A stretch of DNA of 64,000 nucleotides from a virus. The translations under genes were made by a program, and so were the position numbers. Positions within the stretch are counted from its first letter, which is position 1. Each line of letters begins with the position of its first letter. Positions 1-64,000 of this stretch are shown here, in pieces. The notes beneath the pieces were generated by a model. That model worked only from the letters and a program-made list of their open reading frames with translations. It was not told the DNA's origin and made no database searches. The stretch covers positions 1 to 64,000 of IMG/VR virus record IMGVR_UViG_3300042514_000757, one strand, 5' to 3'.

Positions 1-134
1 TGTTGCTCGTAGGTAGTATTAACTTCTTCTGCTGGTTTTGTTTGGTTTTCATTTGCCAGTTTCCATCCAGCAGCACCAGCACCAAAGATACTGGCAAGGG
101 CAGCAACAACAGAAATGGTTTTAGAAAAACTCAT
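1..134 (-). CDS. Partial small membrane-anchored protein
   Basis: The first 44 residues of a gene that runs off the left edge of the window. It starts MSFSKTISVVAALASIFGAG, a positively charged start and a short Ala/Gly-rich hydrophobic stretch that could be a signal peptide or membrane anchor. A polar segment follows. Its ATG overlaps the TGA of the upstream gene (TGATGA), so it is the last visible member of the coupled chain that begins near 1259. Function unknown. Confidence 0.7.
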   Translation of the reverse strand, partial: MSFSKTISVVAALASIFGAGAAGWKLANENQTKPAEEVNTTYEQ

Positions 135-313
135 CAATAATCTTCCTCGTCAAAGATAAAGTATTCGTAGATTGCAGACATCACGGCATCTTCAATCCTC
201 TCGATAATAGCACCTTCAGAAGGATTCTCAACGTGTTTGTGTGCTAACGCATACCCACGACGCACACCTTCTTCGATTGCCATTTCTAAGATGACACGGG
301 TTTTAGGTTTCAT
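134..313 (-). CDS. Small acidic hypothetical protein (59 aa)
   Basis: Starts MKPKTRVILEMAIEEGVRRG and ends in an acidic tail (FDEEDY). It is predicted to be largely helical, with no domain I recognise. The ATG overlaps the TGA of the upstream gene as ATGA, and its own TGA overlaps the next ATG. This position in a tightly coupled chain is the main evidence that it is translated. Typical of the early host-takeover clusters of cyanophages; function unknown. Confidence 0.75.
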   Translation of the reverse strand: MKPKTRVILEMAIEEGVRRGYALAHKHVENPSEGAIIERIEDAVMSAIYEYFIFDEEDY

Positions 314-453
314 TTCTTCACCTCACAAGCAGGAGTCATATCAACTAAGATTGCAGCAAGTTTCAATCCACCAAGCACCGCAGTTGGAGCAATAAAAATT
401 AACAACAGAATGCCAAGTGGAATGGCAACATATTCCTCAAAAAAGCTTTTCAT
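310..453 (-). CDS. Small single-pass membrane protein (47 aa)
   Basis: MKSFFEEYVAIPLGILLLIF opens a protein with one clear hydrophobic helix at about residues 9-32 and a short polar tail ending EVKK. It is coupled to both neighbours by 4-base overlaps (ATGA). No family recognised. It could alter the host inner or thylakoid membrane, but that is only inferred from the helix. Confidence 0.75.
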   Translation of the reverse strand: MKSFFEEYVAIPLGILLLIFIAPTAVLGGLKLAAILVDMTPACEVKK

Positions 454-635
454 TCTTCATCCTCCACAGGGAACATAGCAGCATACTCTTCATCAGTGAC
501 AGTGAGAATCTCTAAGGTGCCATTCTCAGTTGCCTCTGTGATTTCCTCATCATACATCACAAAGTAGCGAGCAAACTCGTGTAGACTGGTGCTGCCAAAC
601 TCAACAACACCATCAATCAGGCAGAGATAGTTCAT
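450..635 (-). CDS. Hypothetical protein (61 aa)
   Basis: An acidic protein (C-terminus FPVEDEE) with no membrane segment and no recognised motif. It overlaps its neighbours by 4 bases on both sides in the coupled early operon at 1-1259. Function unknown. Confidence 0.75.
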   Translation of the reverse strand: MNYLCLIDGVVEFGSTSLHEFARYFVMYDEEITEATENGTLEILTVTDEEYAAMFPVEDEE

Positions 636-832
636 CGCATTTCAGTCAGGACTTCAATAAAATCAATAATACAATCTTTGGGAATGTAGAATGGTTCTGC
701 AGTTTTCCGTTCTTCAATTCCGTGAGTTGCGTAAGGAGTAATCTCTACAGAACCTTCACCATCATCAGTGAATTGGTAGAACCAACCATCTTCGTGGTGA
801 ATACGAATTTGTTTTGTGATTTGGTAAGTCAT
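632..832 (-). CDS. Hypothetical protein (66 aa)
   Basis: Begins MTYQITKQIRIHHEDGWFYQ and looks like a small soluble alternating-strand protein. It is coupled by ATGA overlaps to the genes at 450-635 and 829-1065. No family recognised. Confidence 0.75.
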   Translation of the reverse strand: MTYQITKQIRIHHEDGWFYQFTDDGEGSVEITPYATHGIEERKTAEPFYIPKDCIIDFIEVLTEMR

Positions 833-1065
833 AAGATTACATCCTTGATTTCAGAAATGATTTCCCAGTGTGCATCTGCTTTGTCACCGAAACGATTACT
901 TCCAGTGCGAGTGCTGACCCACATAAAGTATTTGCGATTCTCTGATGCTAAGAATAACTCACCACCAGTATCCTGCTCTACAATACAAACAGGATTGTTA
1001 TCCATGATGTTAGCAAAACGATTCTTTGCCTTGCTAGATTTAGGTTTTACAATAACCTTTCTCAT
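829..1065 (-). CDS. Hypothetical basic protein (78 aa)
   Basis: The N-terminus is strongly basic (MRKVIVKPKSSKAKNRFANI) and is followed by a mixed soluble segment. The basic head might bind nucleic acid, which is an inference from composition only. Coupled in the early operon by 4-base overlaps. Confidence 0.75.
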   Translation of the reverse strand: MRKVIVKPKSSKAKNRFANIMDNNPVCIVEQDTGGELFLASENRKYFMWVSTRTGSNRFGDKADAHWEIISEIKDVIL

Positions 1066-1259
1066 TTATCAGCAATGATAGCAACAATCAAGATGGTAGC
1101 AATGGCACAAAGAACAATCAGAGCACTAATCCACAGAGGAGAAAGAACCCAGACCCAAGGCCAAGTAATATGACCAGTGAGTTTCAGACCAATAAACAGA
1201 ACAGTCAGCAGACCAGGGAATCCGATACCACTGGAGGAAGAAGAAGAATTGCTAGACAT
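1062..1259 (-). CDS. Two-helix membrane protein with Ser-rich head (65 aa)
   Basis: The start chosen is the ATG at 1259 (MSSNSSSSSSGIGFPG). A longer reading from 1280 would begin almost at the expected transcription start of the promoter at 1285-1313. After the serine run there are two hydrophobic segments, at about residues 15-30 and 38-62, with Trp/Pro between them, so two membrane passes are likely. It is the first gene of the operon running to the left edge. Confidence 0.7.
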   Translation of the reverse strand: MSSNSSSSSSGIGFPGLLTVLFIGLKLTGHITWPWVWVLSPLWISALIVLCAIATILIVAIIADK

Positions 1260-1284
1260 TTGCTTTGTTTCGTTCAACATTGAT

Positions 1285-1313
1285 AATATAACACCCCTCA
1301 ACCGTGAAGTCAA
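1285..1313 (-). promoter_or_regulatory. Host-type (sigma70-like) promoter
   Basis: On the minus strand TTGACT (1313-1308) and TATATT (1290-1285) are 17 bases apart, just upstream of the small-gene operon at 1-1259. The surrounding bases also form an inverted repeat (ACCCCT near 1318 and AGGGGT near 1292), so a hairpin and the promoter overlap. Confidence 0.7.
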
Positions 1314-1330
1314 GGGGTCATTGATAAGTG

Positions 1331-1867
1331 TTACGGATATTTGCCGACGATACCAATAGTATATCTTATCTGTCCACCAAATCCCGTGAATGATGGATCT
1401 ATGTCTGCTCTAATATCTGATACTACAGCTTTTCCATTTGCAACTTCTTCCAATACCTTGAGAAAATGTTTTTCCATTTCTGTTGTTGGTTTAGGAAAAG
1501 CAAAACATGTTGATACTGAAGTTCTAGTAACAGGTGATGTGGTTTTGCCATTACTAATCAATGCGTCTGCTTTAATATAATCACCATTCATATTCATTCT
1601 ACCATTCGATATAGTAGCAGTAGGAATGACTTGATCAGTTAAACCATTATATACTGAAAGTTCGTTAGTAGCAGCATTAAAGGATAGTTGACCATGCACA
1701 GGAGCATTAGTAATTGCAGTAGTAAATGCACCACTGTGAAGTGCATCCAGCTTCTTCCTCAATTCTTCCCTAAGTTTCTCCTCTCTATCTTCTACAACTT
1801 CCTCTACGACTTCTTCTTTCTTCTCACCATACATTTCGTCGAATGTATCGAGCAATGGATTAGTCAT
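1331..1867 (-). CDS. Hypothetical protein with charged coiled-coil head (178 aa)
   Basis: Residues about 14-42 are a Glu/Lys-rich helix likely to be a coiled coil. The rest is a Ser/Thr/Asn-rich, beta-prone domain ending GIVGKYP. Unlike its neighbours it is not tiny. It overlaps the next upstream gene by 8 bases. No family recognised; the composition is compatible with an oligomeric structural or binding protein, but nothing in the sequence proves a role. Confidence 0.75.
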   Translation of the reverse strand: MTNPLLDTFDEMYGEKKEEVVEEVVEDREEKLREELRKKLDALHSGAFTTAITNAPVHGQLSFNAATNELSVYNGLTDQVIPTATISNGRMNMNGDYIKADALISNGKTTSPVTRTSVSTCFAFPKPTTEMEKHFLKVLEEVANGKAVVSDIRADIDPSFTGFGGQIRYTIGIVGKYP

Positions 1868-2129
1868 AATTTCTCCGATAATACTCTAAGTTGCGGGGGG
1901 CAGTTGTAAGAAAATCACAGCGAATCTCAAACCATTTCCAGCGGAATGTGAATCCTGTTACAGATCGACTGCCGAAACTAATCAGCAGCATTGGGAATAT
2001 CTCAGTGGCAGGATAATCATCCCACTGAATACAAACATCTAGCAGTGAGAATAGAGGATACCATGGGAACAGTTGGAAATACCATTCATGCCCATAGTCT
2101 TCGTAGTGTGCTGCGTCAAATAGTTTCAC
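1860..2129 (-). CDS. Aromatic-rich hypothetical protein (89 aa)
   Basis: Unusually rich in Trp, Phe and Tyr, with a hydrophobic middle (about residues 40-60) that could insert in a membrane. It is coupled to 2126-2329 by a 4-base overlap. No family recognised. Confidence 0.7.
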   Translation of the reverse strand: MKLFDAAHYEDYGHEWYFQLFPWYPLFSLLDVCIQWDDYPATEIFPMLLISFGSRSVTGFTFRWKWFEIRCDFLTTAPRNLEYYRRNYD

Positions 2130-2329
2130 AGGTTCTCCACTTCTTTGGATAGGGTCATCATATCACCCTTATCAAGTACAGTCAAGTTATTGAGTTTCTG
2201 TGCTGTCATGCTCTTCACATGTTCCATGGTTTTGCGAATGATAGCAGCAACAAGTTTCTGTTCTGTATCTGCCCATGTGTTTCTCTCATGCCATATATCA
2301 TCCATGAGTTTTTGTGCTCTAGTTGTCAT
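2126..2329 (-). CDS. Hypothetical helical protein (67 aa)
   Basis: Begins MTTRAQKLMDDIWHERNTWA and is predicted to be all helical and soluble. Coupled by ATGA overlaps on both sides. Function unknown. Confidence 0.75.
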   Translation of the reverse strand: MTTRAQKLMDDIWHERNTWADTEQKLVAAIIRKTMEHVKSMTAQKLNNLTVLDKGDMMTLSKEVENL

Positions 2330-2541
2330 TTTCCTAACCTCAATACACGCTCATCAGACAGCTGGGGGTGAAACAAATCATCATATGGGTAGATGTATTC
2401 ATCATACCACCCAGAACAAATGGCTTCCCAGAACTCACCATATCCCCACTTATCACCGTCATTATAGCAGTCTAGAGCATACCAGAAGTCGTGGAATCCG
2501 TCAAGGAAATCTTGCCACTTTGATTGTGTCTCAAATCTCAT
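2326..2541 (-). CDS. Hypothetical Trp/Tyr/Asp-rich protein (71 aa)
   Basis: An acidic, aromatic-rich protein (many W, Y, D; for example KWQDFLDGFHDFWYALDCYN). The ATG overlaps the TGA of the 59-residue gene upstream. No recognised domain. Confidence 0.75.
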   Translation of the reverse strand: MRFETQSKWQDFLDGFHDFWYALDCYNDGDKWGYGEFWEAICSGWYDEYIYPYDDLFHPQLSDERVLRLGK

Positions 2542-2717
2542 GATGTTTCATCACTCCAATAGTATTTTAGTTGATCTCCAGTAATATTCAAGTGATAGAT
2601 TTTGCCATCCTGACCATAAACACCGATCCACAGTGCTCTTTCATTCATACTTTCCAGATGAAACATCTTCACATCTTCCAGTACAATTTCATCTGGATTT
2701 TCAGTAAATCTACTCAT
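2538..2717 (-). CDS. Small hypothetical protein (59 aa)
   Basis: Reads MSRFTENPDEIVLEDVKMFH and ends YYWSDETS. The ATG overlaps the stop of the 100-residue gene upstream, and its TGA overlaps the next ATG. This coupling on both sides is why I accept it despite its size. Function unknown. Confidence 0.75.
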   Translation of the reverse strand: MSRFTENPDEIVLEDVKMFHLESMNERALWIGVYGQDGKIYHLNITGDQLKYYWSDETS

Positions 2718-3016
2718 GAGTAATTAAAGTGTAAATGTGTTTCCCAAGTAAAAGCAGGTTGGTCTCTCCATTGCATCATTTCTGCGACGAAATATGGAAT
2801 AAACCTTGTATATTTGTCTAGAAACTCCCTCTCAGTAAGTTCCTCAAAACCTTGCATATAATAATCACAATCAACAAACTTTACGAACTTTTCATACTCT
2901 CGGTCTCTATCATCAATTTTCTGATAGTTACGGCAGATCTTCAACCAAAATGATCTACCCTCACCAGTCGCACAATAATCAATCGCAAAGAAACGATAAA
3001 AAGGTTTGTCATCCAT
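2714..3016 (-). CDS. Hypothetical protein (100 aa)
   Basis: Soluble, aromatic and charged (MDDKPFYRFFAIDYCATGEG). It overlaps the downstream gene by 4 bases and the upstream gene by 8. No domain recognised. Confidence 0.75.
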   Translation of the reverse strand: MDDKPFYRFFAIDYCATGEGRSFWLKICRNYQKIDDRDREYEKFVKFVDCDYYMQGFEELTEREFLDKYTRFIPYFVAEMMQWRDQPAFTWETHLHFNYS

Positions 3017-3407
3017 TGTTTTGTCTCACTCTTTTAAGAAATGCAGTTGCTTGCTCATCCAATCGTTCAATCAAATCTTCAATATCAGTAATTGCAATAT
3101 GAGTGTATTCTTGATTGAGGTGTTCACAGCGAAGCGCATCAATCATTGATTGAAATGCAATCATTTGCTGATGTTCTGGTGTGATAGGTGTTCCGTGAGG
3201 AAGTCCAGCACATTCCATATTGTAGTAATCATTATATCGTTGAAGAACACGATTACTTCTCTCGCGGCGTTCTGCTTCTTCAAGCATTTCTTCGTGTGTC
3301 ATAGTGTTTTTCCTCGCTGCCCAACCTAGATTAGGCCAAGTGTCATGATAGATTTGATTGAGTTTCTCGTTATCGTAGTATGTCAAATCGGATACCTTTC
3401 GAAACAT
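3009..3407 (-). CDS. Hypothetical helical protein (132 aa)
   Basis: Mostly helical and charged, including an Arg/Glu-rich stretch (EEMLEEAERRERSNRVLQRY at about residues 38-57) that could be a coiled coil. It overlaps the upstream gene by 25 bases. A later start is possible but I see no better ribosome binding site. Function unknown. Confidence 0.7.
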   Translation of the reverse strand: MFRKVSDLTYYDNEKLNQIYHDTWPNLGWAARKNTMTHEEMLEEAERRERSNRVLQRYNDYYNMECAGLPHGTPITPEHQQMIAFQSMIDALRCEHLNQEYTHIAITDIEDLIERLDEQATAFLKRVRQNNG

Positions 3408-3592
3408 GCAGAATTGTACATTCCAGGATGCCCAACAATCTTAATCTTAGTGTGCTGTGTATGGACCTCTACACGCTCCACACCATAAACGTACCCCTGA
3501 GTCAAGACTTTGTTCGGATCATCGTTAGAACCCCACGCAATCTGCTCTGGTGAGCATCCAAGAAAGTAAACAGTGTCTCCAGGATTAAACAT
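3383..3592 (-). CDS. Hypothetical protein, possibly SH3-like (69 aa)
   Basis: The sequence pattern MFNPGDTVYFLGCSPEQIAW...VYGVERVEV...TKIKIVGH resembles small SH3-like beta-barrels (GD-V, then alternating strands). This is an inference from the pattern, not a family assignment. Its ATG overlaps the TAA of the gene upstream (TAATG). Confidence 0.7.
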   Translation of the reverse strand: MFNPGDTVYFLGCSPEQIAWGSNDDPNKVLTQGYVYGVERVEVHTQHTKIKIVGHPGMYNSACFERYPI

Positions 3593-3762
3593 TACAGAAT
3601 ACCTACCGATTTAAGATAACGACGATATGCCATATAACGTCCTAGGTGTGGTTGCCCAGGAACATTTAGTTGATGGCAGATTTCACTATAGCATAAAAAT
3701 TCGTACCATGGAGTCGTTGGATCGAGAACATGATACGGATATTCACGATTAGAGTTTTCCAC
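3592..3762 (-). CDS. Small hypothetical protein, GTG start (56 aa)
   Basis: A GTG-start reading frame (VENSNREYPYHVLDPTTPWY to KSVGIL) that fills the gap between two accepted genes. It overlaps the upstream gene by 14 bases and its stop shares a base with the next ATG (TAATG). A GAGG motif lies 9 bases before the GTG. The aromatic, Pro-rich composition resembles its neighbours. Confidence 0.6.
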   Translation of the reverse strand: MENSNREYPYHVLDPTTPWYEFLCYSEICHQLNVPGQPHLGRYMAYRRYLKSVGIL

Positions 3763-3976
3763 CTACCACACCCTCATACGAAGACCCAACATTGTCACTC
3801 CATCCTTCTTGTACTCCCTTAAGATAAAACCTGGTGGCAGAAATACATAATTCTTTCGTGAGGGACGTGATAAGTGGTTTCCCATCTTTGTCAAAAGAGT
3901 GCCACAATTTGTACGGAGTTTCTTCAACATAAAAGGCATCATCATAGAAAGTTCGTTCGTTGTTCTGGTTGCTCAT
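3749..3976 (-). CDS. Hypothetical protein (75 aa)
   Basis: The start at 3976 (MSNQNNERTFYDDAFYVEET) was chosen because AAGGAG lies 6-7 bases upstream. A longer reading to 4015 has no such site and would overlap the membrane protein gene further. Soluble; no recognised domain. Confidence 0.7.
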   Translation of the reverse strand: MSNQNNERTFYDDAFYVEETPYKLWHSFDKDGKPLITSLTKELCISATRFYLKGVQEGWSDNVGSSYEGVVGGKL

Positions 3977-4172
3977 CAGGTACTCCTTCAATAATAATCT
4001 TGGCTGGTTCATCATTCCAGTGTCGAATCACACCAGCAACAATGAACATGTTTGTAATTAAATACGTTGCAAATATAATCGTCCTGACAATCGCAACTTT
4101 ATCAGCAACACAATCTTTCTTGTGTGCCTTTTCTCCTAGTGCCTTCGCCCAAAGTCTCCACATCACACCCAT
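3942..4172 (-). CDS. Single-pass membrane protein (76 aa)
   Basis: A basic N-terminus (MGVMWRLWAKALGEKAHKKD), one hydrophobic helix at about residues 28-50, and an acidic polar C-terminal tail. It overlaps the upstream gene by 10 bases and the downstream one by 35. Function unknown. Confidence 0.7.
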   Translation of the reverse strand: MGVMWRLWAKALGEKAHKKDCVADKVAIVRTIIFATYLITNMFIVAGVIRHWNDEPAKIIIEGVPDEQPEQRTNFL

Positions 4173-4687
4173 TCTGGTTTTCTATCTGGTTTACGAAGGT
4201 AATTATCCTTTACCCAAGGTTTAGATGCAACATACATTTTATATGCTGTAACATCATCTATGTTACTATCTAGTTTGTATTCGTTGGGCATGGCACGGGC
4301 AAACTTTTCCACGTTGGTATATTCGTAGATAGAAGTTCCTTTAGAGTGCATCATTGCCATTGCCTCTTCAATAGTAGACTGACAAGAATGACGTTTACCA
4401 TACCTGTGAGTATACTCGAAGCAAAGACCCAATCCATGAGCAATCAACCATGCTAAGTTAGCATGACTTTGTGCTGCCCATTGAGTACAGGGATGATTGC
4501 GAAATGCACCTTTAGTAGTTGCATAAGCATCACCATCTTGCTTGTGAATAGGACCCCAACTATGATACCAGTCAGAATAAACAATAGAGAGCATTTGACA
4601 TGTCTCTAGAGCCATTTTGACTACATGTTTGTCGGGTAGCAATGTTGCAGCAACAACAGGATCTTTATCGACTACGAATATATTCAT
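4163..4687 (-). CDS. Conserved phage protein of unknown function (174 aa)
   Basis: Starts MNIFVVDKDPVVAATLLPDK, then HVVKMALETCQMLS and later FRNHPCTQWAAQSHANLAWL. I recognise this from memory as a conserved family widespread in large phages and cyanophages, usually left unannotated. It has conserved His, Cys and Trp positions that could form an active or metal site. The sequence alone does not show what it does. It is one of the few full-size genes in the early cluster and overlaps both neighbours. Confidence 0.75.
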   Translation of the reverse strand: MNIFVVDKDPVVAATLLPDKHVVKMALETCQMLSIVYSDWYHSWGPIHKQDGDAYATTKGAFRNHPCTQWAAQSHANLAWLIAHGLGLCFEYTHRYGKRHSCQSTIEEAMAMMHSKGTSIYEYTNVEKFARAMPNEYKLDSNIDDVTAYKMYVASKPWVKDNYLRKPDRKPEWV

Positions 4688-4817
4688 GATAAAGTTTGAT
4701 GTACTTCTGGTAGAGTAGTTCTAGTGTAGCAGCATCTTCGGATTCGTCAAGTTCCAGCAAAGTATCTCTACAATCCTGCAACTTGTCACACAATTTCATA
4801 ATATCTAGATGACTCAT
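4665..4817 (-). CDS. Small helical protein (50 aa)
   Basis: MSHLDIMKLCDKLQDCRDTL through YIRSR; an amphipathic, probably coiled-coil helix throughout. It overlaps the upstream gene (ATGA) and the downstream gene by 23 bases. Accepted on coupling and composition; function unknown. Confidence 0.65.
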   Translation of the reverse strand: MSHLDIMKLCDKLQDCRDTLLELDESEDAATLELLYQKYIKLYHEYIRSR

Positions 4818-4993
4818 GTTACTTGTTCCCTAACTTGTGTGTAGACAACATCAAACATTTCATCAAGAATATCAGAACAACGCCAATACTCATTGCTGTC
4901 AAGAATAGTTTTATCCAGTTGATAGCGACGGACTGCATCATAGATGAGTCGGAGTTCTGCGTGATTAAACTTCGGAAGTGTAGTCTGCGTCAT
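4814..4993 (-). CDS. Small helical protein (59 aa)
   Basis: MTQTTLPKFNHAELRLIYDA to VYTQVREQVT, with no membrane segment. Its TGA overlaps the ATG of the next gene, and it lies inside the coupled early chain. No family recognised. Confidence 0.7.
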   Translation of the reverse strand: MTQTTLPKFNHAELRLIYDAVRRYQLDKTILDSNEYWRCSDILDEMFDVVYTQVREQVT

Positions 4994-5138
4994 GATACTT
5001 TAGATACTCACGGAAGGTCATTTTCATTTCTTTCTGCGTCATACCACAATGGGCAGCAGCAGCGGGGAGGTTCATCGTAGCACGAAAGAGTGCTTGATTT
5101 GCCTCCTTAACGTTTTCTGGTGTGGTTTTTACTCCCAC
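4965..5138 (-). CDS. Small helix-turn-helix-like protein, GTG start (57 aa)
   Basis: GTG start at 5138 with AGGAG 7 bases upstream, overlapping the stop of the gene at 5129. The stretch LPAAAAHCGMTQKEMKMTFR (about residues 24-43) has the spacing of a helix-turn-helix, with a small residue at the turn and a hydrophobic core. A DNA-binding role is therefore possible but unproven. Overlaps the downstream gene by 29 bases. Confidence 0.6.
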   Translation of the reverse strand: MGVKTTPENVKEANQALFRATMNLPAAAAHCGMTQKEMKMTFREYLKYHDADYTSEV

Positions 5139-5335
5139 TTAAAATCTCCTGTATGTAGATTATCGAGTTTGTCAAACAGTTTGTCAACCGATTTCAGTTT
5201 CTCAATGTTACACATGAGATCTGCAATTGCTTGATTGATCATTGGTCGTTCGTTTCGTGCTGCAAAAGCAAGTGCATTACGCAACGATGCTTGTGCTTCA
5301 TCCAGCGATTCTTCTACTTGTTGCGATAATGCCAT
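5129..5335 (-). CDS. Hypothetical helical protein (68 aa)
   Basis: MALSQQVEESLDEAQASLRN and the following residues form a charged helical protein ending GDFKWE. The following gene starts inside its last codons. Function unknown. Confidence 0.7.
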   Translation of the reverse strand: MALSQQVEESLDEAQASLRNALAFAARNERPMINQAIADLMCNIEKLKSVDKLFDKLDNLHTGDFKWE

Positions 5336-5337
5336 AA

Positions 5338-5589
5338 TTAAGTCATTGCGAGTTGAATAAGTTTTGCCACCTCAATGATAGCAAAGAAGGAACGGACGAC
5401 AATCATATCCCACATTTTAACCTTATAGAAATAAGGCCATGAGAGAAGATTACCAACCAGTCTAACATAGACTCCGAGTTCTACGCTATTGAACAATACG
5501 ACTGCATACCCGACGATAAACAGAAGATTCCCAATAATTCTGCAAATGTTTAACATTGGGAATCTATGGATCAATCGGATGCTCGCCAT
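5338..5589 (-). CDS. Multi-pass membrane protein (83 aa)
   Basis: Two or three hydrophobic helices (about residues 14-33, 40-53, 64-82) with a Trp/Tyr/Lys-rich loop (SWPYFYKVKMWDM) between. The start is uncertain: 5589 (MASIRLIH) or 5556 (MLNICRII), with no clear ribosome binding site for either. Probably an inner-membrane protein of the early set. Confidence 0.65.
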   Translation of the reverse strand: MASIRLIHRFPMLNICRIIGNLLFIVGYAVVLFNSVELGVYVRLVGNLLSWPYFYKVKMWDMIVVRSFFAIIEVAKLIQLAMT

Positions 5590-5756
5590 TGTGTAAGTTT
5601 AGCACGTTTTTGCTGAAATTCTTCAACAGCATCAAGAATGATTTTAGCAGATTCTTGAGCATCTGCTTCATCCCAACCATCATTCTGCTGCCCACTGATA
5701 TAGTAGGAGTACAGTTGATCTTTGATTGCATCCATTAGTTTATCGTAGTGTGTCAT
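5571..5756 (-). CDS. Hypothetical acidic helical protein (61 aa)
   Basis: MTHYDKLMDAIKDQLYSYYI, then a helical, acidic remainder. The ATG overlaps the TGA of the 46-residue gene upstream (ATGA). No recognised domain. Confidence 0.7.
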   Translation of the reverse strand: MTHYDKLMDAIKDQLYSYYISGQQNDGWDEADAQESAKIILDAVEEFQQKRAKLTQWRASD

Positions 5757-5893
5757 CCTACCAGTTGTCGAATAAGTTCTTCTTCATCACCGAGGACTGC
5801 ATCAGTCCAGTTGTCATCTTCATCAAACTCATTGATACGATCGTATTGATCAATCAGAGAGAAATCGAAGTTGTCCATGAGGTCGTCTGTCAT
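5753..5893 (-). CDS. Very acidic small protein (46 aa)
   Basis: MTDDLMDNFDFSLIDQYDRI followed by more Asp/Glu; roughly a third of residues are acidic. First gene after the promoter at 5904-5932 and coupled to the next by ATGA. Acidic early phage proteins sometimes mimic DNA or bind host polymerase; that is a family-level idea, not shown here. Confidence 0.7.
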   Translation of the reverse strand: MTDDLMDNFDFSLIDQYDRINEFDEDDNWTDAVLGDEEELIRQLVG

Positions 5894-5903
5894 TAACAAG
5901 ATT

Positions 5904-5932
5904 AGTATAGGGTAAAGAAAAGGGGGTGTCAA
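5904..5932 (-). promoter_or_regulatory. Host-type promoter with -35 inside a terminator loop
   Basis: TTGACA (5932-5927), a 17-base spacer and TATACT (5909-5904) precede the gene at 5753-5893. The -35 hexamer lies exactly in the loop of the hairpin at 5921-5938 that should end the preceding transcript. Confidence 0.8.
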
Positions 5933-5938
5933 GCCCCC
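5915..5938 (-). terminator. Rho-independent terminator
   Basis: On the minus strand AGGGGG-CTTGACA-CCCCCT followed by TTTCTTT, just after the stop of the membrane gene at 5945. The loop carries the next promoter's -35 box. Confidence 0.7.
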
Positions 5939-5944
5939 TATTGA

Positions 5945-6169
5945 TCAGTTCTTCTTATGGTTCCATGGGATCGGGGGAAGTCCTAACTCTTTGTTGAACT
6001 TATTTAGATCCCTAAGAAGTTTCCACTTGAAGTATATTCGCATTACTTCTGTTTGTGCGTGTCTGATCTTAATATTCATAAAAACTAAAATCTGATTCAT
6101 TCCCTCTGGATATTCCCAGAATAAGTACACAAGTACAAGAAGAAATAGAATAAAAAACTGATAATTCAT
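5945..6169 (-). CDS. Single-pass membrane protein (74 aa)
   Basis: An N-terminal hydrophobic helix (MNYQFFILFLLVLVYLFWEY) followed by a basic, helical soluble part ending WNHKKN. The orientation suggests a short outer end and a cytoplasmic tail. Followed by the terminator at 5915-5938. Function unknown. Confidence 0.75.
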   Translation of the reverse strand: MNYQFFILFLLVLVYLFWEYPEGMNQILVFMNIKIRHAQTEVMRIYFKWKLLRDLNKFNKELGLPPIPWNHKKN

Positions 6170-6175
6170 TTAGTT

Positions 6176-6385
6176 TTAGAAAACAAATTTATATTGACTC
6201 TCAGATCCATAGGCATACCCTCTAGGAGGAGCAGGAGTAGCAGCAGGGTATGGTTGTCCAAAAACAACAGGTGCTGCATATAATTTTCTGATTAAATAAC
6301 CTTCTGGAGTCTGAAGAGTTTCCCCATATCGTATCTGTGGGGCTACATTTTGAGGTACCGTAATAATTGTTGGAGCATCAATCAT
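6176..6385 (-). CDS. Hypothetical Pro/Tyr-rich protein (69 aa)
   Basis: Soluble, rich in Pro, Ala and Tyr, probably extended (for example VFGQPYPAATPAPPRGYAYG). Its ATG overlaps the TGA upstream. No recognised domain. Confidence 0.7.
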   Translation of the reverse strand: MIDAPTIITVPQNVAPQIRYGETLQTPEGYLIRKLYAAPVVFGQPYPAATPAPPRGYAYGSESQYKFVF

Positions 6386-6546
6386 TTCTGTAAGTAGGGG
6401 TCAAATACTGTAAGCAGATGTTCCCACATCTGTTTCTCTTGCTTAGAAGTCTGCTTTGTAGTTTGTTCCCAGTCAAGTAGTACATTGACCAAAAATTTAC
6501 ATTCTGAAGTAGACAACTCAATGGTCTTTAGATTGTTCAACATCAT
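6382..6546 (-). CDS. Small hypothetical protein (54 aa)
   Basis: MMLNNLKTIELSTSECKFLV to FDPYLQK, predicted helical. The ATG could be either of two adjacent methionines. Its TGA overlaps the next start. Function unknown. Confidence 0.7.
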   Translation of the reverse strand: MMLNNLKTIELSTSECKFLVNVLLDWEQTTKQTSKQEKQMWEHLLTVFDPYLQK

Positions 6547-6555
6547 GATTAGTTT

Positions 6556-6669
6556 TTAGAAAGAGTAATCGTAAGAATATTCGATATCCAGTTCTGGATA
6601 ATCGTCGTATTGGACATCATCTTCTTGAGATGAATTTTCGTAGAATGATACTTCTTCAGGAAGATCCAT
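6556..6669 (-). CDS. Very acidic Tyr-rich peptide (37 aa)
   Basis: MDLPEEVSFYENSSQEDDVQ, then more Asp/Glu/Tyr. The start is the ATG one base after the TGA of the basic protein upstream. The pairing of a very basic gene (6671-6853) with a very acidic one directly behind it is suggestive of partners, but that is inference. Confidence 0.5.
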   Translation of the reverse strand: MDLPEEVSFYENSSQEDDVQYDDYPELDIEYSYDYSF

Positions 6670-6670
6670 T

Positions 6671-6853
6671 TCAGCACCAGTCTTCTTCAGTGAATTCATT
6701 GTAGTTAGCATTGAATTTTTTATTGCCTTTGTTTTTACGACCTTGCTGATAATCATCTTCGGAACGATAACGTTCTGAATTTGCACGATAACGCTTATCC
6801 TTGGAAACTTTCCCCCAGGAGTGATAATCATCACGTCGATATGTACGACCCAT
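6671..6853 (-). CDS. Very basic Arg/Lys/Tyr-rich protein (60 aa)
   Basis: MGRTYRRDDYHSWGKVSKDK, then a run of RYR/KNKGNKK segments and an acidic end (FTEEDWC). The composition suggests nucleic-acid binding and disorder. First gene after the strong promoter at 6888-6916. No family recognised. Confidence 0.7.
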   Translation of the reverse strand: MGRTYRRDDYHSWGKVSKDKRYRANSERYRSEDDYQQGRKNKGNKKFNANYNEFTEEDWC

Positions 6854-6887
6854 TAGTTTTTGTGTCTTTCGAATGAACTACTTCTAT

Positions 6888-6916
6888 ATAGTACCTCATG
6901 AGGCGAGACCTGTCAA
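6888..6916 (-). promoter_or_regulatory. Host-type promoter
   Basis: TTGACA (6916-6911), 17 bases, TACTAT (6893-6888; TATATA overlaps it two bases further on). It reads into the basic/acidic pair at 6556-6853 and starts right after the end of the oxygenase island. Confidence 0.75.
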
Positions 6917-7440
6917 GCCCCCTGACCGAGCATTTTTCTTTTATCATATTTCCACTCAGAATGTGGACCATTTGCATCAACATACTGAAGGAATGCTTGA
7001 ACATGTCTATTACCTGTGAAAGGTTCTCTCCAATGTGGATATTCAATACCTTTATAGATGCATACATCACCTACATTTAGTTCATAAGATCTGATTTCAC
7101 CATCAACTTCAAAAAATATAGGCCAATCAGTTTCCTTTTCGAGGCAACAGGTAACTCCATACTCAGAACTAGGACGGTCTGTATGACGTTCTAGGACACT
7201 TTGGTTTCCATATATCCTTCCATATGAATATGTTGGATACAGAGTCATCTGGAGTTCTCTCTCCACCTTTGGGTGCATCCACAACAAAAGAGATTCTAGA
7301 AATATAGGACTGTAATATCCAAATGCATTTGCAATAGTTGGATCTGGTGGATTATTCAATAGTAATCTCAGCATTTCCATGTTGGTAGAAATATACTTGC
7401 ACATCTCTACTGGAATTGCATTTCTAATAACTTTAATCAT
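6913..7440 (-). CDS. 2-oxoglutarate/Fe(II)-dependent oxygenase (prolyl-4-hydroxylase-like)
   Basis: 175 residues. The iron triad is visible as H86-T-D88 (RHTDRP) and H136 (YPHWREP), with R145 as the likely 2-oxoglutarate anchor on the last strands. This is the arrangement of the prolyl-4-hydroxylase branch of double-stranded beta-helix oxygenases. Such enzymes use O2 and 2-oxoglutarate to hydroxylate a protein, nucleic acid or small molecule; the substrate cannot be read from the sequence. Last gene of the island, coupled by ATGA to the next oxygenase upstream. The host-type promoter downstream begins at its end, so its transcript is separate from the early cluster. Confidence 0.8.
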   Translation of the reverse strand: MIKVIRNAIPVEMCKYISTNMEMLRLLLNNPPDPTIANAFGYYSPIFLESLLLWMHPKVERELQMTLYPTYSYGRIYGNQSVLERHTDRPSSEYGVTCCLEKETDWPIFFEVDGEIRSYELNVGDVCIYKGIEYPHWREPFTGNRHVQAFLQYVDANGPHSEWKYDKRKMLGQGA

Positions 7441-8030
7441 AGACTTGATAAATTCATGTTAATGACACAGCGATACGGTTGTGTTTTCGTATAAGAACTC
7501 GAATGGTAATAATTTCCTGGGAAAAGAAGAAGTCTACCTTTTTTTGGTGCAACTCTCTGCTTAATTGTCCACTCATTTCGTTTTAAGTAATATTCATCCC
7601 TCTCAATCGTAGGAATATCCAACTTCTGATCGAAAATTACAGTATCACCATCACAGTCATTCACATAATATAGTGCAACATAATGTTTACTGTAATTATC
7701 AACATGAGGCATATGATAATCCATTGTTGAATCTGGATTGCCAAGTACAAAATTGAACCTCATTCTATCCAGGAAGTTGAAAGAAACTCCAGTCTTCTCA
7801 GTGATAGACAATACTAGAGGATAGATTGTGTTGAAGAAGTTAGAAATTGGTTTCTGCTCTTCATACAATTCATGAGTAAATCCATGAATATTCAGAGGTT
7901 GTTTCCCATATTCATAAGCAACAATATTTTTCCTAAAGTACCAGGGAAAAGTAGCACTATTAACAATGCTCAAAATGTGATTCTGATAATCTCTACTGAT
8001 GAAATCATCTATAACGATAATATCTTTCAT
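7437..8030 (-). CDS. 2-oxoglutarate/Fe(II)-dependent oxygenase
   Basis: 197 residues with a complete triad: H109-V-D111 and H176 (NYYHSSSY), and R187 on the final strand. Between them is the strand pattern of the jelly-roll core (VALYYVNDCDGDTVIF, about 118-133, and KGRLLLFPG, about 164-172). It resembles the protein at 8641-9207 (both have LYY-NDCDGDT), so the two are diverged paralogues. It overlaps both neighbours by 4 bases. Substrate unknown. Confidence 0.8.
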   Translation of the reverse strand: MKDIIVIDDFISRDYQNHILSIVNSATFPWYFRKNIVAYEYGKQPLNIHGFTHELYEEQKPISNFFNTIYPLVLSITEKTGVSFNFLDRMRFNFVLGNPDSTMDYHMPHVDNYSKHYVALYYVNDCDGDTVIFDQKLDIPTIERDEYYLKRNEWTIKQRVAPKKGRLLLFPGNYYHSSSYTKTQPYRCVINMNLSSL

Positions 8031-8644
8031 ATAGCATGTCCAAAAAACACTAGGGTTAATCTTGCAGTATCAATATCTTTACCAAAGAAATTATCTGCAC
8101 TGTGCCAAACTCTAGGATCGAAGATATTGCATCGATTGAATCTATTCTGAACTGTAATACTTGGAATCCATTGAGATCTATGATCTTTTCTGTATTGATC
8201 ATACTTCCTTCGGCCTTCAATGTCATCAGAGTTCACTTCTTCCATGAACATCTTAGAGTAATCATCACCATTAACATCCATTCTATCATTATAGAATGTA
8301 GTACCAGAATTAATTGGAGTTGGATCTGGATTTAAATAAACCATTCCAGCAACATTATACTTATCATCGTCAGTGTGAATCCACCCACTCCCATAAGTGT
8401 CATCAATAATTTGAAAAGAAGTCTGAAGAATAGAAAATGAATTCTTATCTGGGATATGATGAACTAACTTAGATGCAAAAGTATGAAAGAGAGTAATATC
8501 TACTTCATCTAGAAAATTACTTCTCAATCCAGGCCAATTTCCACGATCACCTTTAAAATATTCCTGCTGTAAAGCAAAATTCCTAACAAGAGATGGAGTT
8601 TCAAAGAAATTGTCAATTGTAATTAGTGGTAATCTATTTTTCAT
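8027..8644 (-). CDS. 2-oxoglutarate/Fe(II)-dependent oxygenase-like protein
   Basis: 205 residues. Likely ligands are H90-T-D92 (GWIHTDDD) and H181 (VWHSADNFFG), with R195 near the end (ARLTLVFF). The insert between strands (about residues 125-165) is longer than in its neighbours and strongly charged, so substrate access should differ. Coupled by ATGA on both sides within the island. Confidence 0.75.
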   Translation of the reverse strand: MKNRLPLITIDNFFETPSLVRNFALQQEYFKGDRGNWPGLRSNFLDEVDITLFHTFASKLVHHIPDKNSFSILQTSFQIIDDTYGSGWIHTDDDKYNVAGMVYLNPDPTPINSGTTFYNDRMDVNGDDYSKMFMEEVNSDDIEGRRKYDQYRKDHRSQWIPSITVQNRFNRCNIFDPRVWHSADNFFGKDIDTARLTLVFFGHAI

Positions 8645-9207
8645 TCTGTTACAAAATTAAAAGTAAGTACAAGTCTTCGAGAACACATTTTAGGGCAACC
8701 ACTTGCATGATAGTGCTTACCATCAAAACAAACAAATTTACCTTGTTCTGGTTTTATTCTTTGTTTGATAGTATATTTTTCATTTTGTTCAGTCTCATTG
8801 AAGATATAGGTATCTCCATCACAGTCATTGAGATAATAGAGTCCAACTTTATGCTGATACTGATAATCTACATGTGGATTATTGTAAGAATATGGTAAGT
8901 GTGGCATACTGTATACAGTATTCAGAAGAAATCCAAGTCTAACTCTCAGCAAATCTTTGAGAACCATATTCTCTCTATGTAAGAATTCAAGAAGAATTGG
9001 ATAATAAGAATTCAAATACTGATTAGATTGTCCTTCATTATACATCAAATTACAAAATCCCTGAGTATTCTTCTTACCCTCGGTGGTTCTTTCGTTTGTA
9101 ACTTCAGGAAGATAATGCCAATCAAATTCTCTAGACGTTGCTAGATCAAGTAAAAACTTCTGTTGAGATTTGGGAATAATGTCTTGAATTGTAATGATGT
9201 CATTCAT
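8641..9207 (-). CDS. 2-oxoglutarate/Fe(II)-dependent oxygenase
   Basis: 188 residues with H112-V-D114 and H167 (HYHASG) plus Arg at 177-178. Paralogue of the protein at 7437-8030: the order of motifs is the same and both carry NDCDGDT between the first and second ligands. Overlaps the cupin-like gene upstream by 8 bases and the next gene by 4. Substrate unknown. Confidence 0.8.
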   Translation of the reverse strand: MNDIITIQDIIPKSQQKFLLDLATSREFDWHYLPEVTNERTTEGKKNTQGFCNLMYNEGQSNQYLNSYYPILLEFLHRENMVLKDLLRVRLGFLLNTVYSMPHLPYSYNNPHVDYQYQHKVGLYYLNDCDGDTYIFNETEQNEKYTIKQRIKPEQGKFVCFDGKHYHASGCPKMCSRRLVLTFNFVTE

Positions 9208-9910
9208 AGTTTATCTTGTAATAATTACGATCTACAGACTGATTTGAAGTCGGTAACTTTTGCCAACATGGTATACTCATAGACAAACGTTTTCCTAAAG
9301 GAACTGCCCAATGATAAGCCCTAGAAGGAATATACAATCCATCCCCAGGTTTAAGAACAACTTCGGTTTCAACCTGTAGTTGATCTTCACTCAATGTGTG
9401 CTGTTGAGTTCCTGTCTTATATAGTGACGATATGCGATTCTTAAAGATCTTCCAATGAGTTTCACCTTCTACCTGAATTATGAAGTTGGAAGGATAATCA
9501 TCATGAATTTTAAATGACTTTGAATCCTCCAGACCACAATACACATGAATTGCAGTATCTATATCAAAGATTCGTTCAAAGACATTCAATAGATCATTCG
9601 TCTTCTGACTATAGAATCCATAGTTCATGATGATGAGAGTATTACCTGCATTGATTCCATCAGCAAGAAATCTTTTGTCCTGTACAAGTTTGTTACTAAT
9701 CCAGGCCTTCTGCTGTGCAGGAATATTGATCTTGTTTGAGAACTTATCAATCATCTCAAAGTCAAACAGATGAGGATTGTTCACACAGGTCTCAACATCT
9801 TGCCAAGAAAGATAGTCTTCTGGATTGTCTAGAAGGTTTTCAAAGTAATGAGATCTATCATTCACAATCAGATTAGTCTCATTTAAAATTCTTTGTCCGA
9901 TGTTATACAT
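9200..9910 (-). CDS. JmjC/cupin-8-like 2-oxoglutarate oxygenase
   Basis: Start taken at 9910 (MYNIGQRILN, 236 aa), which overlaps the upstream stop by 8 bases; a 256-residue reading is possible. H136-D-D138 (KIHDDY) and H200 (AYHWAVP) sit in a cupin fold (VEGETHWKIF, then KPGDGLYIPSRAYH). This is the layout of the JmjC-type ribosomal and protein hydroxylases rather than of its prolyl-hydroxylase-like neighbours. A protein substrate is therefore a reasonable family-level guess. It is the only member of this branch in the island. Confidence 0.75.
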   Translation of the reverse strand: MYNIGQRILNETNLIVNDRSHYFENLLDNPEDYLSWQDVETCVNNPHLFDFEMIDKFSNKINIPAQQKAWISNKLVQDKRFLADGINAGNTLIIMNYGFYSQKTNDLLNVFERIFDIDTAIHVYCGLEDSKSFKIHDDYPSNFIIQVEGETHWKIFKNRISSLYKTGTQQHTLSEDQLQVETEVVLKPGDGLYIPSRAYHWAVPLGKRLSMSIPCWQKLPTSNQSVDRNYYKINYE

Positions 9911-10487
9911 TGTACTTGATTGCAATGTTGAATGAAATCGAGATTCTCTCTTCTTCCGTTTCGTTTTCATCTACGGAGTGTGGAACATAAGATGGAAATA
10001 GAATCAATCTACCAACCTTTGGAGGATACTTACATACGCTTCCACTGATAGGTGTATAGTTAGCAACTCTAGATGCTGAAGTTACAATGAAATCTTCCTG
10101 AAAGTTCTTGTAGAACACAATCTGAGGACTATCATCATTGCACTTCACATAATAGACACCAGATACAAATGACCCATGGTGAATGTGAGTCTTGTTTGAA
10201 TTGTTCTTTTGATTGATATTCACCCACATATTACCCATCTCTAGGGTTGTGCTTGCATCATATCCATAATCATGTAAGCACTGGTTTGCATTTACCATGA
10301 TGTAGTTATACAGTTCTGGTAGATCTTTAGGATTAATATCGTTAGATTGCCAACCCCCAAGATTACTAATGCTTCTACCAGCAGGATCTTTCTCTCTAGC
10401 AGTATAACAATACTGTAATATGGTTTTGTTATCAATTCCAGTGTCAGTCCACCACACTGGAGTAGGGAAGTAGTAATCTAGATTCAT
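9903..10487 (-). CDS. Putative 2OG-Fe(II) oxygenase (TIGR02466-like)
   Basis: 194 residues. The pattern THIHHGSFVSGVYYV (about 100-114), KVGRLILFPSYVPHSV (157-172) and ERISISFNI (180-188) matches from memory the family of phage and marine-bacterial putative oxygenases called 2OG-FeII_Oxy_5. Likely ligands are H101 or H103 and H170, with R181 for 2-oxoglutarate. It is a relative of the protein at 11804-12403. Coupled by ATGA to 10484. Confidence 0.75.
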   Translation of the reverse strand: MNLDYYFPTPVWWTDTGIDNKTILQYCYTAREKDPAGRSISNLGGWQSNDINPKDLPELYNYIMVNANQCLHDYGYDASTTLEMGNMWVNINQKNNSNKTHIHHGSFVSGVYYVKCNDDSPQIVFYKNFQEDFIVTSASRVANYTPISGSVCKYPPKVGRLILFPSYVPHSVDENETEEERISISFNIAIKYNV

Positions 10488-11023
10488 AAGACTATGGGGA
10501 TAAAACTAAAGTTTTCACTAATCATGTTAGAAGTTTGGAGATCAAATCCTAGGGTAATTCTTTCGTCATCAAAGTCTTCATCTACTCTAACGTGATGATA
10601 TCTGAATCCAGGCCCAATATAAATCTGACCTGGTTGATTCTGTATCTCATACATTATATTACCATTATGCGAATCTGTAAAGACCGTGGTTGTTTTGTGA
10701 TCAGTGATACTTATATATCCATGAATTGGAAAGTCATGACTATGTGATTGCAATACTTGATCCTTAGTGTGTAGGTTAATCCAACTCTGCAACCACAACT
10801 GATCATGAGTAGTTGTATAATCTCGAATACATCTCAATAACTCTGTATAAAGTTTGTACACATGTTGATTACATGATGCAATACTAAAGAAATTGTACAT
10901 GTAGTAATAATCTGTAGAGTTATTCCTACCAAAGATATGATGAAATTTGTTGTTGGATAACTTGATGTAGTCTGTGAGTTCTTTTACTTCGATATCAATT
11001 TTATACGTTTTGTAGTCATTCAT
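10484..11023 (-). CDS. Putative 2-oxoglutarate oxygenase-like protein
   Basis: Start at 11023 (MNDYKTYKID, 179 aa), which overlaps the upstream TGA as ATGA. The region SHSHDFPIHGYISI (about 93-106), then PGQIYIGPGFRYHHV (131-145) and ERITLGF (154-160), has the same order as in the 2OG-FeII_Oxy_5 proteins beside it. The similarity is weaker, so enzymatic activity is less certain. Candidate ligands are H94/H96, D97, H143/H144 and R155. Confidence 0.65.
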   Translation of the reverse strand: MNDYKTYKIDIEVKELTDYIKLSNNKFHHIFGRNNSTDYYYMYNFFSIASCNQHVYKLYTELLRCIRDYTTTHDQLWLQSWINLHTKDQVLQSHSHDFPIHGYISITDHKTTTVFTDSHNGNIMYEIQNQPGQIYIGPGFRYHHVRVDEDFDDERITLGFDLQTSNMISENFSFIPIVL

Positions 11024-11802
11024 ATCATAGGAGTGTAAGAGATAGCATATGTGTGAGACCACCTGAAGTCCACAGAAGAATCAATGTATGGTGAATGAGG
11101 AGTATGAGAATTGTATAGAGTCATCTTAGATTGAATACTAGGTGCAATTCCAACAGGTTCAAATCCCCAATATTCATACTCATCTTGACTCATATTCTTC
11201 CACTCAGAAAGTCTCTTCCTATCAAGAAAAAGTTCCTTACATTCATTGAATCTTGGATGAGATTCGTGTACCTGAAAGTCAAAGTACATTTTATTATCAT
11301 CACCTCTATAAGTTTTGCCCTTATATTCATATAGAGATGTTCCAGAAGTACCTTCTTTATGATCAGAAAACCAAAAATTTGCAACTACACCACAAGGAAA
11401 ATCCATATGAGGTAATCTAAAGTATTCGAGTGGTTTTGATTTCTCCCTAAAGTATACATTTCCCCACTCACTAAATCTCATATCAAAGTGAGGAGGAAAC
11501 TGAGGTTTGAAATAGGTTTTGATTAATATTAATATTCCCCTACACATCCATTCGGGTAAATGAATAGCCTCAAATGGGTTTGCTTCTTTACACTGTTGGT
11601 TGTTGTGCGTTTTGATAATAGGGAAGCAAGATGCCAATTCTTTATACATTTCAAATCCATTATCCAAGAATGGATTATCTGCTATCCAATATCCTACAGT
11701 GTCAGTTAATTTAATGTATTGGATATTCCATTCATCATACTTTTTGACTTTAATTACGTCGTCAAATTCATTTGCATCTGGATAACAATATCTAAAATTC
11801 AT
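11020..11802 (-). CDS. Putative oxygenase-like protein (260 aa)
   Basis: The longest of the jelly-roll-like proteins in the island. RLPHMDFPCGVVANFWFS (about 129-146) gives a possible H132-x-D134 pair on the first strand, and YNSHTPHSPYI near residue 235 supplies the distal His. A long charged middle (about 155-215) separates them. I place it with the 2-oxoglutarate oxygenases because of this order and its neighbours; a non-catalytic binding protein with the same fold is the alternative. Confidence 0.6.
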   Translation of the reverse strand: MNFRYCYPDANEFDDVIKVKKYDEWNIQYIKLTDTVGYWIADNPFLDNGFEMYKELASCFPIIKTHNNQQCKEANPFEAIHLPEWMCRGILILIKTYFKPQFPPHFDMRFSEWGNVYFREKSKPLEYFRLPHMDFPCGVVANFWFSDHKEGTSGTSLYEYKGKTYRGDDNKMYFDFQVHESHPRFNECKELFLDRKRLSEWKNMSQDEYEYWGFEPVGIAPSIQSKMTLYNSHTPHSPYIDSSVDFRWSHTYAISYTPMI

Positions 11803-11803
11803 T

Positions 11804-12403
11804 TCATGTTCCCTTTATGTTATAAGTAAGAACTATTCTTTCTTCATCAGTAGAATTCTCTTGTGTCCTATGATTAATCCATGGAGGAAAGATAAGAACG
11901 TCATTTGTAGTAACTTCCAATTCTCTCCACAATTGCTTCTCTGGATTGAATGGTAGTCCAAGTTTATGGTACTCTAAAGGATCTCTAAACTCAATATTAC
12001 CAGATCCTTCTGGACACTTCAGGTAAGCAGAAACAACCATGTCAGACATATTATGAACATGTTCGACGGTTTTTCCTGTTCTTCTGTGAACATTAATCCA
12101 TGACTTGGTGATGATACTATTGGAAGATAAAAGTTGATTCATCTCCCAAATATATGCAATTCTAGATACCAACCATTTGTGATAATCATTTAAGAGTGGA
12201 GAGTTATGAGGTTCTAACTCGTTATCATAAACTCCAACTCTTGCTGTGGATATTGCATCACCAGTTTCTAATAGACTAGACTCTGGTGATACAGACCAAT
12301 GAGTTCGCAGAGACTCAATCAGAGGATTAAGTTTATCTAAATCAAACTCGTATTTAAATTTCCAAATCAAAGGTGGCCATAAATGTATTGGTGTTCCATC
12401 CAT
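11804..12403 (-). CDS. Putative 2OG-Fe(II) oxygenase (TIGR02466-like)
   Basis: 199 residues. KTVEHVHNMSDMVVSAYLK (about 111-129), DVLIFPPWINHRT (168-180) and ERIVLTYNI (188-196) match the 2OG-FeII_Oxy_5 pattern, with H115 or H117 and H178 as metal ligands and R189 for 2-oxoglutarate. It is a relative of the protein at 9903-10487. Only 1 base separates it from 11802 and 3 from the coiled-coil gene upstream, so it is part of one transcript. Confidence 0.75.
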   Translation of the reverse strand: MDGTPIHLWPPLIWKFKYEFDLDKLNPLIESLRTHWSVSPESSLLETGDAISTARVGVYDNELEPHNSPLLNDYHKWLVSRIAYIWEMNQLLSSNSIITKSWINVHRRTGKTVEHVHNMSDMVVSAYLKCPEGSGNIEFRDPLEYHKLGLPFNPEKQLWRELEVTTNDVLIFPPWINHRTQENSTDEERIVLTYNIKGT

Positions 12404-12406
12404 AAA

Positions 12407-12628
12407 TCAAGAAATTCCACACTCCTCTTTTGCTAATTCCAGACCTTCAATAGCACCTTGAAGTTTAATGATTAGTTCATACATCTCTTGACGCTTTTGA
12501 AAGTCAATTGTAGTAATACCATAAGGATTTAGTTTGGTATCAGCAAATTCTACCTCAAGTTTTTCTTTATCTTCAATTGCCATTTGAATTTGACCTTTAA
12601 AATTATCAATCAGTTCATCAATAGTCAT
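12407..12628 (-). CDS. Small coiled-coil protein (73 aa)
   Basis: A charged amphipathic helix protein (MTIDELIDNFKGQIQMAIED) with heptad-like spacing and no catalytic motif. It sits between the oxygenases and the DUF6065-like gene and overlaps the latter by 4 bases. It may be a scaffold or an unrelated small phage gene. Confidence 0.7.
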   Translation of the reverse strand: MTIDELIDNFKGQIQMAIEDKEKLEVEFADTKLNPYGITTIDFQKRQEMYELIIKLQGAIEGLELAKEECGIS

Positions 12629-13398
12629 AATTTCCGATCTCCTGTTCTATAGCGTTTAAAAATTTCTGTCACTCTATTTATTCTAGATTGAACCGAATCA
12701 TATCTCATTGTATTGCATCTATTTGCATAGACAAATGATTCCTCCATATCATACTCCACTTGTCCAGCACTGTCAATAATGGTCTCAAAGTTATTGAGGT
12801 TCAAATACTTCCTATTTACAGGTACGTACTGAACTAAAGGTGTTCCAGCCTTTACAAATGTTTCACCTTCAAGTACATGCCAAAAAAGTTGAACATTCAT
12901 AACATGTGCATATCTGGGGTCTAGAATTCCATATGCTGGAGTAAATCTAGATTCATTGTTATATGCAACTGGCATTTGTATGAATACAATATCATCAGAT
13001 GCTTTCACTCTCCATGGAGTCTCAACTTTAACAATTTGCTTAAGAGTATTATCTGGATTATCTAATAGTGGTTCAACTTGCTTTTCATCATGCTTATCAA
13101 TATACCCATACATACCACGTTTGAATAGGTATGGTGTTTCCCAAGTAAAACTAGATCCATCACCATTGGTAGTGATAGTAAAGTCTGCAGGAGCAACTAA
13201 TACGTAACCAGCATGAGCAAGATTAGTGATTCCTGGGCAATTTGAAGATGACATGAAACCAGAGAAAGGACATTTCTTTTTCCTTACTTCTGGTTCCATC
13301 CATTTCCTTCTAATTGAATGTGATGTAATGATTGGGTATAAGTCAGTCACTCCAGGTTCTAGTGAATAGAACCTGATCCAACTCTTTTTTCTAAACAT
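12625..13398 (-). CDS. DUF6065-like protein (257 aa)
   Basis: The order of features R-RKWM (about 30-34), CPG-TNLAHAGYVLVAPADF (about 54-73), VETPWRVKA (125-133) and a closing GETFVKAGTPLVQYVPV (about 178-194) resembles, from memory, the DUF6065 family, whose function is unknown. The match is by pattern and not certain. It lies between the halogenase and the oxygenases, 27 bases after the halogenase stop. A profile search would decide. Confidence 0.6.
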   Translation of the reverse strand: MFRKKSWIRFYSLEPGVTDLYPIITSHSIRRKWMEPEVRKKKCPFSGFMSSSNCPGITNLAHAGYVLVAPADFTITTNGDGSSFTWETPYLFKRGMYGYIDKHDEKQVEPLLDNPDNTLKQIVKVETPWRVKASDDIVFIQMPVAYNNESRFTPAYGILDPRYAHVMNVQLFWHVLEGETFVKAGTPLVQYVPVNRKYLNLNNFETIIDSAGQVEYDMEESFVYANRCNTMRYDSVQSRINRVTEIFKRYRTGDRKL

Positions 13399-13425
13399 AA
13401 TTTATCTACCTTTATTCAGATTATA

Positions 13426-15030
13426 TCATGCATCAACGTGTTCGTCAACCCCATCGTAAATATTATCTCGGAGAAACTCATAGTGAGAAGGTAATGTTTG
13501 AACATACTCAACAATATGATCTCTATATTGTTCATATTTTCGCTTGGAGTCTTCAATCCTATCTAAAGGCCATCCATTACTTTCATAGATTTGCTCAACT
13601 TGCCTCTTATACGAAAGTGGTTTCATTCCCATTCCAGCAGCAATATAATTTGTACCACTGGTTCTAGTCTCCCAGTAATTATTCTGAAGTGATCCTGCAA
13701 GGAAACTTTGATATGATGCTTGATGATTCACAAATACGTTCATCATATCTGGATTGTATTCATTAATGTTTGTTGCCCATCTCCAGTATGGAGTATCATC
13801 TCTCATAGAGAACGCATAGTGCATAGAAACAAAATCCACAAATCCAGTCAATTCATGATCAACAGCAAAGTTGTATCCATCAATTTCAGATCTGGTTACT
13901 CTACCCTCTCTACGATTGATAAGATCTACCAGTTTAATCACATTTTCATGAGTTGTGAGCAGTCCTGTAGATTCTAAAGGTTCTACGAATCCATAGGACA
14001 ATCCAATTCCAACAACGTTTCTAACCCATGCACGTTCTCTCTTTCCATGACGAATATTAATATGGAACATTTCTGCTTCTTCTGCTCTCTTTGGATCAGT
14101 TTTTGCTAAATGCTCTCTGAATTCTTTTTGTGCATCCTCTTTAGATGTAAAGCGAGATGAGTAAACATATCCCGTTCCAATACGATTCCAGAGAGGAATA
14201 TTCCAAACCCATCCATTGTCTAGTGCATGACAATCGGTAACATTGTGCATTTCATTTTCCCTATCAATATAGGGGATTCTGCAAGCCCATGCACTATCGT
14301 TTGCAAGTTTCTTACTGAAAGGTCTGAAAATAGAACCCATATACCCCTCAAGGAGCATGGATTTAAATCCAGTACAATCAATATAAAGATCTGCACAAAT
14401 TGCAGTCTCTTCATCAAGAACTAGATATTTGATTGATTGATCTTTGTTTGGTTCATATCCAGTAATGTTACCAACAATATGTTGAACTCCATTAGGAATA
14501 CAAATATTTTCCTTTAACCACTTACCAAATAGTTCCGCATCCATGTGGTATGCAGTATCATATTTAAAACTAAAGTTTCTAATTTTATTGTCTTTATTTC
14601 TGGTCTGTTTGTTGTACTTGGCCAAGAAGGTATTGGCATTATAGAACTCAGCAAAAGTATCTGGAGTATAACTCTCATCAAAGAGAGCAATTTCTGCCCA
14701 AGTATTCAGACCATTATGCTTATCGGTGAAATCAAACTCTGCACCAAAAGGATATTCAAAATGACTTCCATCATTTTCACGGAAGTTAGTAAATCGAATA
14801 GAATTTTTGTAAGTTGCATTACATGCCTTCATCCAATCTTCATCCTTAATATCCAAAAGATCTAAGAATCGATTGATATGACCAAGAGTAGATTCTCCCA
14901 CGCCAACTGTTTTGACATTGGGAGATTCAACTAAAGCAATTTCCAAAAATGGGCACAGTTTACTAAGTGCTGCAGCAGTCATCCATCCAGAAGAACCACC
15001 ACCAACAATTACGACGCTTTCAATTTTCAT
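13426..15030 (-). CDS. prnA: Flavin-dependent (tryptophan-type) halogenase
   Basis: 534 residues and apparently complete. VVIVGGGSSGWMTA (7-20) is the FAD-binding GxGxxG motif. WVWNIP (274-279) is the halogenase WxWxIP signature. K75 (ATYKNS) aligns with the catalytic lysine that carries the chloramine/HOCl intermediate in PrnA, and GFVEPLESTG (about 347-356) holds the glutamate-serine pair by the active site. These enzymes use FADH2, O2 and halide to halogenate an indole or phenol ring; no flavin reductase is visible in this window, so a host one would be needed. The substrate could be free tryptophan, another small molecule or a protein side chain. It heads the oxygenase chain, 39 bases after a 163-residue gene that has a late promoter. 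Confidence 0.9.
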   Translation of the reverse strand: MKIESVVIVGGGSSGWMTAAALSKLCPFLEIALVESPNVKTVGVGESTLGHINRFLDLLDIKDEDWMKACNATYKNSIRFTNFRENDGSHFEYPFGAEFDFTDKHNGLNTWAEIALFDESYTPDTFAEFYNANTFLAKYNKQTRNKDNKIRNFSFKYDTAYHMDAELFGKWLKENICIPNGVQHIVGNITGYEPNKDQSIKYLVLDEETAICADLYIDCTGFKSMLLEGYMGSIFRPFSKKLANDSAWACRIPYIDRENEMHNVTDCHALDNGWVWNIPLWNRIGTGYVYSSRFTSKEDAQKEFREHLAKTDPKRAEEAEMFHINIRHGKRERAWVRNVVGIGLSYGFVEPLESTGLLTTHENVIKLVDLINRREGRVTRSEIDGYNFAVDHELTGFVDFVSMHYAFSMRDDTPYWRWATNINEYNPDMMNVFVNHQASYQSFLAGSLQNNYWETRTSGTNYIAAGMGMKPLSYKRQVEQIYESNGWPLDRIEDSKRKYEQYRDHIVEYVQTLPSHYEFLRDNIYDGVDEHVDA

Positions 15031-15069
15031 AAGTTTTTCAGATAAATGATCAAGAAATAAATTTAAATA

Positions 15070-15561
15070 TCAATCTTCCTTTTTATAACCTTTCCATCCA
15101 GGATATCTTACCCAGGCAGGTTTTTCCATTGTAGAAATACCACATGGTTTATCTGCACCTGGTTCTTCGTTCTCTGCAAACTCTAGAAGTTCTTCGAGAA
15201 CCATTAAATTCTCTTGAGACTGTTGTTTTGGTTTGGGTAAAGTCTCTTTTACATTTTTAATATGATCAACCCAAGTATTTGTTCCACTGACCATATCCTT
15301 ATATAGCATATCAAGTTGCTCTCCAACATCACCATAAGCAACTTTTCTTGCCATACCTGGATCAGTATATGGTTGATCCCTCTTCACCCAAACCATATGT
15401 CCTTTTTTGGGTGAATATTCTAGAGTCCATTCTAGAGCAACTTCATCTGGAGCATCAACCCAAAGCATTGCTGCTCCAGGTCCTTCATAAATTTCATACT
15501 CTTCTCCAGGATCTTTAATTTCGTGAATGTATCCTTGAAATCCTACTAATACCTTTTTCAT
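15070..15561 (-). CDS. Hypothetical protein, possible tail-fibre accessory (163 aa)
   Basis: An acidic soluble protein. Its centre (about residues 76-105: YGDVGEQLDMLYKDMVSGTN, then TWVDHIKNVKETL) matches the 'YaDigdQLDmLyhdi...w...I..vK' pattern seen in small phage tail-fibre-adjacent proteins. Its own late promoter (15586-15593) and the position between adhesins and the halogenase suggest a virion or assembly role. The exact role is unknown. Confidence 0.65.
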   Translation of the reverse strand: MKKVLVGFQGYIHEIKDPGEEYEIYEGPGAAMLWVDAPDEVALEWTLEYSPKKGHMVWVKRDQPYTDPGMARKVAYGDVGEQLDMLYKDMVSGTNTWVDHIKNVKETLPKPKQQSQENLMVLEELLEFAENEEPGADKPCGISTMEKPAWVRYPGWKGYKKED

Positions 15562-15585
15562 GTTTAAATTACTCCTTTCCTATGG

Positions 15586-15593
15586 TATTTATA
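15586..15593 (-). promoter_or_regulatory. T4-type late promoter
   Basis: TATAAATA on the minus strand, about 25 bases before the start of the 163-residue gene. It is the nearest promoter upstream of the halogenase and the whole oxygenase island, which follow without a visible terminator. Confidence 0.75.
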
Positions 15594-16392
15594 TGTAATG
15601 TGTTACAACCACAAGTCCAGGTCTTCCATTAGATCCTCTGTGGCCATGATAGTGTGCCCCTGATCCACCAGATCCTGGTGCAGAGTGAGACTGGTGGTTA
15701 TGACTAAAGTTACCACCTTGAGGGTGTCCAGCAGCAACGGCGCCGCCGTGATGAGAAGTCCCACCAAGATTAGCACCTCTACCATGATGTGAGTCTCCGC
15801 CTCCACCATAAATGTTTAGATCTCCACCAGATCCAACTCCAGCAAGACCACCAGAGTGTTGGTTATTACGATTGGCACCGAAACCACCAGAAGCAGAGCA
15901 ATAAGATCCAAATGATGAAGCACCACCATTATCTCCTGCGTTTGCATAGTAGGTACCATTCACTTCTCCAGAAACAGTTACTGGAACCGAAGAAATGGAT
16001 TGCACATTAATAATTCTTTCAGAATATCCTCCAGCACCTCCACATTCACCATGGCCAGATCCTCCTCCTCCACCACCTTGAACCTTTACGTGAATAAAAC
16101 GAATATTTCCAGGTTTTGTCCAAGTACCAGACGAAGTGAATACCTGAGTGCTTAGAATATTACCAGTAGATCCCAATGGTTGCCAAGATGCTGTAGATCC
16201 ACTGGTCTCTAACCATTTTCCAGAATTACCAGATTGGGATGGTAATGTAGAATTAGTAGTACCGCTAATTGTACCGTTAATAACCAAGTTACTAACTTGA
16301 AGTCTTCCTACAACAGACAAAGAACCAGAAACTAGATCAAATCCACTAGTTCCACTAAAATCTCTAATATTTGTAACTTTAATAGTACTCAT
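15589..16392 (-). CDS. Polyglycine tail-fibre adhesin, copy A (267 aa)
   Basis: The N-terminal third (about 1-95) is a fibre or attachment domain (MSTIKVTNIRDFSGTSGFDL...LVINGTISG). The C-terminal part from about 100 is a Gly/Ser/His-rich domain with VQGGGGGGSGHG, GAGGYSER and a conserved end RGSNGRPGLVVVTHYI. It is nearly identical to copy B (16400-17200) except at a few loops. This glycine-rich plan is shared with distal-tip receptor-binding adhesins such as gp38 of Salmonella phage S16, where hypervariable loops sit between polyglycine strands. Likely at the fibre tip, binding the host surface. Confidence 0.75.
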   Translation of the reverse strand: MSTIKVTNIRDFSGTSGFDLVSGSLSVVGRLQVSNLVINGTISGTTNSTLPSQSGNSGKWLETSGSTASWQPLGSTGNILSTQVFTSSGTWTKPGNIRFIHVKVQGGGGGGSGHGECGGAGGYSERIINVQSISSVPVTVSGEVNGTYYANAGDNGGASSFGSYCSASGGFGANRNNQHSGGLAGVGSGGDLNIYGGGGDSHHGRGANLGGTSHHGGAVAAGHPQGGNFSHNHQSHSAPGSGGSGAHYHGHRGSNGRPGLVVVTHYI

Positions 16393-16399
16393 TTGTTTA

Positions 16400-17200
16400 T
16401 CACTTGAAATGTGTTACGACAACTAATCCAGGTCTTCCATTAGATCCTCTATGACCAGAGAAATATCCACCAGATCCACCAGATCCTGGTGCAGAGTGAG
16501 ACTGGTGGTTATGACTAAAGTTACCACCTTGAGGGTGTCCAGCAGCAACAGCACCACCAAAGTGTGATGCACCACCAACAGAAGAATAGTTGTGGTGTGA
16601 TTGTCCACCACCACCATAAATGTTTAGATCTCCACCAGATCCAACTCCAGCAAGACCACCAGAGTGTTGGTTAGTTCTATTAGCACCAAGACCACCAGAT
16701 GCTGAACAGTAAGCTCCAAACGAGGAAGCGCCACCATTATCACCAGGACCAGAATAATAAGTACCATTGACTTCTCCAGCAACAGTTACTGCAACTGTGG
16801 AAACCGATTGTACGTCAATAACTCTCTCTGAGTAACCACCGGCTCCTCCACCTTCACCATGTCCAGATCCACCGCCGCCACCGCCTTGTACTTGAACTTT
16901 GATGAATCTTACACCAGTTGGTTTTGTCCAAGTACCAGATGAGGTGAATACCTGCATACTGGTAATATTGTCAGATGTTGGTTTTGTGATCCACTGTGGA
17001 TTTGTGCCATCAGTAGAAAGAATTCTACCAGCATTACCTGACTGTGAAGGGAGATACTGTTTATTGTTTCCACTAATAGTACCATTAATAACAAGGTTCG
17101 AAACTGTCAGAGTTCCGTTAGCAGTAACTGCACCAGAAGATAAACTAAATCCACCTGTATTACTTAGATCTTTAATTGCTGCAACTTTTAGGGTACTCAT
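16400..17200 (-). CDS. Polyglycine tail-fibre adhesin, copy B (266 aa)
   Basis: Tandem paralogue of the protein at 15589-16392. The glycine-rich half matches almost residue for residue, apart from short loops: YSGPGD versus YANAGD, QSHHNYSSVGGASHFGG versus DSHHGRGANLGGTSHHGG, and GYFSGH versus AHYHGH. The N-terminal part has diverged more, and this copy has its own late promoter (17223-17230). Two receptor-binding variants carried side by side could widen host range or form a hetero-oligomer. Confidence 0.75.
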   Translation of the reverse strand: MSTLKVAAIKDLSNTGGFSLSSGAVTANGTLTVSNLVINGTISGNNKQYLPSQSGNAGRILSTDGTNPQWITKPTSDNITSMQVFTSSGTWTKPTGVRFIKVQVQGGGGGGSGHGEGGGAGGYSERVIDVQSVSTVAVTVAGEVNGTYYSGPGDNGGASSFGAYCSASGGLGANRTNQHSGGLAGVGSGGDLNIYGGGGQSHHNYSSVGGASHFGGAVAAGHPQGGNFSHNHQSHSAPGSGGSGGYFSGHRGSNGRPGLVVVTHFK

Positions 17201-17222
17201 ACCTTAATCCTCTCTACATGTT

Positions 17223-17230
17223 TATTTATA
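17223..17230 (-). promoter_or_regulatory. T4-type late promoter
   Basis: TATAAATA on the minus strand in the short gap between the ALK-type glycine-rich gene and adhesin copy B, 22 bases upstream of the latter's ATG. Confidence 0.75.
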
Positions 17231-17260
17231 AAATTGTTTGATCATAATGAGTCTGTACGT

Positions 17261-18157
17261 TTATGCTCTAGTGATGTAAATATATCCGCTGCCGTCACCA
17301 GAGGTATTGCCGCCAGTAGTATTTTGTGGATTAGATCCAGAATTAAATGATCCACCTCCAGCAGCATCATAACTCCAAGGTGAGGCACCGCCTCCAGAAT
17401 ATCCACCGCCAGCGCCAGCACCGTTGGTTCCACCACCACCGCCACCGCCACCGAATCCTCCGCGAGCATTAGCACCACCTACAGAACCATTAGTAAAAGA
17501 TTGACCAAACCACGATCCACTACCATTACCAGTTAATCCACCACCGCCGCCAGCATTACCATATCCGCTGCCGCCAGATCCTCCTGAACCACCTCCAGCC
17601 CAAGAAGTACTAAAACCATTCTGACCAGAGTTTCCTGCAGGACTACCACTTCCACTAAATCCAGAAGCAGATCCTCCTCCTCCACCACCAGCAATAATTA
17701 ATGGTGAATTATCAGTATAGCAGACATAAGTGCCTCCTCCACCACCAGCATCATAGTAATTATTTTCTCCGTTTTGCCCAACAACCATTTTCAATTGCGT
17801 TCCAGAAGATAGTGAAAATGTTCCAACCATCAATGCTCCCCATCCACCCCATCTACCCCAACCATTGCTATATCCACCCCTAGCTCCACCTACAGTAATT
17901 CTGTAAGATCCACTTGAAGGGACTATCCAATATTGATATCCAGAAATAACGTTATAGAATGAGATATTATTTTTCCAAGCATCAACACCTATTCCAGTAA
18001 GTCCATTTATACCTTGCGATAAACTTGGTCCAGTATTATATGCTTGTCCACCTGGAGTAAATCTAGCCTCGGTAAAAGCATAGCGAGATCCACCAGAACC
18101 TGATGACGGACCAACTGGAATAAGATTTGATTTAAAACCAGTAATAAATGGTGCCAT
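17261..18157 (-). CDS. Glycine-rich adhesin with ALK-type glycine-rich domain (298 aa)
   Basis: Start at 18157 (MAPFITGFKSNLIPVG); a longer reading to 18199 overlaps the upstream gene more and lacks support. From about residue 78 the order GSYRITVGGARGG, WGALMVGTFSLSSG, LKMVVGQNG, AGGGGGTYV and PLIIAGGGGGG follows the layout of the glycine-rich domain of animal ALK/LTK receptors and its bacterial and phage relatives, which pack polyglycine-II helices. The C-terminus (GDGSGYIYITRA) closes the fold. Most likely a fibre or tip protein. Confidence 0.7.
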   Translation of the reverse strand: MAPFITGFKSNLIPVGPSSGSGGSRYAFTEARFTPGGQAYNTGPSLSQGINGLTGIGVDAWKNNISFYNVISGYQYWIVPSSGSYRITVGGARGGYSNGWGRWGGWGALMVGTFSLSSGTQLKMVVGQNGENNYYDAGGGGGTYVCYTDNSPLIIAGGGGGGSASGFSGSGSPAGNSGQNGFSTSWAGGGSGGSGGSGYGNAGGGGGLTGNGSGSWFGQSFTNGSVGGANARGGFGGGGGGGGTNGAGAGGGYSGGGASPWSYDAAGGGSFNSGSNPQNTTGGNTSGDGSGYIYITRA

Positions 18158-18162
18158 AGTAA

Positions 18163-19098
18163 TTACGCAAACTCTGACATCTGTAGTAATGGAATCCAAC
18201 TGTTAGAAGTTCCACCACTTGAATCTGTATATTGAGTAACTCTCATCATAGAAACTCCAACCACAACTGTTCTATTTGCAGTTGCAGCAGGTGCTGATCC
18301 ACCACTCCATCTTGCAGTTCCAATGCTTGTACCATCTAACATAATTGTACCAGAAGGTCTATATGCAGTTGAACCATTCTGATATATAATCGTGAAACCA
18401 AATGCTCTGTTGGAGTCTACTCCACCAGTTCCAATACTTGTTTGAGGGAGACCTCTCAGGTTTATCATAAAATTGTTCTGTAGATTAGTGATATAAACGA
18501 TTCCACCGTCAAGATAGTCAATATTAACAACTGGAGAAGTATCAAAATCAGGTAATCTGTAAGATACCATCTTTTCTCTAATGGCACCAACATCAAATCG
18601 TGCTCCTACAGTATTTAAAATGTCATAAACATCTAAATCTTCGTAAGCAGCAACGTTCGAATCTTCACCAATAACATAGAAATTTGCACCATTTTCAATT
18701 GTTAGGGTATATCCACTAGCAATTTCTACTGGACCTGCACTATAAGCATTAGTAAACTGAGCACCACCGTTAGCAACTGGACCAATAGTAATGTTTTCAT
18801 CGATACTATTAGAGTTTGTTCTAATGTAAGAAGTATCTTTATTACCTACGTGAGGACCACCAGCACCAACAAGAGTCCATCCATCTAGACCCTGGCCGTT
18901 TGAGTTGCTGACATAAACCTCTACCTTATCTTCAGTTGTATTGAATCTAAGTGTACCGTAAGCAACACCAGTAGGACGTTGAGCAGTAGTACCAGTCGGT
19001 AACTGCAAAACACTATTAGTGTTTAAGAACTGTAGTGAGGAAATCAGAGCTTGAGTACTAGTACTAATCTGATTACCATTGATTTGCTGTAATGCCAT
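18163..19098 (-). CDS. Virion/tail-fibre protein (311 aa)
   Basis: An N-terminal segment with LPTGTTAQRPTGVAYGTLRF at about residues 34-53 is a motif common in phage fibre and structural proteins that carry a 'TTAQRP' linker. It is followed by Ser/Thr/Gly-rich beta repeats ending WIPLLQMSEFA. In the fibre block, 31 bases downstream of the 1229-residue gene, with a possible late promoter (19124-19132). Confidence 0.7.
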   Translation of the reverse strand: MALQQINGNQISTSTQALISSLQFLNTNSVLQLPTGTTAQRPTGVAYGTLRFNTTEDKVEVYVSNSNGQGLDGWTLVGAGGPHVGNKDTSYIRTNSNSIDENITIGPVANGGAQFTNAYSAGPVEIASGYTLTIENGANFYVIGEDSNVAAYEDLDVYDILNTVGARFDVGAIREKMVSYRLPDFDTSPVVNIDYLDGGIVYITNLQNNFMINLRGLPQTSIGTGGVDSNRAFGFTIIYQNGSTAYRPSGTIMLDGTSIGTARWSGGSAPAATANRTVVVGVSMMRVTQYTDSSGGTSNSWIPLLQMSEFA

Positions 19099-19123
19099 TT
19101 GTTACGCAGTCCTTTCCTATTTG

Positions 19124-19132
19124 TATTTATTA
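19124..19132 (-). promoter_or_regulatory. Probable late promoter variant
   Basis: TAATAAATA on the minus strand, one mismatch from TATAAATA, about 26 bases before the start of the 311-residue fibre gene and overlapping the end of the 1229-residue gene. Weaker than the exact matches. Confidence 0.5.
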
Positions 19133-22100
19133 GATTGGGAACTCTCTAATCTGAATATTGTCTCCATTTCTAGGAGCATCACCAGATCCAAATACAACGT
19201 TAGTACCAGAAACTGTATAATTTGTATCAGGTACTTGGCAAACACCATTGATGAATACCATTACACTTCTGGAATTATGACCAGAGGTAATAGTATATTG
19301 TTGGGTTGTACCATCACCAGTGTACGATCTCAAAATATACTTAGATGGAGAAACACCTCCCTTACCATCAACAACAAGATCACCACTAATATGCTGACTA
19401 CCAGTAACATCTAATCTATAGGTGGTGTTTGCAGTACCACCAAGAGCCATATTTGTATTGGATCCAAATGTAGCAATATCAATGAATCCTGTGTTTGTAA
19501 GTCCAAACTTATACCATGTATTGGAATAATAAATCCAACCTAGGTTCTTTCCAGGAGTCCATGATGTATTGTATACAATATCACCGTCAATAGGTGTTGT
19601 ATAATATGTTAGAGCAGATAGATTTGGTTGTCCAGATCCATTGTCTGGTGCCATTAGTGTGGACTTTAGAATTGTACCATCTGGATTCGCATATGTCAAC
19701 TTCTTGACTTGAATATTGCTGTCCGAAGTAAGTTTTCCTTGGAATGTTACAGGACCAGCAAATAGTGATTCTAACTGGTTAGATGCACCACCAAGAACCG
19801 TCAACTTATCAGTAAGAACAAGTTCAGAGAATGTCTGAATTGTAGTGTTCTCTTCACCAACAACATTCAACTGAGCAATATCGTCAGAAGTGATCTGTCC
19901 AGTAACAGGGTTGATAACCTGGTTACCGATGAATAGATCACCGTTCGAGTTTAGACCAGAGTAGAATGAAACACCAGCAGCTTCCTTAAGTGACTGAGAT
20001 AGTTTTACCTGATCTGCAGTTAGAACTTCAACCTGAGTCTGTGGGAATGCAGTTGAGTAGTTACCAGGACCGAAACCAGTATATTCAAATGTATGGTTAC
20101 CAGATCTTTGAATAGAGTGACGACGAAGTTCAATGGGGATGGGTACCAATTCTCCCTCAGTATCAACCTTGAGTGGAATCATTCTAGTTTCAGCATCACC
20201 TAGTCTAGCAGTCAATCCAAATGAACCGATTGTTCCAGCACTAGCATTCCATGCAAGGTTATTTTGAGATTCTGCAAGGAAGAATTGTGCTGCTTCCTTT
20301 GTGATACTTCTCTTAGTATCCTTATTTGGAGTTGGAGTAGCACCATCGGTTCCATATACCAGACCAATAGTAATATTATCCGCAACAGAAATAGATGCCA
20401 ATGGATCAGCATTTGGATTATCTCTGTCAAATGCAGGATATACTTCGTTCACATTCTGAGAGAATCTAAAGTCATTAAAGTTTGAAGTGGATGGTGTAAT
20501 AGATGCACACAATACACTCAAGTAGTAAATACCATCGGCAACACCTCTTTCAAATTGCTGATGAGTTTCAATCTCATACACATAATAAACTTTATTGTAT
20601 GATGGAGAACTAGACTCACTGGATCTTGGTTGCAACACATAACCAGTAATAGGTGCTCTAGGAACAGGGAATGAATCTTTTGGCATTACATAGCGTAATC
20701 TATAGATTCTATCTTTCAGAACACGAGCATCAGGTACTCTCTTGATGAATGTAGTTGGAGTAAATGCTAGAGTATTGTAAATGGCATTGGTAGTTAGAGT
20801 AGTAAAGATTTCATTACTTGTAGATGAAACTTGAATATACCAACCACCAACAACACTTTGACCACCAACACTGTATGTGTTTGAGTCAAACTTCAATGGG
20901 CTATCTGCAGTATTTGCAGTTGCAGTAGTTACAGATGGTCCGTATGGATTAATTCTTGCAGATTTAACTGTTGCTGTTGTAGATCCAGAAGAAATTAGCA
21001 GACAGTATAACTTATCTGGTACAGCAGATCCACCAGTACCATCTTGTCTAGCACCAACAGTATAACCTTGAACTTTCTTTGGAGGTGCAGCATCTGGATT
21101 AGTGTATCCATATAGATACAATCTCTGTGAATTTGCAACTACTTTGGTTCTCTGAATATCAACGTTAACCCAGTTTACAGATACTTCAGGAACATCAGAA
21201 AGAGACTTAGGTGGAATGATGTGAGTTAGAGTTCCGAACTTATCCTTAGTAAATGCTGCTGCTTTGAATCCCTTACAGCGGAGAGCAGTGTTACCAAAGT
21301 TAGAGTTGGAGTTAGTGATGGACATGTCAGCACCACTATCAGCAAAGAAGTGATCACCATATCCCACCGCGAACACCGAAACGACCTGAATGAATGCGTC
21401 GTTGGATGCCTTAATGTGAACGTGTCTCCATCCCTTCTTATATCTACATGCACCATCTAGGTGAGCACCTTGGCCACCCTCATCGTAGGATCCAGTAGAA
21501 GTGTTATAGCGTACAAATGCACGATCGTCTTTCTGTAGAGATAGACCAGTGAACTGTGCAACAACCATGGATTTGAAACCAGTGGTTTTTCCACCATCAG
21601 CGTGCATACCATTCATACCCCACACAGAACGTAGGGATAGGTTGAACACATATGGAGATGATGAGTCAACAGTATCAATCTCAACCTTAACTAGAATGTT
21701 AGATCCAACAGCATTACCAGTTGGTTCATCAGACATCTGATAGGTAAATACGTTTCCTTGTGCAGATGTTACTTGGAAGGATCCATTGTAGAGAGAGGCA
21801 TCCAGTTCAGACTGAGTACCAGTCGATCCAGTAACACCTGAAATATTAACAGAAACCCCAACGGAGAATCCGTGATTCTTAGGATTACCTAGTTCATCAA
21901 CAGTGATTGCAGTAGCAGTCTGACCGTTTCTAGTAATCTGAAGAACCTGGAATTCGTCAGAGATAGGTCCAACGATTCTATTTTCTTCGATTCTTGGTTG
22001 TAGTTGGTCTTGTGATGGAGTACCAGAGGTATCAGGAATAGAAGTGAATGCTCTCGAAATCTTCTGATAGTAGATCTCAAGGTCAGTTCTGGACTGAAGA

Positions 22101-22819
22101 TCAGGAATGATCGAAGAGTTAATATCAAAGTTTGGTTTTACATTTCCATCAGCAATTAACTGTCTGAGTTCGTTTCTACCATCAGCAAACTCAAATGCAG
22201 TTAGTTTGTGGTGTGAATAGTTTGGTTGGATTGTAGTAGCATCATTCTCTTTGTAGTAAACACCAGTAGAGTCACCATCAAAGAAGGAGAACTGCCAGAA
22301 GTAGCAACCACCAGTTACACGGAAGATTGCAGCCTTTGATGGTTCGTTAACTGTGGTGATGCCTAGAGATGGTCTCGTTGTAGGATAAGGAATGTACTTA
22401 GGAATAATCTTAGTTCTTCTAAGGTCAGATCCTACGATAGAACAACCTCTAGGAACAATAACACCACCTTCAACAGAGTTAAATTTATAAAGAATATTGT
22501 TAGGACTTGTCACATCAAAGTTTGAGTTTTCATCCAGAGGTGGAATTTCTGTGTATAGAATTTCTCCTGGACGATTATCAATAATATATTCAGAGGGGTA
22601 TAGGTAGATGCTGAATGCATCATACTCGTCATTAGAAAGACCAACACGATACGAGAATCGTGATACTTCAAGAAGTGCTCTCTGTAAAGTCTTGAAAGGT
22701 CTAAGAGCAGAGTTACCTCTATTGTCAATCGAGTCCGAAGCGTCGAAATCATCGGGATTGACGTAGATGATACGTCCCGTTCTGGACGTAATAATATTCT
22801 TGAGTCTTGTTAATGACAT
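19130..22819 (-). CDS. Large virion structural / tail-fibre protein (1229 aa)
   Basis: Begins MSLTRLKNIITSRTGRIIYV and has a parallel-beta-helix-like early part (about residues 30-560: NRGNSALRPFKTLQRALLEV is typical of pectate-lyase-type fibre repeats). A long Ser/Thr-rich middle follows, then a C-terminal domain that includes GDGTTQQYTITSGHNSRSVM and ends GDNIQIREFPI. Similar large proteins occur in the fibre blocks of cyanomyoviruses. Probably a long fibre or baseplate-proximal structural protein; no enzymatic motif seen. Confidence 0.75.
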   Translation of the reverse strand: MSLTRLKNIITSRTGRIIYVNPDDFDASDSIDNRGNSALRPFKTLQRALLEVSRFSYRVGLSNDEYDAFSIYLYPSEYIIDNRPGEILYTEIPPLDENSNFDVTSPNNILYKFNSVEGGVIVPRGCSIVGSDLRRTKIIPKYIPYPTTRPSLGITTVNEPSKAAIFRVTGGCYFWQFSFFDGDSTGVYYKENDATTIQPNYSHHKLTAFEFADGRNELRQLIADGNVKPNFDINSSIIPDLQSRTDLEIYYQKISRAFTSIPDTSGTPSQDQLQPRIEENRIVGPISDEFQVLQITRNGQTATAITVDELGNPKNHGFSVGVSVNISGVTGSTGTQSELDASLYNGSFQVTSAQGNVFTYQMSDEPTGNAVGSNILVKVEIDTVDSSSPYVFNLSLRSVWGMNGMHADGGKTTGFKSMVVAQFTGLSLQKDDRAFVRYNTSTGSYDEGGQGAHLDGACRYKKGWRHVHIKASNDAFIQVVSVFAVGYGDHFFADSGADMSITNSNSNFGNTALRCKGFKAAAFTKDKFGTLTHIIPPKSLSDVPEVSVNWVNVDIQRTKVVANSQRLYLYGYTNPDAAPPKKVQGYTVGARQDGTGGSAVPDKLYCLLISSGSTTATVKSARINPYGPSVTTATANTADSPLKFDSNTYSVGGQSVVGGWYIQVSSTSNEIFTTLTTNAIYNTLAFTPTTFIKRVPDARVLKDRIYRLRYVMPKDSFPVPRAPITGYVLQPRSSESSSPSYNKVYYVYEIETHQQFERGVADGIYYLSVLCASITPSTSNFNDFRFSQNVNEVYPAFDRDNPNADPLASISVADNITIGLVYGTDGATPTPNKDTKRSITKEAAQFFLAESQNNLAWNASAGTIGSFGLTARLGDAETRMIPLKVDTEGELVPIPIELRRHSIQRSGNHTFEYTGFGPGNYSTAFPQTQVEVLTADQVKLSQSLKEAAGVSFYSGLNSNGDLFIGNQVINPVTGQITSDDIAQLNVVGEENTTIQTFSELVLTDKLTVLGGASNQLESLFAGPVTFQGKLTSDSNIQVKKLTYANPDGTILKSTLMAPDNGSGQPNLSALTYYTTPIDGDIVYNTSWTPGKNLGWIYYSNTWYKFGLTNTGFIDIATFGSNTNMALGGTANTTYRLDVTGSQHISGDLVVDGKGGVSPSKYILRSYTGDGTTQQYTITSGHNSRSVMVFINGVCQVPDTNYTVSGTNVVFGSGDAPRNGDNIQIREFPI

Positions 22820-22844
22820 AGTTTTATTGTCCTATATTACTTAA

Positions 22845-24860
22845 TTAGATAGTAACTCTGTTATAAAGTAGAACTTCAAAGTCCGATGTAGTGTCTTCGA
22901 ATCCATTTAGAACATAACTAAGGTCAGCAACACTAGAATTTACAACAATTGATTGACCTGGACCAACTACAATACTTGTATTTTTGTCAGTTACCTTTGT
23001 TGCTAATGACTTATCAAACAGAATATAATCTTCTGCATTTACAGAAGTTGCAGAAGTAAGAGATGATACAGTAGCAAAGGATCTCACAACACCAACTTCT
23101 CTAGGAGAATCATATAACATATGTTCAAATGTTCCAGTTCCAGAAACTGCACCAGTGTTTGCAATTGATAGTGTGACGGTTGTTCCACTAATTGCGGTGA
23201 TTCTAGCACCAGATGCAATTCCAGTTCCAGAAACTGACATACCTTTAACAAGTCCAGTGGCAGAGCCAACCGTAATTGTCTTAGTACCATTAGATCCAGT
23301 AATGGAAGTGGTTATTTCAGCAAAAGCGACGGAATTAAGTCCAAGAGAAACTTTGAGTGCAGTTCCAGAGTAACTGTGTACATAACCATATGGTCCAATA
23401 TGAACAGCGCCTACATCGTTACTACCAGAACCAGTATCAAAAGAATCAGTTACTGAGATCGTACCATCAATATCATAAACGTAAATACTATTATAAAGTG
23501 GAGTATTATCAATTGTAACACCTCCACCCAATCCATCTTCGTCTAAATCAACAATATTTAAATTGACAGAAGTAGTTGAAGTGATATCAATTTGAGTGTA
23601 TGCTCCAGCAGATCCAGCAATACCAACAATAGAAACTCCAGTTGCATATTCTGCTGTTTCTCCAGTTAATCGGAATCTAAGTGAATGGTTCGTGTTTGAT
23701 GAATCATTCTGAAGGAATCTATATGTCCTATTCAAGATGGCAGAGAAGTTGGTAATATTCTGATAAATGCCAACACTGCCAATATCATAAACAAATTTCT
23801 TCGTTGGTGAGAATGGGTTGTTAGTTAAAGTACTATAATTTACTTCGGATGCTACAGGTCCAACAGTCACTACTTCATCTTGATCAAAGAAGTTGAGGAT
23901 AACTCTATCATCATATGTAAAGTATGAAACGGTGGCGGCAGCAAGATGAGCAGCGGCAGTTGTACCAAATCTTCCTCTAGAAACATCAATAGTTGTACCA
24001 TTGATACCAAGAATTTCCATCAATTCATTATCAATTTTAATATAATTACCGATGGTTAATCCAGTAGCACTTGCAACATCTAGACTAGTTACAACACCAT
24101 CAATACCGCTAGAGAGAGTTGTAGTTGTTGCAGTAGTACCAAGTACAGAACAAGTTGAACCACTCTTGTGAGCAGATGCAGTAGTTCCGAACTGTGCTCT
24201 AGTTACAGCAGAAATGAATCCAGTAAAAGTACCAAGCAATACAATTTCAAAATCATTTGAACCTGGTGTTGTACTAACTCCTGGAATGGCAACATACTTA
24301 CCAGAAGCAACATTAGTGAGATTTGCAAATCTTAAATTGGTTGCAGCACTAGTAACGTCAGGAATACCAGCAGAAATTGCGTTGGTAGTAGATTGATAAG
24401 AATAGACTAGAGCAGTAAGTCCATTTGCTCCAGTTAAAGTATCTCCAGCCGCAATTGTTCCTCCAGTAGGAGCAACACCCAAGTTAAAATTACCAACGTC
24501 ATCCACTTTAGTTGGAACTTCAATGATGCTATCATCTGTTACAACATCAAGATATCTGAAGGTTGCATTTTGACTATCTGTTGTGATCAAACTTCCAGGT
24601 ACAAGAGCATTTGCCTGAACACCAGGAATTAGATCTAACTGGTAAGTACTTACTACGTTACCTTTTCTGTATTCATAGTTACTAGCATCTACAGTTAAAA
24701 TTTGGTCATAGTCTCTTAGACCGACTTTATAAGTCGAAGCAGAGGATCCCTGATTGGTTACGTTAAGAACTGCACTAGCAGAACTTCCAATTGGAGATCT
24801 GTATAAAAGGGTATCTGTAGTTGCTGAAGGTTTTGCCGAAGCTAGTTTTCCTGCGGTCAT
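22845..24860 (-). CDS. Large virion structural protein (671 aa)
   Basis: Starts MTAGKLASAKPSATTDTLLY, with early Ig-like strands (SSASAVLNVTNQGSSASTYK). There are two copies of a repeated unit near residues 210-240 and 280-310 (RAQFGTTASAHKSGSTCSV and RGRFGTTAAAHLAAATVSY), and later Ser/Thr/Gly-rich strands. The length and composition fit a fibre or head-decoration protein of T4-like cyanophages. In the middle of the fibre operon, 7 bases after the next gene upstream. Confidence 0.7.
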   Translation of the reverse strand: MTAGKLASAKPSATTDTLLYRSPIGSSASAVLNVTNQGSSASTYKVGLRDYDQILTVDASNYEYRKGNVVSTYQLDLIPGVQANALVPGSLITTDSQNATFRYLDVVTDDSIIEVPTKVDDVGNFNLGVAPTGGTIAAGDTLTGANGLTALVYSYQSTTNAISAGIPDVTSAATNLRFANLTNVASGKYVAIPGVSTTPGSNDFEIVLLGTFTGFISAVTRAQFGTTASAHKSGSTCSVLGTTATTTTLSSGIDGVVTSLDVASATGLTIGNYIKIDNELMEILGINGTTIDVSRGRFGTTAAAHLAAATVSYFTYDDRVILNFFDQDEVVTVGPVASEVNYSTLTNNPFSPTKKFVYDIGSVGIYQNITNFSAILNRTYRFLQNDSSNTNHSLRFRLTGETAEYATGVSIVGIAGSAGAYTQIDITSTTSVNLNIVDLDEDGLGGGVTIDNTPLYNSIYVYDIDGTISVTDSFDTGSGSNDVGAVHIGPYGYVHSYSGTALKVSLGLNSVAFAEITTSITGSNGTKTITVGSATGLVKGMSVSGTGIASGARITAISGTTVTLSIANTGAVSGTGTFEHMLYDSPREVGVVRSFATVSSLTSATSVNAEDYILFDKSLATKVTDKNTSIVVGPGQSIVVNSSVADLSYVLNGFEDTTSDFEVLLYNRVTI

Positions 24861-24867
24861 TTGTTAT

Positions 24868-26172
24868 CTACCATCCTGATTGAAAATGTGCCTGTAGTTT
24901 GAGTCTTCCTCCAAGATTTTTTGCTGTAATTGCTCCACCAAAATCAATATTCTCTAGTGATCCAGCATTGTTGGTGGATAGTAATGTAGCATCGCCATCT
25001 GGAAATTGTATAGTTCTCGTTTCACTAATATTAGTTAGGTCAAAAACAACTCGTCTCAATGATGATCTAACGTCAGAAAATACTGGTTGATCGTATAATT
25101 TATTTTTGATTGTTTGAGATGCTAACTCAGAAACAAGAATGCTTGTTGCTGTACTATTTAGTGTCGTAGGAAATGAGAAACTATTAGTTGTTGCGGTTAG
25201 AAGATTACTTAGTTCAAATTGAATCTTTTTGGTTGGATCTGTTGACGTAGCAAATACAGCATCTTGATATACTTTGGAAGTAATTGTCTGTGCTGAGTCA
25301 GTACCAACCAGAGTAATACTTAAGTCAGGGAATCTTACAGTCCTTGGAGCAGTAAGTAAAGAAGCATCAAACAATGCCTTGTTACTTGTGGATGCGTTCA
25401 GTGCAAAACTTGGTTGAACAAAAGTCTTGTTCGAAATCGTCTGTGATGATAGATCATCGACAATTGTACTTTGAATTACACCAGAACCAGGATCTGGGAA
25501 GAAATAAGTTTTAGTGCCAGAGTTAGTTAAAACCCAGTCAATACCAAACTTGGCTTCTTTATTACCATCAGTAATGTAGAGATTGTTTTCAGTTACTCTA
25601 ATTACTTTGTTGGTGATAGTTTGTGATGTATCAGTACCAACTAGTGTAGTGCTATTTCCAACGTCAACTAGTGGTAGTGAGAAAATTCTTAGACCAGTAC
25701 CAATATTGCTTACTTCAAATCTCGCTCTCTTGTTGCTGCTAACATCATCAACAACTTCGAATTGTGTGTCCTGCAATCTAAAAATAGATCCAGGTTGAAC
25801 ACCTACAGTTCCAGATCCTTTTGGTTGTAAAAGAATATTAACATTATTTGCTGTAGTGTCAACTGCCTGCAGTTTCGCTGTTACTGTACTAGCAGCACTT
25901 TCTGTGATTTTAGAAAAGTAATATCCAGAAGTACCAAAAGAAATTCCAAGTTCATTATAAGCGTTTTGATATAATCCAGTGTCACGATCAAGGTCAAATG
26001 CTAGTCCAGGAGCAGTTTTAGTTCCCGCTGCAACACCACGAAATAACTGATTTACTTTACTTTTTCTATTTGGGATTAGAGGATCAGCAATAACTACTGG
26101 TACAATAGCTTCACCAGTAAGCAAATCATCCGCTAAGTTTTCTAATTGTGATATTTTTTTGGTTCCAGCCAC
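24868..26172 (-). CDS. Tail-fibre-like repeat protein, GTG start (434 aa)
   Basis: The start is the GTG at 26172 (VAGTKKISQLENLADDLLTG) with GAAGG 6 bases before it and a late promoter (26205-26212) a further 30 bases up; a longer reading would cross the promoter and terminator. The body contains at least four repeats of the type 'S-QTI-NK' (TSQTITNKVI, LSSQTISNKTF, DSAQTITSKVY, LASQTIKNKLY), a known signature of phage fibre shafts. First gene of the fibre operon. Confidence 0.75.
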   Translation of the reverse strand: MAGTKKISQLENLADDLLTGEAIVPVVIADPLIPNRKSKVNQLFRGVAAGTKTAPGLAFDLDRDTGLYQNAYNELGISFGTSGYYFSKITESAASTVTAKLQAVDTTANNVNILLQPKGSGTVGVQPGSIFRLQDTQFEVVDDVSSNKRARFEVSNIGTGLRIFSLPLVDVGNSTTLVGTDTSQTITNKVIRVTENNLYITDGNKEAKFGIDWVLTNSGTKTYFFPDPGSGVIQSTIVDDLSSQTISNKTFVQPSFALNASTSNKALFDASLLTAPRTVRFPDLSITLVGTDSAQTITSKVYQDAVFATSTDPTKKIQFELSNLLTATTNSFSFPTTLNSTATSILVSELASQTIKNKLYDQPVFSDVRSSLRRVVFDLTNISETRTIQFPDGDATLLSTNNAGSLENIDFGGAITAKNLGGRLKLQAHFQSGW

Positions 26173-26204
26173 AAGTAACCTTCGGGGGGATTGTTCTTCA
26201 GATT

Positions 26205-26212
26205 TATTTATA
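26205..26212 (-). promoter_or_regulatory. T4-type late promoter
   Basis: TATAAATA on the minus strand, immediately after the terminator at 26217-26246 and 33 bases before the GTG of the fibre gene. This back-to-back terminator and late promoter separates the two operons. Confidence 0.8.
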
Positions 26213-26216
26213 CAAG

Positions 26217-26246
26217 AAAAAGGACTAGGGTATTTCACCTAGTCCT
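26217..26246 (-). terminator. Rho-independent terminator
   Basis: On the minus strand a perfect 9-bp stem AGGACTAGG / CCTAGTCCT with an 8-base loop, followed by TTTTTCTT. It ends the transcript of the small gene at 26281-26502. Confidence 0.85.
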
Positions 26247-26280
26247 ATTACTTCCTTCACACGGACAACTTATTATACCA

Positions 26281-26502
26281 CTAAAATGGTGGTCCGTCAA
26301 ATCCTTCGATTGAATGTATCTTCTTCTTTAAGTCTTTCACTAAAGTACGAACTATCTGAGACTGCTCTTCATAGAATGGATCCCCAGTACTCAAATAAAA
26401 TTCTTGTAATTTATCTACATACTTCAGCATCTGATATATGTGGGGATTCCAGGGATCTCTAGTTGGAGCAAAGTAAGTTCTTCGCTCTGTCTCTGGTGGC
26501 AT
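26281..26502 (-). CDS. Conserved small cyanophage protein (73 aa)
   Basis: MPPETERRTYFAPTRDPWNP and then a helical part with QIVRTLVKDLKKKIHSIEGF. I recall similar small proteins next to fibre genes in cyanomyoviruses, without a function. Preceded by a probable late promoter variant (26525-26532) and followed by a strong terminator. Confidence 0.7.
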   Translation of the reverse strand: MPPETERRTYFAPTRDPWNPHIYQMLKYVDKLQEFYLSTGDPFYEEQSQIVRTLVKDLKKKIHSIEGFDGPPF

Positions 26503-26524
26503 GTATACCTACTGCATACGCTAG

Positions 26525-26532
26525 TATTTATG
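26525..26532 (-). promoter_or_regulatory. Probable late promoter variant
   Basis: CATAAATA on the minus strand (one mismatch from TATAAATA), 22 bases before the ATG of the 73-residue gene; it overlaps the 3' end of the 315-residue gene. Confidence 0.5.
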
Positions 26533-27475
26533 ATAAAATTGTCTTAGTTCGATTAATATATTCATTGCGAATATACTCACCGTAGGATTGATTTGGGTCA
26601 ATCCTGTTTTTGCAACTACCAACACCACAATATCCACAGTTCTTACCTACAACTAGGTAATTCATAATTATGTTCTTGTAAGTGTCAGTTCCATTACCAA
26701 CAATAAGTGGAGTAATATCAACTCCATTCATGGCAAGGAGATACATGGAGTTGAATACAATGTCCATGCTGTTATTGTGAATCAATCCATTAAATTCACA
26801 GAAGGTAATATACTCTTCGTAACTTGAATTGTGCAAACTATACAGAACAGAATATACTGTACCTATCTTATGCATCAATTGATCTGAATTGAAAATATCA
26901 GCAACATCAGTAACCAATCCACTATATGAAATATCAGATATGGAATTTTTATCCCATGGGAAGTTCCAATTATTGGTAATCATATAATCCAACAACTCAC
27001 GAAGTTTGTGTGATTGTGGTTGTTGCATATAAAAGATTCTATTACATTGATAGAGAACTTTCAAGTAGTACTGCTCTGAAGATTCATCTATTGTTTCATA
27101 ACCAAGTACATCAATAGAGTTCTTTTCAAAACTTGGTTCATCATATAGATTCTCAAGGATGTTTAGTTCCTTTATTCCACATGATCCAATCCAGTCAGTA
27201 AATTGTGGTTGGAATTTCTCTTGAAAGATTCCTACCTTACCTTGGAAACATTTCTTGGATACCTGAGTGCCCAGGTAAAAGATTGGACTTTCTGATATTA
27301 TGTCATACTCATCTGAAATTTGCAAATCAGTATGATGAGATGTATATGGTACACCAACTCCTTTGTAATAGATTTGACTACCTTTATATACTCTACCATC
27401 AACGTACTCTAAATTATCATCAATATGGATATTATTGACTACATTTCCAGTAGTATCATACACAAGTACATCCAT
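26528..27475 (-). CDS. Hypothetical protein with C-terminal Cys cluster (315 aa)
   Basis: A soluble acidic protein beginning MDVLVYDTTGNVVNNIHIDD. Near the end CGYCGVGSCKNR (about residues 285-296) puts three cysteines within nine residues, as in small metal-binding or redox knuckles. The rest shows no recognised domain. It follows tRNA-Thr by 21 bases. Function unknown. Confidence 0.7.
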   Translation of the reverse strand: MDVLVYDTTGNVVNNIHIDDNLEYVDGRVYKGSQIYYKGVGVPYTSHHTDLQISDEYDIISESPIFYLGTQVSKKCFQGKVGIFQEKFQPQFTDWIGSCGIKELNILENLYDEPSFEKNSIDVLGYETIDESSEQYYLKVLYQCNRIFYMQQPQSHKLRELLDYMITNNWNFPWDKNSISDISYSGLVTDVADIFNSDQLMHKIGTVYSVLYSLHNSSYEEYITFCEFNGLIHNNSMDIVFNSMYLLAMNGVDITPLIVGNGTDTYKNIIMNYLVVGKNCGYCGVGSCKNRIDPNQSYGEYIRNEYINRTKTILS

Positions 27476-27496
27476 AATAATATTTTAGTATGTAAA

Positions 27497-27567
27497 GCCT
27501 CCGACAAGATTCGAACTTGCGACCAGCGGTTTACAAAACCGCTGCTCTACCACTGAGCTACAGAGGC
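27497..27567 (-). tRNA. tRNA-Thr (UGU)
   Basis: A 71-base cloverleaf. The acceptor arms GCCTCTG/CGGAGGC pair, anticodon stem GCGGT/ACCGC encloses TTTGTAA with anticodon TGT, and the T-loop TTCGAAT is standard. CCA is not encoded. The preceding gene ends one base upstream. Confidence 0.95.
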
Positions 27568-27568
27568 A

Positions 27569-27841
27569 TTAATCGTATTCTGGAGGCATACACTCTGGAT
27601 TTTCCAGTTCCACATCAAACAGACATGGGTGTGCCTCCTCATCAATCAAATAGAAAGATATTTTATATAGGTCTTCTGGTTCCCACCTTCTTTGTTGATC
27701 TGCTTGTTTGATCAGATCTTCATCGTAGATAGCATTTTCTTCAAGTTCATCAAACGTAAAGGGGAAAGAATTGATGAAGTACATTCGAACAATCATCTCG
27801 CCTCTATTATACCAACAATACGCCTGAGTGATCTTGTACAT
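27569..27841 (-). CDS. Hypothetical acidic protein (90 aa)
   Basis: MYKITQAYCWYNRGEMIVRM and an acidic C-terminal half ending NPECMPPEYD. Soluble; no recognised family. Its stop lies 1 base before tRNA-Thr, so the two are probably cotranscribed. Confidence 0.65.
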   Translation of the reverse strand: MYKITQAYCWYNRGEMIVRMYFINSFPFTFDELEENAIYDEDLIKQADQQRRWEPEDLYKISFYLIDEEAHPCLFDVELENPECMPPEYD

Positions 27842-27848
27842 AAATGTT

Positions 27849-28067
27849 TTACTTTAGAGACCTTGCTGGATTCATAACTGGATACACTGGTGGCACATTA
27901 CTATGTACAATCACTTCATCCCAAAAAGTAGGATGACAGATTACACAACAATCAAGATACGCATCAGCATCCACATTCACGCAAATAGTAATATATTGAT
28001 CAGATATAAATCGAATATAACCCGTAATGTGTTTCCATTCGACATAAGATCCAATCTCAAAATTCAT
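27849..28067 (-). CDS. Hypothetical small beta protein (72 aa)
   Basis: The start at 28067 (MNFEIGSYVEWKHITGYIRF) is chosen because AGAGGTGG lies just upstream; a longer reading to 28121 would run further into speD. The SYVEWKHITGYIRFI-ITICV pattern suggests an SH3-like barrel. Overlaps speD by 11 bases. Confidence 0.65.
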   Translation of the reverse strand: MNFEIGSYVEWKHITGYIRFISDQYITICVNVDADAYLDCCVICHPTFWDEVIVHSNVPPVYPVMNPARSLK

Positions 28068-28407
28068 ACCCACCTCTAGGGAAAGATTTAGTTGCGTGTG
28101 ATTTTGGTTTAAATTGTTCAATTACATGCCAAACGGCAGATTCAGGATTGCTTAGTCCGCAAGTGTAAATATCAATTGCGGCACTACCTTTCTCTGGCCA
28201 CGTATGGATTGAAATATGTGATTCAGCAAGGAGGAGAACAAAAGTAATGCCTTGGGGTTCAAATTTATGGAAAACAGAATTTAAAATTGTTGCCCCAGAT
28301 ATAATTGCTGCTTGACGTAGTGTTTTATCAATGAAGTCTAAATCATCAAGTAATTCACTTTGAACGCCATAAACTTCAAGGGTGCAATGCTTTCCTAAAT
28401 TTTCCAA
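28057..28407 (-). CDS. speD: S-adenosylmethionine decarboxylase proenzyme
   Basis: 116 residues, the usual length of the small bacterial class. AESHISIHTW (61-70) contains the self-cleavage pair E62-S63, where the serine becomes the pyruvoyl cofactor. H69 and C83 (YTCG) match the processing and catalytic residues. The enzyme makes decarboxylated SAM, the aminopropyl donor for spermidine. speD is a known auxiliary gene of T4-like cyanophages. It follows tRNA-Leu and the host-type promoter at 28559-28587. Confidence 0.93.
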   Translation of the reverse strand: MENLGKHCTLEVYGVQSELLDDLDFIDKTLRQAAIISGATILNSVFHKFEPQGITFVLLLAESHISIHTWPEKGSAAIDIYTCGLSNPESAVWHVIEQFKPKSHATKSFPRGGYEF

Positions 28408-28453
28408 GGCATACCGTCTCCATTCACTAAATTTCCAACTATTTAGTTGGAAT

Positions 28454-28525
28454 AGGAGTGGTGGGATTCGAACCCACCCTTGAACGATTTTAAGTCGTTT
28501 GCCTCTTCCGCTGGGCTACACTCCC
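28454..28525 (-). tRNA. tRNA-Leu-type (UAA anticodon), short variable loop
   Basis: 72 bases. Acceptor GGGAGTG/CACTCCT pairs with one G-U, the anticodon stem AACGA/TCGTT encloses CTTAAAA (anticodon TAA), and the T-arm GTGGG/CCCAC is standard. The D stem is only 3 bp (GCC/GGC). The variable loop is just 5 bases, whereas leucine tRNAs normally have a long extra arm. CCA is not encoded. A perfect hairpin (TCCAACTA/TAGTTGGA, 28434-28451) lies directly downstream. Confidence 0.85.
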
Positions 28526-28558
28526 GAAAGAATCGCGGTCTCTCAACCGCATGTATGT

Positions 28559-28587
28559 ATGATACCAGACTCAGAAAGGGATGTCAA
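28559..28587 (-). promoter_or_regulatory. Host-type promoter for tRNA-Leu and speD
   Basis: TTGACA (28587-28582), 17 bases, TATCAT (28564-28559), with the first transcribed gene being tRNA-Leu. The -35 box overlaps the end of the gene at 28571-28825. Confidence 0.8.
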
Positions 28588-28825
28588 GAGGAGGAGGACC
28601 AGCAAGAGCAGTCTCAGGAGACTCAAGAACCTTTTGCATCTGTTGCAACTCTTCAATCAAATCTTCAGGAAGAGGTGCCTTTTCAATCACAGGAACCAAG
28701 AGTACATCTCCACTTTCACTTGTAACACGGAAAGACATCTTATTTCGTCCTACAAGTGTATCAACAATAAAATCAGCGTACTCAGCAAGTTCATCAAGAG
28801 TAATTACTGGGACTTGTGTGTTCAT
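28571..28825 (-). CDS. Hypothetical protein (84 aa)
   Basis: MNTQVPVITLDELAEYADFI and later DVLLVPVIEKAPLPEDLIEE; soluble and acidic with a Pro-rich C-terminus. Coupled by ATGA to the 65-residue gene upstream. No family recognised. Confidence 0.7.
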   Translation of the reverse strand: MNTQVPVITLDELAEYADFIVDTLVGRNKMSFRVTSESGDVLLVPVIEKAPLPEDLIEELQQMQKVLESPETALAGPPPLDIPF

Positions 28826-29019
28826 AGTTTATAAATTCGTTGTTCAGCGGGAAGAGTTTCCTGGCAGAAGTTTACCATATTTTCAAACTCTTGTAAACCC
28901 TCCTCATTCCATTCACATGCGACTGTCTGAAACTCACCATCAGTACCATGCATTTCTACAGTACGTTTGGTGAAATCAATTACCACATGGTCTAGCGTGG
29001 CATCGGGACGGATATTCAT
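28822..29019 (-). CDS. Hypothetical protein (65 aa)
   Basis: MNIRPDATLDHVVIDFTKRT, beta-prone then helical. First gene behind the promoter at 29045-29074. Function unknown. Confidence 0.7.
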   Translation of the reverse strand: MNIRPDATLDHVVIDFTKRTVEMHGTDGEFQTVACEWNEEGLQEFENMVNFCQETLPAEQRIYKL

Positions 29020-29044
29020 CAGGGGTGCTCGGGGGTCTCACGAC

Positions 29045-29074
29045 ATCCTAGCACAGGTCCAGGCGGTTTGTCAA
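29045..29074 (-). promoter_or_regulatory. Host-type promoter
   Basis: TTGACA (29074-29069), 18 bases, TAGGAT (29050-29045). The -35 box overlaps the last codon of gp5, so early transcription of the small genes begins within the end of a late gene. Confidence 0.7.
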
Positions 29075-31557
29075 TTCAGTTTAATGGTCGTTGCGGTTAG
29101 TGTCATGATTGTTGCAGCGGTCATCGTCATGGCTTGTCCAGCATTCAATGATAGAGCACCGCCGATAGCACTCATAGCGATTGCACCTGTGGTAACTGTA
29201 GCGGTTAATCCTCCCGCAGCAACAGTAAAGAACATACCACCAGTTCCAACTAAAAGTGAGATTGGTCCAGCAGTATTGTTCACAGTATATCTAGGAACTG
29301 CATCTGCTCCCAATCCAGGATTGATAATCATGTCATATGAACCATGCATGATCGTAAAGATACCAGACTTTGCTCTAGGTAGAGGTGGGAAGTTGATATT
29401 TCTAATTAGTGAGGGAGTCTCAACATAGATTGCATTACCTGCAGCCAACTTGAGGTCATTTGTGCAGTTGATGTTTAACGATGGAGCATTTAAGTTCATC
29501 GTATCTGTCATGATCTTAACATCAGTTCCAGGTTTGGATGCGATAGTTGATCCCATACCCTGCATAGAGACTTTACCTCTACCAGCAATCTCAGTGTCAC
29601 TATCAAAAACGATAACATTCTTGGATTGCTTTCCACTAGTATTACCTTTTGCTCCAGTTGATGTTACTGGCAATGGAGCACCATTGACTTTGAATGCCAA
29701 TCTTCCACCAACTTCAATATCAAGATCTCCAGTGATCTTTAACTTATAACTACCTCCAACATTCTGCTGGAACTCACCAAGGTTTTCAAGTAGGAAATCT
29801 TTCTGAGTCTCTACCTTAGTTGCACCAGGGAAGGTAATGACATCACCAAAAACAGTCTTCTGGGGATTTGGTGCGGTCTGTGCTCCAGTAGACTTATTCT
29901 GCTGTTCAGCATCATACTTTTCTTTCCAGTTGCGATATTCCTGATTATTAGAACGAATACTCCACCATGACATACCACTAGCACGTCTTTCAATAGTGGA
30001 TTGCCTACCTGGAGTACCACCATGAATCATATTATATCCACTTAATTGATTACTTGAAGTTGTCAAGTATTCATTTGCATCTTCAAGAATTGCTTGAACA
30101 GCATTAACAGAAGATTTCACTGCAGCAACAGTAGTATTAGTTGTTACTGCTTGTCCACAACCAGCAGCAATTGATCCTAATGGATTTGATTCTGAGATGT
30201 TACAATCAGTAGTTCCAAGGAAAGGTACAAATGACGTAATCTTATCTCCACCAGGAGCAGTGCGATCACACATTGTTGGTATTAGTCCCAACAGAAGACT
30301 GATAATGCTAGTGATACTACTGAGATCTTGAATATTAATCTTCTCAAGATTTTGGAAGAATGCCGTTCCACTCTTCATTACATTAGATACTGTCTTCGAA
30401 ACTGCAACAGCGGAAGAAATTGCACTAACAATACCATTGATACCAGAAATAGCATCACTAATTGTACAAAGTACTTGGTTAACAATATCATCAAAAGCAC
30501 CTTGTATTAGAGATGTCAATTGATCAAACGAAGATCCAACAACAGATTGAACAAAACCCTCAATACCTTGAGACAGAACATTCATTGTTACGCTGAGCCA
30601 AGTGGAGTCCAATCCACAAAGAACTCTCAGAACTGCCTGAAGAATTGCCTGAATAGCAGTGGTTACAACTCCAGGAATGCCAGTGATACCTGCAATTTTT
30701 AAAGCTTTAAGACCAGCAGAAATTGTCTGTAAAAACAATTCTTTAACAGCAGCAAGTGCTTCAGATAAAACTCCAGATATTAAATTGATTACAGAACCAG
30801 TAAGTGCAGACATGTTAACTGGTAATCCACTACTGATACTGACATAACTGTTTTTACCAATAGAAACTACATTTGCACCAGTGATCGCAATGTTCTGCAG
30901 CATTCTAGTTAAAGTTCCCTCAAACGTATTGACGCTACCAGCAACAGCGTTGGCTGCTGGAGATGCTGCAATAGTAGGAACTGCAGGGTTAGCAGAACTA
31001 CCACCAAATTGAACCTGAGCAAATGTATTTGCATCAGAAAATACTTGCTTCTCGTTAACTGGAGTATTTAATGAATTTGGTGGTGCTGATGCTCCAGTAT
31101 CAACTCTATTAGTAGCACTAGATTTTAGAGATAGATTTGCTTCTGCACTATACTTATCATTACCAAAAATAGAATTATACTCACCTATACCAACCCCAGG
31201 TTGCTTTCTTGCTCTAACAACACCCATGATAACAGGTTGCTGAGCTTCTTGACCATCAAGAAAGAAACCCATAACCATAGCACCATTCTGCAATTGTCCT
31301 GCAGATTCTCCAGATGCTTCAACTCCAGGTTGATTTGTTGGTTGTAAAACTACTGACCAGGGAAGATCTTCGTTTGGTATCTTTTCCTTGAACTTATCAT
31401 CAAGACCAGTGTACCATCCCATGATCCTGACTCTACATCTACCGAGTCTTAATGGATCTTTATTATCTACAACTTCACCAAACCACCAGAAAAATCCATC
31501 TTTACCTAGATAATCTACTGTTGGTTCATTAATAATACCGTCAAACGTATTTGGCAT
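29071..31557 (-). CDS. 5: Baseplate hub / tail lysozyme-spike protein gp5 (no lysozyme domain)
   Basis: 828 residues. The N-terminal 120 residues form the OB-fold of T4 gp5/VgrG proteins (FFWWFGEVVDNKDPLRLGRC, then GMVMGF-like MVMGFFLDGQEAQQPVIMGV). The C-terminus from about 600 is an alternating beta-helix (YKLKITGDLDIEVGGRLAFK, VSMQGMG, LNINCTNDLKL, ending MTLTATTIKLN), which is the membrane-piercing needle. The middle (about 200-480) is hydrophobic and Ser/Ala/Ile-rich, not the T4 lysozyme domain: I see no E-D-T catalytic motif. The cell-wall activity of T4 gp5 is therefore probably supplied by other hub proteins in this block. Has its own late promoter. Confidence 0.88.
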   Translation of the reverse strand: MPNTFDGIINEPTVDYLGKDGFFWWFGEVVDNKDPLRLGRCRVRIMGWYTGLDDKFKEKIPNEDLPWSVVLQPTNQPGVEASGESAGQLQNGAMVMGFFLDGQEAQQPVIMGVVRARKQPGVGIGEYNSIFGNDKYSAEANLSLKSSATNRVDTGASAPPNSLNTPVNEKQVFSDANTFAQVQFGGSSANPAVPTIAASPAANAVAGSVNTFEGTLTRMLQNIAITGANVVSIGKNSYVSISSGLPVNMSALTGSVINLISGVLSEALAAVKELFLQTISAGLKALKIAGITGIPGVVTTAIQAILQAVLRVLCGLDSTWLSVTMNVLSQGIEGFVQSVVGSSFDQLTSLIQGAFDDIVNQVLCTISDAISGINGIVSAISSAVAVSKTVSNVMKSGTAFFQNLEKINIQDLSSITSIISLLLGLIPTMCDRTAPGGDKITSFVPFLGTTDCNISESNPLGSIAAGCGQAVTTNTTVAAVKSSVNAVQAILEDANEYLTTSSNQLSGYNMIHGGTPGRQSTIERRASGMSWWSIRSNNQEYRNWKEKYDAEQQNKSTGAQTAPNPQKTVFGDVITFPGATKVETQKDFLLENLGEFQQNVGGSYKLKITGDLDIEVGGRLAFKVNGAPLPVTSTGAKGNTSGKQSKNVIVFDSDTEIAGRGKVSMQGMGSTIASKPGTDVKIMTDTMNLNAPSLNINCTNDLKLAAGNAIYVETPSLIRNINFPPLPRAKSGIFTIMHGSYDMIINPGLGADAVPRYTVNNTAGPISLLVGTGGMFFTVAAGGLTATVTTGAIAMSAIGGALSLNAGQAMTMTAATIMTLTATTIKLN

Positions 31558-31587
31558 GATACAATCGTATATTGATGTCCTTCAAAA

Positions 31588-31595
31588 TATTTATA
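31588..31595 (-). promoter_or_regulatory. T4-type late promoter for gp5
   Basis: TATAAATA on the minus strand, 30 bases before the gp5 ATG and immediately after the T-run of the RlpA-gene terminator at 31604-31619. Confidence 0.8.
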
Positions 31596-31603
31596 CAAAA
31601 AAA

Positions 31604-31619
31604 GGGAGGTCACCCTCCC
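31604..31619 (-). terminator. Rho-independent terminator
   Basis: GGGAGG-GTGA-CCTCCC on the minus strand followed by TTTTTTT, 6 bases after the stop of the RlpA-like gene. Confidence 0.85.
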
Positions 31620-31624
31620 GATAA

Positions 31625-31987
31625 TCAAACTCTACTATAACAAATACTAGCAACACCTTGACTTGGTGAAGCAATAGTAGAAAATGCACCATAGGATAGA
31701 TCTAGATCCCTACCACCTACATAAGGACCACGATCATTCACACGCACAATCACTGATTTACCATTTCGTTGATTCGTCACTCTCAACTTTGTACCAAATG
31801 GCAACCACTTGTGTGCTACCGATTTCCCATAAGCATTGTATCTTTCTCCATTGGCAGTTGTCTGCCCATGATATCCATCACCGATTCCATAATGTGAGGC
31901 GAGGGAACATCCGCTCGCTGCCTTTGCGGAAAGGGGTGCCAGACCCACCAGACCAAAAGCAAGAATTGAAATTGTTTTAAAAAGCAT
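31625..31987 (-). CDS. RlpA-like secreted double-psi beta-barrel protein
   Basis: 120 residues from the ATG at 31987. MLFKTISILAFGLVGLAPLS then AKAA is a signal peptide with a signal-peptidase-like site. The mature part has ASHYG, NGERYNAYGKSVAHKWLPFG, VRVNDRGPYVGGRDLDLSYG: the RlpA double-psi barrel with its conserved Asp, which in bacteria is a lytic transglycosylase acting on glycan strands without stem peptides. It could act on the host wall at lysis. Downstream of tRNA-Val and cpeT in the same transcript and followed by a terminator. Confidence 0.85.
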   Translation of the reverse strand: MLFKTISILAFGLVGLAPLSAKAASGCSLASHYGIGDGYHGQTTANGERYNAYGKSVAHKWLPFGTKLRVTNQRNGKSVIVRVNDRGPYVGGRDLDLSYGAFSTIASPSQGVASICYSRV

Positions 31988-32062
31988 TAATTTTGATAGA
32001 ACTCTACATCCCAATAGAAGGGGGGTATACCACCCCTCTCGGGGGGCACCTTCCTGGGCTCT

Positions 32063-32076
32063 AAATGATAGTAGTC
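32063..32076. repeat. 14-bp direct repeat, copy 1 (downstream of tRNA-Val)
   Basis: AAATGATAGTAGTC, identical to the copy at 32182-32195 inside the end of cpeT. The two copies flank tRNA-Val. The nine bases TGATAGTAG also occur inverted at 32099-32107 (CTACTATCA), so a hairpin can form downstream of the tRNA. Confidence 0.85.
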
Positions 32077-32109
32077 AAGTGCTTCATGACAAAAAAATCT
32101 ACTATCAAT

Positions 32110-32180
32110 GGGCGATACTGGATTCGAACCAGTGACCATCTCCGTGTAAAGGAGGCACTCTACCGCTGAGTTAATCGCCC
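32110..32180 (-). tRNA. tRNA-Val (UAC)
   Basis: 71 bases. Acceptor GGGCGAT/ATCGCCC pairs fully, the anticodon loop TTTACAC carries TAC, and the T-loop TTCGAAT is standard. The first 21 bases of the tRNA are also the last 7 codons of cpeT, including its TAG stop. CCA is not encoded. Flanked by 14-bp direct repeats. Confidence 0.95.
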
Positions 32181-32615
32181 AAAATGATAGTAGTCTTTGC
32201 TACCCCATATCAGTTTATTGTCTATATAACCCGCATCGCGTGTCATAAGTACATTATTATGTAGTTTGAATTCGGAACGGAGATTTGCACCGCGAACGAT
32301 ACACTCCGTTCCGATATTTTTACCAAACCACGTATTATCCCTAAATGTAATCAGTACATCACATTTATTGTTCTTGGTACCATCATCATTCCAACATTGC
32401 AATAAAATCCCAGATTCTGTTTCAATAAAAGTGTTTAACCTTTTTCGGTAAGGTTCGTTTTCTCCCATATAGTGATACCACTGTTTGGAAAGATACTTAT
32501 CTTCACCGACATATTCCCAAGAAGAAAGAATCCAGGCATATTTAGTTGGGTTGCTGAACGCTTGGTCTTTGTTTGACCAGCGACCAAGCAGGTGTCTCAA
32601 GAACTCCGTTATCAT
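32160..32615 (-). CDS. cpeT: CpeT-like phycobiliprotein maturation factor
   Basis: 151 residues. The order RWSNKDQAFSNPTKYAWIL, then KQWYHYMGENEPYRKRLNTF and a final WGSKDYYHFGR, follows the CpeT/CpcT family (S-QA-p--fa, the 'yeq-y-PYR-R' motif, WGS). CpeT assists bilin attachment to phycoerythrin; cyanophage copies are known and probably keep or alter light harvesting during infection. It is shorter than cyanobacterial CpeT. Its last seven codons (GRLTQR and the stop) are read from the 5' end of tRNA-Val. Confidence 0.85.
   Translation of the reverse strand: MITEFLRHLLGRWSNKDQAFSNPTKYAWILSSWEYVGEDKYLSKQWYHYMGENEPYRKRLNTFIETESGILLQCWNDDGTKNNKCDVLITFRDNTWFGKNIGTECIVRGANLRSEFKLHNNVLMTRDAGYIDNKLIWGSKDYYHFGRLTQR
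32182..32195. repeat. 14-bp direct repeat, copy 2 (inside cpeT)
   Basis: AAATGATAGTAGTC, the second copy of the repeat at 32063-32076. On the minus strand it encodes the cpeT residues DYYH, immediately before the tRNA sequence begins. Confidence 0.85.
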
Positions 32616-32639
32616 AGCACAAGATCAGTGGGGTGTCAA
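32611..32639 (-). promoter_or_regulatory. Host-type promoter for cpeT
   Basis: TTGACA (32639-32634), 17 bases, TATGAT (32616-32611); the -10 box overlaps the cpeT start region and the -35 box the end of cp12. It would drive cpeT, tRNA-Val and the RlpA-like gene. Because the -10 lies next to the annotated ATG, the real cpeT start may be slightly further in. Confidence 0.7.
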
Positions 32640-32848
32640 ACGTCGTAGATGCGGCACTCGTCTGCGTGAGGGTTGTCGTTGCAGTATAGCTCTAATGCAG
32701 TTGGATCCCTATCTTCATTTGGATGATTTGCCTTATATGATTCTAGAGATTTCAACTCTTCTTCAGTATGCCTTCTTTGCTGTGGAGAAGTTGTTGGATT
32801 ATCTAGGATATCGGCATCATATTTAATATGCTTATCGATACTATCCAT
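32636..32848 (-). CDS. cp12: CP12-type Calvin-cycle inhibitor
   Basis: 70 residues. The end LELYCNDNPHADECRIYDV (about 52-70) matches the C-terminal GAPDH-binding loop of CP12, with its cysteine pair eight residues apart and the CxxxPxxxEC motif. A helix precedes it (RRHTEEELKSLESYKANHPN). The N-terminal cysteine pair and the AWD-VEEL core of canonical CP12 are absent. CP12 binds GAPDH and phosphoribulokinase and shuts down carbon fixation; cyanophages are known to carry it. Lies 26 bases downstream of gp27. Confidence 0.88.
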   Translation of the reverse strand: MDSIDKHIKYDADILDNPTTSPQQRRHTEEELKSLESYKANHPNEDRDPTALELYCNDNPHADECRIYDV

Positions 32849-32874
32849 AGAATTGTAAAAAATAGAAGTTAATA

Positions 32875-34212
32875 TTATTTAGGAGTAGCATCTCCTAGGG
32901 AATCTTTGACCAAATCAAGTTCACTGATAAGTGATTCACCACCAGAATACTTATGGCGGACTCCTGCAATAATATACAACCCCGTATAAATTTTGTCAAG
33001 TTGAATTTTTCCTTTTTCGGTAACAGTGTCTGGAATCTCAACAAAGACAGAATTACCTGCGTTAAGTTTTAAATATCCAGGAACTTTAATTGATAACTTA
33101 ATTGCCTCAAAATTAACTTTCCTACAATGAGTATAGATTGCAGTATCTTCCCATCTGCTTATATACTCACCAGTAGATGGTTGTATTTCCTTGGCTTTAT
33201 CACTATCCCATAAATGCAATTGATTTGCTCTATACCTAACTCTTCTTGGAGTTTGCATTAGAGATTTTATACCTTGATCACCCTCTTCATATGGTTTGAT
33301 GTTGCCAAGATGTTCCATCTTATTATAAACATCAAGTATATTAAAGTAACTTCCACCGTAGGGTATTTCTGGACTACCATTAGTTGGTACCTTTGAGTTG
33401 GATATAAAGTCTAGTGAGACTCCAACAAAAGCACCAGACCAATGACCATTCCTAACAGCATATAAAGAATCAAATAGATTTGGAAATGATATTGATTGTA
33501 TATTGAATATATCCTTTCCTGTACTATCTTCTCCTAAATTTTTCATAAAGTATCCATAGGTTGGAACTGTCCTATTGGTCTTTTTCTTATATTCTTCCTT
33601 TGCATCTTTGATGATTTTATCAAATGATTTGAAGTGGAATCCATCTGGATTCTCATAGAAAATAAATCCAGATTGTTTTTGATTTTCACTTCGAACTGCT
33701 TTAGATCCCAACCAGTTAACAACATCAAAAGGTCTCCAGTTCGGAACTACACATTTAATATTATCCTTTGTTTTTTCTATGAAAATACCTTTCTTTGTGC
33801 CAAGTTCATTCGTAAGAATTTCACTTATAACTTCATCTGCTCTTTTATCTTTATAGCACTTGAAGATATTGGTAACTTCATTAAGTATAAATTCATTGGA
33901 TACACACTCAAGAACATACTTCTCATTCTTCTCATATCTAACTCTAGGCCCAATACGATAAATTCTCATGAAATAAGTGTGAGTTCCAGTGAGAGTATCC
34001 TCAAGAATAATCTCTACCATCTCATTACCCTTCAACGTCTTGATCATTCCTACCGAGTCGTTGATAGCAATGGTCATTCTCATGCATGGAAAATCTAGAG
34101 ATTGAATAATATTAATCTCATTAACTAGAGACTCCCAGTTATCAGACTTTTGCTTAAGATCACTCGTAGTAAATCTTGCAGAATGTAGTTTTGTTTGTAC
34201 TGACTGTGACAT
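32875..34212 (-). CDS. 27: Baseplate hub protein gp27
   Basis: 445 residues. The N-terminal barrel (MSQSVQTKLHSARFTTSDLK ... MTIAINDSVGMIKTLKGNEM ... TGTHTYFMRIY) is followed by WRPFDVVNWLGSKAVRSENQ and SGFIFYENPDGFHFKSFD, the conserved block of gp27/gp44/GpD hub proteins. Barrels near the C-terminus close the trimer (SVFVEIPDTVTEKGK, YIIAGVRH). It forms the torus joining the tail tube to gp5. Its neighbours are cell-wall-active hub proteins. Confidence 0.85.
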   Translation of the reverse strand: MSQSVQTKLHSARFTTSDLKQKSDNWESLVNEINIIQSLDFPCMRMTIAINDSVGMIKTLKGNEMVEIILEDTLTGTHTYFMRIYRIGPRVRYEKNEKYVLECVSNEFILNEVTNIFKCYKDKRADEVISEILTNELGTKKGIFIEKTKDNIKCVVPNWRPFDVVNWLGSKAVRSENQKQSGFIFYENPDGFHFKSFDKIIKDAKEEYKKKTNRTVPTYGYFMKNLGEDSTGKDIFNIQSISFPNLFDSLYAVRNGHWSGAFVGVSLDFISNSKVPTNGSPEIPYGGSYFNILDVYNKMEHLGNIKPYEEGDQGIKSLMQTPRRVRYRANQLHLWDSDKAKEIQPSTGEYISRWEDTAIYTHCRKVNFEAIKLSIKVPGYLKLNAGNSVFVEIPDTVTEKGKIQLDKIYTGLYIIAGVRHKYSGGESLISELDLVKDSLGDATPK

Positions 34213-34218
34213 AATAGA

Positions 34219-37191
34219 TTATGCGAATTTCCAAGAATATTGAATTAATGATGTAGTAGGATTTAGTGCTTCAATTGGTAGATTTCTACTTGGTCCTGGC
34301 GCTGGAAGTATTATTGGTTTTGCTGGTGATGTCTGAACCTGGGTCTGTGTTTGATTCTGTTGTTTAATTGCGCCTGCAGCGACCGAAGATGCCCCTGCAA
34401 CAGCAGCGACGGCTGCTGCCTTGGTCTGACTCTTTAATTTATCCTTCTCCGCTTCTGCTGACGTTGTGGCGCTAGTTAGGGAAGGAGAAGATGCTGGTGC
34501 AGGTGATAGACCTAATGCTACATTCAACTTATTAAATGTTTCAGCAAGTCCAGTAATACCTGCCATCTCATCTTCAGTTTCAACTGGTATTTGATTTTCA
34601 GTGTCTGTAGATGGTCCAGATCCTGGTTTTGCCCCCTGTATAGGTTTACCACCAATAGTAATGTCCTTCAATGCTCCACTAACAAGAGGATCTAATGATG
34701 TCCCCTTACCAAAATCTTGCTTTGTTCTGTGCTCAAAGTGTAGGTGAGGTCCAGTACCTATTCCAGTATTACCTAAGGTACCAATTTTAGATCCTGGAAC
34801 TACTGTGTCTCCCCTCTTAACAAAAAATCCATCCAAATGAGCAAATCTAAGAATTTTTGATGGACCAACTTGCAAATCAACAGTATTTCCATATCCACTA
34901 TAACTTCCAGCATAGAGAACCTTACCTCCAGTAATAGAAGTTATAGGAGTTCCTCTAGGTACTCCAGCGAGATCAATACCAGCGTGCCAACGACCCCATC
35001 TAGGACCATATTTTGACGTAATAACCGCTCCACCTGAAGTAGCCGTTCTTAGTCCTTCATCACCTGATCCTTTCTCCTCTTTAACTTTTCCACCCTTAGC
35101 ATATTGGGGAAGAGCGTATCCTCCAGACTTTGCTTGCTTAAATCTAGAAGAAGTAAGTCCCTTGTTATTCTTAGTTGCTGGAGTATCAAATGGAATTACA
35201 AATGCACTATCAGATGCTCCACCTGCTGCTTTCTTAAATCCAACCCATTCAGTACCATGACCAATGAATGAAGTAGACATTCCACCATCAAGAGAGACGG
35301 GATATCCAGACATAGGACCAGAAATCCATCCACCCTTAGAAGCTTCTTGCTCTTTCTTTGCAGCATCAATTAACTTCTGCTTGTTCTTAATATCATCTTG
35401 TGTGATATATTTAAGGTCCAATCCCTTTTGAGCAGCATTATTAACAAAGTATGCTCTTACTTGATTAAATGCTTTCTGTCTAATTGCTGCATTTTTGTTT
35501 CCAGAGATATCAATTTGATTTCCAAATGCCCAATCTTGAAATACCTCATAGTCACCATTGGTAGCATTGATTATTACTCTGTAAGGTTTTCCATCTGGTC
35601 CCTTAAATTTAACTTCGCCTCCCTTTCTGTCTCCTGCTTTAGAACTGAATTGAGAACCAGTTTGAGATGCTTGCCCAGCATCCATTGCTTTAGTTGCACC
35701 TTCTCTTCCTTGATCTGCACTTCCAGCACCTTGAGCACCAGCGGCTAGAGCAGATGCTGATGTATTATCTATTGAATCTGGTGGAGTTGCTGTTGGAGTT
35801 GTTGTACCCCCAATCTTATTGGCAATTACTTGCCCCGCAACCATCAAATCAGTAAGCAATCCAAGAACAGTATTATCACCCTTCCTGGTAAACTTCGTCT
35901 CTGTAGTTTTAACAGTCTTTCCTCTACCATACAGTTTCTGTAGTGAGGATTCTTTAGTCTTTCCTTTCTGTGGTTCAGCAGTTTTAGTCTGCCCAGATAA
36001 TTTCTTAACTAAAGAAGAAGGAACTCCAAAACTATTTGCAACTGGTGCAATAATATCGCTAAGAATTGGACTTAGTTTAGATGCAGGTCCACCAGTTTGT
36101 CCAACAACGCTTGAAATAGCACCAATAATACCAGCACCAATTCCCTTGAATGGTGCCATGTATAGATCAGAAAGATTCTTCGCTTTCGCTTTATCTGGTT
36201 TATTGGTATCAGTACCTAAAGTAGATAGTGGTTTGATACCAGCATCACGAATTCTCTTCTTATTATCTAAAGGAATCTTGACTTCTGGACCCCTCTCACC
36301 CATTACTGCCTGGGTTGGTCTAGTTACGATTCCACCATCTTTCAAGTGAGGAGCCTCAGATTCACCCTGAGACATGCTTCCTCCGATAGCCGCAGCAGTT
36401 CCAACAGCAGCGGCGGCACCTAATAGACGCCCTGCCTTTCCGCCTCCACGAATTGCTCCACCAGAAGACCTTCTACCTTTTAATAGTTTAGATGCTTGAC
36501 TTACAGACTTCCAAATAGTTTGAAGTACAAACTTAACTCCACTTAGAAGTAACTTTGGGTTTTTGAGGAATGTGAATCCAAGAAGCAGAGATCCAAATCC
36601 AACAATAAACGTACCAAATCCCTTAAGTCTATCCCAGAACCCAAGATTGCTGTCAAGCATTGCTGCAAGACCATCAAGAGTTTTAGTAATATTGTCAGTT
36701 ATGAATGTTTTCAGAAAATCAAATACACCTACTATTGCTTCCCATATCTTAGATAATTTCTGCTGATTTGCTGGGTTAGCAATCCACCTCAGAACAGATT
36801 GGGTAATTACTGCTCTCATCAGGAACCCACCGAGCTCCATGAGTCCTTCAAAAAATCCTCCAATTGCAGGAAGTACTGCTTTAGTTACATTAGACTCTAA
36901 TTTAGTAAGTCCGCTAGATCCTTTCTTATTCTTATCTGCCCTTTCCTTCTGAAATTGTTTCTTCTCATCCTCAAGTTCCTTAGACTTCAACTTAAGGTTT
37001 TTGATGAGAGTATCACGAATCTGAGTATTAATTACAATTGTAGAATTTAGGGTGGCGCCCATTCTGTTAAATGCTGTTGCAAATGCAGAATAAGAAGATG
37101 CTGCAACTCCACCCGATTTAGATACCTTAGGTACCGTAACCATTTTATAGAATACTGTTTTTGGTTTGGAGGTAGGAATTGCGGATGGCAT
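34219..37191 (-). CDS. Tail/hub protein with M23 peptidase domain (990 aa)
   Basis: The N-terminal 240 residues (coiled coil at about 57-90, then hydrophobic helices) and the motif GGIVTRPTQAVMGERGPEVK (286-305) are shared with the next protein; this motif is typical of tape-measure-like proteins. A lysostaphin-type M23 peptidase lies at about 720-835: H736 and D740 (HAGIDLAG), H785 (RFAHLDG) and HLHFEHR (816-822), the zinc ligands and catalytic His. It cuts peptide cross-links in peptidoglycan. Located between gp27 and its paralogue, so probably a hub-associated wall-cutting protein that acts during infection. Confidence 0.82.
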   Translation of the reverse strand: MPSAIPTSKPKTVFYKMVTVPKVSKSGGVAASSYSAFATAFNRMGATLNSTIVINTQIRDTLIKNLKLKSKELEDEKKQFQKERADKNKKGSSGLTKLESNVTKAVLPAIGGFFEGLMELGGFLMRAVITQSVLRWIANPANQQKLSKIWEAIVGVFDFLKTFITDNITKTLDGLAAMLDSNLGFWDRLKGFGTFIVGFGSLLLGFTFLKNPKLLLSGVKFVLQTIWKSVSQASKLLKGRRSSGGAIRGGGKAGRLLGAAAAVGTAAAIGGSMSQGESEAPHLKDGGIVTRPTQAVMGERGPEVKIPLDNKKRIRDAGIKPLSTLGTDTNKPDKAKAKNLSDLYMAPFKGIGAGIIGAISSVVGQTGGPASKLSPILSDIIAPVANSFGVPSSLVKKLSGQTKTAEPQKGKTKESSLQKLYGRGKTVKTTETKFTRKGDNTVLGLLTDLMVAGQVIANKIGGTTTPTATPPDSIDNTSASALAAGAQGAGSADQGREGATKAMDAGQASQTGSQFSSKAGDRKGGEVKFKGPDGKPYRVIINATNGDYEVFQDWAFGNQIDISGNKNAAIRQKAFNQVRAYFVNNAAQKGLDLKYITQDDIKNKQKLIDAAKKEQEASKGGWISGPMSGYPVSLDGGMSTSFIGHGTEWVGFKKAAGGASDSAFVIPFDTPATKNNKGLTSSRFKQAKSGGYALPQYAKGGKVKEEKGSGDEGLRTATSGGAVITSKYGPRWGRWHAGIDLAGVPRGTPITSITGGKVLYAGSYSGYGNTVDLQVGPSKILRFAHLDGFFVKRGDTVVPGSKIGTLGNTGIGTGPHLHFEHRTKQDFGKGTSLDPLVSGALKDITIGGKPIQGAKPGSGPSTDTENQIPVETEDEMAGITGLAETFNKLNVALGLSPAPASSPSLTSATTSAEAEKDKLKSQTKAAAVAAVAGASSVAAGAIKQQNQTQTQVQTSPAKPIILPAPGPSRNLPIEALNPTTSLIQYSWKFA

Positions 37192-37265
37192 ATATTAACC
37201 CTTTTGTAACATTTCTTAACATTCCTTTTTCATGATTTTTGGCGGCGCTTCGGAACGCCCCCTCG

Positions 37266-40200
37266 TCAAAAACCGTTGGTAATTGGATTTTGCGATCTAA
37301 TTACCTGTGGTGATTCATAAATTATAGTTTGATTACTACCAATATTTAGTGGTATGGGAGCAACCAATACCGATGGTGAATCTTCAATAGTCTTAGTGAT
37401 TTGACTAGATTGTGAAGATTGTGATAGTTGTGCTCCAGAAACATTTGGTTTACTCGGAGAGATTTTTGGTGCTGGTGGCAGAACTGCTGGTGCTGGTGGT
37501 TTTTCAGTTTGTACTGGTTTTAATCCCAATGCAGAATTGAGTTTATCAAATACATCAACCAGATTCACCAATGCCTTCAATGGATCTTCTTCAACTTCCT
37601 GCGATGCTGATGGTGAACTAGTAGAATCCGTACTAGGAGTCATACTCGATGCATTCAACTTCTCAAAGTGCCATGGTTCAAACCCACCTTTAGCCCAATC
37701 AGGTAGTCCCCATCCATATGCAGAACCTTTATTATTGATCCAGTTTTGTGATTTTGCAGCACCAATATCAAGAGCAAGTCCCCAACCATGCTTAGATGTT
37801 CCAGGTTTTGCTGCCATACCTCTAGGTTTGGTATTAAACATATAGACCTGACCATCATAATCACGATAAGATCCAGTGATATCTGAAACTAGATCCACAC
37901 CATCTTTTTTAGCAGCACCAACCATTGATTTGAATGATTGTGCTACCTCACCCTTCCTTAATTTATGACCTCTCCCAACATCTTCTAAAGCAGAACTTGG
38001 TAGTTTCCCATTCTCATACTTACCACCAGTTGCAAATTTAACCATTCCACCAATTGCTTCACCTTTCAATCTAGAAAGTTCACTTTTATCCTTTGGTGGT
38101 TTAGTTCCCTGCACAATCTGATTTACATTCCTACCTACTCCAGGAGGAGGTACAGTACCCCCCTGTGCTTTTTTCACATTACTCTGCTTAACCTTAGATA
38201 GAGCATCTCTAATCGTACTAGGCTTCATGCTGCTGCTCTGACCCTTATACTTAAATCTACCATAAGCATCAGGCAAGGAAGCAAACTCATATGCCAACCC
38301 ATCCATGAATGCTTCATCACTCATCTGACCACTTAACCACCTTGATCCTCCACGGTTCTGCTCAATATTAACCTTAGATACAATTAGATCTTGATTTGCT
38401 GGACTGTACATATCTTTATCTGGATTCAATCCTGCTGCTTTTGCTCTACTTACGAGGTACTCAGGAAGTTGTTGGTACTTACCTACAGCACCAGTTGCTC
38501 TTCTAGCAACCTCAGCGATAGTCATCTTTGTAGCACCATTGAGAGTGGTACTTGGATACATCGCCTCATAATTACCCCCAGATTCCTTTCCAGCAATAAG
38601 ATCAAGAAGGGCAGCCCAATCACCAGTAGCACCTCCAGAAACTCCTCCAGAAGGAGCGCCACCTGCTGAAGCACCTCCTCCACCACCTGCAGAAAAATCT
38701 TTAGTCGTAAGCAGCGCAAAAACACCCAAGACGTTTGCAAGAGCACCTCTTAGATTGTCCATAGTATTATTTGTTTTACCAACATTAAACGTTGGGTTTC
38801 TCTCACCAATATACTTGAGTTCTACGTCTTCAGACTCTTTAAGTTTATTCTGTAAGTTAGTCTTCGACTTAACTACGGACTTACTCAAACTATCTCCACC
38901 AGCGGCAGCAGAAACATTTCCCAACCCGAAAAGTTGCTTTGCTTTATTAATATCTCCCGATAGTAATTGCTTTGCAATTTCACCAGAAGAACCCATTCTC
39001 TCAAATGATGAGTTAACTGATGAAACAAGTGTTGCAGCAATATTACCAGACATTGCTGTTGATAATTTTGCAAGAGGAATAACTGCCTCTGGTCCTTTCT
39101 CACCAATCAATGCCTGAGTTGGTTTTGTTACTAATCCACCTTCAGCGAGTGCTGGTGGAGCGATCCAATCATAAAGTTTAGATGACAACCAATCTCCAAT
39201 GATACCACCAACGATACCACCCGCTGCTGTACCTGCAACAGGTAGGATTGCGGATCCAACTGCAGCACCAATACCTGCACCAATACCAGATCCAATAGCA
39301 ATTACAGCAGATCTAGCAATAGGTTCCTTGAAGATTAAAGTCCTAACAGCGAAGTCAATCAGAGGACCGATAATAGGAATTCTTCTGAAAATCTTTCCTA
39401 CTGCTTTACCCAAAAACTTCCCACTGGATCTAGAGGCCGCTTTACCTGCAGCACCACCTGCTGATGGTTTACCCGATGTTGGTTTTGTTTTACCTGATGT
39501 TGGTTTTGTTTTACCTGATGTATCTACATCCGCACCGCCATCGGATTTAAGTAAGTCTAGGGTATTAAGAACATCTCCCAATAAGGAAAATGGATTTAGC
39601 AGATACCCTAGAGCCTTAAACCCAGCAATACCAATCAGAATCTGCCCAAGACCACCGAGAACTTGCTTGAATCTATCGAACCCCTGCTTGTCCCCAGTTC
39701 CAAATACAGATGATACCCCAGTGAGGAAATTATCTATTGACTTATATGCAACATTATAGATGAATCCGAAGATCTTTGCTGCACTATTAACAAAACTCTG
39801 AATGTTCTTACCATTCTTAGGATCAGCAATCCACTTCAATATCCCTTGAGTTATAAGTGCTCTAGCAGCAAATGTAACAATGGATTCAAATGGTTTGAAG
39901 AATTCTTCCAACCATCCTAAATTTTTTGATACTTCTTTCTTCCCTTCCTTTTCAACATTCGTAGATACGCTTGATTTTTTACCAAGACTTTCCTGCTTAT
40001 CTTCCGATTGTTGATCTTTTCTATATTGCTCTTTTCTCTTGGCAAATTGACCACTGCTCACCAGATACTGATTATCAGTCTGAATGATAGTGAGTATTTG
40101 CTTTTGTACTTTACCTAAAGATTCTACTGAAGCCCCAATTCTATTCACAGATAAAAGAACACTACGGGCAGACTTAATACTGGACATAGATCCTCCAGTA

Positions 40201-40301
40201 ATCTGCTTTCCACCCGCAATGATTGCAGCACCCTGACGAGATCCAGAAGTAATCAAACTAGGATTTACAAACTTATATGGTTTGATAGTACTTGAAAACA
40301 T
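37266..40301 (-). CDS. Tail/hub protein with lysozyme-like and M15 peptidase domains (1011 aa)
   Basis: Paralogue of the 990-residue protein: ITQGILKWIADPKNGKNIQS (about 150-169) and GGLVTKPTQALIGEKGPEAV (388-407) match its N-terminal part. The C-terminal halves differ: here a lysozyme/transglycosylase-like region (about 560-690; AGKESGGNY gives a likely catalytic Glu, then GAVGKYQQ) is followed by an M15 D,D-carboxypeptidase/VanY domain (about 780-880; SKHGWGLALDIG and EPWHFE carry the zinc ligands). A Lys/Pro/Thr direct repeat SGKTKPT occurs at about 262-275. Starts within the stop of gp51 (TAATG). Confidence 0.82.
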   Translation of the reverse strand: MFSSTIKPYKFVNPSLITSGSRQGAAIIAGGKQITGGSMSSIKSARSVLLSVNRIGASVESLGKVQKQILTIIQTDNQYLVSSGQFAKRKEQYRKDQQSEDKQESLGKKSSVSTNVEKEGKKEVSKNLGWLEEFFKPFESIVTFAARALITQGILKWIADPKNGKNIQSFVNSAAKIFGFIYNVAYKSIDNFLTGVSSVFGTGDKQGFDRFKQVLGGLGQILIGIAGFKALGYLLNPFSLLGDVLNTLDLLKSDGGADVDTSGKTKPTSGKTKPTSGKPSAGGAAGKAASRSSGKFLGKAVGKIFRRIPIIGPLIDFAVRTLIFKEPIARSAVIAIGSGIGAGIGAAVGSAILPVAGTAAGGIVGGIIGDWLSSKLYDWIAPPALAEGGLVTKPTQALIGEKGPEAVIPLAKLSTAMSGNIAATLVSSVNSSFERMGSSGEIAKQLLSGDINKAKQLFGLGNVSAAAGGDSLSKSVVKSKTNLQNKLKESEDVELKYIGERNPTFNVGKTNNTMDNLRGALANVLGVFALLTTKDFSAGGGGGASAGGAPSGGVSGGATGDWAALLDLIAGKESGGNYEAMYPSTTLNGATKMTIAEVARRATGAVGKYQQLPEYLVSRAKAAGLNPDKDMYSPANQDLIVSKVNIEQNRGGSRWLSGQMSDEAFMDGLAYEFASLPDAYGRFKYKGQSSSMKPSTIRDALSKVKQSNVKKAQGGTVPPPGVGRNVNQIVQGTKPPKDKSELSRLKGEAIGGMVKFATGGKYENGKLPSSALEDVGRGHKLRKGEVAQSFKSMVGAAKKDGVDLVSDITGSYRDYDGQVYMFNTKPRGMAAKPGTSKHGWGLALDIGAAKSQNWINNKGSAYGWGLPDWAKGGFEPWHFEKLNASSMTPSTDSTSSPSASQEVEEDPLKALVNLVDVFDKLNSALGLKPVQTEKPPAPAVLPPAPKISPSKPNVSGAQLSQSSQSSQITKTIEDSPSVLVAPIPLNIGSNQTIIYESPQVIRSQNPITNGF

Positions 40302-40507
40302 TATAGACTCGACCTACCTTGTGATTGCTGTTGTTGTTTCTTATATTTCTCCTCTTCTTCCTTAAGATGACTGAGAAGTTTATCAACATAAAATTGTTTC
40401 TCCCAAGGTACCATGTTCTCTAGATCCGAGTAAGACCACTTATGATAGTGAATTAATGCAAAATTAGTTTCCAAGTGGTTCTCTAAACTAGAGTGTAATA
40501 GGGCTAT
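40301..40507 (-). CDS. 51: Baseplate hub assembly protein gp51, apparent ATA start
   Basis: Reading from an ATA at 40507 gives 68 residues: (I)ALLHSSLENHLETNFALI, then HYHKWSYSDLENMVPWEKQF and a charged helix ending in Gln repeats. The position between gp26 and the large hub protein, size and sequence fit the T4-like gp51 hub-assembly factor. No ATG, GTG or in-frame start exists before codon 32 (ATG at 40414) except TTG at codon 11. GGAAG lies 9 bases before the ATA, and the ATA overlaps the gp26 stop (ATAG), where related operons have ATGA-type overlaps. Either a rare ATA start is used, or the real product is shorter. Confidence 0.7.
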   Translation of the reverse strand: MALLHSSLENHLETNFALIHYHKWSYSDLENMVPWEKQFYVDKLLSHLKEEEEKYKKQQQQSQGRSSL

Positions 40508-41217
40508 TCGAAAAAACTTCCAAGTCCTTCCAGTTTGACAGTGCTTGTAACACCTGTTTTGGGATTCTCAACTTCAATTTCATGCTCTAATTTTGGCATA
40601 GTAGCAAAGAAATCCTGCAACTTCTGGAACTGATCGCTCTTCATACTTTCCAAGAACTCCATTAGTTCTTTCTTAGTATAAGTCTTGGCATCAGAAACAT
40701 CATCACCTTCATAGATCTGACTCATACAAGTAATAGAAAGATCGAAAATATTATCAACTGTGATTTCATCTCCACTAAAATTCAATTTCACAAAAGTATC
40801 AAGTGAAGGATACTTCATGATAATTCCAATGTTATCAGTGAGTTCAATCTTATTGCTATGCTTTTCTGGGAACTTTACATGAACAGATTCAAGATCAATT
40901 TCTACCTGCACTTGAGTTTCTTCATCATCTGGGCATGTGACCATGACTTTAGAAACTTCACCAATAGACTTAGAACGAATTCTAAGGAATACATATTCAA
41001 TATCGAATGTGGATAGTTCTTCAACTCTAGATTTTAGATTGGTACAATTTTTGATAATGGTTTTAACTGCACTAATCATATCCTTCTCTTCACCCAATTG
41101 CATAGCAGTTAGAAGAAGTTTTTCTTCCTTCACAAGGAATGGACGATACTTAACAATTTCTTTTGACGATGGCAATTCCAATTCATATTCAGGAACCACT
41201 AATTTAGGTAAAGGCAT
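40504..41217 (-). CDS. 26: Baseplate hub subunit gp26
   Basis: 237 residues beginning MPLPKLVVPEYELELPSSKE, with FLVKEEKLLLTAMQ and a central CP-D motif (VMVTCPDDEETQ, about 98-109), as in the T4-like gp26 hub proteins. Ends KLEGLGSFFE. It precedes gp51 and the hub hydrolases, in the conserved hub order, and follows gp54 with a 44-base gap. Confidence 0.85.
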   Translation of the reverse strand: MPLPKLVVPEYELELPSSKEIVKYRPFLVKEEKLLLTAMQLGEEKDMISAVKTIIKNCTNLKSRVEELSTFDIEYVFLRIRSKSIGEVSKVMVTCPDDEETQVQVEIDLESVHVKFPEKHSNKIELTDNIGIIMKYPSLDTFVKLNFSGDEITVDNIFDLSITCMSQIYEGDDVSDAKTYTKKELMEFLESMKSDQFQKLQDFFATMPKLEHEIEVENPKTGVTSTVKLEGLGSFFE

Positions 41218-41261
41218 AATTACTCCTTAATATAGTTATCAGTAAAATTATTTAGTGCAGT

Positions 41262-42107
41262 TTAAATAGTGAGATTTCTTCCACTAGTATCTGTAAGAAT
41301 TGTTTGTGTAAGTCCCTGTGGTCCTGGTCCTGCAGCAGTACTTGCTTGTTGAGCAGCAGCAGATGCAGCAACTCCTCTAGTTCCTAAAGATACTGCAACT
41401 TCTTCAATACCATCATTAGATGGTACATAGAATCTATACCTCTCAAAATAAAATGACACTTCCATCGTTGCATAATTTGCAGGTCCAGATTGGAGTTGCA
41501 TATTGCTGATATTGAATGGAAAAGCATTCTTCATTGTCCACACACCTACACATTTATTCCACTTAGTTGTAGTGAAATTTCTTTGTGATGGATTTACCAA
41601 TGACATTTCAGCATTTTGATCGTATGGATTTGATCCACCTCTTTCATACTTAAAGATGTCAATGTATGATGTGCAGATGTCATCATACCAAGATACTCTC
41701 TGACTTGCATCATTTGCAGAGTAATTCATCCACCTCTCAAAGAAGGTTCTTGTTTTATATGTACGTGGAATAATAAATTGAATACTAATTTCACTAAAAG
41801 TTGTAGAGGTTGGATATCTCCACATAGTACCGACACTTTTTATCTCACCAGTTGTCAGTTGCCTGCTGGGAACTGTAACATCTGTGGCATAGTAGGTAAG
41901 TAATCTAGACTTATCAGTTCCAGGTCCAGAAGTATTTCCATCGTTGAAAAAATCATTAAACCAACTACTACTATTCATCACCTTAGGTTTAGTCCTAAAA
42001 CGAACCCAATATAAGTTGTTGTACGATGGTGCTTCCCTTCTAGCAAGGCTTAAGAAACCTTGAAAACTGTTTGCACCAGATAAACCTGTAACAGCTACAT
42101 CTGCCAT
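41262..42107 (-). CDS. 54: Baseplate tail-tube initiator gp54
   Basis: 281 residues. NSFQGFLSLARREAPSYNNL and the following WVRFRTKP..., RLLTYYATDVTVPSRQLTTG and a C-terminal PANYATMEVSFYFERYRFYV fit the tube-initiator/tail-tube fold family that includes T4 gp54 and gp19. It starts the tail tube on the baseplate with gp48, whose gene lies just across the divergent promoter region. Its late promoter overlaps the gp4 start codon. Confidence 0.85.
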   Translation of the reverse strand: MADVAVTGLSGANSFQGFLSLARREAPSYNNLYWVRFRTKPKVMNSSSWFNDFFNDGNTSGPGTDKSRLLTYYATDVTVPSRQLTTGEIKSVGTMWRYPTSTTFSEISIQFIIPRTYKTRTFFERWMNYSANDASQRVSWYDDICTSYIDIFKYERGGSNPYDQNAEMSLVNPSQRNFTTTKWNKCVGVWTMKNAFPFNISNMQLQSGPANYATMEVSFYFERYRFYVPSNDGIEEVAVSLGTRGVAASAAAQQASTAAGPGPQGLTQTILTDTSGRNLTI

Positions 42108-42115
42108 TGTGTCCC

Positions 42116-42123
42116 TATAAATA
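42116..42123 (+). promoter_or_regulatory. T4-type late promoter (plus strand, gp4 operon)
   Basis: TATAAATA, 24 bases before the ATG of gp4 and only 8 bases beyond the gp54 start codon on the other strand. It drives gp4, gp48 and gp53. Confidence 0.8.
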
Positions 42124-42141
42124 GTTTTATGCTTTTATTAT

Positions 42142-42149
42142 TATTTATG
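42142..42149 (-). promoter_or_regulatory. Late promoter (minus strand, gp54 operon)
   Basis: CATAAATA on the minus strand, one mismatch from the late consensus, 35 bases before the gp54 ATG. The same bases include the ATG of gp4 on the plus strand. Confidence 0.6.
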
Positions 42150-42596
42150 CCGTATAACAAGAACATCCTAAAGGGTGTGTATACGCCAAAAAATCCATCA
42201 AAATATAAAGGAGATCCGAATAATATAATTTTTCGTTCTTCGTGGGAACTTAAGTTTATGAAATATTGTGACCATAACAATGTCGTTTTGGAATGGGGCA
42301 GTGAAGAATTATTCATTCCATACATATCACCTGTTGATAATAAGACTCATAGATACTTCCCAGATTTTTACATCAAAGTTAAAGATCGTTCAGGAAAGAT
42401 TAGTAAATATCTAGTTGAAGTGAAACCACAATATCAGGTGAATGGTCCAGTCCCACAAAAAAGAATGACAAAGAAATATTTGAATGAAGTGATGACCTAC
42501 GCAGTCAACCAAGCAAAATGGAAAGCTGCAGAAGAATTTTGTAATGATCACATGTGGAAATTCATTATACTAACGGAAAACGAATTAAAGGTCTAA
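42147..42596 (+). CDS. 4: Head completion protein gp4
   Basis: Start at 42147 (MPYNKNILKGVYTPKNPSKY; 149 aa); an upstream ATG at 42129 would begin at about the transcription start of the late promoter. IIFRSSWELKFMKYCDHN, then EWGSEELFIPYISPVDNK, YFPDFYIKV and VEVKPQ show a TnsA-like restriction-endonuclease fold with E, D and E-x-K positions, as in T4 gp4 (gp50), which finishes the filled head before tail joining. Followed 4 bases later by gp48. Confidence 0.88.
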   Translation: MPYNKNILKGVYTPKNPSKYKGDPNNIIFRSSWELKFMKYCDHNNVVLEWGSEELFIPYISPVDNKTHRYFPDFYIKVKDRSGKISKYLVEVKPQYQVNGPVPQKRMTKKYLNEVMTYAVNQAKWKAAEEFCNDHMWKFIILTENELKV

Positions 42597-42600
42597 CTAA

Positions 42601-43644
42601 ATGGCAACAACGTACAAAACTTATCACTACCCATCAACACCTCCAGTAATTGGAGAGACTGATGCTGGTTTAATGGCGTTAGGTACTGAATGGAGTCAGG
42701 GATCTGCGATGCCAACAGAGTATATTGACTTCCTAAAAATTCAAGCAATCCAAGTTAATTATGATAAGGGTGCAGTTCTAAGTAACTTGGGTGCAGTAAA
42801 TGCTACTGGTATAGAAGACAAAATTAAACCTTTAGATACTGTATACCTCTACATGCCTCAACAACTGGCAGCAAGTTATGGTGTTTCATACAATCCAGTT
42901 GCAATGGGTGTTGCTGGAGTCGCCGCAACTAAAGGATTAGGTACTTCAGGAACACAAATCGTATCAGAAATTCAAGCAGCAGCTTCAGATGCAGCACCAG
43001 AAGCACTATTCAATACAATCTCAACTGGTTTAAGTGGTCTGTCTAAGACAGTTGGAGTAGCGTACCAAGGAAATGGTAGTGCATTATCTGCCGTTTCACA
43101 AGGGAAAATATTCAACCCATTCGAAGAACTCATTTTCCAAGGAGTAGGTTTTAGAAGTCATCCATTCTCATGGAAGTTAGTTGCTAGAAACGAAAGAGAG
43201 GCAGATGATATTATCAATATCATCAAGTTCTTCAAAGTAAATATGTTACCAAATTTTGATAACAAATCTATTCAACCTGGAGAAAACCCAAGTAATACAA
43301 CATCTACATCTACTACACCTTCAGGTTCAACAACAAATGCACAATCTGCTGGACAAACACCGTTTGGAACTGGAACTGGTGCTAGGTATTTAACCGTACC
43401 AAATAGATTTAAAATATCAATAGTAAGAGTAAATTATAATGCTGGTGGATATACATCTGGAAATGAATTGGGCAATAGCATTTATAGATTCAAAGATTCT
43501 CTATTAGAGTCTATGAATGTTAGTTATACACCAGACAATCAATACGTATCTACGGCTCAGGGAAAGGTACCTGCAGTTCAACTGGATCTAGTATTCAAAG
43601 AAACTGCTTACGTTACCGCAGAAGACGCAAACCAGGGTTACTAA
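42601..43644 (+). CDS. 48: Baseplate tail-tube cap gp48
   Basis: 347 residues, MATTYKTYHYPSTPPVIGET, then KPLDTVYLYMPQQLAASYGV (about 79-98), GVGFRSHPFSWKLVARNERE (about 180-199) and a C-terminal QYVSTAQGKVPAVQLDLVFK. These match T4-like gp48, which with gp54 forms the platform for the tail tube. A Ser/Thr-rich linker (about 228-248) separates two domains. It is the middle gene of the plus-strand trio. Confidence 0.87.
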   Translation: MATTYKTYHYPSTPPVIGETDAGLMALGTEWSQGSAMPTEYIDFLKIQAIQVNYDKGAVLSNLGAVNATGIEDKIKPLDTVYLYMPQQLAASYGVSYNPVAMGVAGVAATKGLGTSGTQIVSEIQAAASDAAPEALFNTISTGLSGLSKTVGVAYQGNGSALSAVSQGKIFNPFEELIFQGVGFRSHPFSWKLVARNEREADDIINIIKFFKVNMLPNFDNKSIQPGENPSNTTSTSTTPSGSTTNAQSAGQTPFGTGTGARYLTVPNRFKISIVRVNYNAGGYTSGNELGNSIYRFKDSLLESMNVSYTPDNQYVSTAQGKVPAVQLDLVFKETAYVTAEDANQGY

Positions 43645-43646
43645 AA

Positions 43647-44312
43647 ATGGCAAACTATTTTCAAAACGTACCAAATATTCGTGTTGGTGTTCCAGGAATG
43701 GACACCTCACAACAAGAATATGTTGTCATAAAAAATATTTTCAGAAGAGTTAAAGGCGTCTTCATGGCAATGAAGAGAGATAGTATCTTCGAGAAGTATA
43801 CTATTCCTGGTGATGAAAAACCATATCAAATATCACAAAGAATATACAATACTCCAAACTATGAGTGGATCATTCTACTGACTAATGATATAACAAATAT
43901 CTATACTCAGTGGCCATTGTCACAAAGAGAATTTGAAGAGATGATGCATAGGAAATATGGTACAAAAAGTAATGAGACTAAGCATTGGGTCACAAAAGAA
44001 GTGTTATTTAATAACATGGTGATTGTACAATCTGGTATCTTAGTGAATCAAAATTACACTTACAAAAGACCAGATGGTGTAATGATTGGTGGAGATAGTT
44101 TAGTTAGACCCATATCACATTATGAATACGAGTACGAACTGAACGAAAGTAAAAGACAGGTGTATCTACTAAATCCAGTATACATAGATGAATTTGATAG
44201 ACAGATGAGAGAACTGCTTCAGTATCCAGAAAGTGATGATAGAGTTTCATATACACAAAAACGTTCTGGTGACGACGAAGAAATATATACCGTAAGAATT
44301 TTCGACACATAA
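43647..44312 (+). CDS. 53: Baseplate wedge gp53
   Basis: 221 residues. FEKYTIPGDEKPYQISQRIY and NTPNYEWIILLTNDITNIYT, then WPLSQREFEEMMHRKYG, are the LysM-free N-terminal signature of T4-like gp53 wedge proteins. The C-terminus ends YTVRIFDT. Only 2 bases separate it from gp48, and a bidirectional terminator (44311-44340) follows. Confidence 0.88.
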   Translation: MANYFQNVPNIRVGVPGMDTSQQEYVVIKNIFRRVKGVFMAMKRDSIFEKYTIPGDEKPYQISQRIYNTPNYEWIILLTNDITNIYTQWPLSQREFEEMMHRKYGTKSNETKHWVTKEVLFNNMVIVQSGILVNQNYTYKRPDGVMIGGDSLVRPISHYEYEYELNESKRQVYLLNPVYIDEFDRQMRELLQYPESDDRVSYTQKRSGDDEEIYTVRIFDT

Positions 44313-44340
44313 AAAAAGGGGGGTATCAAACCCCCCTTTA
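44311..44340. terminator. Bidirectional terminator between gp53 and gp32
   Basis: A perfect GGGGGG-TATCAAA-CCCCCC hairpin. On the minus strand (gp32) it is followed by TTTTTTT; on the plus strand (gp53) by a weaker TTTACTTT. It separates the two convergent transcripts. Confidence 0.85.
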
Positions 44341-44345
44341 CTTTA

Positions 44346-45287
44346 TCAATCTTCTTCTGCCAGTCGTGCAAAGTAGGAAAGATCATCATCCTCATCTGCA
44401 TTGAAATTAGGAAGAGACGGTGCTGCTTGCCCAACCGAAGAACGGAAGTTGCTAATTTCTTCACCCCAATTAGAAGGAGAAGAAGGTGCAGTCACGATTT
44501 CATTCTCTTCAGTTTCACTATCAACATAACGAGAAGCCTGACGCTTAGGAGCACCAAGAACAGAATTCAAACGTGCCTCAAGTTCCTCATAGGTTTTGAA
44601 GTTCTTGGGATCAGTGAATTCGGTAAGGGCGTATTCCTTCTTCCAGATAGATTCCAGTTGATCATCACTCAGTTCCTCAAGGGTTCCAGGACGAGAGAAC
44701 TCGGACTTATCGTAGTTCCAGTAACCATCCACCTTACGAATCTTCAGTTTGAAGTTTGCACCTTCCCAGAAGTCAAAAGGATTGATAGGAGTTTCATCCT
44801 TGAACTCAGGTTGCATTGCTGCCATGATCTTATCGAAGATCTTCTTACCAAACTTATAAAGGAAGACTCGCCCTTCATTCTCAGGATGAGCAGGATCTTC
44901 TACCACATAGATGTTAGCGTAGTAAGAGAGTTTACGCTTCTGCTTACGAGCAATTTCCTTATCAGCATCACTACCACTATTCCACAGTTGACGATTCATT
45001 TCACCAACAGGATCTTTCTTGTTGAGAGTCGTCAGACTGTTCTCAATATACCATCCACCAGGACCTTGGAACGCATGACTCCAAATCTTTGCCCAAGGAA
45101 TATCTTCACCCTCAGGTGCAGGAAGGAATCGAATTACAGCATAACCATTACCCGACTTATCCATCTCGGGTTTCCAGAGGCGTTCGTCAGCACCACTGCT
45201 GCTCTCTGGATTAGAAATCTTCTCGACTTCCTTAGTCAGTTTCTCGAAAACAGAACCCGACTGCTTTTTAAGTGCTGCAAAAGACAT
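44346..45287 (-). CDS. 32: Single-stranded DNA-binding protein gp32
   Basis: 313 residues from the ATG at 45287 (MSFAALKKQSGSVFEKLTKE), which has GGAGA 6 bases upstream. VIRFLPAPEGEDIPWAKIWS, then GPGGWYIENSLTT and RKLSYYANIYVVEDPAHPEN are the T4-like gp32 core. It contains no cysteine, so the T4 zinc finger is absent. The acidic C-terminal tail (DEDDDLSYFARLAEED) is the protein-interaction arm. It coats ssDNA during replication and recombination. Own host-type promoter and a structured leader. Confidence 0.9.
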   Translation of the reverse strand: MSFAALKKQSGSVFEKLTKEVEKISNPESSSGADERLWKPEMDKSGNGYAVIRFLPAPEGEDIPWAKIWSHAFQGPGGWYIENSLTTLNKKDPVGEMNRQLWNSGSDADKEIARKQKRKLSYYANIYVVEDPAHPENEGRVFLYKFGKKIFDKIMAAMQPEFKDETPINPFDFWEGANFKLKIRKVDGYWNYDKSEFSRPGTLEELSDDQLESIWKKEYALTEFTDPKNFKTYEELEARLNSVLGAPKRQASRYVDSETEENEIVTAPSSPSNWGEEISNFRSSVGQAAPSLPNFNADEDDDLSYFARLAEED

Positions 45288-45320
45288 GTATTTCTCCGTA
45301 TTAGTTGTATTTGTTGGATT

Positions 45321-45340
45321 GTGGGGCGGACCCCCCTCAC
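45321..45340 (-). promoter_or_regulatory. Leader hairpin of gp32, possible autoregulatory operator
   Basis: In the 5' leader GTG-A-GGGG-GGTCCG-CCCC-CAC folds into a GC-rich hairpin, followed by an unstructured A/C-rich stretch up to the SD. T4 gene 32 is translationally autoregulated by exactly such a folded upstream element plus unstructured ribosome site; that this holds here is inference. Confidence 0.5.
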
Positions 45341-45351
45341 CCGACCATGAT

Positions 45352-45380
45352 ATCATACCCTATTTAGGAACGCTTGTCAA
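45352..45380 (-). promoter_or_regulatory. Host-type promoter for gp32
   Basis: TTGACA (45380-45375), 17 bases, TATGAT (45357-45352). The -35 box lies inside the end of the DUF1825 gene, and a palindrome ATGATATCAT overlaps the -10 box. Confidence 0.8.
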
Positions 45381-45696
45381 GGTCCGCGACGACCTTATCC
45401 AAATATTTTTCAGTTGAGATCAAAGATTCCATAAGATTTGAATAACCAAACATATTTGAAATCAAATCAATTCGATGCTTCATATCAGAAGCTTCTTCAT
45501 CAGTACCTGAGGATAGTTGCAATCTAGTGTAGAATATTTTTTGTTTTTCTATTAGTTGCTTTGTTTTATTGATATGCTTTATCGCATCCTCCTTTGGCAT
45601 TGAAGTAAGTTCATCAGATTTATCATACAATTCCATGTATGTATCATATATTGATTGCAAATGGTCTTGGACCATTTCCGAATTAAAAAAGTTCAT
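45364..45696 (-). CDS. DUF1825-like protein
   Basis: 110 residues. MNFFNSEMVQDHLQSIYDTY, then IEKQKIFYTRLQLSSG and FGYSNLMESLISTEKYLDKV, follow the DUF1825 pattern (FF-SEiVqe...L...Y..L, then e..K.F..R..LS, and a C-terminal helix). DUF1825 is, as far as I know, essentially a cyanobacterial family of unknown function. It is placed exactly between gp59 and gp32, overlapping gp59 by 4 bases, so a host-derived gene has entered the replication operon and may act with ssDNA-binding proteins. Confidence 0.75.
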   Translation of the reverse strand: MNFFNSEMVQDHLQSIYDTYMELYDKSDELTSMPKEDAIKHINKTKQLIEKQKIFYTRLQLSSGTDEEASDMKHRIDLISNMFGYSNLMESLISTEKYLDKVVADLDKRS

Positions 45697-46304
45697 ACTT
45701 TTTCTTTTACTGTTTTTAAAATGATTGACTTATACTTCTTACAATCAATCGTTAGAAATGGAGCATATTTAATTACTTGTATTTTCACTTGTTGCCAAAC
45801 AGGATCTGTTAAGGTTTCATCCAATCTTTTAACATATCCTAAACAGGTCTCAAAAATAACTAAAGTCTCTAAGCTAATTTCTTTTCTCAAATAAGAAGTA
45901 AGAATGTTGGGATGTCGTCCCTTTGAACAAACAAATAATTTATCAAAGTTTTCCTCGTAGGGAAAGTCAATATTGTCCAATAGAAGACTGACTTCTTCCC
46001 TAAAATTATATAGGAAACTCTCTTGTTTCTTTTTCCAATTGGAGTATATAGTTTCTCCACTCGGACGAATAATATCCTTGATGTATCCCCTATTGTCACT
46101 TATAAAGTTTGATACGAAATACTCCTGTATTCTATCACGGTCGTACTTAGATGCCAACTTCTTAAAAAAATAGGAGTCATTCCTTTTGTTGAATGACTCC
46201 TCACTTGCTCTAGTTTTTCCGTTGAACCTGAAGTAGTCGTAGTCATCTTTAGTGAAGTGAAGTTTAAGAGAAAGATACATCTGATAAACTTCAAATCCAG
46301 TCAT
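45693..46304 (-). CDS. 59: gp59 helicase loader
   Basis: 203 residues. The N-terminal part EVYQMYLSLKLHFTKDDYDY, then NKRNDSYFFKKLASKYDRDR, matches T4 gp59 (DKYFF-KLSEKY), which brings gp41 helicase to forks and D-loops. The C-terminus keeps the order VWQQVKIQVIKYAPFL, IDCKKYK. Ends KTVKEKV, as in T4 ETVKSC. Overlaps gp33 and the DUF1825 gene by 4 bases each. Confidence 0.88.
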   Translation of the reverse strand: MTGFEVYQMYLSLKLHFTKDDYDYFRFNGKTRASEESFNKRNDSYFFKKLASKYDRDRIQEYFVSNFISDNRGYIKDIIRPSGETIYSNWKKKQESFLYNFREEVSLLLDNIDFPYEENFDKLFVCSKGRHPNILTSYLRKEISLETLVIFETCLGYVKRLDETLTDPVWQQVKIQVIKYAPFLTIDCKKYKSIILKTVKEKV

Positions 46305-46555
46305 AGCGGTAAGATTCCCCTCGACGTTTTCTTCATGTAGTTAAGGCTCTGTGCCTGATACTTAAGTTTTTCTTTTAGTGGTTTGGAGACTAATTTAGAT
46401 ACTGTCTCCAGTTCAATTTCATTCTCCTCACAATAAGTAACGATTGCCTCAATATAGTTTACTAAACCACCAGATTCTTTGACAATACGTTCAATGTCTT
46501 CTGTGAATTTGGTTGCAGTTAGAAACTTATCTTCTGTGGAATCGTTATTTTGCAT
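46301..46555 (-). CDS. 33: Late-promoter transcription accessory protein gp33
   Basis: 84 residues from the ATG at 46555 (MQNNDSTEDKFLTATKFTED), overlapping the nuclease gene. VNYIEAIVTYCEENEIELET, VSKLVSKPLKEKLKYQAQ and a final LNYMKKTSRGILPL match cyanophage gp33, which bridges the sliding clamp and RNA polymerase at TATAAATA promoters. The same motif precedes many late genes here, so promoters and factor agree. The gp33-gp59-gp32 order is that of T4. Confidence 0.85.
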   Translation of the reverse strand: MQNNDSTEDKFLTATKFTEDIERIVKESGGLVNYIEAIVTYCEENEIELETVSKLVSKPLKEKLKYQAQSLNYMKKTSRGILPL

Positions 46556-47219
46556 TCTTTCTTCCAGCATTAAAAGCATCGATATACTCCTTTAATAATG
46601 TAAAATAATAATCTAGATCGTACTTCACTATCACTTGGCAATCGCCTTCTTCTGTAGCAATGATAGTTACAATCTTCTTTGGCATAAGTCCAGTTCGTTC
46701 GTAGAACATAACTGCGTATGCAGTTTCTTGGACAAAATAGTTTTCAATCCACTCTTCTTTTTTTTCTTTATCTGATGTTTTGAAATCAATTACAGCAAGT
46801 TCGTTATCAAACTCAGCAATACAATCAACTCGTCCTGCTACACCTAGATAATCGGAATATAAAGCACCTTCAAGAACATGAATGTTATTGATCCTATTGA
46901 GGATAGGTTTCGCAACTTGGAATAAAGTAAAAGGAAGAGGTTTACTTTTGTGCTCTTCAAGTGATTCATTCTTTAGATATGATTCAACAATACTATGAAA
47001 AGCAGTACCTCTTCCTGTTGCTCTGGTTGTTTTACGATTTGCTACCTCTTCCCCAACTCTCTGGCGCCATTCCTTAAAGAATGCTGCCTTCTTAAATGAA
47101 GTTACTGTAGTAATGGATGGATATTGTTTCCCCGATGGTGTGGGGTAGAAACGCATACCATCTTTATCAATGGACTCCAGTTCTTCAAGTTGAACTGGAA
47201 GGGTAACAAAATTAAACAT
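46545..47219 (-). CDS. PD-(D/E)XK exonuclease (RecB/Cas4-like)
   Basis: 224 residues. GVAGRVDCIAEFDNELAVID then FKTSDKEK holds D (GRVD), D and K (IDFKT), and QETAYAVMF is the Q-AY helix. This is the active site of RecB-type nucleases. An upstream H (GTAFHSIVE, about 69-77) completes the motif I-like helix. Likely a DNA-processing exonuclease; overlap with gp33 and phoH places it in the replication/recombination operon. Not part of a CRISPR system: no array or other cas genes here. Confidence 0.82.
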   Translation of the reverse strand: MFNFVTLPVQLEELESIDKDGMRFYPTPSGKQYPSITTVTSFKKAAFFKEWRQRVGEEVANRKTTRATGRGTAFHSIVESYLKNESLEEHKSKPLPFTLFQVAKPILNRINNIHVLEGALYSDYLGVAGRVDCIAEFDNELAVIDFKTSDKEKKEEWIENYFVQETAYAVMFYERTGLMPKKIVTIIATEEGDCQVIVKYDLDYYFTLLKEYIDAFNAGRKNAK

Positions 47220-47974
47220 CAGAAACCTAAATTCAATTTACTAATAATGTAACTACGGACAAGACCAGAACGAACGATGTCATCAACACCAAACTCAATA
47301 CAACGAAACTCTTCCATGGTTTCTAGGATCTTCATGAAGTCTAGGACTCCATTCTTTTCATTCTGCTTAATAAGGTCAGACTGAGTAATATCACCAGAGA
47401 AAATAATCTTAGCATCTTGACCCACACGGGTAATCATTGAGTCAAGTTCATGGAAGTTTAGGTTAGCAAACTCATCGACAACAATGATGCAGTTATCGAG
47501 AGTGACACCACGAATATAAGAAGTGCTCCAGAAGGAGATAGTTTCTTGAGCCCTTAGATTATTATATAGCATCTCAAAGGCATTATCGTCAGGCATCTCA
47601 AACATAAACTTTACCATATTCTTATAGGGAATCTGATAAAGTGCTGATTTATCTTCATGATCTCCAGGAAGGAAACCGATTTCTCTAGTTGGGACAAGAG
47701 AACGAACAACGTAAATCTTTTCGTATGGTGTATTGGGATTAAGTACTTCCCTCAGTGCTAGGTATAGACTGATAAATGTTTTACCAGTACCAGCACACCC
47801 ATGAAGAATCATATGTTTGTCATCTGACCAAGCATCGAACACAGCTCTTTGTGAGTCTGTTAGTGGTTCGATGTTGAGGAGGTGATCACTATTAATTGGT
47901 TTCTTTCTTCTCATTTGTTTCGCACTCATTCCAGCGGGAACTACAGAGTTGTTGTTTCTCTTTTTAACTGGCAT
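47219..47974 (-). CDS. phoH: PhoH-like ATPase
   Basis: 251 residues. GCAGTGKT (59-66) is the Walker A motif and CIIVVDEFAN the Walker B. IYVVRSLVPTREIGFLPGDH, then KIIFSGDITQSDL and later DIVRSGLVRSYI are PhoH hallmarks. PhoH is common in marine phages; it is tied to the phosphate-starvation regulon in bacteria but its biochemical role is unclear. One base after the FmdB-like gene's end and coupled to the nuclease. Confidence 0.9.
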   Translation of the reverse strand: MPVKKRNNNSVVPAGMSAKQMRRKKPINSDHLLNIEPLTDSQRAVFDAWSDDKHMILHGCAGTGKTFISLYLALREVLNPNTPYEKIYVVRSLVPTREIGFLPGDHEDKSALYQIPYKNMVKFMFEMPDDNAFEMLYNNLRAQETISFWSTSYIRGVTLDNCIIVVDEFANLNFHELDSMITRVGQDAKIIFSGDITQSDLIKQNEKNGVLDFMKILETMEEFRCIEFGVDDIVRSGLVRSYIISKLNLGF

Positions 47975-47975
47975 A

Positions 47976-48206
47976 TCAGGTAAATCGTGATAGGTTTGCT
48001 CTCGGATGTGCTTCTTGCACTTTAGTCATTACTTCTTTGAATGCATCCGAACTTTTCGGTGCTCCATACATAGTTCCCCCACATCCAGCAGACCAATCTT
48101 TATCCCATTCAGGATTATCCTTGCGCCACTGTTCATACTCTTTCATTGTCATGTAAAGTTCTTGTTTGTCACCAGTATTAGTATTAATAACGGGATATGT
48201 TGGCAT
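47976..48206 (-). CDS. FmdB-like small protein (76 aa)
   Basis: MPTYPVINTNTGDKQELYMT, then KEYEQWRKDNPEWDKDWSAG and a Cys/Gly segment CGGTMYG. This N-terminal layout (MPTY-v-n--tG and the 'E---f---NP-w' helix) resembles phage relatives of FmdB-type zinc-ribbon proteins, but only one Cys is left, so metal binding is unlikely. Function unknown; precedes phoH. Confidence 0.65.
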   Translation of the reverse strand: MPTYPVINTNTGDKQELYMTMKEYEQWRKDNPEWDKDWSAGCGGTMYGAPKSSDAFKEVMTKVQEAHPRANLSRFT

Positions 48207-48219
48207 TGAGCACCTCCTC

Positions 48220-48366
48220 TTATTTAGTGGTAGCGATTTGAGACTTATTTGAGAACTCTTTCTTGAGTTCTTTACGGATCCTTTGATAGAAATCTAGAAT
48301 GTCATGATTGTTATTGTAGATCAGACCACACTCTTTTGCGACTTCAATTACTTCTTGGTTATTCAT
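48220..48366 (-). CDS. Small hypothetical protein (48 aa)
   Basis: MNNQEVIEVAKECGLIYNNN to SNKSQIATTK, a short helical protein that fills the gap between thyX and the FmdB-like gene. Its ATG lies two bases after the thyX stop. No family recognised. Confidence 0.65.
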   Translation of the reverse strand: MNNQEVIEVAKECGLIYNNNHDILDFYQRIRKELKKEFSNKSQIATTK

Positions 48367-48368
48367 TT

Positions 48369-49064
48369 TCAATCAATCCTGATACAAGGTTGTGTATTTT
48401 CCCAGTCTTTACAATCACACTCTCCATCACACCATCCAAGTGCTTCAGCAACACTCGGGAACTGACAAACAAAGATTCTCTTTGCTGCCTCTGCAACTTC
48501 CATGTGTTCTGCTTGAGTTCCGTTCTTCTCTCGGAGACCGATGTAGTGGATCCATGAACGGCACGAGCCTGTCATGTAGATACGAGTGGGAGTATTTTGT
48601 GGAAGCACCTTGCGGGCACACTCCTTTGCCACTCCTGCAGTAAGCATATCATCATACAGATCCATGATGTCAGCGAAGACATGCTTGATGCGACGTTCAA
48701 AACTACGCTTCAGTTCAGGATCAAGATCATCGATAGAGTTCTGACGATTCTTGGTATCCTGCTTACGAAGTTGGGGAACAGGAAGTTCTTCAGTTAGAAG
48801 AGATGCATCAGCATACCGTTGGGAAAACTGCTGGAAGCAGAAGCTTCTATGACGAAGAATTTGAGTTGCGATATCTAGAGTTGTTTCGATCTCTAGGGTC
48901 ATGGTTGATTGCTCAAACACAGACCAGTGCTGGTGATCAATACAATACTTTAGAAGTTTAGCATAGTTAGGGTTCTCCTGGTTTGAAGGATTACTAACCC
49001 TTGCGATATATGCCATTGTCTTTTCTGCATCTGGAGTCACAGAAACCAAACATGCTTTAGTCAT
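48369..49064 (-). CDS. thyX: Flavin-dependent thymidylate synthase
   Basis: 231 residues. The ThyX motif RHR-x7-S is at 71-81 (RHRSFCFQQFS) followed by QRYAD. Further blocks GVAKECARKVLPQNTPTRIY and GSCRSWIHYIGLR complete the family. It makes dTMP from dUMP using FADH2 and methylene-tetrahydrofolate, and thus supplies thymidine for phage DNA synthesis. It replaces the ThyA of T4. A host-type promoter (49127-49155) inside the upstream gene drives it. Confidence 0.93.
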   Translation of the reverse strand: MTKACLVSVTPDAEKTMAYIARVSNPSNQENPNYAKLLKYCIDHQHWSVFEQSTMTLEIETTLDIATQILRHRSFCFQQFSQRYADASLLTEELPVPQLRKQDTKNRQNSIDDLDPELKRSFERRIKHVFADIMDLYDDMLTAGVAKECARKVLPQNTPTRIYMTGSCRSWIHYIGLREKNGTQAEHMEVAEAAKRIFVCQFPSVAEALGWCDGECDCKDWENTQPCIRID

Positions 49065-49350
49065 TAGATCTTTTACCTCTCAAAATTCTTGCTACGACCA
49101 CCGTTCCCAGTGATTCAACGTAACCTATGTTAGCAAAGTTGAACATTTTTGTCAAGGACACATTGAAGGCAACCATGAACAGTAACGGCAGTACAACAGT
49201 ATAGGTGATGACACCATTAATTATTTGTGATACTGCCTTTACTTGCTCAGTGTGTTCTTGCTCTTCAGTTAGTTCTTCTTCTTGTTCTTCAATCGCTCTT
49301 TGATCAAGATAGATTGTAGTCTTATTCTTCTGTTTCAATTGATTTTTCAT
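49057..49350 (-). CDS. Membrane protein (97 aa)
   Basis: Start at 49350 (MKNQLKQKNKTTIYLDQRAI), overlapping the gene upstream. An acidic coiled-coil segment (about 22-42, many Glu) is followed by a hydrophobic helix (about 46-70). The C-terminus is basic (RILRGKRSND). Carries the thyX promoter within its sequence. Function unknown. Confidence 0.7.
   Translation of the reverse strand: MKNQLKQKNKTTIYLDQRAIEEQEEELTEEQEHTEQVKAVSQIINGVITYTVVLPLLFMVAFNVSLTKMFNFANIGYVESLGTVVVARILRGKRSND
49127..49155 (-). promoter_or_regulatory. Host-type promoter for thyX, internal to a gene
   Basis: TTGACA (49155-49150), 17 bases, TAACAT (49132-49127), lying in the coding region of the 97-residue membrane protein. 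It should drive thyX through the nuclease and gp59. Confidence 0.7.
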
Positions 49351-49741
49351 CTTGTTTAGGACAATCAGGAACCCATGGGGCACATAATCTCATTTCTCCA
49401 CCCAATAATTCTTGTGCTTTAGAACCGTCAGGTGCTTTTTCTGAATACACTGGAGGTGAAACCTCAGCAGGTCTTTCTCCAATAGATTTCCAGTAATCAT
49501 CAATGGCTTTGTCTACATCACGTTTGATCCTTCTATCTAATTTTTCAGGATCTTTAATTACAAACTCATTGAGTATTGTACCTGGGAAATATTTTCTTTG
49601 AACTGCATCCAGTATATCCCAAAGTTGAATTTCGGAAACACCAGTACACTGAGATAGAGTTGCGATTATTGTTGACAAAACAATTCCAATAATCGCATAC
49701 TGCTTAATGTCTGGTTTTTTATTTCCGAAATTGAACTTCAT
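49322..49741 (-). CDS. Membrane-anchored hypothetical protein (139 aa)
   Basis: Start at 49741 (MKFNFGNKKPDIKQYAIIGI). A hydrophobic N-terminal helix (about 15-31) precedes a soluble domain with two late Cys (RLCAPWVPDCPKQ). Possibly a periplasm-facing protein; no family recognised. Overlaps both neighbours. Confidence 0.7.
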   Translation of the reverse strand: MKFNFGNKKPDIKQYAIIGIVLSTIIATLSQCTGVSEIQLWDILDAVQRKYFPGTILNEFVIKDPEKLDRRIKRDVDKAIDDYWKSIGERPAEVSPPVYSEKAPDGSKAQELLGGEMRLCAPWVPDCPKQDEKSIETEE

Positions 49742-49992
49742 TTTTTCTTCTTCTCTTGTTTCTTGGGTGGACCCCACAACTTAGGATTGACTCTACCTTC
49801 AGTTTGTTTAAAGTCAACAAAATCTTCACGATACCTATCCCAATAATAATCAAAGATTTCGATCTTCTTATTGGCAATGATCAAATCGTAAGTAATGACT
49901 CCATCCATTTTATACGTCACCAAATATGAAGTGTATGGCAAAGTTCGATCACTTGCCATCTCTGGATCACAATTCTGATGGAGAATTCTCAT
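49738..49992 (-). CDS. Hypothetical protein (84 aa)
   Basis: Start at 49992 (MRILHQNCDPEMASDRTLPY), one base from the upstream stop (TGATG). Soluble, aromatic-rich, ending in a Lys run (KKQEKKKK). No family recognised; conserved gene order with RNase H in cyanophages is from memory only. Confidence 0.7.
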   Translation of the reverse strand: MRILHQNCDPEMASDRTLPYTSYLVTYKMDGVITYDLIIANKKIEIFDYYWDRYREDFVDFKQTEGRVNPKLWGPPKKQEKKKK

Positions 49993-50444
49993 CAACTACG
50001 GCCTCCCCATGTGATTTGTGGAAATGCTTCTTCCACTACTGCTTTGGTGATACGATACTTCTTCTGCAGTTCTTTATCTTTCACTAGACAAAGTAGTTCT
50101 GCTTCAGAACTATGAAGACCTTCTAACAATTGAACGAACATCTGTTCACGCTGAAATTGCTTCAGTTCATTGTTGCCACCTTTGATGTAGTTGTACAGTT
50201 TCCTATACTCTTGTTCTAGGATTGTATGTTCCGTTCCTGCAGGTGCTTCATTAGGACGATAGGGAACTTCCCCTTCTGGAATCATTGAAATGATACTCTC
50301 ATCATAATTCCAGATTAGGATAGAGCGAAGTGCTTGAGTATTATATTGTTGCAGTAGTTTAATTTTCTCTGCTTTAGTCTTAGCATTCGAAACTTTTTGC
50401 AGGACTTCAGAAAGCAGCAGTCGATTACTAGTGTCCATTGACAT
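49992..50444 (-). CDS. Conserved cyanophage protein (DUF6433-like, 150 aa)
   Basis: Start at 50444 (MSMDTSNRLLLSEVLQKVSN) chosen for GGAG 9 bases upstream. A helical protein with KTKAEKIKLLQQYNTQALRS and WNYDESIISMIPEGEVPYRP, ending AFPQITWGGRS. I recognise the layout from T4-like cyanophages (from memory a DUF6433 family); it may relate to replication because it sits next to RNase H. Function unknown. Confidence 0.7.
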   Translation of the reverse strand: MSMDTSNRLLLSEVLQKVSNAKTKAEKIKLLQQYNTQALRSILIWNYDESIISMIPEGEVPYRPNEAPAGTEHTILEQEYRKLYNYIKGGNNELKQFQREQMFVQLLEGLHSSEAELLCLVKDKELQKKYRITKAVVEEAFPQITWGGRS

Positions 50445-50445
50445 T

Positions 50446-51321
50446 TTAAAATTCTCCGATTTTATCAAGTAAATTAATAAGTTGTTGTTTCACAAAATAA
50501 CTATACATTTTATTTCGTGGAGTTTGGGTCACTGAATCAAATGATTCTAGAATTCTTTCTTCGACCTCTACAGGTATATATGAGAAATCAATTAGAGTCA
50601 GATTACGCTTATAGTAATTCATCTGCTCTTCATTGCAAAATTGTTCTGCTGATAGATTAACAATCCTATCAAGATTCTTTTTCATTAAAGGTTTTTGTCT
50701 TTTACCTTCAACGAAAGTATCATCGGGAGAAAGATAATTTGGAATACCATCAGACTTATCTCCCTTAAGAACATGCTCAAGAATATATTTCTTGGGATCC
50801 ATTCCAGAAACAAACTTCTTCATCACTGGATTGTACTGCTTAAGCCAAGGATACTTTTGCAATTGAATGAAATCTTTATCTCCAGAAAGAATGAGAACCT
50901 TACCAATAGGTTTCATGTCTCGTTGCAACTTAATATTTTCGTGTGCTTGATATTTGGTTAGGACAGAAATAATATCATCTGCTTCTGCACCATCAACCTC
51001 CATAACTTTGTATGGCATGTTCTCACGAATTTCATCTCTAATCTGATTAAGAATCTCAAAAATAGATCCCCAATTAAAATTAGATTTCTCTCGATCTTTC
51101 TTTCGAGTTCCTTTATAGTATGGGAAATATTCCCTCCTCCAATAATGTTTGGAGTCATAACAAAGGACTAGTTCCCCATACTCCTCACCAAACTTCTGAT
51201 TATACATCCGAAGAGAGTTGAGAACCATATGGCGAACTAGTCCCTTATCAAGTTCATTAGATAATTGAATCTGAACCATCAGATTAGAAATCATCACTTG
51301 GTTCATATCGATAAGGATCAT
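50446..51321 (-). CDS. rnh: RNase H / 5'-3' exonuclease (FEN-1 family)
   Basis: 291 residues. MILIDMNQVMISNLMVQIQL starts the FEN fold. ELVLCYDSKHYWRREYFPYY, then GTRKKDRE, VDGAEADDIISVL (catalytic Asp cluster, about 103-115) and LILSGDKDFIQLQ are the T4 RNase H motifs. It removes RNA primers from Okazaki fragments. It is driven by the promoter at 51346-51374 and ends in gene overlap with the next gene. Confidence 0.9.
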   Translation of the reverse strand: MILIDMNQVMISNLMVQIQLSNELDKGLVRHMVLNSLRMYNQKFGEEYGELVLCYDSKHYWRREYFPYYKGTRKKDREKSNFNWGSIFEILNQIRDEIRENMPYKVMEVDGAEADDIISVLTKYQAHENIKLQRDMKPIGKVLILSGDKDFIQLQKYPWLKQYNPVMKKFVSGMDPKKYILEHVLKGDKSDGIPNYLSPDDTFVEGKRQKPLMKKNLDRIVNLSAEQFCNEEQMNYYKRNLTLIDFSYIPVEVEERILESFDSVTQTPRNKMYSYFVKQQLINLLDKIGEF

Positions 51322-51326
51322 GTCAG

Positions 51327-51569
51327 TTATTCATCTTCCTCATCAAATATATCATCATCGTCCGAGAATGTCAAGTAGGTCAGTTCATCTTGTAGGATAC
51401 GACCGTCTTCATCTAGCATTTCTGGATGAATGATGTGCTTAGCGTAACTAGCATTTTGATACCAAGCATCAAATAAATTATTCGAAAACCATCCAAGTAC
51501 AAAGGCAAGGATGAAAGTACCTATCGTCAAAAAGAAAGATACGTATATAAACTCTATATGCTCTAGCAT
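51327..51569 (-). CDS. Single-pass membrane protein with acidic tail (80 aa)
   Basis: An N-terminal hydrophobic helix (MLEHIEFIYVSFFLTIGTFI and on to about 28) and an acidic C-terminus (FSDDDDIFDEEDE). AGCAGGAGG precedes the ATG. A late promoter (51632-51640) lies 63 bases up. Its end carries the RNase H promoter. Function unknown. Confidence 0.7.
   Translation of the reverse strand: MLEHIEFIYVSFFLTIGTFILAFVLGWFSNNLFDAWYQNASYAKHIIHPEMLDEDGRILQDELTYLTFSDDDDIFDEEDE
51346..51374 (-). promoter_or_regulatory. Host-type promoter for RNase H, internal to a gene
   Basis: TTGACA (51374-51369), 17 bases, TATATT (51351-51346), within the 3' end of the 80-residue membrane protein gene. Confidence 0.75.
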
Positions 51570-51631
51570 GGGTTCCTCCTGCTAACGTTTTGGATAATAA
51601 AAGAACCCAACCTCCTATCTAAACTCAAAAC

Positions 51632-51640
51632 TATTTATTA
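51632..51640 (-). promoter_or_regulatory. Probable late promoter variant
   Basis: TAATAAATA on the minus strand between the glutaredoxin stop and the 80-residue membrane protein gene. Confidence 0.5.
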
Positions 51641-51877
51641 CTAAAGGAGTCCCTTAGATCTAAAGTAGTTAATAGATTCAGTGCATCCACCAAGAAGAAG
51701 ATCATCATTAATTACTCTAGGAAAAGTCGAACCTTCTCCGAACTGAGAGTAGAATTGATTGCGGTTAAAGTCTCTATCTAAAATATACTCTGCATAATTC
51801 CACCCCTTGGCGTCAAATACTTGTTTAATCTTGTCGCAATATGGACAACCAGGCTTAGTGTATACAGCAAGTTTCAT
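51641..51877 (-). CDS. Glutaredoxin
   Basis: 78 residues. CPYC (11-14) is the dithiol active site, and TFPRVIND-LLLGGC (about 51-65) supplies the cis-Pro and glutathione-binding loop. It reduces protein disulfides or glutathione mixed disulfides and can feed ribonucleotide reductase. Overlaps the 55-residue gene upstream (ATGA) and follows two tRNAs. Confidence 0.9.
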   Translation of the reverse strand: MKLAVYTKPGCPYCDKIKQVFDAKGWNYAEYILDRDFNRNQFYSQFGEGSTFPRVINDDLLLGGCTESINYFRSKGLL

Positions 51878-52041
51878 GTCAGTCCCCCTGTCATTTGATT
51901 AAAATTGTCTTGCATTTCTTTAAATGTTTTCTTCTTCAATTCATCGTCATCGATGAATTCATCAAGTACTTTAATGATATCATTAAATGAATCTCGAATC
52001 AACTCAACAGTTTCAGATACGTCTAGTTTATCAGGTTCCAT
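51874..52041 (-). CDS. Small acidic helical protein (55 aa)
   Basis: MEPDKLDVSETVELIRDSFN to MQDNFNQMTGGLT, acidic and helical. Its TGA overlaps the glutaredoxin ATG (ATGA), and its ATG lies 18 bases after tRNA-Pro, so it is translated from the tRNA transcript. Function unknown. Confidence 0.7.
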   Translation of the reverse strand: MEPDKLDVSETVELIRDSFNDIIKVLDEFIDDDELKKKTFKEMQDNFNQMTGGLT

Positions 52042-52059
52042 ATATTAAAGTACTGAAGT

Positions 52060-52132
52060 CCAGATGGAGGGATTTGAACCCCCGACCGCCCGCTCCCAAA
52101 GCGGATGCGCTACCAAACTGCGCTACATCTGG
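52060..52132 (-). tRNA. tRNA-Pro (UGG)
   Basis: 73 bases, acceptor CCAGATG/CATCTGG, anticodon loop TTTGGGA with TGG, T-loop TTCAAAT. CCA is not encoded. Its 5' end directly abuts the encoded CCA of tRNA-Ser, with no spacer. Confidence 0.95.
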
Positions 52133-52220
52133 TGGCGGAGGGGGTGGGATTCGAACCCACGGAGGCTTTCACCTCGCTGGTTTTCAAGACCAGAGCCTTC
52201 AACCACTCGACCACCCCTCC
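52133..52220 (-). tRNA. tRNA-Ser (UGA), CCA encoded
   Basis: 88 bases including an encoded CCA. Acceptor GGAGGGG/CCCCTCC with discriminator G, anticodon loop CTTGAAA with TGA, and the long variable arm expected of serine tRNAs. It is the only tRNA in the window with a templated CCA end. Confidence 0.95.
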
Positions 52221-52231
52221 TTACATACTAT

Positions 52232-52260
52232 ATATTAGTCCATTTCACCGAGTTTGTCAA
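52232..52260 (-). promoter_or_regulatory. Host-type promoter for tRNA-Ser/tRNA-Pro
   Basis: TTGACA (52260-52255), 17 bases, TAATAT (52237-52232), 12 bases before tRNA-Ser. The -35 box overlaps the end of the 106-residue gene. Confidence 0.8.
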
Positions 52261-52555
52261 GGGTCTTGATCTCAAATAAAGAAGACTTATAGTATCTGGA
52301 GATCTTTTTAGTCTTTTTCCACTTTTCATGTTTAGTGGAATCGGTAGAATGAATTTTCTGAAGTGCTTTCAATTCTTCTAAGGTTTTATAAATTTTTCTA
52401 TTCAGGACAGCACTATGTCCTTCATCCTGATTTGGAATATAATTGTCTTGAGGTACAAGACTTTCCACTTCAATCTCGCCTTCTGGGATGCGTTGTTGCA
52501 TCTCCTCTGGAAGATCTTCGTATTTAATTTCAGGCAAATCCATTAAGTTCTCCAT
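52235..52555 (-). CDS. Hypothetical acidic protein (106 aa)
   Basis: MENLMDLPEIKYEDLPEEMQ, then a charged helical C-terminal half (HEKWKKTKKISRYYKSS). The ATG shares a base with the stop of the 1113-residue fibre (TAATG), so it may be a fibre accessory. No recognised domain. Confidence 0.65.
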   Translation of the reverse strand: MENLMDLPEIKYEDLPEEMQQRIPEGEIEVESLVPQDNYIPNQDEGHSAVLNRKIYKTLEELKALQKIHSTDSTKHEKWKKTKKISRYYKSSLFEIKTLDKLGEMD

Positions 52556-55500
52556 TAAGTACCAGTATTATCTAGATTGTCTTCATAGTATGTTTCACCA
52601 CCTGGCAAGTTTGCTGGCAGACTATAACCATACCTATAACGAATCTGACCATCATCACCTTTTCTTCCAGGTATATCATTTCTGACTTGAGTAACCTTTA
52701 TCTGGAAGGTGAAATACTGTCCGCTAATATTAGCAGGTTTATCATATATCGTCAAGTTTCTAGTGAGTCCCCACTCTGGAGAGGTTTTATCCCACCAAGG
52801 TTGAGTACCCTCACTTTGTAATGGTGGGAATGTACCAGTAACAGTATCGTTTACGGCCCACCCAGCACCCAATCCCCACTTAGGGATTCCTCTCAATCTA
52901 ATTTTAGTTGACCAAGTATTTCCAATCTTAACTGGATTCCACCATAGGGCAAGTTCCAATGATTTTGGTTTGTAAATACCATCTCTGTTGATACTATTAT
53001 TATCTGCTCCTTCATATGTTCCATATCTCAATCTCTGTAGATCCAAATCATTCGTGGGATTTGAATCGGTAGATCCCCAAAAATAATGAAAGGGGAACTC
53101 TACACCACTCATATCATTTGTCCAAACACCTTGACCCATCCCAGGAATAGTTACATCATAAGTCGATCCAGAAGAATTGTATAGTGCATATTCATTGCCG
53201 TTAAATATGATACTAAATCTAGTTGGTCTCGATCCACCAAATCCTCCACTACCATGGCGATATGATTCATCATTTGTTCCAGGACGTTGATAACCAGAAA
53301 TAAATCCTCCTGGTGCTTGATAAAAATGTTCAACAGTTACTGCTGGATGATTGATAACAAATGTCTTACCAGAAGAACCACCAAAAGCAGTAGAATCACC
53401 ATTCTGGCAAGATGCAGATCCATACTTTAAATCATAAGCAGTAAGTCCAGATCTTCCTCGGCGGCCGCCTCCTCCACCGCCACCAGGACCATCACCAATT
53501 CTATGGTCACTACCATACTTACCGCAGTACATATCAGTTGACCAAATTTTATTCATGGATGGATTGTAAAGTTCTAAAGCAAGGCCTGCTGGGTTATCTT
53601 TCCAGTTATTACCATCTTCACCATTATAAAGAAGGAACCTAAACACATATCTTCCAGCAGAAGAATTTGAAAATGTAATTGTATTTGGTACAGAACTTCT
53701 AAAGTCTGAGCATGTTCCAATCAAAGTCCAATTATTAGCTCCATTAAGATCTGCAGGTAGAGTAGAAGGGAATGCTGAATTTGAATTCAGATCTGGATTC
53801 CTATCGGGTTCACCATTATAAAATCTAGATCCATCAACATATGATGATTGACCTGGATCATACCATGCTGCTCTGTAGATTCCGACTTTATTATCGCACA
53901 ACACTTTAATTGTGTGAGTTCCTACAGAAGATAATTCTAAATTTATCCTAACATCTTGATATTGACCTTGTACTGGATCATGATCATTTACCCATACAGA
54001 CCTTTCTGCCAACCAGTTACTCCAAGATGGATGATATTTACTTACCGAGTATAGTGGTGGGTTTGAAAATAGTGGTATTGCATCCCTAAGAAATCCATAC
54101 GATTCATTCGTATTGATATCAGTTTTTGAAATGTTGTCTCCACTGTACAAATTATTCTGCCAATTACCCCAAGGTGCAGGATCACACCCATCATTAGAGT
54201 TGCTACTCTTGACATAAGAATCTCCACCATCATTCGATCCTTGTGAACTTCTTGTTGCTCCACCTGATCCCACAACTATAGTAAGAGTCGCACCAGGAGT
54301 TACAGGTACATCAGAAGTCCAAGCATATCCACCACCGCCTCCACCACTTCCATGATCATCACCAGTTGGATCTTTAGCACCGCTTCCGCCGCCTCCAATA
54401 CAAACAACTTCACTCAAAGATGTAACTCCTACTGGAACAGTCCAAGAATATGATCCTGGTGATGTATATGAAAGTGTACTGCTGCCATACTTAATTCTTA
54501 CGGCTCCATTTCCACCAGCACCGCCTGTCCCGCCAGGGGCGCATCCTCCTCCACCGCCGCCATAGGCGCCTCCAGATGCCCCGTTAGCAGTGCTACTGCT
54601 GGACCCATTGGATAAGTGGTACCCGTCTAGGGAGACCCCGTGGCCTCCTCCACCGCCCTTGGTGGCGATGGTGGCAGTATTCTTGGATTGCCCCGTCTCA
54701 TATCTCCCGCCTGCACCGCCTCCATACTTACCTGAAGTTGGATCATCGCTTCCACCATTGCCACCATCATTACCAACTCCAACGTGGACTTTACCAGAAA
54801 TACCTAATTGATAATCGTCCAATCCACCATGACCACCAGTAGAGTAGCATAGAACATTTTTATGTGCATTCGATCCATTTTCCAAGAAAGATAAACATCC
54901 TTGGCCTCCACCTCCACCACCTCCACCAACAGAAGCAATTAACTGACCATTAATATAAAGTTCTGAGGATCCTCCTCCTCCACCTCCACCACCTGAGGCT
55001 CCATTTTGCCCCGATGTTCCACCTGGAGATCCACCATTAAATGATTTTAATAATTTTTTTTGTTCATTACTGAAATGTATTCCAGGGCGGCCACCTTCTC
55101 CAACTACGGCAACTATGGTATTCGTTATGGATGGATCCAAAGAGATGTTAAATCTCAATAAAGATCCAGTTCCTCCAGAATTATTTCCAGATCCCGAACC
55201 ACCATTAGATCCCCTATCACCACCGCCTGCTCCTCCGCCAGCGCCAATCATAATTACATCCATACTATTAATACCTATAGGTGTAGTATGTTCGTAAATT
55301 CCGTGGGCACTATATCTCTGTATAGATCCACAGATCAACATTGGTTGAACTTCAATTGGTAAGGTTTTTATTTTTGTATTTACTGGTAATAACCCTCCAC
55401 ATCTCTCAGCAACAATTGAAGGATCATCCAAGATATCATCATAATCTTCGGCTGTACATTCACTCATAACCCTAGGATCATAACAAATCCTAGTATTCTC

Positions 55501-55896
55501 ATCAATATCAATACATTCTAGTTCCCCAAGTAATCCAGGATCACCTATGGTATCAAGTAAAACTGTTGGTGGAGAATCGATTGCAACTGTAGCAGGAAGA
55601 TCACTAACAGGATCTTCTGGACAATCATAATATTTTCCAGTATCAATCAATCCAGTACCTTCACTGGAAGCAATATCACATATTGGTCCATATGGACCAT
55701 TAGGAGTATATTTTTGTAAAACTGTAACAGACTTACAAAGTGATGCTTTCTTCAAAGATGGTGGTCTGGTAGTAGAAGTGGTAGTATCTTCGACTGAAGA
55801 TTCGACGATAACTTCTCTTATTATAATTTCTGGTGTAGGTTCAGGGATAATGTCACAAATTGGACCATACAACCCATTAGGAAAATAGATTGTCAT
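52555..55896 (-). CDS. Very large glycine-rich tail-fibre protein (1113 aa)
   Basis: N-terminal residues carry two copies of NG-YGPICDI (about 6-15 and 66-75). Glycine-rich domains follow (about 205-500) in which SYSWTVPVGVTSL-type strands alternate with runs such as GGGGGGG and GGAGGGD, again ALK-type. Middle and C-terminal parts contain beta-sandwich-like segments (VRINLELSSVGTHTIKVLCD, about 645-664) and Trp-rich strands, ending DDGQIRYRYGYSLP and a short tail. Composition and size fit a host-binding fibre. Upstream of it lies a pair of divergent late promoters. Confidence 0.75.
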   Translation of the reverse strand: MTIYFPNGLYGPICDIIPEPTPEIIIREVIVESSVEDTTTSTTRPPSLKKASLCKSVTVLQKYTPNGPYGPICDIASSEGTGLIDTGKYYDCPEDPVSDLPATVAIDSPPTVLLDTIGDPGLLGELECIDIDENTRICYDPRVMSECTAEDYDDILDDPSIVAERCGGLLPVNTKIKTLPIEVQPMLICGSIQRYSAHGIYEHTTPIGINSMDVIMIGAGGGAGGGDRGSNGGSGSGNNSGGTGSLLRFNISLDPSITNTIVAVVGEGGRPGIHFSNEQKKLLKSFNGGSPGGTSGQNGASGGGGGGGGSSELYINGQLIASVGGGGGGGGQGCLSFLENGSNAHKNVLCYSTGGHGGLDDYQLGISGKVHVGVGNDGGNGGSDDPTSGKYGGGAGGRYETGQSKNTATIATKGGGGGHGVSLDGYHLSNGSSSSTANGASGGAYGGGGGGCAPGGTGGAGGNGAVRIKYGSSTLSYTSPGSYSWTVPVGVTSLSEVVCIGGGGSGAKDPTGDDHGSGGGGGGYAWTSDVPVTPGATLTIVVGSGGATRSSQGSNDGGDSYVKSSNSNDGCDPAPWGNWQNNLYSGDNISKTDINTNESYGFLRDAIPLFSNPPLYSVSKYHPSWSNWLAERSVWVNDHDPVQGQYQDVRINLELSSVGTHTIKVLCDNKVGIYRAAWYDPGQSSYVDGSRFYNGEPDRNPDLNSNSAFPSTLPADLNGANNWTLIGTCSDFRSSVPNTITFSNSSAGRYVFRFLLYNGEDGNNWKDNPAGLALELYNPSMNKIWSTDMYCGKYGSDHRIGDGPGGGGGGGRRGRSGLTAYDLKYGSASCQNGDSTAFGGSSGKTFVINHPAVTVEHFYQAPGGFISGYQRPGTNDESYRHGSGGFGGSRPTRFSIIFNGNEYALYNSSGSTYDVTIPGMGQGVWTNDMSGVEFPFHYFWGSTDSNPTNDLDLQRLRYGTYEGADNNSINRDGIYKPKSLELALWWNPVKIGNTWSTKIRLRGIPKWGLGAGWAVNDTVTGTFPPLQSEGTQPWWDKTSPEWGLTRNLTIYDKPANISGQYFTFQIKVTQVRNDIPGRKGDDGQIRYRYGYSLPANLPGGETYYEDNLDNTGT

Positions 55897-55917
55897 TACA
55901 TACGAAAGGTTTTATTT

Positions 55918-55925
55918 TATTTAGA
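55918..55925 (-). promoter_or_regulatory. Probable late promoter variant
   Basis: TCTAAATA on the minus strand (one mismatch), 21 bases before the ATG of the 1113-residue fibre gene and divergent to the exact late motif at 55949-55956. Confidence 0.5.
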
Positions 55926-55948
55926 TAACAATTCAAAACAAAAAAACG

Positions 55949-55956
55949 TATAAATA
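55949..55956 (+). promoter_or_regulatory. T4-type late promoter (plus strand)
   Basis: TATAAATA, followed by a 239-base untranslated leader before the ATG at 56196. It starts the plus-strand cassette that ends at 59320. Confidence 0.8.
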
Positions 55957-56195
55957 ATCTCAGGAGGAGAAATCCTTCGGTTAGAGATCAGATGTATTAC
56001 TAAAAGATTCCAGCAATGGCTCTTTCATTAATCCTTCACCTCTAATTGAATTACGATTCAATTTTAAATAGAAGTAATCCCAGACGATTCACCTACAATT
56101 GTCTGTGGGAGCGATTCGTCTGGCATTATGTCATGGACGGATTGAATCGTTTTCTCCTCTCCTTAAACACATTCTTTTCCTTAAGGAGAAAACAA
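55957..56195 (+). promoter_or_regulatory. Long structured 5' leader with SD-masking hairpin
   Basis: No gene is visible in this 239-base leader apart from a possible 9-codon peptide (MALSLILHL, ATG at 56016). It holds nested inverted repeats: AATTGAAT/ATTCAATT (56044-56051 and 56056-56063) competes with ACGATTCAAT/ATTGAATCGT (56053-56062 and 56141-56150), which encloses CCAGACGA/TCGTCTGG (56080-56087 and 56116-56123). At its end CTCCTTAA (56159-56166) pairs perfectly with TTAAGGAG (56181-56188), which includes the SD. TTTTCTCC (56150-56157) is an alternative partner. The layout suggests a switch that controls translation. Confidence 0.6.
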
Positions 56196-57023
56196 ATGGC
56201 AGAACCCGTTTATATGCCCGATCCATGGGCAGCACTCGCATCACAGCACTCAGACATCCGTAGAGAAGGTTCTGTAGAGCGTGGCGAGATTCGTTATGAC
56301 ATCGCAACTAAGACTGGCGATGTTCGTGAAGCAGTTCTCGTTGGAAATTCTGATCTTCGTAGAGAAGGAGCAGTCGGTCTTGGCGAGACTAAGTATGCTA
56401 TCGCTGCTTCATCAGAAAACACCAACCGTGATGTTTTAACTTCTGGTTATCACACACAAGTTAAGGTAGACGAAGCTGCTGATAAGATTCAGCAAAGAGC
56501 TACCGACTTCTATATTTCTGGACAAGCAAGAGATTTTGATCAGTCCCGTGATCTTGCTGCTCTAAGAGCAGTCACAGACCTCGCTTCTCAAAAACTCAGT
56601 TCAGAAATTCTTCTCGCTACTGAGAAGACTGCTACTGCTGCTGCTCTTGAGTCAGCAAAAGTTGCTGCTGCTGTAGCACTTGGTCAGCATCAACTCAGCA
56701 GAGAGATTGCTGAAGGTAAGTATGAGACTAGCAAGCAGATTTCTTACGAAAATGAGAAGACTCGTGACCTCATCAATTCACTCAAGAATGATGAACTCAA
56801 TCGTATGCTGATTGAGCGTAACACCGACCTAAGTGGTTGCCGTCAGGATTACTGGGCTGCCAGAGAGGGTCTGTTCAACAGTCAGTTCGCTGCTCTTTCT
56901 TCACAAGTTAATTCTCAGTTCAACGCTTTAAACAGCCAAGTAGCTGAGACCCGTCAGGGTATGGTTAACTTCGGAACCATGGCTGGAGTTGGTCAGTCTT
57001 CAACCAGCAACGCTGTACGCTGA
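56196..57023 (+). CDS. Coiled-coil virion-type protein (275 aa)
   Basis: Start at 56196 (MAEPVYMPDPWAALASQHSD) after AAGGAG. Two imperfect repeats at about 20-40 and 46-66 share the pattern DxRREGxVxxGExxYxIA (SDIRREGSVERGEIRYDIA; SDLRREGAVGLGETKYAIA). Ala/Glu-rich coiled coil follows (about 85-230). It ends in Ser/Asn/Gln-rich SQVNSQFNALNSQVAETRQG. A trimeric fibre or tail-associated protein fits; function unknown. Confidence 0.7.
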   Translation: MAEPVYMPDPWAALASQHSDIRREGSVERGEIRYDIATKTGDVREAVLVGNSDLRREGAVGLGETKYAIAASSENTNRDVLTSGYHTQVKVDEAADKIQQRATDFYISGQARDFDQSRDLAALRAVTDLASQKLSSEILLATEKTATAAALESAKVAAAVALGQHQLSREIAEGKYETSKQISYENEKTRDLINSLKNDELNRMLIERNTDLSGCRQDYWAAREGLFNSQFAALSSQVNSQFNALNSQVAETRQGMVNFGTMAGVGQSSTSNAVR

Positions 57024-57043
57024 TTTAGTTCAGTAGTTATCAA

Positions 57044-57069
57044 GGGGGAGACCATCTCCCCCCTTTTTT
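57044..57069 (+). terminator. Rho-independent terminator
   Basis: GGGGGAG-ACCAT-CTCCCCC followed by TTTTTT, between the coiled-coil gene and the collagen-like gene. Some transcripts may read through, because no separate promoter for the collagen-like gene is seen. Confidence 0.85.
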
Positions 57070-57083
57070 AAAGGAGAATAACT

Positions 57084-57704
57084 ATGGACTCAGCAGAAAG
57101 AAGACTTATTGACCTTTATAATCTCCTCGCTCAATACCAAAGAAATGGAGATTCAGATCTTGCTGGAAATATTCAGACAATACGTACTGAAATAACCCAG
57201 ATGTTAAATGCCCGTGCTGGTGGCAATGACAATATTAACATCGTTATAGATGGCGGAGAATGCCCCGATGAATGCCCACCAGGGCCACCAGGACCACCAG
57301 GAGAACAAGGTCCACCAGGACCACCAGGACCCCAAGGGGAACCAGGGGAGGGAACACCAGGACCACCAGGGGAGCAAGGTCCACCAGGACCGCAGGGACC
57401 ACCAGGAGAGTGCTCATGCAAATGCAAAAGCATCTTGGTTTCATCTGATTATACTGCTACTTGTGATGATTACTACATCGGTGTCAATAGTGACGGACCT
57501 GTTACTATTACGTTACCTTCAGAATGTACCGACTGTTGTGAGATCATTGTAAAGGCAGAGATGGGTCCGCCATTGGGAAATCGTAAAGTTACTGTAACTA
57601 CTGTTGATGGTAGTTACATTGATGGTAAAGACAAATATGTTATGGAAGTACCTTACCAATCGGTCAATGTATTTTGTCGTGGTGGAGATTGGTACATCAT
57701 CTAA
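57084..57704 (+). CDS. Collagen-like tail-fibre protein (206 aa)
   Basis: An N-terminal helical part (about 1-55), a Cys pair ([10 protein letters not shown], about 58-67), then about a dozen Gly-Pro-X triplets (about 67-108), interrupted once by GEGTP. A Cys-rich link (GECSCKCKS) follows, then a C-terminal beta domain ([20 protein letters not shown] to RGGDWYII) that is shared with the next protein. Collagen-like repeats form trimeric stalks in phage fibres. The Cys clusters on both sides of the triple helix could lock it. If proline residues are hydroxylated, the oxygenases at 6.9-12.4 kb are candidates. Confidence 0.8.
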
Positions 57705-57715
57705 CGGAGTAAACA

Positions 57716-58327
57716 ATGGCATACTTAGCACAACCCACATCAAAAACAGATTATGGAGTGGTTGGAGTTGGAGATTTCATTAATGTTTTTGATGGATTCA
57801 TTTCATTAGAACAAGATGTATCTCCTGACGCTTCGGTATCTTTCAATCAAGTTACTATTGATGGAGAGGTTGCTGTAACTTCAGTAACACCTTCTTCTGG
57901 TGATGGTATTAAATTAACTGATGTTGTTACTACAGGTAACGATACGTCGTTCACCATTTATAACACTGGTGTTCTTTCTTTAACTGCTGGTGATGGTATT
58001 AGTATCTCAGACAGTACTGGTTATATTACTATCTCTGCTTCTGGTGCTGATTTAATTTCCACTATTGGAGTTACTGGTTCTTATACCGCAACTGCCGATG
58101 ATGAATACATCGGTGTCTTTAGTGCATCCGCAGTTACAATCACACTTCCAGTTGGCGTTACTGGTCGTGTTTATATCATCAAAGATGAGTATGGTCAAGG
58201 ATCTGGAAAGATTACTATCAAACCATCTGGGACTGAAAAAATTGATAATAAAGCAGATTACATTATATCTGTACCTAATCAATCAGTATCCGTCGTATTT
58301 CGTGGCGGACAATGGAGAATCATCTAA
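57716..58327 (+). CDS. Fibre protein sharing C-terminal domain with the collagen-like protein (203 aa)
   Basis: The N-terminal and central parts are Ser/Thr/Gly beta repeats (GDGIKLTDVVTTGNDTSFTI, then SLTAGDGISI). The C-terminus (YTATADDEYIGVFSASAVTI, VSVVFRGGQWRII) is homologous to the last 85 residues of the collagen-like protein. Start after CGGAGTAAAC. Likely a fibre component using the same tip or trimerisation module. Confidence 0.75.
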   Translation: MAYLAQPTSKTDYGVVGVGDFINVFDGFISLEQDVSPDASVSFNQVTIDGEVAVTSVTPSSGDGIKLTDVVTTGNDTSFTIYNTGVLSLTAGDGISISDSTGYITISASGADLISTIGVTGSYTATADDEYIGVFSASAVTITLPVGVTGRVYIIKDEYGQGSGKITIKPSGTEKIDNKADYIISVPNQSVSVVFRGGQWRII

Positions 58328-58339
58328 TTTTATAAAACC

Positions 58340-58930
58340 ATGAACTTTAATATCAAACCATCTCTACCAGATGACAGAGATTACATTTATAGAAACGATA
58401 GCACTGAAGTTCTCAGAGAATCTGTAGACCTTCGTGAGTGGGATACTCTACCACAATCCAAAGAATTGATCGAAAACACATTCAATCAAGATGGAATATA
58501 TTTAAGAGATGGTCTGAAGTCACTAAAAAAATTAGGCAAAATTTCTTCCTATCAAAAATTAATTAGCATTTATTATATTACTGAAGTGTTGAATCACAAC
58601 AAACCAGTTGTATTCGGAATGGAAATTTATGATAGTTTTATGGATCTGAATGAGCGTATTTCTACTGTAAACTTTCCAGGAAGAAAAGAAAGAAGTATTG
58701 GTGGCCATGCTATGTGTATGGTTGGATATGATATGAGGAAAAGATTATTTTTAGCAAAAAATAATCTTGGAACTAAATGGGGAGACAACGGATACTGTTG
58801 GATTCCTTTTGATTACATTAGGCAGGAAGGATACGACATTTGGACTTTTGATATATCAAATCAAGCAGGAGAACCTAATGTACTACCACAGACCATACCC
58901 CTACTACCATCACAGAAGATATTGCTATGA
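58340..58930 (+). CDS. Papain-like (C1A) protein lacking the catalytic cysteine region (196 aa)
   Basis: IRDGLKSLKK-like RDGLKSLKKLG (about 57-67), KPVVFGMEIYDSFMDL (about 90-105), GGHAMCMVGYD (about 121-131) and KNNLGTKWGDNGYCWIPFDY (about 140-159) are the middle and C-terminal blocks of C1A peptidases, with the catalytic His (GGHA) and Asn (KNNLG). The N-terminal block with the catalytic Cys (usually ...GxCGSC-W or DQGxxGSC) is missing: DLREWDTLPQSKELIENTFN runs straight on. The reading frame is open, so it is a deletion rather than a frameshift. Probably inactive as a protease. Confidence 0.75.
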   Translation: MNFNIKPSLPDDRDYIYRNDSTEVLRESVDLREWDTLPQSKELIENTFNQDGIYLRDGLKSLKKLGKISSYQKLISIYYITEVLNHNKPVVFGMEIYDSFMDLNERISTVNFPGRKERSIGGHAMCMVGYDMRKRLFLAKNNLGTKWGDNGYCWIPFDYIRQEGYDIWTFDISNQAGEPNVLPQTIPLLPSQKILL

Positions 58931-59012
58931 CAACTATTATTGGGGTGGTTGCCATCCTTATTACAATAGATATTGGGATTATAACCCATATTATTCTTAC
59001 TATCCTTACTAA
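58878..59012 (+). CDS. Tyr-rich small protein, overlapping gene (44 aa)
   Basis: MYYHRPYPYYHHRRYCYDNY, then more of the same; about 40% Tyr with His, Arg and Pro. AGGAG lies 7 bases before the ATG, which is inside the C-terminal codons of the papain-like gene in another frame. Its composition resembles the start of the gene at 59027-59320, so the two probably belong together. Confidence 0.6.
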   Translation: MYYHRPYPYYHHRRYCYDNYYWGGCHPYYNRYWDYNPYYSYYPY

Positions 59013-59026
59013 GTAGGAGATTTAAA

Positions 59027-59320
59027 ATGCATTATTATAGACACAATAGGTATCATAGATACCCCTACTATAGGAGATATTATAGTCATTATCCTTACTA
59101 CTATAGAAGATATTATGACCCATATTATAGATACATGAATAATGCAATTGATAGTGATATCGTAAATATTGATGATGATATTGTCATCTATAGCAATACT
59201 CAAAGTAAGGTTGAAGTTTCAGAAGAACATAAACCAAAGGAAATCGTTATGGAAGTGAATGAAGAAGAGGAAGATGATGATATATCTAATATCGAACCCT
59301 CTCGTCTAATTCTTCTATAG
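59027..59320 (+). CDS. Tyr/His/Arg-rich protein with acidic tail (97 aa)
   Basis: MHYYRHNRYHRYPYYRRYYS and on to about residue 36 is a Tyr/Arg/His-rich block; the rest is acidic (about 40-97, NEEEEDDDISNIE). TAGGAG precedes the ATG. Such Tyr-rich blocks are seen in adhesive or cross-linked proteins, so a surface or structural role is possible. Ends before a bidirectional terminator. Confidence 0.7.
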   Translation: MHYYRHNRYHRYPYYRRYYSHYPYYYRRYYDPYYRYMNNAIDSDIVNIDDDIVIYSNTQSKVEVSEEHKPKEIVMEVNEEEEDDDISNIEPSRLILL

Positions 59321-59327
59321 CAATAAA

Positions 59328-59350
59328 AAAGAGTGGTTTTGCCACTCTTT
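59328..59350. terminator. Bidirectional terminator
   Basis: AAAGAGTGG-TTTTG-CCACTCTTT with T-runs on both sides (CTTTTT on plus, TTTTTTATTG on minus). It ends the plus-strand cassette and the minus-strand gene at 59359-59640. Confidence 0.85.
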
Positions 59351-59358
59351 CTTTTTAT

Positions 59359-59640
59359 TTAATTTTCTTCTTCTACAGTATTACAATCTTGTTGGTAAGC
59401 TTTCTCAAGATCTTTAGATTCTCTTGTATCAACAACAACCCATTCCTTTTTAATATCAAGATAGGTTTCCCAGATTGGTACACCGTCAGATTCCATTCGT
59501 CTGTATAGTCTACCTTGATACGGTGAGAAATATTGCCCAGAGAAGTGACGTGCAACTTCTAGTTTAGGATTCTTTAATTGTTCTAAAGTTTGCTGAAGAT
59601 TAGCAATCTGTTCTTCAATTTGTTCAATAGTTAATGACAT
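59359..59640 (-). CDS. Hypothetical coiled-coil protein (93 aa)
   Basis: An N-terminal coiled coil (MSLTIEQIEEQIANLQQTLE) then a soluble domain with FSGQYFSPYQGRLYRRMESD. Followed by a terminator. No family recognised. Confidence 0.7.
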   Translation of the reverse strand: MSLTIEQIEEQIANLQQTLEQLKNPKLEVARHFSGQYFSPYQGRLYRRMESDGVPIWETYLDIKKEWVVVDTRESKDLEKAYQQDCNTVEEEN

Positions 59641-59649
59641 AATTTTTAA

Positions 59650-60114
59650 TTAGGTGAAAACGGCTAGTCCAGTTATATCATCATATGAAAGTTGATCAGT
59701 AAAACTAATTGTATCTGATCCGATAATTAGATCTTCATCAGATTTAACAAGTTCTACAAGACTCATAAAATAATCTTCAACTTCATGCAAATCACTTCCA
59801 CTTGAAAGTTCCCATGCTTTTTCGAAAATCTTATCTGCTTTTGGGTGATTTGTCATAGAATACTTAGAGATTAGATCTCTGCGAAACTCATTCTGTAGTT
59901 TAACAATTTCACCATGATAATGTTTCAGATGAGCATTATATGATATTTCATCTAAAACATATTCTTCCACACATCCATTAGGTGCTTGAAAATCCTCATC
60001 AAATTGTCTTTTCATTCCTACCATTACGCCCTTTCGGTAATAGTAAATAGTCATATAATCGTCCTTTTTCGGTATTGATACCGATGTCTTTTGATAATAT
60101 GAATAGGGTTTCAT
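59650..60114 (-). CDS. Hypothetical protein (154 aa)
   Basis: MKPYSYYQKTSVSIPKKDDY, then a soluble mixed protein ending DDITGLAVFT. It is preceded by a 170-base noncoding gap with a probable promoter (60178-60206). No recognised family. Confidence 0.65.
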   Translation of the reverse strand: MKPYSYYQKTSVSIPKKDDYMTIYYYRKGVMVGMKRQFDEDFQAPNGCVEEYVLDEISYNAHLKHYHGEIVKLQNEFRRDLISKYSMTNHPKADKIFEKAWELSSGSDLHEVEDYFMSLVELVKSDEDLIIGSDTISFTDQLSYDDITGLAVFT

Positions 60115-60177
60115 TAGGTTTTACTGTATAGTGCAGCAAGACTCTGGGCGCTAGGGGGCTGCCCTTGTCTTGAATAT

Positions 60178-60206
60178 AGTATAGCAGACCTTAGTATATA
60201 CAGCAA
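60178..60206 (-). promoter_or_regulatory. Probable host-type promoter
   Basis: TTGCTG (60206-60201), 17 bases, TATACT (60183-60178). The -35 is weak. The surrounding noncoding stretch 60115-60284 also holds a 7-bp hairpin (CCTGTCA/TGACGGG, about 60256-60277) just after gnd, without a T-run. I see no gene in it. Confidence 0.5.
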
Positions 60207-60284
60207 GGGTTTTGCGGCACTCTGCAGCACCTATATGTAATGTTCGCATATACCCGTCAGGGATCCATGACAGGCATTGTTAAA

Positions 60285-61319
60285 TTATCTTACATGATGT
60301 CCCCCAAACATGTAACGCATTCCGTTCAGGATTTTTGCTCCGAAGGATCCGAGATTTCGTGAGTTAAATCTTTCAAAAAGGGCAGTAGTAATAACAGGAG
60401 CGGGAACCCCCAGATCCACAGCGGCAGAAACAGTCCAACGACCCTCACCACTGTCGGATACGCCTCCAGAGAACTGTTTAAGGCTACCATCCCTGCGTAG
60501 CACATCAGCAGTAAGATCGAGTAACCAAGACCCAACCACGCTACCACGACGCCATAACTCAGCAACCTCAGCAACGTCAATATCATAGCAATAGGATTCT
60601 GGGTCTGCCATTGGAGCAACTTCAGCATCACCTTCTCTGACATATTGAGCACCCATATTAGCGTTCTTGATAATGTTAAATCCTTCTGCGTATGCCTGCA
60701 TCATACCATACTCAATGCCATTGTGAACCATCTTTACAAAGTGTCCTGCACCTGGACCACCACAATGCAACCAACCAAACTCAGCAGAAGTTACATCCGA
60801 GTCAAACTGAGTCCTCTTGGCAGCACTGATTCCTGGGGCAAGTGCATCAAATATCTTTGCACAAGTGGCGACTGCAATATTTCCACCGCCAACCATAAGA
60901 CAGTATCCACGATCCAAACCATAAACACCACCGCTAGTGCCACAATCAATATATTGGACACCAAGTTTTGCCAGACGTTCTGCTCTCTTCCGACTGTCCT
61001 TAAAATTGCTATTGCCATGATCAATAATAATATCTCCTTCACCACAATATCGTAGTAACTCATTGATCGTCTCCTCTACTGTTTCTGCTGGCACAACCAT
61101 CTGAAAGATTCCTGGTTGTTGTCCATCTTTTTTTACTATCTTAACAAGATTTTCAATAGTAGTTGCAACTCCATTCACATATCCTTTCTCATATGCTTCA
61201 CTTGCCTTTTCATAATTCCTACGATAACCCCAGACTTCTATTCCTGCCTTCATCATACGACGAGACATTCCTTCACCCATGCGGCCCAGTCCGATCAATC
61301 CAACTCTCATTTTTCCCAA
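60285..61319 (-). CDS. gnd: 6-phosphogluconate dehydrogenase, decarboxylating
   Basis: 344 residues, shorter than the 470-residue bacterial form and like the short GntZ type known in cyanophages. GLIGLGRMGEGMSRRMMKAG (7-26) is the NADP-binding motif, DCGTSGGVYGLDRGYCLMVG the substrate loop, and GGPGAGHFVKMVHNGIEYGM carries the catalytic Lys and Asn. It gives NADPH, CO2 and ribulose-5-phosphate from the pentose phosphate pathway. That fits the cp12 effect of blocking the Calvin cycle. Followed by a noncoding gap. Confidence 0.93.
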   Translation of the reverse strand: MGKMRVGLIGLGRMGEGMSRRMMKAGIEVWGYRRNYEKASEAYEKGYVNGVATTIENLVKIVKKDGQQPGIFQMVVPAETVEETINELLRYCGEGDIIIDHGNSNFKDSRKRAERLAKLGVQYIDCGTSGGVYGLDRGYCLMVGGGNIAVATCAKIFDALAPGISAAKRTQFDSDVTSAEFGWLHCGGPGAGHFVKMVHNGIEYGMMQAYAEGFNIIKNANMGAQYVREGDAEVAPMADPESYCYDIDVAEVAELWRRGSVVGSWLLDLTADVLRRDGSLKQFSGGVSDSGEGRWTVSAAVDLGVPAPVITTALFERFNSRNLGSFGAKILNGMRYMFGGHHVR

Positions 61320-61513
61320 TCCTCGTAAATTTTTCTGAAGTACATATCCACTTTTGTCAAACTATCTAAGTGAATGTCACAAACATAATTATGATCATCA
61401 CACCACTGAAGTGCAATAGCATGAAACTTTTCTTCACTTATGACTCTCTTTACACCATACAATCTGGCGAATGATGACATTACAAAATGCCAACACTGAT
61501 CTTGTGATTTCAT
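61307..61513 (-). CDS. Hypothetical protein (68 aa)
   Basis: MKSQDQCWHFVMSSFARLYG to RKIYEDWEK, helical, with Cys and Trp near the start. Overlaps gnd by 13 bases and is transcribed ahead of it. A TATAAT (61530-61525) with no good -35 precedes it. Function unknown. Confidence 0.65.
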   Translation of the reverse strand: MKSQDQCWHFVMSSFARLYGVKRVISEEKFHAIALQWCDDHNYVCDIHLDSLTKVDMYFRKIYEDWEK

Positions 61514-61574
61514 TTTTCTAACTAATTATAATGAGTTCTTTCTAAGATGTTATTTTCTGTTATGAATTGACAAC

Positions 61575-61599
61575 AAAAAAGGAGTCCCGAAGGACTCCT
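61575..61599 (-). terminator. Terminator of psbA
   Basis: AGGAGTCC-TTCG-GGACTCCT followed by TTTTTTG on the minus strand, after the psbA stop. The TTCG tetraloop is especially stable. Confidence 0.85.
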
Positions 61600-61620
61600 A
61601 AGTTTACTATGAGTAAGAGA

Positions 61621-62700
61621 TCAACCGATTGCAGGTGCGGTGAGTGCCACAGGGGTCATCTCAGCAGCAGCAAGGTCAAGAGGGAAGTTGTGAGCATTAC
61701 GTTCATGCATCACTTCCATACCCAGACCACCACGATTCAGGATGTCTGCCCAAGTAGGAATAACACGGTTCTGACTATCAACAATCGACTGGTTAAAGTT
61801 GAAACCATTCAAGTTGAATGCCATAGTGCTAACGCCCAGAGCAGTAAACCAAATACCAACAACAGGCCAAGCAGCAAGGAAAAAGTGAAGACTGCGACTG
61901 TTGTTGAAGCTTGCATACTGGAAAATGAGTCGTCCAAAGTATCCATGAGCAGCGACAATGTTGTAGGTTTCTTCTTCTTGTCCGAACTTGTATCCATAGT
62001 TCTGGGACTCAGTTTCTGTCGTCTCACGTACAAGACTAGAGGTGACAAGAGATCCGTGCATAGCAGAGAAAAGAGAACCACCGAAGACACCAGCAACTCC
62101 CAACATGTGGAAAGGATGCATGAGAATGTTGTGTTCTGCCTGGAAAACAAGCATGTAGTTGAAAGTTCCCGAAATCCCCAGAGGCATTGCATCAGAGAAG
62201 GATCCTTGACCGAAGGGATAGACCAGGAACACTGCAGAAGCAGCAGCAACGGGTGCAGAGTAGGCAACACAAATCCAAGGACGCATACCAAGTCGGTAAG
62301 AAAGTTCCCATTCGCGTCCCATGTAAGCATAGATACCGATCAGAAAGTGGAAGACGACCAGTTGGAATGGTCCACCATTATATAGCCATTCATCAAGAGA
62401 AGCAGCTTCCCAGATGGGATAGAAGTGAAGACCGATAGCGTTGCTTGAAGGAACTACAGCACCAGAGATGATGTTGTTTCCGTACATTAGAGAACCCGCA
62501 ACAGGTTCACGAATTCCATCGATATCGACGGGAGGTGCAGCAATGAAGGCAACGATGAAACAGATAGTAGCAGCGAGAAGGGTAGGAATCATCAGGGTTC
62601 CGAACCAACCGACATAAAGACGATTGTTGGTTGATGTTACCCACTCACAGAACTGTTCCCAAACATTACTTCCACCGCGTTGTGCGATAGTAGCAGTCAT
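61621..62700 (-). CDS. psbA: Photosystem II D1 protein
   Basis: 359 residues, uninterrupted. Y161, D170 and the C-terminal FPLDLAAAE cleavage region are present, and the five membrane helices are intact (for example [20 protein letters not shown]). Residue 130 is Glu (MGREWELSY), as in the high-light D1 form. D1 turns over rapidly in light, so phage supply keeps photosynthetic electron flow during infection. Transcription is from a dual host-type and late promoter and stops at a stable hairpin. Confidence 0.97.
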
Positions 62701-62758
62701 AGTTAGTACTCCGAGTAGTGGTTATGAATGTGAAGAAATGTTTCCATTCCTTAACACT

Positions 62759-62792
62759 TATTTATAATAGCATGGTCGGTTAACCGTGTCAA
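62759..62792 (-). promoter_or_regulatory. Dual host-type and late promoter of psbA
   Basis: TTGACA (62792-62787), exactly 17 bases, TATTAT (62769-62764), and overlapping it TATAAATA (62766-62759). psbA can thus be read early by host polymerase and late by the phage-modified enzyme. About 58-65 bases of leader follow. Confidence 0.85.
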
Positions 62793-62809
62793 GTGGTTCG
62801 GGCAAGAAA

Positions 62810-62833
62810 AAAGGAGTCCCTTGAGACTCCTTT
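62810..62833 (-). terminator. Terminator of the prx transcript
   Basis: AAAGGAGTC-TCAAGG-GACTCCTTT with a following TTTTTTC on the minus strand, 5 bases after the prx stop. The stem sequence resembles the one behind psbA (GGAGTC/GACTCC). Confidence 0.85.
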
Positions 62834-62837
62834 GAGA

Positions 62838-63347
62838 TTATGCGATACCAGTGAGACTAGTTAGATAATTCAACATAGTTTGAGGATCAGTAACTTCATA
62901 CGGATCATCATCAGCGTTGTCTCGTTTATTGGGTTCTTCAAACACTTTAATGATATTTTGATTATCAATCAAAGCAGAATACCGCCAAGACCTCATACCG
63001 AATCCCAGATTTGATTTATCAACTAGCATTCCCATTCCGTCAGTAAAATCTGCATTGCCATCAGCAACCAGTTTAACTTTCCGAACATTCAAATCTTTAG
63101 CCCAAGAGTTCATAACGAATGCATCATTTACACTGACACAATAGATGTCATCAATACCGTGCTTATTAAATTCATCAAACCTCTCTTCAAATGAAGGAAG
63201 TTGCTTAGTGCTACATGTGGGAGTGAAAGCACCAGGGAGAGAAAATACAATTACTTTTTTATTGGAAAAAAGTACACTAGAATTTTTAGTGACAAATTCA
63301 CCATCTTCTCTCAGAACAAAATTAACGTCAGGAATAATATCAATCAT
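62838..63347 (-). CDS. Peroxiredoxin (Prx5-type)
   Basis: 169 residues. SLPGAFTPTCS (36-46) includes the peroxidatic C45 and the conserved P-x3-T-x2-C. WAKDLNVRKVKLVADGNADF and later RYSALIDNQNIIKVFEEP are typical of Prx5-like peroxidases. It removes H2O2 and alkyl peroxides, useful in stressed photosynthetic cells. In one transcript with hli, and just upstream of psbA. Confidence 0.9.
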   Translation of the reverse strand: MIDIIPDVNFVLREDGEFVTKNSSVLFSNKKVIVFSLPGAFTPTCSTKQLPSFEERFDEFNKHGIDDIYCVSVNDAFVMNSWAKDLNVRKVKLVADGNADFTDGMGMLVDKSNLGFGMRSWRYSALIDNQNIIKVFEEPNKRDNADDDPYEVTDPQTMLNYLTSLTGIA

Positions 63348-63429
63348 ATGTTTGGGAAAGTTGATTCAAAGAATGGAATAGTAATACCAAAAAGGAAATG
63401 GTAGTAACTGTAAAAATTACTTCACCCAT
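63340..63429 (-). CDS. Small single-pass membrane ORF between hli and prx (29 aa)
   Basis: MGEVIFTVTTISFLVLLFHS then LNQLSQTYD. One hydrophobic helix (about 3-20). Its ATG overlaps the hli TGA (TGATG), and its TGA lies 2 bases inside the prx start region, so translation is likely coupled to both. The size and topology resemble small photosystem or cytochrome b6f subunits, but no specific family is recognised. Too short for usual gene finders. Confidence 0.5.
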   Translation of the reverse strand: MGEVIFTVTTISFLVLLFHSLNQLSQTYD

Positions 63430-63638
63430 CACCAGAGACCAGGAATGATTTGCCCAGTAAGAGCATAAGCACCGATAGCAGCAACGAAACCAAGCATGGC
63501 AAGACGGCCATTCAGTTTTTCAGCGCGTTCGTTATGAGTTTCAAATTCGTGATTTTGCATGTCTTCCTCCGTAATGTACATAGTGGGTTCTTTGGCAAAC
63601 ATATTTTGTTGACCAAATTCATTGGTAGTAACCGTCAT
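63429..63638 (-). CDS. hli: High-light-inducible protein
   Basis: 69 residues. ENxRAEKLNGRLAMLGFVAA, here ERAEKLNGRLAMLGFVAAIG (about 38-57), is the chlorophyll-binding helix motif of the Hli/LHC family, with the end TGQIIPGLW. It binds chlorophyll and carotenoid and protects photosystem II assembly. Widely carried by cyanophages. Driven by the promoter at 63661-63690 and coupled to the 29-residue ORF and prx. Confidence 0.95.
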   Translation of the reverse strand: MTVTTNEFGQQNMFAKEPTMYITEEDMQNHEFETHNERAEKLNGRLAMLGFVAAIGAYALTGQIIPGLW

Positions 63639-63660
63639 GTTAAGTTTTATAACAGTCTAC

Positions 63661-63690
63661 ATTATATAGTCTTCAGTCAAGATTTGTCAA
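63661..63690 (-). promoter_or_regulatory. Host-type promoter for hli
   Basis: TTGACA (63690-63685), 18 bases, TATAAT (63666-63661): an almost perfect sigma70 promoter overlapping the end of the gene upstream. Confidence 0.85.
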
Positions 63691-63918
63691 GACTTCCTTG
63701 ACCAGATTGATGACTGGTTGTTGGCGATCGTATCCTTTGAGACTACCACGTTTCATGATAGGTTCTCCATTCAGGGGAGAGGGTTCATAGACCTCATATT
63801 CATAATTGTGTTTTGTAGTAAGACCCTTACCAGTGGCATTCCAGATACGAATCTCTGCAAGTTGTTTGCCTCCGATAGTCATACCGTAGGGTTCAAGTTC
63901 AACTTTAACGCGAAGCAT
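63673..63918 (-). CDS. Hypothetical beta-rich protein (81 aa)
   Basis: MLRVKVELEPYGMTIGGKQL, then EIRIWNATGK; predicted beta-rich and soluble. Its end contains the hli promoter's -35 box. No recognised family. Confidence 0.7.
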   Translation of the reverse strand: MLRVKVELEPYGMTIGGKQLAEIRIWNATGKGLTTKHNYEYEVYEPSPLNGEPIMKRGSLKGYDRQQPVINLVKEVLTNLD

Positions 63919-63920
63919 AA

Positions 63921-64000
63921 TTAATCTCTTGGTTTAGGTTTGCTACATTCAATACAGTAGTAGGAGAACCCACTACGAAAACACTTTACCACTTGGTAGT
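63921..64000 (-). CDS. Partial gene with Cys motif
   Basis: The last 26 or so residues of a gene that runs off the right edge: ...QVVKCFRSGFSYYCIECSKP, then KPRD and TAA. C-x9-C-x2-C could be part of a zinc-binding site. Too little is visible for a family. Confidence 0.55.
   Translation of the reverse strand, partial: YQVVKCFRSGFSYYCIECSKPKPRD

Follow-up and report, generated by a model that had tools for sequence, protein, structure and literature searches.

An oxygenase and halogenase island behind the glycine-rich fibre genes of a T4-like cyanophage: a candidate late cassette for fibre-tip modification

Results

Layout of the island

The window analysed here is a stretch of 64,000 nucleotides (positions 1 to 64,000 of IMG/VR record IMGVR_UViG_3300042514_000757) from a T4-like cyanophage, whose host group is marine or estuarine cyanobacteria. 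An oxygenase and halogenase island on its minus strand, at 6913-15030, was verified using the ORF list and Pfam, PHROG and PDB sequence matches (Table 1). An earlier note on this DNA had counted eight consecutive oxygenases; there are nine, eight of the 2OG type and one JmjC/cupin protein, in agreement with the GenBank annotation of the collinear region in Synechococcus phage S-CREM1. The tight packing described in that note, with overlaps of 4-8 bases, holds from P1 to P8 (4 or 8 bp, computed with the S-CREM1-supported starts of P5, 9200-9910, and P7, 10484-11023) and P10 and P11 overlap by 4, but gaps of 1-3 bp are found at P8/P9 and P9/P10, of 27 bp between P11 and the flavin-dependent halogenase (FDH), and of 39 bp between FDH and P13. 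The island ORFs are under strong purifying selection: comparison with S-CREM1 gave dN/dS values of 0.028-0.092 wherever these could be computed among the oxygenases, P10, P11 and FDH (saturation was reached for P2 and P7).

Table 1. Features of the island and of the adjoining fibre genes, in window coordinates.
Feature	Position	Strand	Basis	Ligand residues
P1, prolyl-4-hydroxylase-fold oxygenase	6913..7440	-	structure model, ligands	H86, D88, H136 invariant
P2, Oxy_3/Oxy_5-like oxygenase	7437..8030	-	Pfam search	H109, D111, H176, R187
P3, DUF6445-type oxygenase-like protein	8027..8644	-	Pfam 7.4e-14	H90, D92, H181, R195
P4, Oxy_3-like oxygenase	8641..9207	-	Pfam/PHROG	H112, D114, H167, R178 invariant
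P5, JmjC_2/cupin oxygenase	9200..9910	-	Pfam 2.2e-16	H156/D158/H220, R228 (alignment of relatives)
P6, 2OG-FeII_Oxy_5-type oxygenase	9903..10487	-	Pfam 6e-26	H101, H103, H170, R181 invariant
P7, Oxy_5-like oxygenase, 179 aa from the S-CREM1-supported start	10484..11023	-	Pfam/PHROG, S-CREM1	H107, H109, H156 invariant, R168 0.98 (numbering of 192-aa ORF)
P8, oxygenase without Pfam match	11020..11802	-	PHROG 1644, common to P3	H132, D134, H236, R247 invariant
P9, 2OG-FeII_Oxy_5-type oxygenase	11804..12403	-	Pfam 4.8e-14	H115, H117, H178, R189 invariant
P10, 73-aa conserved small protein	12407..12628	-	kept between P11 and oxygenases	
P11, DUF6065-like protein, weakly resembling dUTPases in fold	12625..13398	-	relatives' Pfam matches, structure model	
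FDH, VirX1 type	13426..15030	-	Pfam Trp_halogenase 1.8e-106	
P13, 163-aa conserved protein between fibre and FDH	15070..15561	-	record co-occurrence	
Late-type promoter motif TATAAATA, 25-31 nt upstream of P13	15586..15592	-	position conserved among loci	
Fibre F1, glycine- and His-rich tail-fibre protein, putative substrate	15589..16392	-	PF21722 Gly_rich_2, Pfam 5.4e-8	
F1 His-rich conserved tip segment GHPQGGNFSHNHQSHSAPG, residues 222-240, with X-Pro-Gly site	15673..15729	-	alignment	
Fibre F2, F1 paralogue with the same tip	16400..17200	-	Pfam PF21722 4.7e-8	
Third glycine-rich protein, upstream of F2	17261..18199	-	ORF; glycine-rich by eye	

Oxygenases

Iron triads had been described as visible in most of the oxygenases; ligands were seen in all nine, and alignments of relatives gave them conservation values of 0.95-1.00. 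The Fe(II)/2OG signature (H-x-D/E...H plus a distal Arg or Lys) was found in P1, P2, P3, P4, P5 and P8, the distal Arg for 2OG being uncertain in P1. In the alignment of relatives, P6, P7 and P9 lack a carboxylate in the H-x-D/E position and have an invariant H-x-H as predicted metal ligands; despite this, P6 and P9 match PF13759 above the cut-off and P7 below threshold.

The structural comparison with known 2OG enzymes that the earlier note had proposed bore fruit for P1, whose model (pLDDT 94.1) is a double-stranded beta-helix matching the P4H structures 4iw3/4j25 (E 2e-8 to 1e-7, TM ∼0.71), the best PDB match being the Pseudomonas putida P4H solved with EF-Tu (2.4e-8). As modelled, the fold of P1 is thus that of protein prolyl hydroxylases. 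Among solved structures, P5 is nearest in sequence to NO66 and MINA, both histidyl hydroxylases. The PHROG labels 'ferrochelatase' (P1), 'DNA endonuclease V' (P4 family) and 'minor coat protein' were dropped, for P1 because the fold is that of P4H and for P2, P3, P4 and P8 because oxygenase ligands are present.

Halogenase and accompanying proteins

FDH is complete, as had been stated, with the flavin motif GGGSSG at 10-15, K75 and WVWNIP at 274-279; K75, E350 and E353 are invariant in 121 sequences. It matched VirX1 (6QGM) with an E-value of 1.6e-225 and 753 bits, the next entry scoring 253 bits, and by sequence is closer to VirX1 than to the Trp-5/6/7 halogenases. The DUF6065-like label given to P11 fits its family, in which 4 of 36 relatives match DUF6065 (PF19541) and one matches dUTPase, but not the window member, for which no Pfam match was found at E<=1. 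In the Foldseek list of its model dUTPases came out on top, albeit weakly (best E 8e-4, TM by target 0.5-0.73). The P13 homologue in S-CREM1 is named 'stress response protein', with a YorD note.

Late promoter

The late motif noted at 15586, directly after the fibre genes, is present. However, only 12 bare copies occur in the window vs 20.6 expected by chance, so its mere presence means nothing and raw counts were dropped as evidence. Its position is informative: the motif lies upstream of P13 in 20 of 31 loci, which are related to one another, vs 0.7 expected, and upstream of the oxygenases in 1 of 305. From this conserved distance upstream of the operon, a T4-type late transcription unit is predicted. 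A sigma-70-like site (11/12) at 13448-13420, in the FDH/P11 gap, was considered as a possible early oxygenase promoter and rejected, not being conserved in relatives.

Linkage of halogenase and fibre genes across phages

Fibre, P13 and FDH each turned up in an identical set of 20 among 50,697 phage records, P13 having in addition one partial match in a Methylophilales phage, and the order fibre-P13-FDH was found in all 61 IMG/VR fibre loci that have downstream sequence. Across these phage records and IMG/VR loci, the fibre family adjoining the island is never found without FDH.

The association extends beyond this family. A glycine-rich fibre gene, mostly of PF21722, by which the identity of fibre neighbours was checked, lies within 3 kb of FDH at 70 of 119 non-redundant phage FDH loci. 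The density of such genes around phage FDHs was 0.218 per kb within 3 kb vs 0.026 at 3-10 kb, an 8-fold difference, whereas no enrichment was observed around 79 bacterial FDHs (0.020 vs 0.019 per kb over the same distances). In 48 of the 70 linked loci the fibre is upstream on the same strand and in 20 it is convergent downstream, so that the 3' end of the fibre gene, encoding the tip, points towards the enzymes in 68. On the FDH tree the fibre/FDH orientation changed at least seven times with proximity kept. Against the link, 15 FDH loci whose flanks are complete have no fibre within 3 kb; in some cyanophages FDHs belonging to other clades are found off fibres in metabolic regions, as in S-MbCM6 (adjoining psbA) and P-SSM2, and that of S-B64 sits among replication/recombination genes. 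Fibre searches from four distant loci (L058, L059, L076 and L083), aimed at the frequency of FDH beside glycine-rich fibres, each returned the locus itself or few loci.

Candidate substrates

As targets for a late modification of tail proteins, the earlier note had put forward a protein with collagen triplets (57084-57704) and Tyr-rich proteins (58878-59320). The former is a genuine collagen match in Pfam, but it is not near the island and no other phage record searched contains it, though the island does recur in other phages, and it was therefore dropped as a general substrate; the Tyr-rich ORFs are likewise distant from the island. Our analysis favours F1, F2 and probably the 17261-18199 product, which gave no Pfam match and is probably a fibre component. 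The S-CREM1 homologue of F1 carries the name 'collagen-like protein'. Among 143 unique fibres, [HWY]P[QN]GG is kept in 128, as is HxH[QEN], and His makes up 6.1% of the fibre tips. The prolyl-hydroxylase fold of P1, the likeness of P5 to histidyl hydroxylases and these His-rich tips were counted for fibre modification.

Where P8 is missing from the island, the tip site is occupied by Tyr, Phe or Trp; P8-bearing islands have Pro there, in X-Pro-Gly. This match looks perfect, but the tree shows a single evolutionary event, and we therefore treat the covariation as a lead only.

Discussion

The pairing of enzymes and fibre, obligate for one fibre family and resistant to rearrangement for glycine-rich fibres generally, has been kept in related viruses despite inversions, and the enzymes thus most likely modify the fibre tip. 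With a probability of roughly 0.6, the operon, judged from its sequence, is a late cassette acting on the phage's own glycine-rich, His-rich fibre tip; the set of genes, the integrity of their active sites, the purifying selection on them and the conserved late-motif position were observed directly, and the fibre as substrate, the residues modified and the effect are what we infer. The pathway postulated in the earlier note thereby gains strong indirect support from fibre co-occurrence and adjacency, with other substrates than those it named. The late promoter before P13 would become active after DNA replication and yield a transcript of P13, the VirX1-type halogenase, P11, P10 and the nine putative Fe(II)/2OG oxygenases, all of which directly follow the fibre genes. 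FADH2, halide, Fe(II), 2OG and O2 would be provided by the host. The halogenase, which in the case of VirX1 forms a trimer and has an open pocket without a lid, would halogenate aromatic side chains of the tip, and the oxygenases would hydroxylate tip side chains, candidates being the prolines of X-Pro-Gly sites and the H-x-H-x-x-H segment, which is conserved and rich in His. Both modifications would occur before the virus exits the cell and may tune the adhesion, metal binding or stability of the tip.

Among other explanations, the oxygenases might manipulate 2OG/nitrogen status or act in DNA repair or DNA-base oxidation, with FDH as unrelated cargo. The stretch that follows the fibre genes may serve as a hotspot for cargo of any kind, which also weighs against the fibre reading, and 2OG/NtcA and DNA-repair roles have been proposed in the literature; the 'DNA endonuclease V' label on the P4 family and weak matches of 4 of 18 P1 relatives to PF13532 (AlkB-type) point the same way. 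We consider this unlikely, as 2OG consumption needs one enzyme and not nine, a Pfam search with the window proteins gave no TET/JBP or AlkB match at E<=1, and FDH and oxygenases remain together beside fibres through inversions. Still less probable is a small-molecule pathway, in which halogenase and oxygenases would produce or modify a halogenated metabolite, such as a chlorotryptophan or pyrrolnitrin-like compound derived from free Trp and protecting the infected host. Such a role agrees with the family annotation 'tryptophan halogenase' and with the many small aromatic substrates taken by VirX1 in vitro, and has been suggested in the literature for S-CREM1 and for cyanomyoviruses generally. 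However, no PKS, NRPS, RiPP or amino-acid oxidase scaffold-forming genes were found among the operon ORFs by Pfam and PHROGs, the operon lacks ligase and transport genes, no pyrrolnitrin gene beyond PrnA was seen in it, the Trp-enclosing lid is missing in VirX1 (PMC7948982), and the obligate fibre linkage would be left unexplained. No finding of this analysis favours the DNA-base or small-molecule targets that the earlier note had kept in view.

Least probable of the three is the modification of host proteins, with ribosomal proteins, EF-Tu or surface proteins altered for late infection. The best structural match of P1 is indeed a P4H solved with EF-Tu, and P5 resembles the ribosomal oxygenases NO66/MINA, yet the position is a late one for taking over the host, the enzymes are nine and all different, and the tight link to a single fibre type would have no reason.

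In many phage lineages, combined tip halogenation and multi-site hydroxylation may even be what VirX1-type halogenases natively serve, the enzyme set co-evolving with the tip sequence, an extension that we put forward tentatively and at somewhat less than even odds. To our knowledge, halogenation plus hydroxylation of phage adhesins has no earlier description; if true, it would be a post-translational adhesin chemistry, and enzymology would gain natural peptide substrates of a halogenase that is unusually permissive. Since 2010 phage 2OG oxygenases have been listed among 'auxiliary metabolic genes' that lack an explanation; should the fibre prove to be the target, they and VirX1 could be tested directly on the virions of phages in culture.

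In the literature searched, we found no work linking 'flavin-dependent halogenase', phage and 'tail fiber', nor any report of modification chemistry on the candidate fibre targets, and the 'tryptophan halogenase' literature, so far as available, gives no fibre link. In phage isolates the island enzymes have been interpreted as metabolic or antibiotic genes. The 2OG-oxygenase sets of S-SCSM1 (24 genes) and of the Sullivan 2010 survey belong to the same superfamilies and host group, but the portions available describe no fibre-linked operon with FDH. At the level of single enzymes, P. putida P4H and PHD2 share fold and iron ligands with P1 at ∼13-17% identity, and NO66/MINA share the JmjC core with P5, which is short and lacks their regions outside the matched core. 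VirX1 of cyanophage Syn10 (PDB 6QGM) is 61.5% identical over 99% of FDH, with the catalytic Lys and WxWxIP kept, and has the same neighbours, namely fibres, P13, P11, P10 and oxygenases. It is known from in vitro reactions, with iodide preference, and in the parts of the literature consulted on unnatural substrates only, whereas the window FDH is known from sequence. Trp halogenases are closed by a helical lid that VirX1 lacks (PMC7948982); its absence would admit a bulky substrate. The closest system is S-CREM1 (OP535465), another phage, in which the whole 8.2 kb island, with nine oxygenases, FDH and P11, is collinear at 82% nucleotide identity. Its authors, in the sections available, read the genes as serving host metabolism or antibiotic production and draw no fibre link, and the accessible part of its virion proteome (PMC9964418) reports no modifications, which were apparently not searched for. 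The island itself was thus already present in S-CREM1, and what is new here is the comparative linkage of FDH and fibre.

Organization and integrity of the island

The window, a portion of an 83,782-base IMG/VR record, carries, on one strand, a row of fibre, halogenase and oxygenase genes. The island reported in an earlier note, made from the sequence alone, was confirmed, but its count of eight oxygenases was corrected to nine oxygenase-like ORFs. Among annotated relatives, the T4-like Synechococcus phage S-CREM1 is closest, and in it the whole island (∼8.2 kb) is collinear with 82% nucleotide identity.

Genes of the fibre–halogenase–oxygenase row
Feature	Position	Strand	Place in the row
Glycine-rich fibre	17261-18199	-	first in transcription order (probable fibre)
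Glycine-rich fibre F2	16400-17200	-	second
Glycine-rich fibre F1	15589-16392	-	third, followed by P13
P13	15070-15561	-	between F1 and FDH
Flavin-dependent halogenase (FDH)	13426-15030	-	after P13
P11	12625-13398	-	after FDH
P10	12407-12628	-	after P11
Nine oxygenase-like ORFs, P9 to P1	12403 down to 6913	-	end of row

Pfam assigned P9 and P6 to 2OG-FeII_Oxy_5, P7 weakly to the same family, P4 and P2 weakly to an Oxy_3 type, P3 to DUF6445 and P5 to JmjC_2; P8 and P1 had no Pfam match. A further 2OG-FeII_Oxy_3 gene lies outside the window, near the contig end (record positions 83373-83630, - strand). Alignment of each protein to homologues showed the presumed iron ligands in 95–100% of sequences; P6, P7 and P9 carry H-x-H where H-x-D is expected, also retained among relatives, and their metal site is therefore less certain. 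The P1 model was of high confidence and showed a prolyl-4-hydroxylase fold, its best PDB match being the Pseudomonas putida P4H solved with EF-Tu, and among solved structures P5 is nearest, by sequence, to the histidyl hydroxylases NO66 and MINA. FDH has the full set of FDH motifs and matches VirX1 of cyanophage Syn10 (PDB 6QGM) best by a wide margin. On weak evidence, P11 looks like a dUTPase-fold protein. The dN/dS values against S-CREM1 (0.028–0.092 for the oxygenases, P10, P11 and FDH where computable; dS was saturated for P2 and P7) indicate that the enzymes are maintained.

The PHROG labels of 2954 (P1, ‘ferrochelatase’), 274 (P2/P4, ‘DNA endonuclease V’) and 1644 (P3/P8, ‘minor coat protein’) are contradicted by the 2OG-oxygenase ligands or folds of these proteins; the first two labels also occur in RefSeq cyanophage records. 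At five other loci (L040, L041, L044, L047, L064), three to four tandem diverged P11-like paralogues, suggestive of hetero-oligomers, adjoin FDHs and oxygenases where no F-type fibre is present.

Linkage of the halogenase to fibre genes

Among 50,697 phage records searched, F1 matched 20, all 20 of which carry FDH; P13 matched the same 20 and, partially, a Methylophilales phage. In IMG/VR the F1 search gave 62 loci, and in all 61 with any downstream sequence the fibre was followed by P13 and then FDH, with P11, P10 and oxygenases also present where the sequence extends far enough.

A survey seeded with FDH gave 159 loci (119 non-redundant). A glycine-rich ORF lay within 3 kb of FDH in 70 of the 119; none was found within 3 kb in 15 with complete flanks, and flanks were incomplete in 34. 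The density of such ORFs around phage FDHs was 0.218/kb within 3 kb versus 0.026/kb at 3–10 kb, and by the same measure 0.020 versus 0.019 around bacterial FDHs (n = 79). Seven of ten sampled neighbours matched PF21722 above the cut-off and one below it, and four more beyond these ten also matched. Oxygenase genes were present in 97 of the 119 loci; their density within 5 kb of FDH was 2.7 times that at 5–10 kb, and 425 of 484 were on the FDH strand.

Of the 70 linked loci, 48 have the fibre upstream of FDH and on its strand, and 20 have it downstream and convergent, so that the tip-encoding 3′ end of the fibre gene points towards the enzymes in 68. The FDH tree shows at least seven changes of orientation, and convergent arrangements (for example, L046, L055, L058, L059 and L060) cannot be explained by one inherited operon. 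The region behind fibre genes could be a general cargo hotspot. Some cyanophage FDHs of other clades, such as those of S-MbCM6 and P-SSM2, lie in photosynthesis or metabolism regions, and that of S-B64 lies among recombination genes; thus, the linkage is claimed for FDHs of the VirX1-like clade and for their phage relatives rather than for all phage FDHs. The only FDH close to the phage type in the genome collection (57%; next best 33–37%) is on a Deltaproteobacteria MAG contig (JABDFK010000005), possibly a phage contig inside the MAG, with no glycine-rich ORF or oxygenase near it.

Late-promoter motif

Bare ATAAATA is rarer in the window than expected by chance, so a single occurrence proves nothing; that at 15586 is kept in alignments with S-CREM1, Syn10 and further contigs. 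In 31 islands, related to one another and counted unweighted, the motif lay no more than 60 nt upstream of P13 in 20 of 31 (0.7 in shuffles), of a halogenase ORF in 21 of 56 (3.1 in shuffles) and of oxygenases P1–P9 in 1 of 305. This pattern fits one late operon that would start at P13 or FDH. A sigma-70-like site (11/12, extended -10) is present in the FDH/P11 gap (13420-13448, - strand), but relatives do not keep it.

The fibre tip as candidate substrate

The earlier proposal of tail-protein modification was partly supported, with the target redirected to the fibre tip; the collagen-triplet protein it had named among candidate substrates matched nothing in any other phage record searched. 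That protein (PF01391) belongs to a small + strand cluster (57084-59320), whose other members are a protein that weakly matches a phage depolymerase C-terminus, a papain-type cysteine protease (PF00112) and a small Tyr/Arg-rich ORF.

Tips of F-family fibres contain ∼30% Gly and 6.1% His (2.2% His in glycine-rich fibres of distant FDH loci), and nearly all share a [H/W]P[Q/N]GG-x-F-x-H-x-H segment. In nearly all P8-bearing islands, X-Pro-Gly occupies one of the two conserved tip sites or both; scorable islands without P8 have it at neither, mostly showing AYG/KYG. In a fibre clade without P8 and P5 (L103–L150), both tip prolines are mostly Tyr and tip Trp rises from 1.5 to ∼4 per tip. The pairing of P8 with X-Pro-Gly is what a prolyl-hydroxylase target would predict, but the tree shows a single change, for it as for the Tyr and Trp shift, and the covariation is only a lead.

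Comparison with known systems

The island genes are individually known, and the island adds one more case to a gene set already described; what is new is the reading as fibre modification, which is open to test on existing virion proteomes. No description of the fibre linkage was found in the literature searched, which was largely open-access, and the novelty of the linkage is therefore provisional. S-CREM1 is described with ten 2OG oxygenases and PrnA, for which antibiotic protection was suggested; Sullivan (2010) suggested 2OG/NtcA modulation and cited DNA repair; and S-SCSM1 is credited with 24 oxygenases of uninvestigated roles. VirX1 was characterized on unnatural substrates with the preference I > Br > Cl, and differs from Trp halogenases in being without their lid (PMC7948982).

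Follow-up and report, generated by a model that had tools for sequence, protein, structure and literature searches.

Two tandem genes on the minus strand of a marine T4-like cyanomyovirus, known from an 83.8-kb IMG/VR virus record, encode glycine-rich proteins, both of them good candidates for determinants of host choice. We find that the two copies have undergone gene conversion, and that in the clade to which this virus belongs the variable loops of their glycine-rich part fall into types that, judged by silent sites, predate the framework around them. Our proposed reading is that the genes encode two receptor-binding fibre tips, with a converted framework, two sets of loops and a common chaperone, and we give this proposal as a whole roughly even odds (a probability of about 0.5). 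Coordinates refer to the window, by which we mean the whole 64,000-nt stretch of the record that was analysed.

The twins differ in their N-terminal halves and in three loops

The first gene of the tandem, copy A, encodes a putative fibre-tip protein of 266 residues (16400..17200, minus strand; PF21722, 33.8 bits; phrog_863, E 2.8e-64). After a gap of 7 nt it is followed by copy B, a putative fibre-tip protein of 267 residues (15589..16392, minus strand; PF21722, 33.6 bits; phrog_863, E 3.1e-60); further along come a 163-residue ORF, the gene of a flavin (tryptophan) halogenase and several oxygenase genes in a row. Among named phages, Synechococcus phage S-CREM1 (Kyanoviridae) is closest in the twin region, where the DNA is 82% identical along all 1612 bases, and another IMG/VR contig (L001) has a twin pair identical to that of the window. 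Directly upstream of copy A lies a third, different glycine-rich ORF (17261-18157, minus strand; phrog_22713); a comparable place is taken in syn9 (gp36) and in L020 by glycine-rich ORFs that belong to phrog_1589.

A first-pass annotation of the sequence had described two tandem proteins with alike glycine-rich C-terminal halves, as both ORFs bear out, and had stated that they differ only in short loops. Over the 267 aligned columns the copies are identical in 195 and different in 72, with 38 of the differences in residues 1-80 (about half of these residues), 13 in residues 81-148, 16 in the three named loops and 5 elsewhere, which leaves 34 for the C-terminal half. The statement holds for the glycine-rich part, residues 142-262, where 16 of 19 differences fall inside the three loops, but not for the whole proteins.

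Inspected by eye, the runs of the glycine-rich part are joined by six turns, as described for Pam3 gp24, and we number the loops L1-L6 against that description. The three named loops are turns 2, 4 and 6, delimited by sequence comparison. On the minus strand, copy A has L2 at residues 149-153 (16742..16756), L4 at residues 200-215 (16556..16603; type QSHHNYSSV) and L6 at residues 243-249 (16454..16474; type GYF), and copy B has L2 at residues 149-153 (15934..15948), L4 at residues 200-216 (15745..15795; type xSHHxRG) and L6 at residues 244-250 (15643..15663; type AHYH). The mean mismatch between twins is 0.18, 0.54 and 0.34 in these turns, and 0.04, 0.13 and 0.08 in turns 1, 3 and 5, which are almost constant. 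Conserved histidines sit in turns 1, 3, 4 and 5 (among 96 distinct rows, H114 is kept in 81, H179 in 95, H202 in 96, H230 in 83, H232 in 87 and H235 in 89). The motif HxHxxH, at copy A residues 230-235 and equivalents, is found in 82 of 96 distinct full-length rows and recalls the HxH iron sites of T4 gp37 fibre tips, as PMC11705849 reports them.

The C-terminal head is predicted to resemble Pam3 gp24

An AF2 model of copy A, built with 54 family members as input, has a pLDDT of 82, with every ten-residue block of residues 81-200 and 251-266 at 86 or above and a weak block at residues 221-230 (54). The best solved match of the model is gp24, the tail fibre of the cyanophage Pam3 (7ypx_A), which superimposes on residues 77-266 with a VIA Z of 21.2 (182 residues, rmsd 2.3) and is found by Foldseek at E 7.3e-9. 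Lower matches are a chain of the Bxb1 tail tip, at Z 14.7, and the glycine-rich domain of ALK/LTK, at Z 8-9.7. Residues 77-266 are predicted to form a TNF-like domain followed by a glycine-rich lattice. Pam3 gp24 belongs to phrog_863 (E 9e-18), as the twins do; against PF21722, which the twins match, it scores 23.8 bits, 0.5 below the cut-off of 24.3. Aligned pairwise with the C-terminal half of copy A it scores 169.5, compared with a mean of 87 for 300 shuffles (sd 13.5, maximum 124), although the order of the glycine runs alone can raise this score. The hhalign comparison of the twin profile with Pam3 gp24 (1%) is uninformative, and sequence searches of the PDB with the family profile and with the C-terminal half of copy A gave nothing useful.

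The N-terminal half is modelled with low confidence (block means of 57-78), and residues 1-76 contain no helix, so that the N-terminal helical docking bundle of Pam3 has no counterpart there. Because this bundle is absent from the model, we call only the head, and not the whole protein, Pam3-type. The N-terminal halves (residues 1-80; 16961..17200 in copy A and 16153..16392 in copy B, minus strand) are position-specific in trees, and they are probably docking pieces.

The framework of the head bears traces of gene conversion

Among 70 loci with room on both sides (redundant loci counted), 34 have one copy, 20 have two and 16 have three; since nearly half make do with a single copy, two copies are not needed. 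Twin N-terminal halves in two-copy phages are 35-58% identical. Trees of the N-terminal half group the copies by gene position, and trees of the C-terminal half group them largely by phage. In DNA trees of the WAM clade all three pairs join by phage in the C-terminal half and by position in the N-terminal half, and a clade of first copies (a-clade) is rejected (AU p 0.0025). For the window set, the joined pairs in the C-terminal DNA tree are those of L004, of L007 and of the window, the last together with S-CREM1 copy B, and an a-clade is again rejected (p 0.0056 with 7 rows, 5.9e-5 with 10 rows). AU tests at the protein level reject paralogue clades for the N-terminal half (p 3e-6, 0.011 and 0.035) and do not reject position clades for the C-terminal half (p 0.112 and 0.095). 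The clades were named after the trees had been seen.

The window twins carry direct traces of the exchange. Two identical tracts, of 77 nt (residues 218-243 by codon bounds; 16472..16549 in copy A, 15661..15738 in copy B) and 63 nt (residues 176-197 by codon bounds; 16610..16675 in copy A, 15802..15867 in copy B), all on the minus strand, stand amid many silent differences, and the longest silent-free run has P = 0.001. The near-identity of the C-terminal halves is therefore due in part to recent copying of DNA. Within both tracts copy B of the window differs silently from copy B of S-CREM1, so the copying is probably later than the split between the two phages. Of 55 tested pairs, which are not independent of one another, 6 have a silent-free run with P <= 0.001 and 14 one with P <= 0.05. 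The first-pass suggestion that the pair may serve as a reservoir for recombination in host-range shifts is thus borne out only as regards exchange between the copies, by the tracts and trees and by a copy-A-like loop in copy B of two of seven relatives.

Several relatives have irregular copies. Copy A of S-CREM1 (L066 12001-12807) has in-frame stops clustered at about codons 123-143 within a scrambled-looking stretch, with both ends intact, and is either a pseudogene or an assembly error. The second copy of syn9, gp39 (L068 8807-9985), has 392 residues, a shifted frame and a repeated stretch of the C-terminal domain, reflecting either recent recombination or an assembly fault; the otherwise nearly identical copy of Syn10 is normal. 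The middle of three copies in P-TIM40 (L071 4415-6004) has an extra C-terminal module that matches positions 94-306 of phrog_1325, a family of unknown function; a likeness to lectins was seen by eye only, got no backing from Pfam or the PDB, and was dropped. A window ORF at 18163-19098 also matches the N-terminal part of phrog_1325, and the occurrence of these parts in two places is a sign of module shuffling.

A probable chaperone gene follows the twins

The gene directly downstream of copy B (15070..15561, minus strand; 163 residues) is a probable fibre chaperone, judged by synteny, an AF2 model and a weak fold match to Pam3 gp25 and Mu Tfa. An ORF of this family follows the last twin copy in 74 of 76 sources, with a gap of -1 to 126 nt, and the other two (L010, L055) end inside the tandem. 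Among named phages, twins and chaperone-like ORF occur in the same 20 records, and five more records match the ORF only over a stretch of 25-26%. The model has an N-terminal domain of five strands (residues 2-59) followed by helices (68-152), an order that resembles the plan of Pam3 gp25; chaperones of the Pam3 gp25 and Mu Tfa type combine a beta-sandwich at the N-terminus with a helical domain for trimerisation. In the VIA search the Pam3 chaperone (7ypx_a) is first with Z 3.9 and the Mu chaperone (5yvq_B) fifth with Z 2.2, both weak and both on the N-terminal domain. Foldseek found no match under E 1 for the model, a PDB sequence search with the ORF gave nothing useful, and a direct profile comparison with Pam3 gp25 was uninformative.

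A motif search finds the late promoter box of T4 type, TATAAATA, on the minus strand upstream of both copy A (17223..17230, 22 nt away) and the probable chaperone gene (15586..15593, 24 nt away); this is the late promoter box of T4-like cyanophages according to PMC2984593. Of 48 distinct loci, 26 have the box no more than 60 nt from the first copy, and 9 of 47 have it equally near the downstream ORF, where 0.007 per locus is expected; across the whole window its count (7, with 5 expected) is not above chance.

Loop types mostly follow gene position in the clade of the window

Because the three loops had been named from the differences of the window pair itself, the loop claim was put to the test on related phages. 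The 27 twin pairs used come from 20 loci and include the window pair, as L001; their mismatch amounts to 0.386 in the loops, 0.177 in the rest of the C-terminal half and 0.533 in the N-terminal half. When the loop positions are shifted circularly, only one of 186 placements, the unshifted one, reaches the loop mismatch, and the same holds for entropy. Near-identical loci, cut copies, the phages S-CREM1 and syn9 with their broken or fused copies, and three groups (S-RIM44, Sf and P-TIM40) did not enter these tests; the three groups are covered in the analyses of N-half identity and silent runs. Comparing loop and framework change in related phages, the check proposed with the first-pass loop claim, thus finds loops that vary about twice as much as the rest of the C-terminal half, but it is the N-terminal halves that mismatch most.

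Silent sites reveal how old the loop types are. In the window pair silent differences abound in the loop at 197-216, with a silent-free stretch on either side; for this pair alone the counts are 10 of 13 in loops and 44 of 139 in the framework. The seven phages of the window's clade give 58 of 107 in loops and 323 of 926 in the framework, a loop value that 2 of 186 shifts reach. Among the same seven phages, loop identity is 0.610 at the same position, 0.445 across positions and 0.533 within a phage, and the corresponding framework values are 0.847, 0.807 and 0.853. In five of the seven the loop types follow position, QSHHNYSSV/GYF in copy A and xSHHxRGG/AHYH in copy B (the window's own copy B reads RGA for RGG, and copy A of L005 has the variant NSHHGYSCP), and L004 and L007 have an A-like loop in copy B. 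This division of five and two by loop type was made after the loops had been seen, and the figure for all seven phages is the one to use. Judged by silent sites, the loop types of this clade are more ancient than the framework.

Elsewhere in the family the pattern is different. Silent differences show no loop excess in the L8 clade (22 of 56 in loops, 203 of 395 in the framework), where loops are kept by position, or in the WAM clade (25 of 68 and 170 of 415), where the loops are homogenised too, and over the 27 pooled pairs the excess is not significant (205 of 448 and 1441 of 3444; 39 of 186 shifts). A general protection of loops from conversion is ruled out for the pooled pairs, and we limit the claim that loops are spared to the window's clade. 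The bispecific tip put forward in the first-pass annotation accordingly has indirect backing in that clade, from its two old loop types arranged by position, and finds no such backing in the L8 clade, the WAM clade or the pooled pairs.

The homogenised WAM loops, with an identity within each phage of 0.885, fit a different account, in which both copies bind one receptor from two places on the tail. Their distinct N-termini would dock them at these places, conversion would keep the heads alike, and the loop differences would be tolerated drift or a legacy of host lineage. That the N-terminal halves are the strongly position-specific part and that one chaperone-like gene serves for all copies speak for it as well. 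We regard this account as possible but doubtful, since it does not lead one to expect what five of the seven phages in the window's clade show, two loop types that follow position, nor the greater age of these loops than of the framework at silent sites.

Proposed model and alternative assemblies

Our preferred reading, two receptor-binding tips, would work as follows. The twins would be two receptor-binding tip proteins of a fibre of a T4-like cyanomyovirus, each docked by an N-terminal piece of its own and bearing a C-terminal head like that of Pam3 gp24, in which a TNF-like domain is joined to the glycine-rich lattice. Six turns between strands would lie at the distal end of the head, three of them variable and three near-invariant, with most of the conserved histidines. 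The chaperone encoded by the next gene would fold the heads of both copies, and the framework of the heads would be overwritten again and again by recombination between the tandem copies, so that both keep to a single packing plan and suit a single chaperone. The two loop sets of the window's clade would be kept apart, giving one virion two related binding surfaces, and occasionally a whole loop would be overwritten too. Computation shows the tandem, the homology, the split between N- and C-terminal halves, the conversion tracts, the loop ages in this clade and the place of the chaperone-like gene. The fold is a prediction, and we infer that the proteins would be trimeric, sit at the tip, share the chaperone and have two specificities.

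If the twins form trimers, copies A and B (and C, where present) might also co-assemble in a single tip, with conversion of the framework keeping the interfaces compatible and each subunit adding its own loops. The closest relative with a solved structure, Pam3 gp24, forms a trimer, the homogenised part of the twins is the framework that would form the interfaces, and phages have one to three copies. We think such mixing rather unlikely: the trimer contact of Pam3 lies mostly in the N-terminal helices, the twin N-terminal halves differ between copies, and phages with a single copy must form homotrimers.

The loop pattern had been taken at first pass to match tip adhesins of the gp38 type. The predicted fold and the neighbouring genes support the term tip adhesin, at the level of a model; gp38-type is not supported. 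In that design, known from T2 and S16, each twin would be a single-chain adhesin that has a three-layer polyglycine sandwich and is seated on a gp37-like trimer. The twins do resemble such adhesins in length and in glycine-rich motifs with variable loops; the Pam3 authors, too, see a resemblance of Pam3 gp24 to S16 gp38 (PMC9608196). The gp38 families PF05268, PF21721 and phrog_2056 have no twin match at E 0.01, whereas S16 gp38 matches all three, and on this test membership is rejected. Structure prediction, suggested at first pass as a check, returned an adhesin-like head, but Pam3 gp24 and not gp38 as top match; S16 gp38 does not appear in the fold-match lists of the copy A model, which does not by itself exclude a gp38 fold, and hhalign of the twin profile with S16 gp38 (3.8%) is uninformative. 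Overall we consider gp38-type caps very improbable. The first match of the model in a viral library is syn9 Gp38, a relative of the twins themselves. Since syn9 gene numbers run serially from gp35 to gp49, this name is an ordinal and does not denote T4 gp38. Confusion of the two names may be the source of the label 'tail fiber assembly' on phrog_863, a label that the position of the probable assembly protein, in the next gene, suggests is misplaced.

A recent simple duplication, with loops that have since diverged fastest, would agree with the faster variation of loops than of the rest of the C-terminal half across the family, but is hardly credible, given N-terminal halves that lie far apart, of types (a and b) common to many phages, so that the duplication is older than these phages, and identical tracts that sit between stretches rich in silent differences, for which an even spread is rejected in the window pair by the silent-run test.

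Halogenase and oxygenase genes beside the twins

A flavin halogenase (PF04820; 13426-15030, minus strand) lies beyond the probable chaperone gene, followed by a row of eight small genes (7437-12403, minus strand). Six of the eight have matches to 2OG-Fe(II) oxygenase or JmjC models at E 0.01, half of these matches (three) being below the curated cut-off. All 73 twin loci that are long enough have a halogenase-like ORF. One could imagine that these enzymes modify the conserved His/Tyr/Asn-rich turns to yield halogenated or hydroxylated adhesins, an idea that we hold to be improbable. Of 26 records counted with halogenases above 40% identity, 20 bear twins; the other six, and more distant ones, have halogenases without twins, some far from fibre genes, which weakens the view of the halogenase as a partner of the twins alone. 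Among records named S-RIM44 (L075, L083), five hold the twin-halogenase stretch at 99.5-100%; in four others just 9% of the stretch is matched, at 75%, and a distant halogenase lies elsewhere, a discrepancy due either to a difference in the whole module or to mixed naming.

Discussion

The system most like the twins is Pam3 gp24 (PDB 7YPX, 7YFW) with its chaperone gp25. According to PMC9608196, gp24 is a trimer that the product of the next gene folds, and receptor binding is proposed for its distal tip; its glycine-rich part has six loops, and its N-terminus is a helical bundle with most of the trimer contact. Common to both systems are the head, TNF-like and glycine-rich (predicted for the twins), phrog_863, a variable distal tip and a chaperone-like gene of similar length directly downstream. 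Unlike the twins, Pam3 has a single fibre gene with a helical-bundle N-terminus, while the twin N-terminal halves are short, free of helix in the model and present in two or three versions, and the two proteins have no direct sequence-profile match. The gp38 adhesins of T2, S16 and PP01 also have a glycine-rich lattice and variable distal loops at a fibre tip (PMC12892980), but belong to other Pfam and PHROG families, and gp38 has a beta-helix domain where Pam3 has the TNF-like one (PMC9608196).

Other comparisons cover single features. The short tail fibres of Vequintavirinae consist of two similar paralogues with one chaperone gene (PMC8594841), but are related to Mu GpS and reportedly show little allelic variation, where the twins have framework conversion and differing loops. 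The S-TIM4 gene ORF108 is likewise a cyanophage fibre gene with recombination, for which its authors propose copying from similar stretches of the phage's own genome during laboratory evolution (PMC6224464), but there the recombination takes place within one large YadA-domain gene and not between tandem tip genes. The ALK/LTK ligand-binding domain matches in fold and is unrelated in function, and the mycobacteriophage Bxb1, whose tail tip also matches, is a different type of phage. In the accessible portions of the open-licence PMC literature we recognised no description of the combination seen here, paired tip genes with a converted framework and differing loops.

Reviews state that the tail-fibre genes of T4-like cyanophages are missing or not recognisable by comparison with T4 (PMC2984593 and PMC2993671). 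The twin locus is a concrete candidate for host recognition, together with its probable chaperone, in syn9, Syn10, S-WAM1, P-RSM6, P-TIM40 and others. The rule that it suggests, to convert the framework and spare the loops, would let a phage maintain two binding surfaces on a common scaffold.
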